A DNA stretch of 35,629 nucleotides from Thermoplasmata archaeon (GCA_015063195.1 SUSX01000007.1:1-35629), one strand, 5' to 3'. Shown: positions 1 to 35,629, counted from the first letter of the stretch. The notes: a model not told the origin generated them from the sequence alone. A program made the numbers and translations.

Positions 1-37
1 AGAATCTGCTATATAGGTTGTTATCATACTGTATCTG

Positions 38-628
38 ATGATAATCCACATAGTCGGGGGATTCCTCGGAAGCGGTAAGACCACTCTTCTGATCAAAATG
101 GCTGAGAGATACATGGACAGCGGCAGAAAGGTCGCAATATTGGTCAATGAGATAGGAGAGATAGGTGTAGATGGCGCTACGATCTCCGGAAGTGGATTGA
201 AGACTGTGGAACTTGCAGAAGGCTGTATCTGTTGTTCTTTATCCGGTTCTCTTCAGTCAACAATGAAGGAAATAGAATCCACTATCAATCCTGATGTTTT
301 AATCATTGAACCCACCGGTTTGGCACTTCCGCACAAGGTGGTAGAAATCATTAGGGGAACTGTGGTTGAAGATCACGTTTCCATCATCGGCATCTGTGAT
401 GCAATGCGTTTTGAAACTCTAAGAGAAAAGAAGGAAGAGTTCCTCAGGATGCAGCTGTCAAAATCAGAGCATCTGTTGATCAACAAAGTGGATGTCGCAG
501 ATTTTGAAAAGGTGTTTGAAGTATCCTCTTGGCTTAGACAGATATGTCCCGGAGTTCCGATATTCATGGTCTCCGGTAAAACAGGTGAAGGGCTGGACGA
601 GGCCTTCGCCCAGGCCCTTCTGGTTTAA
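38..628 (+). CDS. CobW/COG0523-like P-loop GTPase, short form
   Basis: This 196-residue protein begins almost at once with a Walker A motif (GGFLGSGKTT, residues 7-16). It has the CICC metal-binding motif of the COG0523 family (about residues 63-66), an IIEPTG segment (about 88-93) and the guanine-specificity motif NKVD (about 149-152). COG0523 proteins are GTP-driven metallochaperones or insertases for Zn, Co or cobalamin synthesis. This one ends right after the GTPase domain, so the usual CobW C-terminal domain is missing. A TATA-like stretch (about 9-15) lies some 25 bases before the ATG and no Shine-Dalgarno is seen, so the message is probably leaderless. Its 3' end overlaps the convergent corrinoid activase by four bases. 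A role in metal or corrinoid handling for the methanol system is inferred from position only. Confidence 0.85.
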   Translation: MIIHIVGGFLGSGKTTLLIKMAERYMDSGRKVAILVNEIGEIGVDGATISGSGLKTVELAEGCICCSLSGSLQSTMKEIESTINPDVLIIEPTGLALPHKVVEIIRGTVVEDHVSIIGICDAMRFETLREKKEEFLRMQLSKSEHLLINKVDVADFEKVFEVSSWLRQICPGVPIFMVSGKTGEGLDEAFAQALLV

Positions 629-2238
629 ACCATCTTGAGTTGATCGTACTTATATACGCCTTCGAGACAGTGCATCTGACATCTGTAGCATGCGGTACCG
701 AGACATCTCTTTGTACTGACCCTCATAGTACCGTCCTCATCCTGGGACAGTGCCTTTTCAGGACATTCGTCTACACAGTAACCGCACTTGGTACATCCGT
801 CGAACTTTCCGACAAGCTCTGTACCGATGTCATCGAGAATAGTAAGGCCGTATTCACCGAGTACTGGGATGTCACGTTCTACGATGCGGTGGACTGTAGG
901 CACACCCTTAGGCTTAGGCAACGGCTGTATTCCGTAGAATGAGAGATTCTGGTTGTATTTCTCCAGAGTCATTCCCTCTTCCCAGTATGCCAATTCCTGG
1001 ATGTATATCTGTTCAAATGTCTTATCGGATGCAAACATCACATGGTTGGATCTTATCTGGTTGGCGATGTCCTGTAATTCATCCAAAAGCTCCGGCTTAC
1101 GCAGAATATCCGTAGCCATTGAAAGTGATGTGTTTCCAATCTGATAGATCGTACCGCATGAGGGAGGGAGCAAACCTATCTCTCTAGCTTTTACAGGATC
1201 TACATACGTTCCCGAAGCTCCTGCCATGTACATGATGTCAAGTTCATCGAACTTGATTCCAGCATGTTCCAGCAATGTGAAGTGTCCGGCTCTCATGGCT
1301 CCGATTGCCTTACACGCTTCACTTATGTCGTGGGAATCTACGTAGACGCCGTCCTGCATAACGCACTTGCCGTTACTGGTTTTTAGTTTTCCTTTACGCC
1401 AGAGATTTGAGCTCATAACGGCAGATACGGCGGCTATGACTCCTGTACCTGTGATTCCCTTGGCCTTGCCGTGCATGGGCCCTTCTTCCATGCACATCTC
1501 CAATCCGAAGTCGTACAGGTCTCCGTCCTGTGCACGGATGTCATCATCGAGTACTTTGCATCTCCATCTGAAATCGTATTCGAGATCGGATATAGCACCG
1601 GGAGCGGCCAGCATTCCGTATTTGATAGACTGTCCTTCCATAGCAGGGCCGGCTGCTGCCGAACCTGTGTAAATCTCGTCCCCTACCTTCAGAGCCATCT
1701 CTGCATTGGTTCCGTAGTCTGTTACGAGACAGTTATCCTTCTGCTCAAGGAATCCGCTCTTGTACATCATTGCCAGGGCATCGGCACCGATTTCATGTTT
1801 GATCGCAGGAGGCACAAGGAGTTCGGTGGAATCAGGAACATCCAATCCTACTGCAGCGGCATTGAATACTCCTGCATCCCTCTTCTGCTGTTTGATGTTG
1901 CGTGCCTCATGGGCATTCTCTCCGGCAAATGCCAGATCATCCACCGGAATTCCCTGGAACAAAGACAGTTGAATGGGATTTCCGCAGATGGCAACCCTTT
2001 CCACCTTATTGGTGTCGACATGAAGGCTTTTGATGACTTTGTTGACAGTATCCATCAGGATGTTATGTGCAAGGTCACTGCCCATGTTGATGCAGAAGGT
2101 CAAATGATCCATGATGTTTGCACCCGGAAGGGGGTGGCATGCAGTCATCGCTGTGGACAGAATCTTACCGTCACTGAGGTCTACGGCATGGGCTCTGGTT
2201 CCACTTGTACCTATGTCTAATGATATTCCGTATGTCAT
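625..2238 (-). CDS. ramA: RamA-like ATP-dependent reductive activase of corrinoid proteins
   Basis: The protein is 537 residues from the ATG at 2238. A GTG six bases upstream is possible, but AGGAG sits 8 bases before the ATG and only 2 before the GTG. The N-terminus (GISLDIGTSGTRAH) is the phosphate-binding loop of an actin/Hsp70-type ATPase. The C-terminus carries two [4Fe-4S] motifs: CTKCGYCVDECP, then a second group within CLGTACYRCQMHC. This is the RamA architecture; RamA uses ATP and low-potential electrons to return Co(II) corrinoid proteins to active Co(I). It starts 15 bases after mtaB1 on the same strand, so it should be co-transcribed with mtaC1-mtaB1. It is the only activase in the window and could serve both MtaC copies. 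Assignment to RamA rather than another DUF4445-type activase rests on length and domain order. Confidence 0.85.
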   Translation of the reverse strand: MTYGISLDIGTSGTRAHAVDLSDGKILSTAMTACHPLPGANIMDHLTFCINMGSDLAHNILMDTVNKVIKSLHVDTNKVERVAICGNPIQLSLFQGIPVDDLAFAGENAHEARNIKQQKRDAGVFNAAAVGLDVPDSTELLVPPAIKHEIGADALAMMYKSGFLEQKDNCLVTDYGTNAEMALKVGDEIYTGSAAAGPAMEGQSIKYGMLAAPGAISDLEYDFRWRCKVLDDDIRAQDGDLYDFGLEMCMEEGPMHGKAKGITGTGVIAAVSAVMSSNLWRKGKLKTSNGKCVMQDGVYVDSHDISEACKAIGAMRAGHFTLLEHAGIKFDELDIMYMAGASGTYVDPVKAREIGLLPPSCGTIYQIGNTSLSMATDILRKPELLDELQDIANQIRSNHVMFASDKTFEQIYIQELAYWEEGMTLEKYNQNLSFYGIQPLPKPKGVPTVHRIVERDIPVLGEYGLTILDDIGTELVGKFDGCTKCGYCVDECPEKALSQDEDGTMRVSTKRCLGTACYRCQMHCLEGVYKYDQLKMV

Positions 2239-2253
2239 GTTCACGACTCCTTA

Positions 2254-3645
2254 TCATATACCGTAATTTTTGATGTTGAAACCTCTAACATCTGCATATT
2301 TTCTGATGCACATGTCCAAGAAAACGTCCTCATCATCAGGCAGTGATTCCAGGTCTCTGATGATCTTGTATAATGTTTCCAACTGTTTTCTGGAGAGGCC
2401 GATATCTTTGTTGTTGTACCCGTCAATCAGTAGTTTCGCTCCGGTAATTCCGGCAGTTCTGGCACGTAGGTAATGGCTGTTTCCGCATTCTATAATGGAT
2501 TTGCCTATCTTCCACGCATTGTCGTATGAGAGAATGTATCCTTCCGGACTTCTTCCTCTGTCTGAGAGGGTGTAAAGATCGCGTAAGGTCTTTTCTGTGC
2601 CTGTGGAGATTGCTGTGTTCATCAGGGAGCATTCGTATCCTATGAGGCCTGCCCAACACTGTACAGAGGTTCCGCCGAACTCATGGCGGTACTGTACGGA
2701 TTCGTTGGACCACATATCTGTAATAGCCGCCGTAAGGTTACCGAAAAGGTCTATATGGGCACAATGGCTGTGTTTCCCTTCGGATGAAATCGGCATGCCT
2801 GTGATTGATTTCACTATCGGACCTTCGTAACTGCAGTCCTTTCCGGGTCCGACGGCTCCGTTCTCGAATACAACGAGTGCAGATGCTGCAGATATGCACC
2901 TGCATACTGCCGAAAACGTCTTCTGTACATCCTTATCCAGATGGCCGCCTGCCATGAACATTACTGTGTTGGAACATGCACAGTTACTGTCCCCTCCAGG
3001 AATAACTCTGTGTTTTTTGCATATTCCGGACAGTTCCTTCCACAAAGATTCCATGTCTTTCGATGCAAGGAATCCTGCTCCGAAGAGGAATGCCGTTATG
3101 TCACCTGTGGTTACGGCATAATCAGACAGTTCCTTCCCACCGAGACTTTCGATAGAAAGGACATCGGCACCGTTTTCACAGGCAACCTCTGCACACTCTA
3201 TGACTTTTTCAGGGCGTCCGTTTGTATCCATTCCTGCCCTGAGGCCGTATGATGCATCTCTGAGGTCGGGAACGGTGTGCCTGACAGCAAGATTGATTCC
3301 ATATTTCTCGTGGAAATTGGTAATGGCTTCTTTCTGTCCGGATACTACAGATGCAGCCAGTCCCAAATCGTCGGACATGGTATGGATCCATTCCGTCTCC
3401 AACTGCAGATTTGGGAATCCCAGATTCACTGCCTGTTTGATACAGTCCTGGGTGATGTATTGGACATATTCCTTTACAAGACGTTCTCTGGAAGATTCCG
3501 CGCCGGGTCTGGGGAGATAGTTGATCTCAGGAATCACGCTTCCCAGACCTACTTTGATTCCCAATCCGTACGAAAGCGGTTTCTTGGATCTGCCGAACGT
3601 CATGTCGTCAGAGGTGGCGTATGCCATCTTTGTGAATCTGGACAT
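2254..3645 (-). CDS. mtaB: Methanol:corrinoid methyltransferase MtaB (copy 1)
   Basis: This 463-residue zinc enzyme transfers the methyl group of methanol to the Co(I) corrinoid of MtaC. The three zinc ligands known from Methanosarcina barkeri MtaB (Glu164, Cys220, Cys269, recalled) correspond to Glu166 (SIESLGG), Cys222 (SNCACS) and Cys271 (KDCSYEG), with identical spacing of 56 and 49 residues. The ATG at 3645 is chosen because GAGGGA lies 6 bases upstream and the protein then opens MSRFTKMAY, matching copy 2 (MAKFTKMAY). The mtaC1 stop overlaps this start as TAATG, which implies translational coupling. ramA follows. Compared with copy 2 it is clearly diverged, for example ENGAVGPGKDC against ECGATGPDKDC. 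Confidence 0.96.
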   Translation of the reverse strand: MSRFTKMAYATSDDMTFGRSKKPLSYGLGIKVGLGSVIPEINYLPRPGAESSRERLVKEYVQYITQDCIKQAVNLGFPNLQLETEWIHTMSDDLGLAASVVSGQKEAITNFHEKYGINLAVRHTVPDLRDASYGLRAGMDTNGRPEKVIECAEVACENGADVLSIESLGGKELSDYAVTTGDITAFLFGAGFLASKDMESLWKELSGICKKHRVIPGGDSNCACSNTVMFMAGGHLDKDVQKTFSAVCRCISAASALVVFENGAVGPGKDCSYEGPIVKSITGMPISSEGKHSHCAHIDLFGNLTAAITDMWSNESVQYRHEFGGTSVQCWAGLIGYECSLMNTAISTGTEKTLRDLYTLSDRGRSPEGYILSYDNAWKIGKSIIECGNSHYLRARTAGITGAKLLIDGYNNKDIGLSRKQLETLYKIIRDLESLPDDEDVFLDMCIRKYADVRGFNIKNYGI

Positions 3646-4430
3646 TAGATTCCCTCTACAATATCGTCCCATGATTCACGGATCTCTCTCCATGAACTTC
3701 CGTTGGATATGGAATCCGCGATCGGAATCGTCTGAGGGGCTTTTTTGGAATAGATTCCCATATCAAAAGATTCGGCGAAATCTCTGTTTACTGCTCCTCC
3801 TGCAACCATGTATGGTATGTCGATTCCCCTGTCCGCAAGCGCCTTGGCGGTTTTGGGGAAAGCACTGAGAGTTACAGTCATCAGTGCTGTACCTGTCACC
3901 ATCATCGGTTTCTCATTGCAGACGGCATCGATTACCTCTTCCGGAGTGACATCCTTACCAAGGTCTATCACAGAATACCCAGAGGATTTCAGCATGGATG
4001 CAGCTATGTTCTTGCCTATGTCATGCGGGTCGCCTTCGGCAACATGCATCACGATCTTTCCTTTAGTCGCAAGCTCTTCGGTCATGACCTTTTCAGCAAT
4101 TGAGATGCCCAATTCCATGACCTTGGATGCCATTATGATTTCCGGAAGATAGTATATGTGATGTGCGTAAAGGTAACTCACAATCTCCATTCCGGTGACA
4201 AGACCTTCGTTCACAATAGTTTGGGGATCTATTTTGAATTGAAGTGCCTTCATCACCGCAGGCCCTACTTCTCTGAAACGCACATATGTCACTGCCATTG
4301 CTATGTTTCTGAGAATCGGGTTTTTGGGCAACATGCGGGACACTATCGATTCGGGCATATTGAAATTTTCAGATTCGATATCGTAGCGACGGTATATCGA
4401 ATTGAAATCAACTTTTGAAGTATCCAGCAC
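3645..4430 (-). CDS. mtaC: Methanol-specific corrinoid protein MtaC (copy 1)
   Basis: This 261-residue protein carries the corrinoid that accepts the methyl group from MtaB. It has a helical N-terminal domain (about 1-120) and a Rossmann-like B12 domain. The B12-binding motif DPHDIG places the lower axial ligand at His136, the same number as known in Methanosarcina MtaC, followed by IDLGKDV and the VTGTALMT segment typical of the fold. The start is GTG: AGGGGAG lies 3 bases upstream, and the protein then aligns with copy 2 (MLDTSKVDF against MIDLNKIDF). It is first in the operon mtaC1-mtaB1-ramA. Its promoter region is shared with the divergent transposase-like gene at 4702. Confidence 0.96.
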   Translation of the reverse strand: MLDTSKVDFNSIYRRYDIESENFNMPESIVSRMLPKNPILRNIAMAVTYVRFREVGPAVMKALQFKIDPQTIVNEGLVTGMEIVSYLYAHHIYYLPEIIMASKVMELGISIAEKVMTEELATKGKIVMHVAEGDPHDIGKNIAASMLKSSGYSVIDLGKDVTPEEVIDAVCNEKPMMVTGTALMTVTLSAFPKTAKALADRGIDIPYMVAGGAVNRDFAESFDMGIYSKKAPQTIPIADSISNGSSWREIRESWDDIVEGI

Positions 4431-4701
4431 ATTCTCCCCTCATGGTTATGATATGGGTCGTGAGGTTATAACAACCTCTAAATTGACCGCTATGGTTTTT
4501 ATTTATACAGTATTTAATAGTTACTATAGAAAAATGTATATCGGGAGTATCATGAGGTTCTTATAAATTAATATTTTAAATTAATTAGTTAATCTATCAC
4601 TTTAAATAATAATTCATAATCATTATTTTTATCGAATAGTATTCAAAAATTCTATGTATAATTAGAATAAGTATATGTATAATATTTGCTTTTATACATA
4701 C
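4431..4701. promoter_or_regulatory. Divergent control region mtaC1 / transposase-like gene 1
   Basis: This AT-rich stretch lies between two divergent starts. For mtaC1 (minus) the TATA candidates are at 4499-4506 (TATAAATA on the minus strand) and 4512-4519 (ATTAAATA), giving a leader of about 45-60 bases. A 17-bp inverted repeat, GAGGTT-N5-AACCTC, at 4462-4478 lies near the expected mtaC1 start point. The hexamer TGTATA or its complement occurs five times (4504, 4535, 4655, 4676, 4693). Two copies of TATGTATAA sit 21 bases apart (4653 and 4674). The second pairs with TTATACATA at 4692-4700, forming an inverted repeat that ends just before the GTG start of the divergent gene. Binding by any protein is inference. 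Confidence 0.6.
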
Positions 4702-6231
4702 GTGTCCTCAATCGTATATCTTAAGAACAAGTCCACAGGCAAAGTGTATGCTTATCTTAATGAATCTGTCTGGGACAGCGAACTTAAGAAATGTGTCTGT
4801 AAAAGAAAATGTCTGGGTCATGTGGATCCTAAGACTGGAGACATAGTTCCTAACAGAGGACAGAAGGACAAGGACTATGCCACGGTAAAGTCCATAGGCA
4901 TATCCTTCTTTCTAGGAAGGGTTGCTGAAAGGATCGGTCTGAGGGACGCCCTGAAACAGGCATTTCCTGATGATTGGAAGCTGATTCTTTCCTGTGCATT
5001 CTATCTGTCTTCGGGAAATACGTATCTCGGACGGACGAAATATTGGTCGATGGACAATGACACTCCGTATGGTAAGATGTTCAATGCACCTGTCGTTGTG
5101 GAGTTACTGCAAAAAATAGATCAAAATGCTCTTTTTTCATTCTTTAGGGAATGGAGAGATAAGTTCGATGACAGTGAATTTTACATGATCAACACATCAT
5201 CTGTCTCATCGCATGATGAAAGGGTGAAGACCATACGTTTCAACGATCTTCCCATCGTGATGGTTGACCCTAAGACTGAGATGTCAATTACATTCAGCTC
5301 AAAAACGGATATTCCAGTATCATACAATATAAACACAAAGAATCCAAAGGATCTGGCAGCTATCAGAAAACTTGAGACTGCAAACAGGTGGTTGGAATAC
5401 AACAGAGTAGTCTACGTTATGGACAGGGATTACTGCAACGATCCTAACATAGACGATCTGTTCAGAGCCAATCATAAGTTCTTACTTAGGGCGCCGCCCG
5501 AGTTTACGTTTGCAAGAGACTCCATCTCACGTGTCAAGGACCGTATAATGGATCTGAACAATTACATGATGATCTCCGGAGATCCGTTCTTTGTCATGTC
5601 ATTCATGAATTATTGGAAGGGAAGGAAGTGTTACGTTCACATCTATTTCAGTACAGACGATGCCGAGAACGAATTCAGTCTGTTCCTGAGTCTGTTGGAA
5701 GAATGTCACAATGAACTCAGAAACAATATCTTCGTCGAGGAACACAAGGAATTCTATGAGAAGTATTTCATCGTCAATGAAACTTCCAGCGGAAGAACGG
5801 TGGAGAAGAACGGAGAATCGATTATGAGGTACAATGATGTTGCCGGATTCCTGGTACTCATATCCAATACAATAAAGAGTCCTGTCAAGGCACTCGAGTA
5901 CTATCTAAGGAAGGACCATGTCCAATCCAATTTCGAGGATCTGAGGAACGAGAAAGACAGAGGCTGTCTGAAACTGTATCTCGATGCCAACTACGAGGGC
6001 AGACTGTTTATTCAGTTCTTGTCACTCATCCTTGTTTCGGAGATCAGAGGCATGATGAAATCCAATGCTCTGCTGAAGGGATTGAGGTACAGTGATGTGA
6101 TGCACGAGATGGGTAACATACGTAAGATTTCCATCCCCGGTTTTAAGACTCCTTTCTACACGAACCTTAACAATATACAGGCTGAGATCATGAAGGCTTT
6201 CGGTATTGATCCAGATCTTTCAAAACACTGA
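4702..6231 (+). CDS. Transposase-derived protein (IS1634/IS4-like), DDE residues substituted, copy 1
   Basis: The protein is 509 residues from a GTG at 4702. An upstream ATG at 4675 is possible, but the GTG start aligns exactly with the paralogue at 9072 (SSIVYLKNKS). The N-terminal block (YAYLNESVWDSELKK...RKCLGHVDPKTGDIV) is typical of IS1634-type transposases. The RNase H-like core is recognisable (NTSSVSS, VYVMDRDYCN, GFLVLISN, then KDHVQSNFEDLR and GRLFIQFLSLIL). Against the family pattern as I recall it (DTTSISS, VMDRGFYS, KDxVExxF), the first Asp is Asn164, the second Asp is kept (Asp241) and the Glu is Gln408. The reading frame is intact and no terminal inverted repeats are seen. This suggests a domesticated DNA-binding protein rather than an active element. 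It is divergent from mtaC1, so regulation of that operon is a reasonable but untested guess. Confidence 0.8.
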   Translation: MSSIVYLKNKSTGKVYAYLNESVWDSELKKCVCKRKCLGHVDPKTGDIVPNRGQKDKDYATVKSIGISFFLGRVAERIGLRDALKQAFPDDWKLILSCAFYLSSGNTYLGRTKYWSMDNDTPYGKMFNAPVVVELLQKIDQNALFSFFREWRDKFDDSEFYMINTSSVSSHDERVKTIRFNDLPIVMVDPKTEMSITFSSKTDIPVSYNINTKNPKDLAAIRKLETANRWLEYNRVVYVMDRDYCNDPNIDDLFRANHKFLLRAPPEFTFARDSISRVKDRIMDLNNYMMISGDPFFVMSFMNYWKGRKCYVHIYFSTDDAENEFSLFLSLLEECHNELRNNIFVEEHKEFYEKYFIVNETSSGRTVEKNGESIMRYNDVAGFLVLISNTIKSPVKALEYYLRKDHVQSNFEDLRNEKDRGCLKLYLDANYEGRLFIQFLSLILVSEIRGMMKSNALLKGLRYSDVMHEMGNIRKISIPGFKTPFYTNLNNIQAEIMKAFGIDPDLSKH

Positions 6232-6276
6232 ATCCGGAGTCATATTCGGACAATAATATTCTGCATTGTAGATGTG

Positions 6277-6299
6277 TCTCCATCCTTTCGGATGGGAGA
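6277..6299 (+). terminator. Possible hairpin terminator after transposase-like gene 1
   Basis: TCTCCATCC (6277-6285) pairs with GGATGGGAGA (6290-6299) across a four-base loop with one bulged G, 46 bases after the stop codon. No T-run follows, so termination is only a suggestion. Confidence 0.35.
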
Positions 6300-6379
6300 T
6301 GAATGCCTTCCGACGAAGAATAGTAGTTGAGGAATTAAATGGGCGCCGGTCAGCTACACATCATGTTAAATTGTTTTAT

Positions 6380-6398
6380 GGGTCGGCTGAGCCGACCC
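6380..6398. terminator. Perfect 9-bp hairpin between convergent genes
   Basis: GGGTCGGCT and AGCCGACCC are exact inverse complements around a single central G. The hairpin lies 21 bases beyond the mtaB2 stop and 148 bases beyond the end of transposase-like gene 1. It is GC-rich in an AT-rich gap and is probably the transcript end of the mtaC2-mtaB2 message. No strong T-run follows on either strand. Confidence 0.5.
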
Positions 6399-6419
6399 AA
6401 CAAGGGTTTAACGGAGGAC

Positions 6420-7817
6420 TTACAGGCCGTAGGAAGCAGGCTTGAAGTTGGGAACTTCGTCTTTGTACTTCCTGACACAGTAGTCGTAGAATTCATCCTC
6501 ACTGTCTGGGAGGGAAGAGAGTTCTTTGATGATGTTGTCGAGAACATCAAGCTGCTTCTTTGTAAGGATGAGTTCTTTCTTGTCGTATCCTTCGCGGATG
6601 ATCTGAGCTCCGGTGATACCTGCTGCTTTTGCACGGAGGTAGTAGTTGTCACCGTTCTCTGCGATTGCCTTTCCGACCTTCCATGCGTTGTCGTATGAGA
6701 GGACGTATCCTTCGGGTCCACGGGTCCTGTCGGATGCCATGTAGAGGTCCCTGAGGACTTTTGCCTGACCGGTTGCGATAGCTGTGTTCATGAGTGAACA
6801 CTCGTATCCGAGTGGTCCCAACCAGCATTGTACTGATGTTCCACCGAATTCGGGGTGGTACTCAACGGATTCGTTGGACCAAACATCTGCACACTGTGCC
6901 ATGAGGTTACCCTGGAGGTCTGCGTGTGCGCACTGGCAGTTCTTTCCTTCCTGTGCTGCAGGCATTCCTGTGATGGACTTGATAATGACTCCTTCGTATC
7001 CACAGTCCTTGTCAGGTCCTGTTGCACCGCACTCCATTGCAACCATTGTCCTTGCTGCGGAGATACACCTTGTGACGGCGGAGAATGTCTTCTGGACATC
7101 GTTGTCGAGCATTCCTCCTGCCATGAACATTGAAACGTTTGCTCCTGAACAGTTGGTGTCTCCTCCTGCTGCGGTCTTGTTCTTCTTACAGATGTCGACC
7201 ATCTGGGTCCAGATGTTCTCCATGTCGATGGATCCGAGGTAACCTACTCCGAAGAGGAATGCGGTGATGTCTCCGTTTGTGACTGCATAGTCTGCGAATT
7301 CTTTTCCTCCGACTGATTCGACTGAAAGAAGGTCTGCACCGTTCTCACATGCGATTTCACAGCACTCAAAGAATTTCTCGGGGTATCCGAACTTTGAGTC
7401 CATTCCGGGCCTGAGTCCGTGGTCTGCCTCACGCTGGTCAGGGATTGTGTGCCTGACTGCAAGGTTGATTCCGTACTCGTCGTGGTATTTCTCTGTGATT
7501 GCTTTCTGTCCTGCTACAACGGATGCTGCCATTCCGGGGACTGTTCCCATCTGTGTGACCCACTCGGTCTCGAGCTGGAGGTCGGGGAATCCGAGTGTAA
7601 CAGCTCTTGTGATTGCATCCTTTGAGATGTAGTCGACGTACTCTTTTGTGATCTTCTCTACTGATTTCTCTGTTCCGGGCCTGGGCGCGTAGTTGATTTC
7701 GGGAATGACCCTTCCTGCTCCTACTTTGATTCCGAGACCGTATGAAACGGGCTTCTTTGCGTGTCCGAAGATCATGTCATCTGCGGACTCGTATGCCATC
7801 TTTGTGAATTTTGCCAT
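6420..7817 (-). CDS. mtaB: Methanol:corrinoid methyltransferase MtaB (copy 2)
   Basis: This 465-residue zinc-dependent methyltransferase uses methanol and the Co(I) form of MtaC. Zinc ligands by family alignment are Glu167 (SVESVGG), Cys223 (TNCSGAN) and Cys272 (KDCGYEG), with the same 56- and 49-residue spacing as copy 1. The ATG at 7817 is preceded by a near-perfect GGAGGTG 7 bases upstream, the strongest ribosome site in the window, and starts two bases after the mtaC2 stop. Codon use is noticeably narrower than in copy 1 (repeated GCA/GCT, CTC, GGA, ATC), which suggests this is the highly expressed isozyme; that is inference. No activase gene follows. Confidence 0.97.
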   Translation of the reverse strand: MAKFTKMAYESADDMIFGHAKKPVSYGLGIKVGAGRVIPEINYAPRPGTEKSVEKITKEYVDYISKDAITRAVTLGFPDLQLETEWVTQMGTVPGMAASVVAGQKAITEKYHDEYGINLAVRHTIPDQREADHGLRPGMDSKFGYPEKFFECCEIACENGADLLSVESVGGKEFADYAVTNGDITAFLFGVGYLGSIDMENIWTQMVDICKKNKTAAGGDTNCSGANVSMFMAGGMLDNDVQKTFSAVTRCISAARTMVAMECGATGPDKDCGYEGVIIKSITGMPAAQEGKNCQCAHADLQGNLMAQCADVWSNESVEYHPEFGGTSVQCWLGPLGYECSLMNTAIATGQAKVLRDLYMASDRTRGPEGYVLSYDNAWKVGKAIAENGDNYYLRAKAAGITGAQIIREGYDKKELILTKKQLDVLDNIIKELSSLPDSEDEFYDYCVRKYKDEVPNFKPASYGL

Positions 7818-7819
7818 GT

Positions 7820-8608
7820 TTATGCACCTCCTACGATGTCGTCCCACTCTTCCCTGATCTTCTTCCAGTCGTATCCTGCGATGATCTTGTCTGCGATCAA
7901 AGGTGTCTGGGGTGCCTTCTCTGAGTAGATTCCGAGGTCGAATGACTCTGCGAAGTCTCTGTTGACTGCTCCTCCTGCGGACATGTAGGGGATTGTGATT
8001 CCTTCTTTGATCAGTTCTTCTGATCCGGTCTTCATTGCTGTCATTGTTGTGGTCATGAGTGCTGTTCCTGTAACGAGGAAGGGCTTGTGCTCCTTGACTG
8101 CTGCAACAACGTCTGTGACTGCAACATCTTTTCCGAGGTCGACGACTGTGTATCCGGATGATCTCATCATAACTGCTGCGATGTTCTTTCCGATGTCGTG
8201 GGGGTCTCCCTCTGCTGCGTGCATGACAACAACTCCCTTTGTGGTTCTTCCACCGGGGATCTGTTTCTCTGCGATTGCGATACCGACTTCCATTACCTTT
8301 GCTGCCATCATGATCTCAGGGAGATAGTAGATGTGCTGTGCGTAAAGAAGACTGACAATCTCCATACCGACAACAAGTCCCTTGTTGATGATATCGAGAG
8401 GTGCTGTTCCTTCCTGAAGTGCCTTCATGACTGCAGGGCCGACCTCTTTGAATTTCATGTACAATACTGCACTTGCAACCTCTTTGAGGATGGGATCCTC
8501 AGGAAGCATCTTTGCTGCGACTGCCTCGGGGGAGTCTGTGTTCTCAGCCTCTGCGTCGTAACGCCTGAGGATTGAACCAAAGTCGATTTTGTTCAAATCA
8601 ATCATCAT
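7820..8608 (-). CDS. mtaC: Methanol-specific corrinoid protein MtaC (copy 2)
   Basis: The protein is 262 residues from the first of two adjacent ATGs (8608 and 8605). GAGGTGAT lies four bases before the first, so 8608 is preferred; starting at the second would put the axial His at 136, as in copy 1. The B12 motif DPHDIG and the VVDLGKDV segment are present. The same frame is open for 45 codons further upstream, but that stretch (lysine-rich, with the TATA region inside it) has no family resemblance and is excluded. A TATA box TTTAAATA on the minus strand at 8721-8728 implies an untranslated leader of roughly 85-90 bases. It is first gene of the mtaC2-mtaB2 operon. Confidence 0.96.
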   Translation of the reverse strand: MMIDLNKIDFGSILRRYDAEAENTDSPEAVAAKMLPEDPILKEVASAVLYMKFKEVGPAVMKALQEGTAPLDIINKGLVVGMEIVSLLYAQHIYYLPEIMMAAKVMEVGIAIAEKQIPGGRTTKGVVVMHAAEGDPHDIGKNIAAVMMRSSGYTVVDLGKDVAVTDVVAAVKEHKPFLVTGTALMTTTMTAMKTGSEELIKEGITIPYMSAGGAVNRDFAESFDLGIYSEKAPQTPLIADKIIAGYDWKKIREEWDDIVGGA

Positions 8609-9071
8609 GCTTATCACCTCAATCCTCAGACAACCCGTGTCATCAGACTGTTGATTGGTGATTGATTTGGTTTTGATATAAACGTTCCAAAAATTCAGAC
8701 TACATTTTTTCTTGATACAATATTTAAACTTTACTATTATCAATCCAGAACTATGCTCTATGTATATGCAACATATACATATGGTTCACACAAAAGAGTC
8801 TCCTCATTTCTTTATAATATATAGATAAAGTATCGTGAAATACATGTAAAAAATGCTATTTATTTCCTATTTTCCGAGTATGTATCGGTAATTTCCTATG
8901 TATAAAACATGTTTTTATTGTATAAAATTATATTATACAAAATATGGTTTTTTAACAGCGTTTATACAGTTTTCTATGTTTGAAAACGTCCGAAAAATAT
9001 GGGATAATGCTAAGAAAAAACCGTTTTTCAGACGAAAGATATAGTTACCAAACCTCCCATATCCTAAGCAG
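8609..9071. promoter_or_regulatory. Divergent control region mtaC2 / transposase-like gene 2
   Basis: This 463-base AT-rich gap holds no gene that I can support. The mtaC2 TATA box is at 8721-8728 (minus). Upstream of it lies a perfect inverted repeat, TATGTATATG-CAA-CATATACATA, at 8759-8781. A second one, TTGTATAA-N7-TTATACAA, is at 8918-8940. TGTATA or its complement occurs six times (8761, 8774, 8899, 8919, 8934, 8963). ATTTCCTAT is repeated at about 8862 and 8891. The same hexamer is enriched in the paralogous region at 4431-4701. A weak TATA-like run (about 9039-9044) lies about 30 bases before the ATG at 9072, and no Shine-Dalgarno is seen there. Confidence 0.6.
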
Positions 9072-10595
9072 ATGAGTTCAATTGTATATCTAAAGAACAA
9101 ATCTAACGGGAAAGTCTATGCATATTCCAATTACAAAACATGGGATTCCTCCAAAGGGAAGTACGTATACAGGAGGAAATGCATCGGCCATCTTGACCCT
9201 GAAACAGGATATATAGTTGAAAACAGAGAAAGAAAAACAAGAGACGGTTCATCCGTACGCAGTATAGGTGCAAACACTGTCCTTTCCCGACTTTCTGAGG
9301 AAACAGGTCTGTCCGAATCATTACAGATCGTTTTTCCGGATGTTTGGAAACAGATTCTTTCATGCGCATTCTTCCTACTGTCTGAAAGAAGGAGTCTGTC
9401 ATCCATAACGCGATGGAAAAAATCACATGAACTTCCTTATGCCGGTGATATTGACAGTAATGAATTGAATTTTCTTCTGAACAGGATTTCCGATGAGGAT
9501 GTTGAAGCATTCCTCAGAATCTGGAGGAAAAAAGTTTCCGATGAGGATGTTGTATATGCAACAACATCATCCATTTCGAGTTATGATTATCTGCATTCAT
9601 ACTACGATCCCGTCATTGCTTCATCCACAGTAGACATCGGAATATGTGCCGGTGCCGGAAGCAATCTTCCCATATCATATGAAATGAGGATGAATACGGT
9701 CACTTCTGAATCAGAAATGGACAGAATCAGAGACGATCACCGGTGGTTGGGGGCAAAGAACATACTTTTCATGCTGAGAAGGGGTGTGTTTGAATCATCT
9801 AATTTTACGGATGCTTTGACAGGGGTTCATAACTGTACTCTGAGATTGCCTAATGATCATCCTCTGTCTTCAGGTGTGATACGCGATATTCAGAATGAAT
9901 TGTTGGATTATCATAATTATGATACTACACATTGGGATCCACAGTTCAGCAAGAGTGTAAAGAAACTTCTGAACGGAAAGAGGGTCAATATCCATGTTTT
10001 CTACAACGCGGACATAGCTGAGAAGGACACGGGAATGTTGCTTACATTCTTGGATAAATGTATGAATGAGCTGATTTCAGGAACTCCGGTCAGAGGCCAT
10101 GAGAGATTTTATGAGAGATATTTCATTACCAAGACCTTGGATGACGGAAGTCTTGAAGTTGAGTTCAACAGCGAAGCAATTATGGATGATACGAACAAAA
10201 CCGGATTCCTGATTTTGGCATCCAATCACCTTAGTGATTCAGGACTTGCATTAAGCTACAATACGCATGCAAAGGATGCTGAAATGTTCATGAGAAATCT
10301 TTGGAACGATGAAGATCACACAGGACTGAAACTGTATCTTCAGCACAACATGAACAGTATGATTTTCATTCGATTCGTATCCATGATTCTTTACTTTTCC
10401 ATAAGCCGTACGCTGAAGGAATATAATCTTACCAACGAGTATTCCGTCGAATCCGTCATGTCCGAACTGAATTCTATAATGAGCGTCGAAACACCTCTAA
10501 GAAAATCACCTTTGATTACAGATCTCACAACTGAGCAGAAAAGGATACTGACTCTGTTCGGAATGACTAATGTATTCGGTTCCGATGAACTTTAA
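9072..10595 (+). CDS. Transposase-derived protein (IS1634/IS4-like), DDE residues substituted, copy 2
   Basis: This 507-residue protein is a paralogue of the one at 4702. By eye the first 51 residues match at about 35 positions (SSIVYLKNKS, GKVYAY, RKC, GH, DP, TG), while the rest matches much less. Aligned to the family pattern from memory, the first catalytic Asp is Thr164 (within TTSSISS), the second is Arg236 (MLRRGVF where VMDRGFY is expected), and a Glu (Glu404) may remain in KDAEMF. Such a protein should not catalyse transposition. The frame is intact over 1.5 kb and the 3' part keeps the usual MIFIRFVSMIL segment. It is divergent from mtaC2, exactly as copy 1 is from mtaC1, so it may be a dedicated regulator. 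No terminal inverted repeats or target duplication are seen. Confidence 0.8.
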   Translation: MSSIVYLKNKSNGKVYAYSNYKTWDSSKGKYVYRRKCIGHLDPETGYIVENRERKTRDGSSVRSIGANTVLSRLSEETGLSESLQIVFPDVWKQILSCAFFLLSERRSLSSITRWKKSHELPYAGDIDSNELNFLLNRISDEDVEAFLRIWRKKVSDEDVVYATTSSISSYDYLHSYYDPVIASSTVDIGICAGAGSNLPISYEMRMNTVTSESEMDRIRDDHRWLGAKNILFMLRRGVFESSNFTDALTGVHNCTLRLPNDHPLSSGVIRDIQNELLDYHNYDTTHWDPQFSKSVKKLLNGKRVNIHVFYNADIAEKDTGMLLTFLDKCMNELISGTPVRGHERFYERYFITKTLDDGSLEVEFNSEAIMDDTNKTGFLILASNHLSDSGLALSYNTHAKDAEMFMRNLWNDEDHTGLKLYLQHNMNSMIFIRFVSMILYFSISRTLKEYNLTNEYSVESVMSELNSIMSVETPLRKSPLITDLTTEQKRILTLFGMTNVFGSDEL

Positions 10596-10615
10596 CTGCC
10601 CATTCTAAAGCATTG

Positions 10616-10655
10616 TAATCGGAATCTATTGGATATATCCAATAATTTCCGATTA
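10616..10655. repeat. 40-bp interrupted palindrome after transposase-like gene 2
   Basis: Outer arms TAATCGGAA (10616-10624) and TTCCGATTA (10647-10655) enclose inner arms ATTGGATA (10628-10635) and TATCCAAT (10636-10643). Both pairs are exact and are separated by 3-base non-pairing segments. It starts 21 bases after the stop codon. It may be a terminator or a protein-binding site. Confidence 0.6.
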
Positions 10656-10759
10656 TATATTTTGTTCTATGCCGTATGGAAAATTACGCTCTGTCTATAA
10701 TGAGTGTCAAATATGAGATAATTCCTGGAACATTGATTATCAACTGGCGAGGTTAGGAT

Positions 10760-10866
10760 GAATAGAATATTGGTAGAGTAATTTGGAGACAGGGAAGAGA
10801 AAGAAGGCCGTTACCGTAGCTATCGATAACGGCTATGTGATTACTCTGGTTCTGAAATCAAAGTAG
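10760..10866 (+). other. Nested inverted repeats over a possible gene remnant
   Basis: AGAGTAAT (10775-10782) pairs with ATTACTCT (10840-10847), and inside it GCCGTTA (10807-10813) pairs with TAACGGC (10827-10833). One plus frame reads TGKRKKAVTVAIDNGYVITL... before a TAG, with no good start. It could be a decayed gene end or a structured RNA; neither is firmly supported. Confidence 0.25.
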
Positions 10867-10874
10867 AGTATTTT

Positions 10875-11312
10875 TTATAAATAATACGAATATGCAGTCA
10901 TCCTCAGTACATCATCAATTTCTACTTCCTTAACAAAATTACATTTTTCTAGGGTTTTTTCAAACTCATTAAACCTTCCATTATAAAATGTAATCTTGAA
11001 TTTTGAATACTCTTCATCTTCCAATATTTCAGTCAACATCGATAAAGCCTCTTTTACAAATTCTTTATCATTATGCACTGCGATGATTGTACAGCACATC
11101 ATCAAGGTACTTTTCTCCGGCGTGAGAATCGATAATAATTTGGTTATTTTACCATCAGTTACTTCACCTACGCTTATTATCTTGGATTCAAAGGTATGAT
11201 GTCTCAGAGTATGATAATCTCTGAATAATTCAACATAATACTGATCCTTTGAGGGTAGTTCAAGAAATTCCTGAATATTCTTACAATCTTTCGTTGACAG
11301 CAATTTAATCAT
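10875..11312 (-). CDS. GNAT-like protein, last gene of the peptide-modification operon
   Basis: This 145-residue protein has an alternating strand/helix pattern. Its C-terminal part (TFYNGRFNEFEKTLEKCNFVKEVEIDDVLRMTAY) resembles the end of a GNAT acetyltransferase fold: a short strand, a helix, 'neighbour' strands and a final strand. The acetyl-CoA loop (Q/RxxGxG/A) is not visible, so activity is doubtful. It resembles in outline the C-terminal half of the PqqD-like fusion encoded at 12347. The start overlaps the end of radical SAM gene 1 by 8 bases, so it belongs to the same operon. It may acylate or bind the peptide or leader, or act in immunity; no function is assigned. Confidence 0.6.
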   Translation of the reverse strand: MIKLLSTKDCKNIQEFLELPSKDQYYVELFRDYHTLRHHTFESKIISVGEVTDGKITKLLSILTPEKSTLMMCCTIIAVHNDKEFVKEALSMLTEILEDEEYSKFKITFYNGRFNEFEKTLEKCNFVKEVEIDDVLRMTAYSYYL

Positions 11313-12345
11313 TAATCATCATCTCCATCAACTCTTCATTCTTAAGATCAAGATCATCATCTACAAGGTCCATGTAGAACATACGTCCATGATACAAAGA
11401 AGGCAATTTTGAGAATTTTGAAACGTCAAGAGTATCATACTTTAACAATGTTTCAAATAACTTTTTCAATGAAGATAATTTTTGAATTCCACTGATTCCG
11501 CTGTTTAAATATTTTTTTAAAGGATATTTCCTGATATTTCCTATGACGACAGGGATGTATGGCGAAATCATTATGTCTCCATAAGCATTGATGGAGATAC
11601 TTTTAGACCAATTTCCCTCAGACATGTTTACAATATGGTCTGTTGGGTCACCCCATTCAATAGTCATTGGATATTGATTTGATGAAGATATTTGCTTTAG
11701 TTTACGTGATAATTTCACATAATCTATATCGCTAGGGAAGAATTCTATGATGTTTGTAGCTCTTCCTAATGGCATAATAGGTTGCATTCTGAATGAACTA
11801 ACTCCTAACTCAGATAAGAGCCCTATTAATTCTGGAATATCGCGTATATTTTTAATGGTTGGTGCACAAGCAACACCCACCTTCAACCCTTCTGAATAAA
11901 GATATTTTATAGCATCAATAGCCGAATCAAATGCTCCTTCCTTATTTCTCATCCAATCATGGCTTTCTCTAAACCCATCTACACTTACCTGTATTAAATT
12001 AAATCCGATTTCTTTTAAATTTCTAGATACTTCTGCATCCATCAGAATACCATTTGTGACCATATTCAATGACAAATCTCCAGTATTTTCTCGATTTTTT
12101 AAAATAGATCCCATTTTATACACAACGTCTTTTCTAAGTAGTGGCTCCCCGCCACAAATACATACAGCTAATGGATCTAATTCAACAATCTCTTCGGATA
12201 ATTTCAACAATTCTTCTTCAGATAGTTCCTGGCCTTCAACTCTTGTACCGCTGTTATTAAAGCAGTGTCTACAACGGAGATTACATCTATCTGTAACATC
12301 CACAGATATGACCATAGATATGGGTTTACCGTCTGGATCTAACAT
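11305..12345 (-). CDS. Radical SAM peptide-modifying enzyme 1
   Basis: This 346-residue protein has the radical SAM [4Fe-4S] motif CNLRCRHC (Cys21, Cys25, Cys28), followed by CGGEPLLRK (the GGE SAM-binding motif) and QVSVDG. The C-terminal part has no cysteine cluster, so there is no SPASM or twitch auxiliary-cluster domain. It is a paralogue of radical SAM 2: VSSFRMQPIMPLGRA matches VASFRVQPLLILGRA, and YGDIMISPYIPVVIGNI matches HGNLMLIPYVPLSFGNI. It starts one base after the PqqD-like gene stop. With a PqqD-like partner and a small precursor in the operon, the likely substrate is a ribosomal peptide. Because the precursor has no Cys, thioether chemistry is excluded; epimerisation or carbon-carbon crosslinking would be possible. 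Confidence 0.87.
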   Translation of the reverse strand: MLDPDGKPISMVISVDVTDRCNLRCRHCFNNSGTRVEGQELSEEELLKLSEEIVELDPLAVCICGGEPLLRKDVVYKMGSILKNRENTGDLSLNMVTNGILMDAEVSRNLKEIGFNLIQVSVDGFRESHDWMRNKEGAFDSAIDAIKYLYSEGLKVGVACAPTIKNIRDIPELIGLLSELGVSSFRMQPIMPLGRATNIIEFFPSDIDYVKLSRKLKQISSSNQYPMTIEWGDPTDHIVNMSEGNWSKSISINAYGDIMISPYIPVVIGNIRKYPLKKYLNSGISGIQKLSSLKKLFETLLKYDTLDVSKFSKLPSLYHGRMFYMDLVDDDLDLKNEELMEMMIND

Positions 12346-12346
12346 T

Positions 12347-13120
12347 TTACTCCCTCCAATAATATAACAAATCTATATCTCCTTTTTTCGTCTCGTTTTT
12401 TAAAGTAGTAATTTTCCTAAAACCGATTTTAATTAGAGAATTACATACGATGCTATTGGAAGATAAATTGATTAGGAACGGTTTTTTGATAAGTCCCGAT
12501 ACATACGTGAGCAATTTTACTAGTCTGTCAGCATCATTGTCCTCACAATGTAAAGCTATAATTTCAGAATAATACGAATTTTCTGAAAGAACTAATGTTG
12601 ATATGGGGCGTTCTTTTCTTATTTCAGAATAGGCAATCATAACGCCACTCATCAATTCATATCTGATATTGGTGATAGCAATCTTCTCAATGTTTAAATA
12701 TGCTGATACATAATCAGATTTTTTAATAGATCTTAAAACATACCCAGAATAATCATGAGTACATTTTATGAAACAAGATTCATCATACATGTTATACTCT
12801 GCAAATGGAACTTTATCTACCCATCTAATGATTCCTAAGGACCACATTTCCTTCAAAGCATCCATTATGTCTTGTCTCAATTCATCCTTACTGATTGATT
12901 TACCATAATGATTATAAAGACAATTTACCAAATCGCCCACCGTTTTAGATTTGGAATTCAACAGATTGAATATAATCGTAGATGTTTTATTGAAATATAC
13001 TTTGCCTCGATTAAAATATGTCATTAATTCAGTACATCCTTCTACATTTTTTCTCTTATTGATGCTCGATTTCAGTATTTTTGGCTTCAAACAATCAATT
13101 TCCAGGTAGTTATCATTCAT
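12347..13120 (-). CDS. PqqD-like (RiPP recognition) domain fused to a GNAT-like domain
   Basis: The protein is 257 residues from the ATG at 13120. GGAG lies 7 bases upstream and the preceding radical SAM stop ends one base before the ATG; a longer frame reaching 13165 is not needed. Residues about 33-100 (GKVYFNKTSTIIFNLL...TVGDLVNCLY...DIMDALKEMWSLGIIRW) have the PqqD pattern: short strands, 'T' before the first helix, then three helices. In RiPP pathways this fold binds the leader peptide and delivers it to a radical SAM enzyme. The C-terminal half (from about 115) looks GNAT-like, ending NSLIKIGFRKITTL...DLLYYW, without a clear acetyl-CoA loop. It sits between two radical SAM genes and could serve both. 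Confidence 0.7.
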   Translation of the reverse strand: MNDNYLEIDCLKPKILKSSINKRKNVEGCTELMTYFNRGKVYFNKTSTIIFNLLNSKSKTVGDLVNCLYNHYGKSISKDELRQDIMDALKEMWSLGIIRWVDKVPFAEYNMYDESCFIKCTHDYSGYVLRSIKKSDYVSAYLNIEKIAITNIRYELMSGVMIAYSEIRKERPISTLVLSENSYYSEIIALHCEDNDADRLVKLLTYVSGLIKKPFLINLSSNSIVCNSLIKIGFRKITTLKNETKKGDIDLLYYWRE

Positions 13121-13121
13121 A

Positions 13122-14099
13122 TTAGTTCTCCAAAATAGAAGCTGCCCATGAGGAAATCTCATCATTTACCTCATCCACAGAATTTTCGATTATATCGCAA
13201 GTTTTTAACGATAGTCCATTAAATACAGAATATGAATCCAGGTCCAAGATTTTACTTAAAATTCTCCTAACAGATTTAATTTTATTAACAACCGTCAGTC
13301 CATGTTTACAGTATTCACCTAAGGTATGATTAGAAATGTTTCCAAAAGATAATGGAACATAAGGTATCAACATCAAATTGCCATGATCATCTATTGATAT
13401 CATTTCAATCTGATCAGCATTTATCAAATGATCCATATAATCGACAGGATTTTTCCATTCAATCAGACAATCATAGTCTTCTCCTAGTCTATCAATAATT
13501 TTTCCAAATTTTATTATTTGAGCATCATTCAATATATAATCACTCATATGCTTGGCACGGCCAAGAATTAACAACGGTTGCACTCTGAACGAAGCGACTC
13601 CTAATTCCGAAAATTTTTTTACAATATTTTCAAAACAGTTGAAATTTAATGTATTGGGGATGAATGATATGGAGACTTCGACATCATTATTCAATAGGTG
13701 TTCAACCGACTCCGATGCCCTTGCATAAGCATAATCTGAACACCTCAACCAATTATGTTGAATTTCATTACCATCTATACTTACCTGAACTGCGTCTATG
13801 CCTGAATTTTTCAGATTTTTTGCAACCTGATTCGAGATTAATATTCCATTTGTAGTTAATGATACAGTTTCTGCATACTTCTTCAAAATTTCAATCATAC
13901 TGAGTACTGTGTTCATTCTCAATGTAGGTTCTCCACCACATAAACATACATTTTTTGCTCCAATCGATTCGATCGATTCACATAAGTTTATCAAAGTCGA
14001 ATCACTCATTGAATCAACAATATTTTTACCACTTTGATTAAAACAATGTTTACATTCAAGGTTACACCTATGCGTTACGTCAATTGAAATATATTTCAG
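13122..14099 (-). CDS. Radical SAM peptide-modifying enzyme 2, non-standard start or 5' frameshift
   Basis: The first in-frame ATG (14009) lies after the catalytic motif. Reading upstream in the same frame gives LKYISIDVTHRCNLECKHCF, which contains the complete CxxxCxxC cluster motif, back to a TGA at 14118-14120. There is no ATG, GTG or TTG in that stretch. The CTG at 14097-14099 is preceded by GTGGTGAT with the same spacing used by neighbouring genes, and would give 325 residues starting (M)KYISIDVTHRC. Alternatively, an ATG overlaps the upstream stop (14119-14121), and a one-base loss just after it would join it to this frame. GGEP follows the motif as in radical SAM 1. There is no auxiliary Fe-S domain. 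It is probably functional given the long intact frame. Confidence 0.75.
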   Translation of the reverse strand: MKYISIDVTHRCNLECKHCFNQSGKNIVDSMSDSTLINLCESIESIGAKNVCLCGGEPTLRMNTVLSMIEILKKYAETVSLTTNGILISNQVAKNLKNSGIDAVQVSIDGNEIQHNWLRCSDYAYARASESVEHLLNNDVEVSISFIPNTLNFNCFENIVKKFSELGVASFRVQPLLILGRAKHMSDYILNDAQIIKFGKIIDRLGEDYDCLIEWKNPVDYMDHLINADQIEMISIDDHGNLMLIPYVPLSFGNISNHTLGEYCKHGLTVVNKIKSVRRILSKILDLDSYSVFNGLSLKTCDIIENSVDEVNDEISSWAASILEN

Positions 14100-14117
14100 G
14101 AAATCACCACACTTATG

Positions 14118-14786
14118 TCATGGATTTTGTTTTTCCGTTTTCACAATCAGCAGAGATATAACTGAAATAATGGCGACTGTGATCATCACAAATATTAGCC
14201 GCATTAAATCATCATCAATATACAGCGATCCTGTTAAAATAAAAAATCCGGCATAAATCATTACAACTCCAGTTTTTTTGTTAACTGTTGACCACATTTT
14301 CTCATTAGATAATGTATCAGTAGTCCTCAGGCCTAGCCATACGTTGGGTTTAACAAATCGCATCATAATCCCGCCAACAATAAAAATAATCGAGACTACA
14401 GCTGGTACCAAAAATAAATTTTTGAAAACATTAAAATTCAACTCAGAATTGGAAATAATTAGGGCATATGAGAATACCCATGAAAAATAGGATACTATTA
14501 CAGTTGTTACCGAGCAAGAGCTATAATTCCGATCATATAGTCCATTGTATTTTTTTTGAGATACGTGATACTTTAAAAAAGTAAATATTGAAGTAAAAAC
14601 GATGGCAAAAATCGGGAATATGAATAATAGGGGGTGATATTTTGAGACGAATGTGTGTGGTTCAAAATTACTGTCAAAATCAGATGGTATGGAATCTGGT
14701 AATAAAGCAGTTATTACCAAGTGAATTAGCAGCAATAATATGGATGAACCAATCGCAATTTTATCGATTTTGATTATGTCCTCCAT
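14118..14786 (-). CDS. SdpI-like membrane protein, probable peptide immunity
   Basis: The protein is 222 residues from the ATG at 14786, which has a G-run 5 bases upstream; a TTG at 14807 is an alternative. The N-terminal segment LPDSIPSDFD resembles the DUF1648 motif. The segment WLGLRTTDTLSNEKMWSTVNKKTG matches the SdpI signature recalled from Bacillus (GIRTPWTLSNxxVWxxTHRxxG). About six hydrophobic membrane segments are visible. SdpI protects Bacillus subtilis against the secreted toxin SdpC and also controls the regulator SdpR. Placed directly after the precursor gene, it is best read as self-immunity against a membrane-active peptide. Its TGA stop overlaps an ATG by three bases, next to the start problem of radical SAM 2. 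Confidence 0.75.
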   Translation of the reverse strand: MEDIIKIDKIAIGSSILLLLIHLVITALLPDSIPSDFDSNFEPHTFVSKYHPLLFIFPIFAIVFTSIFTFLKYHVSQKKYNGLYDRNYSSCSVTTVIVSYFSWVFSYALIISNSELNFNVFKNLFLVPAVVSIIFIVGGIMMRFVKPNVWLGLRTTDTLSNEKMWSTVNKKTGVVMIYAGFFILTGSLYIDDDLMRLIFVMITVAIISVISLLIVKTEKQNP

Positions 14787-14815
14787 ATCTGCCCCCCATT
14801 CTTTCAATATTTAAT

Positions 14816-15037
14816 TCATTCCGAATCTGCACTGTATACGATGGTATCTGCTACTATGATTTCAACCAATGCAGTAGATACAGCTACTAAAGCTACTGCT
14901 GTGGCAATGGTAATCGATACAGCAACCGCCTGTGCTGTAATGGTGGCTGGAGATACTAAAAATGGTACGATTAAACCTGTCGGATCTGCGTCACCACCTT
15001 CTGGTATAACCAATGGTTTTTCATATTCTTCTGACAT
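14816..15037 (-). CDS. Candidate RiPP precursor peptide, 73 residues, cysteine-free
   Basis: The start is the ATG at 15037, preceded by GGTGAT four bases upstream; a longer frame to 15070 runs through the promoter. Residues 1-21 (MSEEYEKPLVIPEGGDADPTG) are charged and leader-like. From about residue 22 the sequence is almost entirely V, I, L, A, T and S, with striking alternation of small and branched residues in the middle (AVAVSITIATAVAL, 37-50), ending YSADSE. There is no Cys, Lys, Arg or Trp after residue 7. It is first in the operon with an SdpI-like protein, two radical SAM enzymes and a PqqD-like protein. A modified membrane-active peptide is the simplest reading. The cleavage site is unknown; the GG at 14-15 is one candidate. 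Confidence 0.7.
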   Translation of the reverse strand: MSEEYEKPLVIPEGGDADPTGLIVPFLVSPATITAQAVAVSITIATAVALVAVSTALVEIIVADTIVYSADSE

Positions 15038-15238
15038 GGGTATCACCAGAAACATTATTTTCGTAATCAATATTTATATATGCTTTGTGTAAGTACTTAC
15101 CAACTATCGAAAGATAGATTGTTTTTTTAAAGAATCACCATAAAGACAATAGACACATAATTTTGTCTGACATCTGACACAGTTGCAATCAAAGAATACA
15201 GATAGTTTATAAATAATTACATTAGATTTTTGATTATA
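15038..15238. promoter_or_regulatory. Divergent control region of the peptide locus
   Basis: The precursor promoter has a TATA box TATATAAATA on the minus strand at 15071-15080, about 35-43 bases before its ATG. Immediately upstream is a perfect 12-bp palindrome GTAAGTACTTAC (15089-15100), then a short hairpin CTATC-GAAA-GATAG (15104-15117). TCTGACA is repeated in tandem at 15166-15172 and 15173-15179. On the plus strand TTTATAAATA (15206-15215) sits about 28 bases before the ABC gene ATG, so that message is probably leaderless. The palindrome is a plausible operator for the TetR protein at 16869; this is inference. Confidence 0.6.
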
Positions 15239-16858
15239 ATGGATTCAGTATGGGATTACATCAAAAAATACCCACTTCAGGTCACATTGATTACGATTTT
15301 TTCCATAATATCCATGATATCATCGATAGTGGTGCCGTACCTTAACGGATTGTTTATTGACGCACTCATATCATCAAATTCTCTGAATAATATTTTGAGA
15401 TTAATTTTGATTATTATCATTATAGGCCTTTTTGGAATCATTGCATCATACTTCGTTAATATGTCTATAATAAAAATGACGTCCAAGGCATCATACGATA
15501 TGCTGTCCGATACTGTAGCCCATATTCAGAAGATGCCTATTGATGAATTTAGATCCAAATATGCTCCTGCTTACATAGTACAGAGGATTTCAGGGGATTT
15601 AAATATAATGTTCAGCTTTTTCCTGAATAATTTCATAAGTATTTTTATTAACATTATAACTCTCTTTGTAGTTTTTACTATAATTTATCAGATAAATTTC
15701 ACAATATTTGCAACATCTGTATTATTTATTCCTGTCTATTTGGTTTGTTACTATAAACTCAAAACGCCGTTATTTGAAAAGAATAAGGAATCAAAAGAAA
15801 AAAGTAATCACTTTTCTAAGACAGTATTTAATCAAGTAAATGAAGTATACAGTATAAAAGTAGACGGATCTTTTGACAAAAGTCACAAAAAACTGACGGA
15901 CAGTTTCCTCGAATACTTCTATTCAATAATCTCATACAGCCGAATATCATATTTATTCACATCACTCGATGGAATAATCGCAATATTGTTTCAATCGTCT
16001 ATACTCATTATAGCAGGAATTGAAATCATAGGCGGTTTCATGACTGTAGGGGAATTTACGATCGTCAATACATATTTTGTAATATTGCTTACCAGTGTTA
16101 AGTATTATTTCAATCTCGGAAAATCGCTACAGGATTACAGAACATCCAAATCAAGAATGGGAGAGATATTCTCTATTGATAATGAGAATAATGGGTGCCT
16201 TACCGTTGAAAACATAAATAGGATAACAATGAAAAATGTAAGTTTTTCTTACTACAATCAGGATTATAATATTATCCAAGATTTCACAACTGAATTCTAC
16301 AAAGGAGAAATAATTCTGATCCACGGAACAAATGGGATTGGAAAGACTACGATTGCAAATATATTATTGGGACTTCATCAAGATCTTTGTCAGGGTTCTG
16401 TGGAGTTTGATGGATTGAATTTAAAAGATATCGATATGTATTCCTGTAGGCAAAATACGATTAGTATGCTCATACAGAATCCTGTATTTTCGGATGAATC
16501 AGTAAGCACATATCTCGAAGAAAACATAGGCATCCCTTTTCCAAACATAATACAGATGATTAAACTGATAAATCTGGAGAAACTGTATCTTAGTAATGAA
16601 TTTAGTATCGAAGATCACAAAGGGGATAAAATAAATACGCTTTCCGGCGGACAACAGCAGAGGATTGTTTTACTAAAGACACTTTCGAAAAAATCATCAG
16701 TTTTGATACTTGACGAACCATCTAATGGATTAGATAACGATTGTACTGAAGCAATTATAGAATACTTGAAAAATACCAAGAGGGACAGAATCACAATAAT
16801 TATAAGTCATGATAATCGGTTCAGAAACATATCTGATAAAATAATACAACTGAATTAG
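15239..16858 (+). CDS. ABC exporter with fused membrane and ATPase domains
   Basis: This 539-residue half-transporter has about six membrane segments (residues 10-290) followed by a nucleotide-binding domain: Walker A HGTNGIGKTT (362-371), Q-loop LIQNP (411-415), signature LSGGQQQR (468-475), Walker B LILDEP (489-494) and switch His524 (ISHD). There is no N-terminal C39 peptidase domain, so any leader must be removed by another protease. The ATG at 15239 fits the TATA box spacing; the TTG at 15230 is less likely. It is divergent from the precursor gene and most likely exports the peptide. It is the only gene in the window that ends in TAG; readthrough would add 21 residues before a TAA. Confidence 0.9.
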   Translation: MDSVWDYIKKYPLQVTLITIFSIISMISSIVVPYLNGLFIDALISSNSLNNILRLILIIIIIGLFGIIASYFVNMSIIKMTSKASYDMLSDTVAHIQKMPIDEFRSKYAPAYIVQRISGDLNIMFSFFLNNFISIFINIITLFVVFTIIYQINFTIFATSVLFIPVYLVCYYKLKTPLFEKNKESKEKSNHFSKTVFNQVNEVYSIKVDGSFDKSHKKLTDSFLEYFYSIISYSRISYLFTSLDGIIAILFQSSILIIAGIEIIGGFMTVGEFTIVNTYFVILLTSVKYYFNLGKSLQDYRTSKSRMGEIFSIDNENNGCLTVENINRITMKNVSFSYYNQDYNIIQDFTTEFYKGEIILIHGTNGIGKTTIANILLGLHQDLCQGSVEFDGLNLKDIDMYSCRQNTISMLIQNPVFSDESVSTYLEENIGIPFPNIIQMIKLINLEKLYLSNEFSIEDHKGDKINTLSGGQQQRIVLLKTLSKKSSVLILDEPSNGLDNDCTEAIIEYLKNTKRDRITIIISHDNRFRNISDKIIQLN

Positions 16859-16868
16859 GTAAAAATAT

Positions 16869-17480
16869 GTGAGAATACAATATTTAGAAAAGGAAGTGAT
16901 AAAAATAACAAACAGAAAAAATAAGATTGTAGAATGCGCGATTAATATTATGGGAATCCATGGATTGAACTGTTCAATGGATATGGTTACTAAAGAAGCT
17001 GATTGTTCAGATACATTGATTTATAAATATTTCAAGAGTAGAAACGGACTTATTGCTGCCTGTCATGAAAGAATATGCGAGGAAGTAATAAAAGAAGTTA
17101 GAAAGGTCCCGTTCCCTGAAGAAATAGAGAAAGAATATGTCATGGAATATTTTCATGAAATATGGAATGTGTACTTTAAATACGTTCAGAATCATATTGA
17201 AAAATGCGAATTTTTGATTCAATATTCATGTCAGAAGAATACGTACCCTTCTATGTATTCGAATCAGAATAATCTAATTTCAGAAATACTTGGTAAAAAT
17301 TATGGTGTCAATGGAGAATTTGATAGATATTTTACTTTTATGTTTTTCTACATGATTTCCATAGCGAATATGGCCACGGTAGGTATGAAAAAAGAATGGG
17401 ACATATACAGCAAAGAAAAATCAGAGGCGATATTCGATTTGGTTTTTAATGGATTATTTAACACTTACATTTTTCATTAA
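16869..17480 (+). CDS. TetR-family transcriptional regulator
   Basis: The protein is 203 residues if the GTG at 16869 is used. The helix-turn-helix is in the N-terminal third: IVECAINIMGIHGLNCSMDMVTKEADCSDTLIYKYFKSRNGLIAA fits the TetR pattern, with YKYF in the recognition helix. The rest is a helical ligand/dimer domain. The start is unclear. GGAAGTGAT lies four bases before an ATA codon (16905) that would give a typical TetR N-terminus (xTNRKNKIVECA), while the GTG codons at 16869 and 16896 lack good spacing. It lies 10 bases after the exporter and is probably co-transcribed, so it is a local regulator of export or peptide synthesis. Confidence 0.85.
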   Translation: MRIQYLEKEVIKITNRKNKIVECAINIMGIHGLNCSMDMVTKEADCSDTLIYKYFKSRNGLIAACHERICEEVIKEVRKVPFPEEIEKEYVMEYFHEIWNVYFKYVQNHIEKCEFLIQYSCQKNTYPSMYSNQNNLISEILGKNYGVNGEFDRYFTFMFFYMISIANMATVGMKKEWDIYSKEKSEAIFDLVFNGLFNTYIFH

Positions 17481-17650
17481 CAGATACACAAACTAAAACA
17501 CACAAGTTCTTCTGTTATTGGGTGCTACAACTAACATTGCTGGAAATATTACAGGAATCAACTGAATATCAGACTCATAAGAGGTAAAATCAAAAATTAT
17601 TAAATGAGTAGAATATTCCGAATCGGGATCTTATTCATATTGGAAACAGA

Positions 17651-19204
17651 TCAGTCCATGAAAGACATCATCTTAACATGGCCGCTTCCAAGATGAACGA
17701 TCGGCATGATTCCGGGGTTGGGGTTGAAGTTGTGCATTTTCTGATAATCCGTCTGATCCTGCCAAGTGGATGCGTTAATCAGTTTGATTCCTTTGTAATC
17801 CTTGGTACCGGCACCGTGAACGTGTCCTGATACGAAGATGTCCGGAATCTGATCGATGACAAGGTAATCTTTCTTTTCAGGTGCCAACGCTGTTTTTTGT
17901 CCATACATAGGAGCTATATGTCTCATCGTAACCATCTGCTCCATCACAGCTATGGGATTCTCATATGTGAGCTGCTGCACACCCGATACCCAATCATCGA
18001 TGCTTCTTCCGTGATATGTAAGGACTTTCCTTCCCTCAATGTTCAGATATACTGGGTTACCTGTCATTATCACATTGGAGTCAAAGGTCTTCGTGAAAAC
18101 CTTGTTAAGTGCAGGCTGCGGTTCCGCAGGTCTGCATGCATCGTGATTTCCGGGGTGAACGACCATCTTGATATGATCCGGAATCTCTTTCAGATATTCG
18201 GCAAGTGTCTCATACTGATCATAAATGTCCGGAATGTCCAATTCTTCTTCCTGTCCGGGGAAGATTCCGATTCCGTCCACTACATCTCCGGGGAATACTA
18301 TGTAGTTAAGATTGAGTCCTTCCGAATATTCCTTCAACCATGAGATCATTTTGTCCCAGGTCTTCTGAAGGAAGGTGTAACTTCCCACATGTACGTCGGA
18401 AAGGAAAGCAACGTTCGCCTGGGAATCCGATTTCTCCCATGCATGTGTGGCGGGAACATCAGGATTCACAATCTCATCCGCGATTATCATTCCCATGGCG
18501 TCATTGGCACTTTTTCTCTTCGGTCTTCCCTTGATTCCGATGACCTGGTCTTCGACAAGGACATTGTTGACATATTCCGAATCTTTGGAAATGAGTACTT
18601 TACACACTCCGCCCTCATCATCCTCGATTTCCAGGATTATGTGTTTGTTGTCGGTGACTCTTTTGGAATAAATCATTCCGACGACGTTCACCACTCTGTC
18701 CATTTCCAATGCCCTGTTAATGGGCATGGATGAACCGAAGTCTCTCCTGCGCTCGATGATTCTCTTCAGGGTTGCGTACCTGCTTTGGAAATATTTCGCA
18801 AAATCTTCGATGGTACCTTCACAGGTTGAATTTCCTGTGACATCCGTATCCTGAATAACGTTGAGGTCGGAATAGAATTTGTTGGCAGGTTTGATCTCTT
18901 TCGGAGATTCGAATATCACTTTGTCTCCGGTAAGGCAGCCCATAACATCCTCTTTGGTGACAAATATGGGATTATTAGACAGTGCATTGAGAACAGTATT
19001 CGTGAATGCCAACGGATCATGGTTTGAGAGAATAATCTCAAGTGCTTCGGGTGAAAGGAACATGTTCTTCCTTGCGACTGCGCTGAGCACCTGCGACCTC
19101 ATGCTCATTGTGAGCATATTCATAATATAAGGTTGTTGGGAAGCAGCTTTGATTACATGCGGGAAGAAACGGTCGGCTGTTGATAATGTTTCTATATTCG
19201 TCAT
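17651..19204 (-). CDS. polB: DNA polymerase D (DP1) small subunit, 3'-5' exonuclease
   Basis: This 517-residue protein has an OB-fold region (about 170-250) and a calcineurin-like phosphoesterase core with every expected metal motif: SDVHVG (269-274), GDVVDG (306-311), PGNHDACRP (351-359), TYHGRSIDDW (396-405) and SGHVHG (459-464). DP1 is the proofreading subunit of the family D replicative polymerase found in archaea; its large partner DP2 is not in this window. Its start is 14 bases from the divergent UPF0201 start used here and no Shine-Dalgarno is visible, so a leaderless message is likely. Its promoter would then lie inside the neighbouring coding sequence. Confidence 0.95.
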   Translation of the reverse strand: MTNIETLSTADRFFPHVIKAASQQPYIMNMLTMSMRSQVLSAVARKNMFLSPEALEIILSNHDPLAFTNTVLNALSNNPIFVTKEDVMGCLTGDKVIFESPKEIKPANKFYSDLNVIQDTDVTGNSTCEGTIEDFAKYFQSRYATLKRIIERRRDFGSSMPINRALEMDRVVNVVGMIYSKRVTDNKHIILEIEDDEGGVCKVLISKDSEYVNNVLVEDQVIGIKGRPKRKSANDAMGMIIADEIVNPDVPATHAWEKSDSQANVAFLSDVHVGSYTFLQKTWDKMISWLKEYSEGLNLNYIVFPGDVVDGIGIFPGQEEELDIPDIYDQYETLAEYLKEIPDHIKMVVHPGNHDACRPAEPQPALNKVFTKTFDSNVIMTGNPVYLNIEGRKVLTYHGRSIDDWVSGVQQLTYENPIAVMEQMVTMRHIAPMYGQKTALAPEKKDYLVIDQIPDIFVSGHVHGAGTKDYKGIKLINASTWQDQTDYQKMHNFNPNPGIMPIVHLGSGHVKMMSFMD

Positions 19205-19218
19205 GCAATATGCCAGCT

Positions 19219-19614
19219 ATGCCGAACGTTACGATATCGTGTCCCGTATTTCCAAGCGAAAATCCCGACAAGGTAAGGCTTGCAATCGAAAAGATATTCC
19301 CGGACGCAGAAATTTCCGAGAACGAAGACGGATTCACGGCATCGACCGACAGTCTCAACCATTTTTCCAAGCAGATAAGGAAACAGAAGATCCTTGATAC
19401 CACACGTTCTGTTATGATCCGCGGAAAGCGCGGCAAGTCGGACAAAACAATATTCAATCTGAACAAGCAGGTAGCGTTCATGGGCAAGATTTCCTTCTGC
19501 GAAGAGAAAATGATCCTCGGAACGATACGCGTTACAATTGTGGATGAGGAGATGGACGCACTCATCGATACAGTTGCTCCGGAGACTGTTGACGGAGAGG
19601 AGGTTTTGATATGA
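19219..19614 (+). CDS. UPF0201 family protein (archaeal, uncharacterised)
   Basis: The protein is 131 residues from the ATG at 19219 (MPNVTISCPVFPSENPDKVRLAIEKIFPDA), the pattern of the archaeal UPF0201 (COG1931) proteins, which I recall as an RNA-binding-like fold of unproven role. ATGs at 19210 and 19180 are also in frame. 19219 is preferred because a TATA-like CTATATTCG (19192-19200) lies about 24 bases upstream, fitting a leaderless message. The stop overlaps the next gene as ATGA, so the two are translationally coupled. Confidence 0.8.
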   Translation: MPNVTISCPVFPSENPDKVRLAIEKIFPDAEISENEDGFTASTDSLNHFSKQIRKQKILDTTRSVMIRGKRGKSDKTIFNLNKQVAFMGKISFCEEKMILGTIRVTIVDEEMDALIDTVAPETVDGEEVLI

Positions 19615-20375
19615 TAGGTATTTCATCTACAGAATTCAGCGCATATCCCCTGGAAGATGTCCTTCCTCAGCTTGCCAAGCTGTTCCAGCACTGGGAAATC
19701 TTCTCGGAGGCAGAACACAATATCGTCACAATCGCACCCCGTCTTGCGATGATCAAGGATTCTTACAATCTCACATATTCGATCCATGCACCTATCTGCG
19801 ACATCAACATCGCATCGTTGAACGACAGGATCAGGGAGTCATCAGTCGTTGAACTCATCGCCAACATGGAGCAGGCTAATGAGCTAAACATCAAATCTAT
19901 GACAATTCACCCAGGACTCTTCTCGATGGCAGTTCCGTACATGGAAGAGAAGTCAATGGCATCAGCCAAGAAATCACTCAGAACATTGGACAGGATCTCG
20001 GATGAATACGGGGTAATGCTCGCGGTGGAGAACATGCCTGCATTCAAGTTCATGTTGGGTCAGACTGCAGAAGAGATGCAGTATCTTCTTGACGGTACAA
20101 ATCTCGGAGTCTGTTTCGATATCGGACACGCCAACACTACCGGGCAGATAGATGAAATTCTTTCAGCAACAAGAGGCCGTATCGTTAATTTCCATGTTCA
20201 TGACAATGACGGAACTGCCGATCAGCATCTCACAATCGGTGACGGTAACATAGATTTCAAGAAATACATTCCCGAGCTGAAGAACGGATACAGAGGAAAG
20301 TTCATCATCGAATCCAAATCATTGGAGTCGGGAGTGGATTCAAGAGACAGACTCACTGAGCTTCTGTCTTTATGA
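19611..20375 (+). CDS. Sugar phosphate isomerase/epimerase-like TIM-barrel protein
   Basis: This 254-residue protein belongs to the xylose isomerase-like/AP endonuclease 2 superfamily. Metal-binding motifs are spread along the barrel: SIHAPICDIN (about 57-66), MTIHPG (about 98-103), LAVENMP (141-147), CFDIGHANTTG (169-179), FHVHDNDG (195-202) and IIESKS (225-230). The exact substrate cannot be told from the sequence; endonuclease IV-like DNA repair activity is possible but the protein is short for that. It is coupled to the UPF0201 gene by an ATGA overlap. Its 3' end overlaps the convergent protease gene by 23 bases. Confidence 0.8.
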   Translation: MIGISSTEFSAYPLEDVLPQLAKLFQHWEIFSEAEHNIVTIAPRLAMIKDSYNLTYSIHAPICDINIASLNDRIRESSVVELIANMEQANELNIKSMTIHPGLFSMAVPYMEEKSMASAKKSLRTLDRISDEYGVMLAVENMPAFKFMLGQTAEEMQYLLDGTNLGVCFDIGHANTTGQIDEILSATRGRIVNFHVHDNDGTADQHLTIGDGNIDFKKYIPELKNGYRGKFIIESKSLESGVDSRDRLTELLSL

Positions 20376-21330
20376 AATCCTTAACAAAACCCTTTACCTT
20401 TTTTCCGTAAATCACAACAGTGGGCAAGCTGAAGAATGCAAGAGCCAGCACACTCAATGTAACTACTCCGACAGATCCCAAAAGCCACTCTTCCGCAAGC
20501 ATGAAGTCAGTCAGGAAGTGGAATGTAATCGTTGCATATATTCCGTATTTCATAAACAAATACGCGGTGACCAGACCGAATACGAATGTCGGAATTACCT
20601 TCCATGTGCCCCATCCGCCGAGGTGTCCCAATGCGAAAAGTAATGCCGATAGGATGACGAAGATCATCATCCATTTCTCGAATCTGAATCCTCCGAGGAG
20701 ATATTTCCAGAACGCGGTGTCCTTTCTTTTCAGTATCAGAGACACAATCATTATCGGAAGTCCCAAAGCGACAATACGGCAAAGGAATTCTTCGTAAACC
20801 GATGCGTTCATCAAAGAGAACATTTGCTGATATGTCGGGCCCAGATCTCCTGCAGACATGTCGATGCCCATCATTGTGCATATGATGAGAAGCACCATCT
20901 GGAATGCGAACATAAGTCCGTTAAGCGATCCGTTTTCGGTAAGCGCGTTGTCCGTAATGCTTTCAATTTCCATGCCCTTCTTTCTGAATTTACGGATGAG
21001 CGTGCGAACACATAATCCCACGGATACTGTAACAATGATAAGTTCCAGTATGTACAGAATCTGCAGTCCTGTTCCGCTTACCTCAATCAGTTTCTCAGGA
21101 ATAGGAGCCAGATAGTACAGATTCACATATGCATCCGATGCATTATCCATAAGGTATGGAAGTTTCACCCATCCTGTAATCAATTCAAATAACAGAATGA
21201 ATGCGACGAATACAGTCACGATGGCTGCGAATACAGGTATGACTTTTTTCTCCTGATGCAAAGGCTCTCCGCAGAATTTACAGAAGTTGTACTTCTTTTT
21301 CCGGCATTCATCACAGCGGTCACATGTCAT
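20353..21330 (-). CDS. CPBP-family membrane protease with N-terminal zinc ribbon
   Basis: The protein is 325 residues from the ATG at 21330; a GTG at 21339 is an alternative. It opens with a probable zinc ribbon (CDRCDECRKKKYNFCKFCGEP). Eight or so hydrophobic segments follow. The CPBP (CAAX protease/bacteriocin-processing) glutamates are in YEEFLCRI, followed by the motif-2 His in FALGHLGGWG and motif-3 His in TFHFLTDF, so all catalytic residues are present. Members cleave membrane-associated peptides or prenylated proteins, or act in bacteriocin self-immunity. It overlaps the upstream gene by 11 bases and looks like the third gene of an operon with 21937-22884 and 21320-21940. Confidence 0.85.
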   Translation of the reverse strand: MTCDRCDECRKKKYNFCKFCGEPLHQEKKVIPVFAAIVTVFVAFILLFELITGWVKLPYLMDNASDAYVNLYYLAPIPEKLIEVSGTGLQILYILELIIVTVSVGLCVRTLIRKFRKKGMEIESITDNALTENGSLNGLMFAFQMVLLIICTMMGIDMSAGDLGPTYQQMFSLMNASVYEEFLCRIVALGLPIMIVSLILKRKDTAFWKYLLGGFRFEKWMMIFVILSALLFALGHLGGWGTWKVIPTFVFGLVTAYLFMKYGIYATITFHFLTDFMLAEEWLLGSVGVVTLSVLALAFFSLPTVVIYGKKVKGFVKDFIKTEAQ

Positions 21331-21940
21331 ATTCGACACCGAGTTCGATGAGGATGCCTTTCACGCGTTCGTATTCGATAATGGCAAGAATCTTCTTCTT
21401 GTAATTAGCCAGATCTTTGATCTGTTTGGCGATGTACTCTTCGCGTCTAAGACTTACGGCATACTGTCCCTTCAGTGTATTGATGAGAGCATCCCATTCC
21501 AGTACGAATTTCTCAGGCGATTCGTCAGAGAATTCCGTCTTCATGGATTTCTTGAGGACCTTTTTTTCCTTGAGAAAATCGAAAGTGGATACACATTCGC
21601 AGTACATCTTGGTGAATTCCTCATCACACATATCCAGCGGGAAAGGTTCTACTCCTTTTTCCTTGCAGATGTCTATTGCGGTTTTGAAGGCAGGAACCGG
21701 TATGTTCACTTCGCCGAACTTTTTCAGATGGTGTGCATACACCGAATCCAGATTGGTGGGGTCATACTCCCATTCCTGGGAATCCATGGTCTTGAGAATC
21801 TCAATTTCTTCCAAACCCAAAGCAAGTGCTACGCAGTCAAAACCGTCAATCTTTTTGGATACCTTTTCCGATTCGGAAACAAGTCCTTTGATGATAGGCA
21901 GAATATTGATCTCGGAGTCTCCGAGTTTGAATGTAATCAT
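21320..21940 (-). CDS. Uncharacterised protein, possibly distant TraB/PrgY-like
   Basis: This 206-residue soluble protein is rich in Lys and Glu. I do not recognise it with certainty. The order of segments (a hydrophobic FDCVALALGLEEI strand, then a CKEKGVEPFPLDMCDEEF segment, then LRREEYIAKQIKDL, then ILAIIEYERVKGILIEL) resembles TraB/PrgY-like proteins, where a conserved RD-type motif precedes an xxHxxGI segment. The His is not conserved here (YERVKGI), so activity may be absent. Its ATG overlaps the upstream regulator's TGA (ATGA), so it is co-translated with it. Confidence 0.6.
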   Translation of the reverse strand: MITFKLGDSEINILPIIKGLVSESEKVSKKIDGFDCVALALGLEEIEILKTMDSQEWEYDPTNLDSVYAHHLKKFGEVNIPVPAFKTAIDICKEKGVEPFPLDMCDEEFTKMYCECVSTFDFLKEKKVLKKSMKTEFSDESPEKFVLEWDALINTLKGQYAVSLRREEYIAKQIKDLANYKKKILAIIEYERVKGILIELGVEYDM

Positions 21941-22884
21941 TCAACATTACTCCTGTTCATAACGAGGTCTGTGAGTTCGCCCTTATCATCTATTCCGTTC
22001 ACCTCATCCTTAGTTACAACTGCGGTGAAACGGTATTTGTCCAATCCTCTGGTGGAATCAACGATGACAACGGATGGTCTTCCCGATATTCTGGATATGT
22101 CCGATGCAATCAATGCCTTCTGAGCAACTTTTTCCTTCTCATTGTCGAGACTTGTGAGGATGATCATCTTGTTGTCTCTGCTGAGTGCTTCGAAAGGTCC
22201 TTTGGTAACGGGCGTAACTGAATATCCGATGTCCAAAAGATGGTTCAGGATTATGGAATCCGTCCTCTTGTCTCCGGACAGTTCGTATTCTCCCGACCTG
22301 TTCTCAGATTTGTATTCAAACGGATTGATAGGTTCTATGATGGGAAGATCAAGGAATTCTTCCAATCTCATGGCTGCATCGATCATCGCGCCCATTCCCG
22401 ATTCATACATCTGAATCGTTCTTCTGGATACTCCTGCTACTTCGGCAAGGGTACCGAGGCTGATTCCGTGCACCTCTCTCACTTCTCTGAGGAGTTCGCT
22501 GTCGAGTTTGACGTACAGTCCTCCGGGTGCAGCGAATATGAACGGCGGCACATCTTCCAGAAGGTGGTCGGCAAGAGTCTCATTGGACATGATCGGTATG
22601 TTGAACCTTGAATAGACTATTCCAGGTTCCAAAGTTCCTGAACTTGATCTCTCACCTATGAGCAGAGGGCTTGCCCTGAGTGCATCCGCAAGAACCTTCA
22701 GTTCTTCCGCATTCTCTCTTGAAAAGGCATCCACGTTGCTGAGGATTTTGATAAGGAGGAGTTTGTCATCCCTTCTGCCCACAACATCGAAGCATACGCT
22801 TCTCAGCGTAAGCATCGCGGATATATCGAATCCTGCTTTTGCCAGAATGGCTCTAGTTGTGTTGATAAGGTCGTCCCTCGTCAT
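21937..22884 (-). CDS. Archaeal HTH-type transcriptional regulator (COG1395-like)
   Basis: The protein is 315 residues. The N-terminal half (LTLRSVCFDVVGRRDDKLLLIKIL) has the restriction-nuclease-like fold described for this archaeal family. A Cro/XRE-type helix-turn-helix follows (about 130-165: LREVREVHGISLGTLAEVAGVSRRTIQMYESGM). The C-terminal half (about 205-305) looks like a further alpha/beta domain. Its targets are unknown. It heads an operon with a TraB-like protein and the CPBP protease, each coupled by overlap. Confidence 0.87.
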   Translation of the reverse strand: MTRDDLINTTRAILAKAGFDISAMLTLRSVCFDVVGRRDDKLLLIKILSNVDAFSRENAEELKVLADALRASPLLIGERSSSGTLEPGIVYSRFNIPIMSNETLADHLLEDVPPFIFAAPGGLYVKLDSELLREVREVHGISLGTLAEVAGVSRRTIQMYESGMGAMIDAAMRLEEFLDLPIIEPINPFEYKSENRSGEYELSGDKRTDSIILNHLLDIGYSVTPVTKGPFEALSRDNKMIILTSLDNEKEKVAQKALIASDISRISGRPSVVIVDSTRGLDKYRFTAVVTKDEVNGIDDKGELTDLVMNRSNVE

Positions 22885-22981
22885 CGAAAGTGAAATTCAA
22901 TCTGCAAATAAAACGATTATCCCTAATTTTGTTTTTTGAGGATTCAACGTACGGATTCAGAAATGTAAAGGGGTTTACCGC

Positions 22982-22995
22982 CCGCCCGAAGGCGG
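22982..22995 (-). terminator. UUCG-capped hairpin after cdc48
   Basis: On the minus strand CCGCC-TTCG-GGCGG forms a five-pair GC stem with the extra-stable C(UUCG)G loop, 31 bases after the cdc48 stop. No T-run follows directly. It is a likely transcript end or RNA-stabilising element. Confidence 0.5.
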
Positions 22996-23025
22996 ACTTG
23001 GTTATGCATCGACCGAGAGGATCAC

Positions 23026-25784
<2,759 letters not shown>

Positions 25785-25798
25785 CTTATCACTCGGTA

Positions 25799-25815
25799 GT
25801 TAACCATTGGTTAAC
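25799..25815. promoter_or_regulatory. 17-bp palindromic operator candidate before the ArsR-like gene
   Basis: GTTAACCA and TGGTTAAC flank a single T and are exact inverse complements, ending 15 bases before the regulator ATG. A TATA-like run (CTATAAAAAA on the plus strand, about 25839-25848) places the start point close to the palindrome. Binding of the regulator here would block its own transcription; this is inference from position. Confidence 0.65.
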
Positions 25816-25904
25816 ATCTAAGTGAACATAACAGTACTTCTATAAAAAACCATATGTTATACAACGTATCTTTCATCACAAAAGACATAAAAATTATGTT
25901 AAAA

Positions 25905-26999
25905 TCAACATATTTTAGAATCTATGATGGATTTGTACAGTGTTTCTGTCTTTACCATCTGTTGATCCCATGTGAATGCTCTTGAGACTTTGATAGCATT
26001 CTCTGAAAGTTCAATGCGTTTTTCACGGTCGTTCAGGAGGTTATTGATTGCATTCGCCAAACCTTCGGAATCCTTTGGTTTTACGTAATATCCCGCATCT
26101 TTCACATTTCCGGGAAGTCCGTCAACATCAGTACATATGATTGGTTTTCCGTAGGATATCGCCTCAAGTGCAGCCAATCCGTAGGCTTCGAAGATAGACG
26201 GCATCACGAAGAATTTGCATGTACTCATCAGTCTGATCTTCTCATCCTCTTCGACCCAACCCTTAATCTCCACTTTATCCTGAAGATTGTATTTTTTGAT
26301 CAGACGTTCAAGTTTCTTCTGTTCAGGCCCTTTTCCGCAGAGAATCAGTTTCTGATTCACATTCTTCATGGCTTCTATAAGATACGGAAGTCCCTTGGTG
26401 GAAACCAATCTTCCGAGACTCAGGATGAAATCATCTTCCTTATCGGAAATTTCAGGGAATTCCTCAAGACAGTTATCAATGGTTGTAATCTTGTTCCCGT
26501 CACATCCTCTTTTGATCAGATCGTTTCTTACACAATCGGTGATTGCGACTATGTGGTCGTAAGTGTTCAGTTTCTTTCTGTAAAGATTGTCATTTATTTC
26601 GGAAAAGAATCCCTGGATTCCGATACCTTCGCCCCACATGTTGTGGTATGTAAACACTTTTGTTCCTGTGTATTTTGCAACACCGCCGTCAAAGGACGGA
26701 GCCCATCTGTAGTTGTAGTTGACAATGTCCGGAGAAAGTTCATTCAGTTTTTCGGTTACTTTCTTGGTGATGACATAAGGTGGATTGTAGATATTGAAGA
26801 ATCTTGAAGGCAGACGTACGATTCTGTATCCGTCTTCTGTTTCCTCTTCCAACGGTGTACCGGGAAGCTGTGATGTAAGGACTGTAACATCATGTCCCAT
26901 CTTAGCGAAACGTTTGCTTGTGACATGCATCCTTCTCTCGATACCGCCGTGATAGGGGAAGAAGAAGGGGTTTGCCTCAACGATTTTCATAGTCTCCAT
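25905..26999 (-). CDS. GT4 glycosyltransferase (second of a pair)
   Basis: This 364-residue protein has a GT-B fold. The N-domain has the glycine-rich acceptor loop (FFPYHGGIERR, about 13-23). The C-domain begins near ILSLGRLVSTKGLPYLIEAM. The GT4 nucleotide-sugar motif EAYGLAALEAISYGKPII carries both acidic residues of the EX7E motif. It would transfer a sugar from a nucleotide donor to a lipid or glycan on the cytoplasmic side; acceptor unknown. It starts four bases after the stop of the other GT4 gene, so the two act in one pathway, perhaps glycolipid or surface glycan synthesis. Confidence 0.88.
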   Translation of the reverse strand: METMKIVEANPFFFPYHGGIERRMHVTSKRFAKMGHDVTVLTSQLPGTPLEEETEDGYRIVRLPSRFFNIYNPPYVITKKVTEKLNELSPDIVNYNYRWAPSFDGGVAKYTGTKVFTYHNMWGEGIGIQGFFSEINDNLYRKKLNTYDHIVAITDCVRNDLIKRGCDGNKITTIDNCLEEFPEISDKEDDFILSLGRLVSTKGLPYLIEAMKNVNQKLILCGKGPEQKKLERLIKKYNLQDKVEIKGWVEEDEKIRLMSTCKFFVMPSIFEAYGLAALEAISYGKPIICTDVDGLPGNVKDAGYYVKPKDSEGLANAINNLLNDREKRIELSENAIKVSRAFTWDQQMVKTETLYKSIIDSKIC

Positions 27000-27003
27000 G
27001 GGA

Positions 27004-28161
27004 TCACTTCTTCTTCGAGAGTCTTTCCTTTTTGGCCTTGATCACATCTTCGTACATCGCTTCCAACATTTTGGCACAGTTGAGTTCGGAAAATGATCTG
27101 GCTCTCTCCATTGCAGCTTCTTTCACACTGTCGTCACAGTTCAATGCCCTGTTGATGGCATCGGCCATGTCTTCGATTCCGCCGGTGAACATGAATCCGT
27201 CTACGCCGTTGTGAATTATCTCTGTGAATGCTCTTGCCTCAGGGCACACAATCGGTTTTCTGCAGGCCATGGCTTCCATGGTCGTCAATCCCTGAGTCTC
27301 AAATCTGGATGATGATACGCAGACATCCGCGATACTGTAGTATCTCGGCAGATCTGCTCTGTTGACGAATCCTGTGAATCTTACTCTGTCCTCGAAACCG
27401 CATTCTTTCACGGCCTCCTCGACAGTTTCCCTTGCAGGTCCGTCTCCTACAATCACAAGCGAAACGTCATCGTCCAACAGTCCAAGGCATCTTACGATGT
27501 CGTCTACATGTTTCTCGAAAGAGACTCTTCCTACATGCATGATTATCCTTCTGCCTTCAAGACCCAGCTCTTCAATGAGTTCCTTCGGAGGGTCCATGGG
27601 AGAGAACATATTTGTGTCAATTCCGGCAGTAATGACTCTTCCGTCCCTGGGGCTGACCCCGTGTTCCCCTATTTCCTTCATGATCGGTGTGGTCGGAGTG
27701 ATGACTCCGTCGGCATGGTTCATCAGATTCCTGAGGTAAACCCATGCAAGTTTCTCCATCAGGTCGATGGGGAGGTTCTTGATCGGAAGATAGTATTCCA
27801 AGGTGTCCGTGACCATGGTCCCCATCATTACTATGAATGGGATCTTCAGGGTGTGGGCGGATATGAATCCCTTGAGTGCCATGAGGGTGAGTCCCTGTGC
27901 ATGTATCACGTCGGGTTTCAGTTTCTCAAACAGTTCTATCTTGTTTGACGGATAGATTGGCAGATAGTATCCTTCGTATCCGGAGTATTTGATTGACGGG
28001 AAGTAGTAGATTCCCTCCCTTCTATGTTCCTCTCCCGGATCGGGGGCGATTATGAAAACTTCATGACCCAGTTTCTCCAATGATTTCTTGAAGGTATCTG
28101 TTACGGTGACCATTCCGTCGATGGTCGGGTGATAACTGTCCGCCACTATAGCTATCCTCAT
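27004..28161 (-). CDS. GT4 glycosyltransferase, glycolipid-synthase-like
   Basis: The protein is 385 residues from the ATG at 28161, where the usual opening MRIAIVADSYHPTIDGMVTVT begins; a frame to 28194 adds 11 residues without family likeness. The DG in this loop and the sequence of the following helix resemble diacylglycerol glucosyltransferases and PimB-like enzymes. The EX7E region reads FETQGLTTMEAMACRKPIVC. The donor region IIMHVGRVSFEKHVDD is also typical. It may make a glycosylated archaeal lipid; this is an inference from distant similarity. It is first gene of the pair. Confidence 0.85.
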   Translation of the reverse strand: MRIAIVADSYHPTIDGMVTVTDTFKKSLEKLGHEVFIIAPDPGEEHRREGIYYFPSIKYSGYEGYYLPIYPSNKIELFEKLKPDVIHAQGLTLMALKGFISAHTLKIPFIVMMGTMVTDTLEYYLPIKNLPIDLMEKLAWVYLRNLMNHADGVITPTTPIMKEIGEHGVSPRDGRVITAGIDTNMFSPMDPPKELIEELGLEGRRIIMHVGRVSFEKHVDDIVRCLGLLDDDVSLVIVGDGPARETVEEAVKECGFEDRVRFTGFVNRADLPRYYSIADVCVSSSRFETQGLTTMEAMACRKPIVCPEARAFTEIIHNGVDGFMFTGGIEDMADAINRALNCDDSVKEAAMERARSFSELNCAKMLEAMYEDVIKAKKERLSKKK

Positions 28162-28308
28162 CTTAACGCCCTGTGACCAAAACGTATCACTCAATATTAA
28201 ACTTGGTTATGTTTCTGGATATTACGTAATATTGCTGTTCTGTGATCGACAGTCTATTGACTGTCTTTCCCGAAGAACCCTTATATCCTGCATCTATATC
28301 TTTCAGTC
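28162..28308. promoter_or_regulatory. Divergent region between GT4 gene and endA with two inverted repeats
   Basis: ATATTACGTAATAT (28219-28232) is a perfect 14-bp palindrome. GACAGTC-TATT-GACTGTC (28248-28265) is a perfect 7-bp inverted repeat. CTTATATCC (about 28279-28287) lies roughly 25 bases before the endA ATG, consistent with a leaderless endA message. Confidence 0.5.
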
Positions 28309-29355
28309 ATGGCAGGGGTCCTCAAAGGAGATACAGTCATCCTGAAAGACCAGAAGGAAGGCAGTCAGTTGTACAACCGCGGTAACTACGGTTATCCGCT
28401 CAGCGGAGGCGGTATAGAGTTGGATCTTATCGAGGCAACATATCTCGTAGAATGCAACAGACTGACTGTCACACACAACGGTAAGGAACGTCCTTTTGAG
28501 TACCTCTTCAGTTATTCTTCATCGAATTATGATGAGTTCGATATCAAGTACATAGTATACCGTGATATCAGACAGAGAGGATTCGTTGTGAAGAATGAAT
28601 CCGGTGATTTTGATATGGCGGTTTTCCCTAGAGGTATGACTCTCAGCAATTCCCGCCCGCAGTATTACCTTAAGGCAGTATCGGAAAGGACTGCATTTGA
28701 CATCTCAACTTTCAGAGAGAATGTGAAGGAGACCAACAACAAGGGTAAGCAACTCCTTTACGGTGTCGTCGATGAGGAGGGAGATCTGACATATTACATA
28801 ATGTCAACCAAGGATCCTGTCGGATTCATAGACAGTGAGCCTGAGGGAAAGGCATTAGGCATCGTTGTACGCGACAGGGTCTTTGTCTTTGACCGTAAAG
28901 ATTCGGAGTTACTCAGATCGTCCGCATTCTACGGAAAGATGATTTCCGATGTTCTGCAGCTTTCATTGATTGAGTCCTGTCATCTCATGGAAAAGGGAAT
29001 CCTGAAAGTTGTGACAGCTGACGGTGACTGTGTTACCTTGGATGAACTGAAAGCATCCGGAAGGGAGTTCCAGGATGAGTTCGACCTCAGGCTCAGAGCA
29101 TTCAGCGATCTCAGGAGGCGCGGCCTTGTAGTGAAGACCGGGTTCAAGTACGGTACCCATTTCAGAGTTTATGAAAAGTCACCGGATGACTGTCATGCAA
29201 GATATCTGGTACATTCAGTCTCAGGTACCAACAGGACAATGTGGCCGGAAATATCCAGAGCTGTCAGGCTTTCGGGCGGAGTTAAGAAAGAGATTCTGTT
29301 CTGCCGCGTTACCGACAGAACAGAGTATATGGAATTTAAATGGTTCAGGCCCTGA
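28309..29355 (+). CDS. endA: tRNA-splicing endonuclease
   Basis: This 348-residue protein has two tandem endonuclease repeats, the fused form that dimerises (as in Archaeoglobus-type enzymes), about twice the length of the homotetrameric form. The C-terminal repeat holds the catalytic triad: Tyr in GFKYGTHFRVY, His in CHARYLVH, and Lys in GGVKKEILF. The N-terminal repeat has lost these and is structural. The enzyme cuts bulge-helix-bulge introns from pre-tRNA. It is convergent with tfb, with no bases between the two stop codons. Confidence 0.92.
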   Translation: MAGVLKGDTVILKDQKEGSQLYNRGNYGYPLSGGGIELDLIEATYLVECNRLTVTHNGKERPFEYLFSYSSSNYDEFDIKYIVYRDIRQRGFVVKNESGDFDMAVFPRGMTLSNSRPQYYLKAVSERTAFDISTFRENVKETNNKGKQLLYGVVDEEGDLTYYIMSTKDPVGFIDSEPEGKALGIVVRDRVFVFDRKDSELLRSSAFYGKMISDVLQLSLIESCHLMEKGILKVVTADGDCVTLDELKASGREFQDEFDLRLRAFSDLRRRGLVVKTGFKYGTHFRVYEKSPDDCHARYLVHSVSGTNRTMWPEISRAVRLSGGVKKEILFCRVTDRTEYMEFKWFRP

Positions 29356-30288
29356 TCAGAGCTGAATCTCGATACCGAGTTTCTCTGTCAGTTCCTTGTA
29401 TCTGTTTCTGATTGTAACCTCAGTTACGCCGGCAACATCTGCAACTTCTCTCTGTGTCCTGCGTTCGTTGCAAAGAATCGATGAGATGTAGATTGCTGCT
29501 GCAGCAACTCCTGTAGGTCCGCGTCCGGATGTGAGTTCCTTCTCGCTTGCATCTTTGAGAATGTCTGCTGCCTTACTCTGTACTTCTCCGGAAAGTTTCA
29601 GTTCCGAACAGAATCTCTGAACGTAATCCTGAGGCTTTGTAGGCATGAGCTTGAGTTTGAGCTCACGGGTCATGAAACGGTATGTACGTCCGATTTCCTT
29701 TCTTCCGACACGACTGGATCCTGCCACTTCGTCGAGTGTTCTGGGTACACCGCACTGTCTGCATGCTGCATAGAGTGATGCTGCTACGACACCCTCGATG
29801 GATCTTCCACGGATGAGGTTCTTGTTGACTGCTTTCCTGTAAATCATAGCGGCAGTTTCCCTGACGTTTCTGGGAAGTCCCATTGCAGATGCCATCCTGT
29901 CAAGCTCCGAAAGTGCGAATGCGAGGTTCCTTTCGGTTGCATTGGACACACGGATCCTTCTCTGCCATTTCCTGAGCCTGTACAGCTGTGCTCTGTTCCT
30001 GGTAGGGATGCTCTTACCGTAACTGTCCTTGTTTTTCCATGAAATCTCTGTGGAAAGACCTTTGTCGTGAATGGTATAGGTCATGGGTGCACCGGTACGT
30101 GCTCTTTTCTCTCCCTGTTCTACGTCGAATGCTCTCCATTCGGGTCCCTGATCAATGAACTGATCGTCGAGAACAAGACCGCAGTCTTCGCAAAGAAGCT
30201 CCCCTCTTTCATAGTCTCTGACGAGGTGTTTGCTTCCGCACTCCGGACACTTCTCAACCTCTTCAGTTTCTTCTCTTGCCTTTACCAT
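29356..30288 (-). CDS. tfb: Transcription initiation factor TFB
   Basis: This 310-residue protein has an N-terminal zinc ribbon CPECG...CEDCG (Cys14, 17, 33, 36). The B-finger/linker region ([20 protein letters not shown]) recruits RNA polymerase. Two cyclin-like repeats follow (about 115-205 and 210-305), with [14 protein letters not shown] and [14 protein letters not shown] at equivalent places, the latter being the BRE-reading helix-turn-helix. GGGAGAG precedes the ATG. It overlaps the end of gar1 by 26 bases and so is co-transcribed with it. Confidence 0.97.
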
Positions 30289-30523
30289 TTGTATTCTCTC
30301 CCTTGAAGTAGATTTTTTTATGAGCTAAACCGCTCAGCCGTTCTTTGTCTACGGGCAATATCGTGACGTATGGCGAATCGACCGGCCCGAATACTCTTTT
30401 CACGGTGCCGATCTTGCGTTCACGCTGATCAAATACGGGGCTGTTGACATCAGGGAGTGCAGTTGCACGGACAATCAGTCTGCCTTCGTCCGTAATTGTT
30501 TCTACCTCTCCAAGAAATTCCAT
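30263..30523 (-). CDS. gar1: H/ACA ribonucleoprotein subunit Gar1
   Basis: The protein is 86 residues from the ATG at 30523 ([20 protein letters not shown]); a frame to 30535 adds four residues. The pattern GEV...[42 protein letters not shown] is the Gar1 core beta-barrel: a G-x-V ribosomal-like motif and a [12 protein letters not shown] strand. It is the subunit that aids substrate loading and release in RNA-guided pseudouridylation. The archaeal gar1-tfb gene order is common, which supports both calls. A basic tail (NGKGKRRN) follows. Confidence 0.92.
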
Positions 30524-30535
30524 GTTAGTCCCCAA

Positions 30536-30926
30536 AAAATAAGCGTGTTCAATAGCAATTCTCTATAATATTACTTCATATATAATGATTTGGGTTTAGT
30601 TTATATTGAATGGTTATCCTGATATAAATATGCAAGTGTTTTTTTACAGATTTTTTCAACAGAGATAGTATATAAAACGTTTTAGAGCTGGATACTTTAT
30701 CGAAAAGATAGGTTTTGACGCACTTCTAGATCTATTCACTCGGAGAAGCAGATATAATTTTGGTTTGGCATAAAGTGTTCCGAATTGTTAATGCGTTCTT
30801 TGATGTACTCATGTAATTTGCCATAGATGTATAAATATCTACTTCATAACTTGCCATAGATGTATAAATATCTACTTCATAACTTGCCACAGATGTATTA
30901 TATATAAAGATCATGTTTCAATATAC
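30536..30926. promoter_or_regulatory. Gap between gar1 and the ATPase gene, with gar1 promoter and tandem repeats
   Basis: No gene is supported in this 391-base AT-rich gap. A TATA-like run (about 30575-30586, minus strand) may serve gar1. The right end holds the 33-bp tandem repeats and a TATA box (TATATATAAA, about 30899-30908) about 20-27 bases before the ATPase ATG, suggesting a leaderless message. The minus-strand open frame here is only the repeat read in frame. Confidence 0.5.
30818..30908. repeat. 33-bp tandem direct repeats upstream of the ATPase gene
   Basis: Two identical 33-bp units (30818-30850 and 30851-30883) begin TTGCCATAGATGTATAAATA and end CTACTTCATAAC. A third, partial and diverged, copy (TTGCCACAGATGTATTA...) covers 30884-30908 and merges with the TATA box. 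Each full unit contains an inner dyad TAGAT-N8-ATCTA. There are no spacers, so it is not a CRISPR. Direct repeats at a promoter suggest cooperative protein binding. Confidence 0.8.
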
Positions 30927-32279
30927 ATGGTTTCGCGTACAATCTTCAAAAGGAAGATATATCAAAGGTTGTTGGAGTGGAAGGAGAATTCCAGTGACAA
31001 GTATGCATTGATGATAGAAGGTGCAAGGCGCGTAGGAAAAACCACAATAGTGAAGGAATTTGCAACAAAGGAGTATCGTTCAAACATCATAATTGATTTT
31101 TCAATAGCCTCCGATGAAGTCAAATCATTATTCAAGGATTACATTGGAGATTTGGAGACATTTTTTTTCAGACTTCAGTCGATTTACAACGTAAAATTAC
31201 ACACACATGAGAGTCTGATCATATTTGATGAAGTGCAGCTCTTTCCTCTTGCCAGACAGTCGATCAAACATTTGGTCGCAGACGGCAGATACTCATATAT
31301 CGAAACCGGATCTCTGATATCCATACGAAAGAATGTAGAGAACATTTTGATTCCTTCTGAAGAGTTGTCCATATCTATGCACCCTATGGATTTCGAAGAA
31401 TTTCTTTGGGCACAGGATAAACATATGCTTGCGGATTTGATCAGAAAGTCATTCGAAGAGAAAGTTCCATTAGGTTCCAAAAGTCATTGTTTGATTATGG
31501 CCCAGTATTCTGCATACATGTTGGTCGGAGGTATGCCGTCTGCAGTCGATGCATACGTTTCAACCAATAATCCATTCGATGTGGAGAAGGCCAAAGGGGC
31601 AATACTGAAGCTTTACCGTGATGATTTAATGAAGATATCGGGAGGATTAGGTGCCAGTGCAAGAAAGATTTTCGAACTCATTCCATCCACTTTGATGAAG
31701 CATGAGAAGACTTTTTCACCTTCGGATGTGAGAGCAAACAGTGCTACCAGAGATTACCTCGACAGTATATCATGGCTTGAACAATCCAGATTGGTAAATC
31801 TGTGTTACCGTTGTTCAGAACCCAGTCCATCATTGGATCTGTCAATTGACGCTAACAGTTTCAAGATGTACATGTTGGACACAGGCCTTCTTATGACTCT
31901 GGCATTGGAAAAGAACATAGCAGATCGTGAAGAACTCTACGATGCGATATTAAATAACAAACTATCTCTGAATAAAGGAATGTTTTTTGAGAATATGGTT
32001 GCACAGGAACTTACAATGTCTGAAAAAGGCCTTGTGTTTATCAAGTTCTATACTGAAGATTCGGAAAGGATACAGGAAGTAGATTTTCTTATAGCGAACG
32101 GAAAGAAGGTGGCACCTCTTGAAGTGAAATCAAGCAGATCCTCGCAGCATCCGTCGTTGGATCGTCTGATACGGAAATATCCGAAAATAATCAATTCGCC
32201 GTATGTGATTCATTCTAAGGACTTGAGAGTGGATGGAGAAATAACGTACATTCCGATTTACATGACGATGTGTCTGTGA
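30927..32279 (+). CDS. Orphan AAA+ ATPase with DUF4143-like C-terminus
   Basis: This 450-residue protein has Walker A EGARRVGKTT (about 31-40) and Walker B LIIFDEVQLFP (about 95-105). A STAND-like middle region (SISMHPMDFEEFLWA) follows, then a C-terminal domain ending EVDFLIANGKKVAPLEVKSS. This final D...ExK arrangement resembles the PD-(D/E)xK fold seen at the end of DUF4143 ATPases. Such proteins are common, often in many copies, in archaea and anaerobic bacteria, and their function is unknown. It stands alone, with repeats at its promoter. Direct evidence for mobility is absent. Confidence 0.85.
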   Translation: MVSRTIFKRKIYQRLLEWKENSSDKYALMIEGARRVGKTTIVKEFATKEYRSNIIIDFSIASDEVKSLFKDYIGDLETFFFRLQSIYNVKLHTHESLIIFDEVQLFPLARQSIKHLVADGRYSYIETGSLISIRKNVENILIPSEELSISMHPMDFEEFLWAQDKHMLADLIRKSFEEKVPLGSKSHCLIMAQYSAYMLVGGMPSAVDAYVSTNNPFDVEKAKGAILKLYRDDLMKISGGLGASARKIFELIPSTLMKHEKTFSPSDVRANSATRDYLDSISWLEQSRLVNLCYRCSEPSPSLDLSIDANSFKMYMLDTGLLMTLALEKNIADREELYDAILNNKLSLNKGMFFENMVAQELTMSEKGLVFIKFYTEDSERIQEVDFLIANGKKVAPLEVKSSRSSQHPSLDRLIRKYPKIINSPYVIHSKDLRVDGEITYIPIYMTMCL

Positions 32280-32380
32280 CTTATCGCTTTCAGATTTGGT
32301 ATCCGATAAGGTATCTCGAGTCAATCTTTTTCTGTTCAAATCCAACAGAGCCTATATATTCCGTTCGAGATACAGTGTCG

Positions 32381-32854
32381 ATGACACAGGTCCTCATTCT
32401 TATGGGTAGCAAGAGCGACTTACCTGTCGCTGAGAAGGCAACGGAACTTTTCAAAAAATTCAATATCACTTTCGATATAGCAGTAGCTTCCGCACACAGG
32501 ACTCCTGCCAGGGTTGAAGAATTGGTGAAAGGTTCCGACGCGGACGTCTTCATCGCTATCGCAGGAATGTCTGCAGCATTGCCCGGTGTCGTTGCTTCAT
32601 TCACCGTCAAACCAGTTATCGGAGTGCCGGTTGCAGGAAAGATGACGATGGATGCTATTCTCTCGGTAGTGCAGATGCCTCCCGGAATCCCTGTGGCAGC
32701 TGTGGGATTGGACAGAGGAGACAACGCAGCCGTTCTTGCAGCACAGATTCTTTCCGTGAAATATCCCGAACTCACCGATAAACTTCTGAATCACAGGAAG
32801 GAGATGGCAGAGAAGGTGGAGAAGGACTCCTTGGAAGTCTCTTCCAAATTCTGA
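32381..32854 (+). CDS. purE: N5-carboxyaminoimidazole ribonucleotide mutase PurE
   Basis: This 157-residue protein of purine biosynthesis rearranges or carboxylates aminoimidazole ribonucleotide. Motifs are GSKSDLP (phosphate loop), ASAHRTP, AIAGMSAALPGVVAS and QMPPGIPVAAV. The ATG at 32381 is used because TATATAT (about 32352-32358) lies about 25 bases upstream (leaderless) and PurE similarity starts right there (MTQVLILMGSKSD). An upstream frame overlapping the ATPase end is not part of the gene. Whether it is the class I mutase or the CO2-using class II form cannot be decided by eye. guaAb follows, also in purine synthesis. Confidence 0.95.
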   Translation: MTQVLILMGSKSDLPVAEKATELFKKFNITFDIAVASAHRTPARVEELVKGSDADVFIAIAGMSAALPGVVASFTVKPVIGVPVAGKMTMDAILSVVQMPPGIPVAAVGLDRGDNAAVLAAQILSVKYPELTDKLLNHRKEMAEKVEKDSLEVSSKF

Positions 32855-32918
32855 TATATTCACTACGGAAAGTGCCGTTTTAGGCGCGCGTGCGCGTGTG
32901 TAGTAATGCTTAAAAGAA

Positions 32919-33914
32919 ATGAGTGAAGTACTCTCAAACATGAATATGCGTCCGGACGATATGGTCCGTATCACAACACCTGAATTGGCCCAGAAATTCA
33001 TAGACGAGCAGGTCGCAGAGATCCGTTCACAGGTCGGCGACAAGAAAGTGCTTTTGGCACTCTCCGGAGGAGTGGACAGCTCTGTGGTTGCAGCGTTGCT
33101 CATCAAAGCCATCGGAAAACAGCTCGTATGTGTACACGTCAACCACGGTCTCATGCGTAAGGGTGAGAGCGAACAGGTTATCGAAGTGTTCCGTGACCAG
33201 TTGGATGCAAATCTTATTTACATCGATGCAACCGACCGTTTCCTCGACCTTCTCAAGGATGTAGAAGAACCCGAGACCAAGCGTAAGATCATCGGCGGAG
33301 AATTCATCAAAGTCTTCGATGAGGAAGCAAGGAAATTGGAGGGAATTTCATTCCTTGCACAGGGAACAATCTATCCTGATATCCTCGAAAGTGACGGTGT
33401 CAAGGCACATCACAATGTGGGAGGACTTCCCGAAGACATGCAGTTCGAGCTCGTTGAGCCCGTCCGTCTTCTGTTTAAGGATGAGGTACGTGTCGTAGGA
33501 AACCAGTTGGGTCTTCCTGCAAACATGGTTTACCGTCAGCCCTTCCCCGGTCCCGGACTCGGTGTACGCTGTCTCGGTGCAATTACACGTGACCGTCTTG
33601 CAGCACTCCGTGAATCCGATGCAATTCTTCGTGAGGAGTTTGAGAACGCAGGACTTACATCCAAGATTTGGCAGTTCTTCACAATTGTCCCTGATTTCCG
33701 TTCCACAGGTGTACGTGACGGAAAACGTGTGTTCGACTGGCCTGTAATCATCCGTGCGGTAAACACAGTCGATGCGATGACTGCTACTGTACCGGAAGTG
33801 GAGTTTGCACTGCTCCGTAAGATTGCGGACCGTATCCTCGCAGAGGTTCCCGGTGTATGCCGTGTACTCTACGATTTGAGTCCTAAAGGTCCCGCTACAA
33901 TCGAGTGGGAGTAA
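32919..33914 (+). CDS. guaAb: GMP synthase, ATP-pyrophosphatase subunit B
   Basis: The protein is 331 residues from 32919. It aminates XMP to GMP with ammonia supplied by a separate glutaminase subunit, which is absent here: archaea split GuaA into two. The PP-loop SGGVDSSV and GHVxxHGLMRKGE-like segment (VCVHVNHGLMRKGE) are present, followed by the dimerisation domain (VYRQPFPGPGLGVRCLG, ending KGPATIEWE). ATG codons at 32940, 32946 and 32961 are also in frame. A TATA-like CTTAAAAG (about 32909-32916) would place a leaderless start at 32940, so the true start may be there. The preceding gap holds a GCGCGCG run of unknown meaning. Confidence 0.95.
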   Translation: MSEVLSNMNMRPDDMVRITTPELAQKFIDEQVAEIRSQVGDKKVLLALSGGVDSSVVAALLIKAIGKQLVCVHVNHGLMRKGESEQVIEVFRDQLDANLIYIDATDRFLDLLKDVEEPETKRKIIGGEFIKVFDEEARKLEGISFLAQGTIYPDILESDGVKAHHNVGGLPEDMQFELVEPVRLLFKDEVRVVGNQLGLPANMVYRQPFPGPGLGVRCLGAITRDRLAALRESDAILREEFENAGLTSKIWQFFTIVPDFRSTGVRDGKRVFDWPVIIRAVNTVDAMTATVPEVEFALLRKIADRILAEVPGVCRVLYDLSPKGPATIEWE

Positions 33915-33926
33915 TCAGAAAAACAA

Positions 33927-33949
33927 GCACCGCTCAGCGGTGCATTTTT
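33927..33949 (+). terminator. Intrinsic-type terminator after guaAb
   Basis: GCACCGCT-C-AGCGGTGC (33927-33943) is a perfect 8-bp stem followed by ATTTTTC, 13 bases after the guaAb stop. Its position between convergent genes suits termination of guaAb. Confidence 0.75.
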
Positions 33950-33961
33950 CATATAATTCTG

Positions 33962-34618
33962 TCAGAGGATTTTCCCCTTAGATGATATTGTAACGACCTT
34001 CACAGGTATGTTTTTCTCTGATTTTTCAACAGCTTTTCTTACTGCGAATTCCAATCCTCCGCAACATGGTACTTCCATGCGGGTGACAGTTATGCTTTTG
34101 ATATCGTTCTGAATAAGTATTTCTGATAACTTATCGGAGTAATCAACCGAATCCAATTTGGGGCATCCTACTACAGTGGCATGTCCTTTGATGAAATCAT
34201 TATGGAAATTCCTGTATGCGAAAGCGCTGCAGTCAGATGCTACAAGCAGATCCTTGCCGTCAAAAAACGGTGCCTTCACAGGAACAAGTTTGATCTGTAT
34301 GGGCCAATGGGTGAGTTCGCTGTCTCCGTTATCGAAAACAGCCGGTCCGCTGCCTTTGCACATAATCGGTATGGATTCTTTGTGTTTCTTAGCCTCAAGA
34401 ACAGCTTTTTCATCATATTCCGGAGCATCACGCAGAACGAATGTGATAGCTCCTTCCGGACAGGCAGGAAGGCAATCTCCCAAACCGTCGCAATAGTCTT
34501 CACGGATCAGTTTGGCCTTACCGTTTATAATTGTGAGAGCACCTTCATGACATGCTTCGGCACATATTCCGCATCCGTTGCATTTGTCTTCGTCGATGGA
34601 AATAATCTGTCTAATCAT
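33962..34618 (-). CDS. Ferredoxin-like iron-sulfur protein with C-terminal cysteine-rich domain
   Basis: This 218-residue protein starts with a complete [4Fe-4S] motif, CNGCGICAEAC (Cys13, 16, 19, 23). The second motif reads CDGLGDCLPACP and has Leu where the second Cys is expected, so only three Cys (43, 49, 53) are at hand. This CDGLG form recurs in related small ferredoxin-like proteins as I recall, so it may bind a different cluster or none. Downstream are more cysteines (MCKGSG, SDCSAF, GCPKLD, PCCGG), suggesting a third metal site. It probably moves electrons in anaerobic metabolism; partner unknown. Confidence 0.8.
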   Translation of the reverse strand: MIRQIISIDEDKCNGCGICAEACHEGALTIINGKAKLIREDYCDGLGDCLPACPEGAITFVLRDAPEYDEKAVLEAKKHKESIPIMCKGSGPAVFDNGDSELTHWPIQIKLVPVKAPFFDGKDLLVASDCSAFAYRNFHNDFIKGHATVVGCPKLDSVDYSDKLSEILIQNDIKSITVTRMEVPCCGGLEFAVRKAVEKSEKNIPVKVVTISSKGKIL

Positions 34619-34748
34619 GTTATCTGCGGATATTCAATCGATGTATCGGATATATCCATTTTATGCAGACGGAGTTGTAATGAGTGGCTGTTGCGTATAA
34701 TATCAATGTTCACAAGTCACACAGAACACTGATTTAATTCATAAGATC

Positions 34749-34779
34749 AGAAAAAGGATGCAGAATAAAGTCTGCACCC
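34749..34779 (-). terminator. Intrinsic-type terminator after the UPF0147 gene
   Basis: On the minus strand a stem built from GGGTGCAGA and TCTGCATCC (one mismatch) with a six-base loop is followed by TTTTTCT. It lies 33 bases after the UPF0147 stop. Confidence 0.75.
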
Positions 34780-34811
34780 CTTTCAGAATGAAACCGTTTA
34801 TGTCAATGCGT

Positions 34812-35084
34812 TTAGCTTACTTCCTTGAGGATGACTTCAAGGTCGGAAAGGATCTGCATAATCGTGCTCCAAGACTCCATAGGGATGTTGGGGTCGTTGG
34901 AGAGATCTGCAAGAACATTGATTGCGCTGGATACGCGGAGATCAAGTGCCTTGCCGTTGTCCAAAAGGAGAGATACAGCATCTGATGCTCCCTTTCTGAT
35001 GTTTCTTGGCACACCGTTGTCATTTGCAAGACGGCCTTCAAGCTCGTTTGCAACCTGCTTAATCCTTACGTCTGATGCTGCCAT
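34812..35084 (-). CDS. UPF0147 family protein
   Basis: This 90-residue all-helical protein has the archaeal UPF0147 pattern: NDNGVPRNIRKGASDAVSLLL and SSAINVLADLSNDPNIPMESWSTIMQIL. Function is unknown. GAGGCGAT lies three bases before the ATG. It follows a 54-codon gene by nine bases and both appear to be one transcript, ending at the hairpin near 34760. Confidence 0.9.
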   Translation of the reverse strand: MAASDVRIKQVANELEGRLANDNGVPRNIRKGASDAVSLLLDNGKALDLRVSSAINVLADLSNDPNIPMESWSTIMQILSDLEVILKEVS

Positions 35085-35093
35085 TTTATCGCC

Positions 35094-35258
35094 TCACATT
35101 GATTCGAATTCATCCTGGAGGTCCATGTAGAACTGTTCAAGAACATCCTCGATGTTGGATGATCTGTATTCCCTGATTCCTCCGATGTCACTCTGGATTT
35201 TAGCGACGAAATCGTCGTTCTCCTTGATAAGCTCGATGTTACAAAGGACTTCTTCCAT
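35094..35258 (-). CDS. Small acidic protein, 54 residues, unknown
   Basis: A 55-codon frame opens at the ATG at 35258 (MEEVLCNIELIKENDDFVAK...) and ends DEFESM before TGA. It is acidic and mostly helical. An AGGTGTGAT ribosome site lies just before the ATG, and the UPF0147 gene follows nine bases later. It is not recognised, but the ribosome site and operon position support it as a real gene. Confidence 0.75.
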   Translation of the reverse strand: MEEVLCNIELIKENDDFVAKIQSDIGGIREYRSSNIEDVLEQFYMDLQDEFESM

Positions 35259-35271
35259 AATCACACCTACT

Positions 35272-35310
35272 TAGGTTATAAAGGGTCTAACCTAGAACCT
35301 ATATTTAATA
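35272..35310. promoter_or_regulatory. Promoter with AACCTA half-sites before the 54-residue protein gene
   Basis: TAGGTTA (35272-35278) and TAACCTA (35288-35294) form a 7-bp inverted repeat with a 9-base spacer, and AACCTA recurs at 35296-35301. A TATA-like TATTAAATAT (minus strand, 35301-35310) places the start point near the inverted repeat. This fits an operator for the two-gene operon. Confidence 0.5.
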
Positions 35311-35364
35311 GTCACTGGTCTTTTCAGTATGTAGAGTTACCCACTGTATGTGTATTAACCAATA

Positions 35365-35629
35365 TCAAAGCACACTGCGGCATGCATCTCCGAGGATTTT
35401 CATTCCTTTCTTCATCTCTTCGTCACTGGCGGTGGCGAAGTTCAGACGGAGTGTGTTTTTACCTCCGTTCACATGGAACGGTTCGCAGGGCATTATGACC
35501 AATCCGTGCTCCATTGCATGTTTGTAGATTCTCATAGCATCCGTTCCTTCAGGCGCCTTGAGCATGACAAACATTCCTCCTGTAGGATTGTTCCAGGACA
35601 TTTTATCGGGGAGGTTCTCTTCCATCAGG
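35365..35629 (-). CDS. PLP-dependent aminotransferase, C-terminal part (cut by window edge)
   Basis: The last 87 or so residues of a fold-type I (class I/II) aminotransferase are present: NNPTGGMFVMLKAPEG, then a helix, then LVIMPCEPFHVNGG and NTLRLNFATAS, where the Arg of RLNFA binds the substrate carboxylate. The gene runs off the right edge, so the PLP lysine is not visible. GGMFVML and the tail resemble archaeal/2-aminoadipate-type (LysN-like) transaminases; the substrate cannot be assigned. The stop is TGA. Confidence 0.88.
   Translation of the reverse strand, partial: LMEENLPDKMSWNNPTGGMFVMLKAPEGTDAMRIYKHAMEHGLVIMPCEPFHVNGGKNTLRLNFATASDEEMKKGMKILGDACRSVL

Follow-up and report, generated by a model that had tools for sequence, protein, structure and literature searches.

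Why should two methanol methyltransferase operons of an archaeon each face, across a long intergenic region, a gene for a transposase-like protein? The question arises from a 35,629-nt stretch of Thermoplasmata archaeon DNA (the window), which is contig G000:C69 of a 1.19-Mb genome in 93 contigs; the GTDB-named relatives of this genome are Methanomassiliicoccales from rumen, goat, sheep, deer and horse gut. An initial annotation had read both mtaC genes as divergent from an intact IS1634-like gene, an arrangement borne out by the gene map, in which mtaC1 and mtaC2 lie on the minus strand and the opposing genes, here called TPN1 and TPN2, encode 509 and 507 residues:

38-628, plus strand: CobW-type GTPase, often adjoining ramA and mtaCB in the family (domain match, neighbourhoods)
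625-2244, minus strand: ramA, corrinoid reductive activase (TIGR04270, 734 bits)
2254-3672, minus strand: mtaB1, methanol methyltransferase (PF12176, 623.8 bits)
3645-4430, minus strand: mtaC1, methanol corrinoid protein, divergent from TPN1 (B12-binding; MtaC HMM 269.6 bits, under the equivalog cut-off of 450)
4702-6231, plus strand: TPN1, catalytically inactive IS1634-type transposase, 509 aa, GTG start, frame intact (HMM, alignment, TPN clade)
4702-4854, plus strand: TPN1 N-terminal beta-rich block, residues 1-51, DNA-binding role inferred (identity, predicted strands)
6420-7847, minus strand: mtaB2 (gene call, neighbourhood comparison)
7820 to ~8608, minus strand: mtaC2, divergent from TPN2 (75-84% identity with relatives)
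9072-10595, plus strand: TPN2, paralogous inactive IS1634-type transposase, 507 aa, ATG start, frame intact (HMM, alignment)
9072-9224, plus strand: TPN2 N-terminal block, residues 1-51, DNA-binding role inferred (35/51 identical with TPN1)

TPN1 and TPN2 are the sole TPN copies in this genome, and genuine IS1634 elements are present at other places in it. TPN1 meets the NCBIfam model NF033559 (IS1634) with 138.8 bits against a cut-off of 100, while TPN2 alone, at 82.7 bits, misses it. That the two proteins are paralogues, as had been proposed from a comparison by eye, is confirmed by 33% identity overall and by the translations, on which 35 of residues 1-51 were counted as identical. Alignment with intact IS1634 transposases likewise upheld the catalytic substitutions that the initial annotation had named from the family pattern: N164 and Q408 replace the catalytic D and E in TPN1, which retains D241, and T164 and R236 replace both Asp residues in TPN2, which retains E404. 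Across the family, the first catalytic Asp is found in 0/31 TPNs versus 13/13 genuine IS1634 relatives, its position being taken by S, N, H, Y, A, T, R, M, I or L, while the second Asp is retained in 25/31 and the Glu in 8/31. Since an intact DDE triad, sought by alignment, is absent from all 31 members, the earlier claim of inactivation stands, and the possibility that intact catalytic residues had merely been misread is ruled out by the alignment with genuine ISs.

The AlphaFold model of TPN1 (pLDDT 86.9, pTM 0.79) finds its best structural match in the PDB in Tn5 transposase (E 2.4e-7), with the Tn5 inhibitor matching as well; a sequence search of the PDB returned no relatives of TPN. As modelled, N164 lies in the first core strand (159-168), D241 right after strand 235-240 and Q408 in helix 394-410, at the places expected of a DDE triad. 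Three N-terminal strands are predicted (E3-8, E15-25 and E30-41). The N-terminal block of the TPNs is common to intact IS1634 ISs, and we infer, without binding data, that it is the DNA-recognition part.

The proteins belong to a family that is a single one, has one origin and is CATALYTICALLY dead. In a tree that includes the nearest intact relatives, the 31 full-length TPNs form one clade (UFboot 100 / SH-aLRT 99) with all intact ISs outside it. Among 147 genomes of the order, TPN is confined to one taxonomic family, its carriers being Methanomethylophilaceae-type gut archaea, and a phylum-wide sample of 390 genomes yielded no further carriers. Each carrier has one or two copies at a conserved locus, with neither variable copy number nor scattered insertion. 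No TPN was found on plasmids, where the matches are intact bacterial ISs only, or in phages; carriage by a viral contig was also rejected, the single viral-contig match (L209, see below) being an intact IS. All 31 reading frames are open and full length, and omega (NG86) in 11 close pairs is 0.05-0.31 for the whole protein and, where computable, 0.02-0.11 for residues 1-51, values that are rough because several dS exceed 1. Mean pairwise identity is 0.68 in residues 1-51 versus 0.20-0.40 elsewhere, and is lowest (0.20) in the stretch with the lost first Asp. Thus the dN/dS comparison suggested in the initial annotation indicates purifying selection that is strongest in the N-terminal block, and the family has what is expected of a domesticated transposase: a single origin outside its mobile relatives, immobility, purifying selection and loss of catalysis. 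Many of the genomes are MAGs, and the counts given here are of related sequences, not of independent events.

A survey of related genomes had been proposed as a test of the pairing with mtaC, which proved to be conserved. Among 34 TPN loci in 26 genomes (contig-end fragments included), TPN is divergent from mtaC across a shared intergenic region in 31, distributed over four genera (12 in the window's genus, 2 in g12, 15 in g10 and 2 in g5); in both g5 cases the contig breaks within the mtaC N-terminus. The three exceptions are all from g5, two facing ramA and one lying at a contig edge. When 60 other mtaC regions of the order were inspected, TPN was present only in two from genome G115, where the contig end cuts it off directly after the first codons. 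TPN-linked mtaCs fall in two separate groups of the MtaC tree, and the pairing therefore arose, or was transferred, at least twice. Many related mtaCB operons function without any TPN, and no other regulator gene could be identified at such loci, whose neighbours (CobW, a His-rich protein, RamA, a cobyrinate synthase-like protein and unrelated genes) include no shared regulator. A GGATN6-9ATCC palindrome lies 15-105 bp upstream of mtaC at 28/62 TPN-free loci versus 0/27 TPN-linked ones (Fisher p 3e-6, without phylogenetic correction).

Upstream of both TPN1 and TPN2 we also noted a three-part repeat that the initial annotation had missed. In the window it takes the following form, together with an additional palindrome:

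4653-4700, no strand assigned: TPN1 three-part element, inferred operator, ending right before the TPN1 start codon (motif analysis); half-sites TATGTATAA at 4653-4661, TATGTATAA at 4674-4682 and inverted TTATACATA at 4692-4700
8759-8781, no strand assigned: extra palindrome TATGTATATGCAACATATACATA between mtaC2 and the TPN2 element, a speculative site seen in this genome only
8897-8940, no strand assigned: TPN2 three-part element (motif analysis); half-sites TATGTATAA at 8897-8905, TTGTATAA at 8918-8925 and inverted TTATACAA at 8933-8940

The consensus, TATGTATAA-N11/12-TATGTATAA-N6-10-TTATACA, is located just upstream of TPN, with its two direct half-sites and one inverted half-site at about -50, -30 and -13 from the start codon; the TPN2 element occupies the positions 131 to 175 bp upstream, and that of its counterpart in genome G114 likewise lies 175 bp upstream. 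The full element is present in 25/31 TPN members. In the TPN1 subclade, six members show just a single clear half-site, and three of them nonetheless face mtaC. Chance does not account for the repeat at 4653-4700 and 8897-8940: all 18 exact occurrences of the pattern in the 147 genomes are at TPN loci, and the reversed pattern, used as a control in the same genomes, has none. Similarly, the core 8-mer occurs 7.6 times per kb upstream of TPNs, 0 times downstream and 0.04 times in the overall background, its density at the mtaC loci classed as lacking TPN, a set that includes the two G115 fragments and G085, being 0.39 per kb. A general promoter motif was excluded, the three-part pattern being absent elsewhere in the 147 genomes, as was a wider regulon in the window genome, where a search returned the two TPN elements and otherwise 3-mismatch noise. 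No Shine-Dalgarno sequence is visible in most TPN members. Within the shared region of 160-460 bp, the element adjoins TPN and is roughly 100-300 bp from mtaC; because it abuts TPN and is distant from mtaC, the evidence is stronger for autoregulation than for mtaCB control.

Intact relatives of TPN point to the source of this element. No terminal inverted repeats (TIRs) were found flanking TPN1 or TPN2, as the initial annotation had maintained, and no target duplications either, nor does any member carry the element motif downstream of TPN, and a recent IS insertion was discarded on these two grounds. In the nearest in-order IS, that of G043, a perfect TIR of 12 bp and a direct repeat of 6 bp are present. 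The closest intact relative, on the IMG/VR contig L209, is 34% identical to TPN1, closely resembles it in the N-terminal block, has the complete catalytic triad and ends in the terminal repeats ATCCTAATCTCCCGAAATTGTTATACATAGGT and ATCCTAAAATCCCGTATCAATTATACATATGT; the branch that unites it with the TPNs is weak (84/39), the TPN clade itself being firm. The inner part of both L209 TIRs is TTATACATA, identical with the TPN half-site, and two more copies lie in the promoter of the L209 transposase. The TPNs are without the outer CCTnnnTCCCG part of the repeat. In the 70 bp that precede the transposase start, the inner repeat recurs in L209, Aliarcobacter, Carnobacterium and G043 (shuffle p <=0.03 in 7/8 tests and 0.10 in one), and its presence in the promoters of four intact relatives makes it very likely that the motif cluster was autoregulatory before domestication. 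As the half-site equals the inner TIR of L209 and the inner repeat stands in intact promoters, TPN seems to have given up catalysis and the outer ends but preserved the circuit by which the transposon, through DNA binding, regulated itself.

Part of these data would also fit other roles. TPN might be an anti-transposon factor that blocks invading ISs related to it by occupying their ends, in the manner of Tn5 Inh, a truncated product of an active element, against Tn5, its position at mtaC being incidental. The identity of its half-site with the inner TIR of an intact relative would suit such a role, as would the fold, which is nearest that of Tn5 transposase and also matches the Tn5 inhibitor. 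We nevertheless consider it unlikely, since the exact element is unmatched elsewhere in the 147 genomes and TPN is not followed by a second end, so that no resident target IS with these ends is seen, and since the mtaC linkage at 31/34 loci in two mtaC lineages would be left unexplained. Equally improbable, in our estimate, is that TPN regulates only itself or distant genes and travels with mtaC by cassette co-transfer: the location of the element at the TPN start codon and the own-genome search, with two TPN sites and noise only, speak for it, yet a purely self-regulating protein gives no reason for purifying selection, the linkage recurs with two separate mtaC clades, and the promoter palindrome is missing at TPN-linked mtaC only.

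That TPN is a decaying IS relic hitchhiking next to mtaC, for which one could cite the vanished catalytic residues and TIRs, has hardly anything left to recommend it, given 31/31 full-length frames, an omega far below 1 in every pair and conservation of the element. We accord just as little credence to an active recombinase whose chemistry has changed and which inverts or cuts out the mtaC locus; the second Asp is indeed retained in 25/31 members, but the first is replaced by at least 10 different residues, no paired ends flank the locus and inverted variants of it were not seen.

We therefore favour, with a probability of roughly three in four, the reading of TPN as a DNA-binding protein that controls both its own gene and the neighbouring mtaCB operon, in which binding, autorepression and mtaCB control are inferences made without binding, expression or knockout data. 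Its parts are unequally secured. Retention of domesticated transposases as DNA-binding proteins, the core of the initial proposal, is well supported by the loss of the DDE residues, the absence of TIRs, the mtaC pairing, purifying selection and a candidate site corresponding to an intact relative's inner TIR, binding itself not having been shown. Regulation of mtaCB, in contrast, is inferred from where TPN lies, from the intergenic region that the two have in common and from the disappearance of the other promoter palindrome, with no data on transcription or binding. Counting against the favoured reading are also the six members with a single clear half-site, the facing of ramA by a TPN in g5 and the many mtaCB operons that have no TPN. 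A disabled transposase and the DNA sites it recognised were kept for a long time beside the methanol genes, most likely as a home-made switch.

In the sequence of events that we envisage, an IS related to the L209 element would have become a neighbour of mtaCB in the ancestry of some Methanomethylophilaceae. Its first catalytic Asp would have disappeared, in some members also the second Asp or the Glu, and so would the outer terminal repeats required for cutting, the N-terminal DNA-recognition block and the promoter cluster of inner repeats presumably being retained by TPN. The protein would then bind the TATGTATAA half-sites, two direct and one inverted. The second half-site, at -30, would occupy the place where a leaderless archaeal transcript is expected to have its TATA box, because of which binding should repress TPN itself. 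Located in the intergenic region common to TPN and mtaC, the complex should influence mtaCB as well, setting transcription of this divergent operon with a sign and an effector that remain undetermined. The most far-reaching version, that the complete self-repression circuit of a bacterial-type transposon was captured in gut archaea and made into a specific methanol-gene regulator, with two mtaC lineages and in replacement of an older palindromic operator, we regard as evenly balanced between right and wrong.

Methanomassiliicoccales are major methyl-reducing methanogens of ruminants and people, and we know of no regulator of their methanol methyltransferases; TPN is now a specific candidate, with a delimited site of 44-48 bp to which binding is inferred. 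The Msr proteins of Methanosarcina are HTH/FilR1-type. MsrA to MsrE regulate mtaCB there (PMC11218639), so that operon type and proposed role are as for TPN. Neither TPN1 nor TPN2 has a Pfam match to FilR1 (PF08350), and Msr/FilR1 proteins were dismissed as regulators here, FilR1 occurring in 1/147 genomes of the order and not in the window genome. Tn5 transposase and Inh (PDB 1muh, 1b7e), the best structural match, share with TPN the DDE fold with a beta domain inserted before the Glu helix, whereas identity is 11%, the active triad is lacking in TPN and the N-terminal block is another one. Transposon-derived proteins turned transcription regulators, as proposed for TPN, include the plant factors FHY3/FAR1, which derive from MULE transposases (PMC13306707), and phage TldR, a TnpB-derived RNA-guided regulator (PMC13418256), but neither is a prokaryotic DDE transposase with an inherited inner-TIR operator. 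A review of prokaryotic exaptation lists, in the portion available to us, HTH and RHH regulators from mobile elements and there describes no DDE transposase turned regulator (PMC8987985); we found no earlier description of the TPN family in the literature searched, which left most subscription papers outside its scope. The closest comparison remains that with the IS1634 transposases (NF033559; L209, Aliarcobacter cibarius WP_151029473.1, Carnobacterium WP_034558278.1 and G043:C146), which are homologous to TPN over the full length (~24-34% identity) and have in common with it the N-terminal block and the type of inner-repeat motif in the promoter, the L209 element even sharing the identical half-site TTATACATA in both its ends. 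Unlike these elements, the TPNs lack the first Asp and TIRs and are single copies at one syntenic locus, vertically retained. As the promoters of the intact relatives already carry the motif inferred to be bound, the step from selfish to host control needed only the loss of cutting, and the family documents with unusual completeness how a DDE transposase may become a prokaryotic host regulator.

At locus L139 (genome G085), mtaC belongs to the TPN-linked mtaC clade and is preceded by relics (ATCAATGTATAATTATCAAATTATACAA) of the three-part repeat element, the putative operator, but the gene for TPN, the inactive transposase-like protein, is absent and has probably been lost recently. At L037 and L039, in genomes of genus group g5, it is ramA rather than mtaC that faces TPN1, with a single half-site left of the TPN1 element.

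Among TPN-free mtaC loci of Methanomethylophilaceae, 28 of 62 (L104, L112, L120, L126, L128 and L134, for example) carry a GGATN6-9ATCC palindrome (GGATGGATGnTATATCC-like) 15-105 bp 5' of mtaC, adjoined by a TATA-like sequence, making this palindrome a candidate site for another, unidentified regulator. The window contains an additional palindrome, TATGTATATGCAACATATACATA (8759-8781), between mtaC2 and the TPN2 element and ~150 bp 5' of mtaC2; relatives were not seen to have it.

In the MtaC tree, MtaC1 (window 3645-4430) sits on a long branch (0.65), as does its counterpart in genome G114; the first mtaCB copy is evolving rapidly and may have a different substrate or role.

Many genomes encode, between CobW and RamA, a protein combining a conserved domain with an extended tail rich in His and Cys. 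It may serve corrinoid methyltransferases as a metal (cobalt?) chaperone; several TPN-carrying g10 genomes lack it at this position. Examples, among others, are:
L104:5410-6120, His/Cys-rich-tail protein
L128:6598-7239, His/Cys-rich-tail protein
L134:6576-7226, His/Cys-rich-tail protein

Elsewhere in the window, two radical-SAM-like proteins are encoded together with small proteins, GNAT-like ones among them, and an ABC transporter comes next, in what looks like a peptide-modification cluster (10875-16858):
window 15230-16858, bacteriocin-export-type ABC transporter

Among intact relatives, the one nearest to the TPN family is an IS1634-type element:
L209:86-1829 (IMGVR_UViG_3300006217_002249), intact IS1634-type element
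It is inserted in an apparent phage of a Gram-positive host, with a lysin and further phage-like genes close by.
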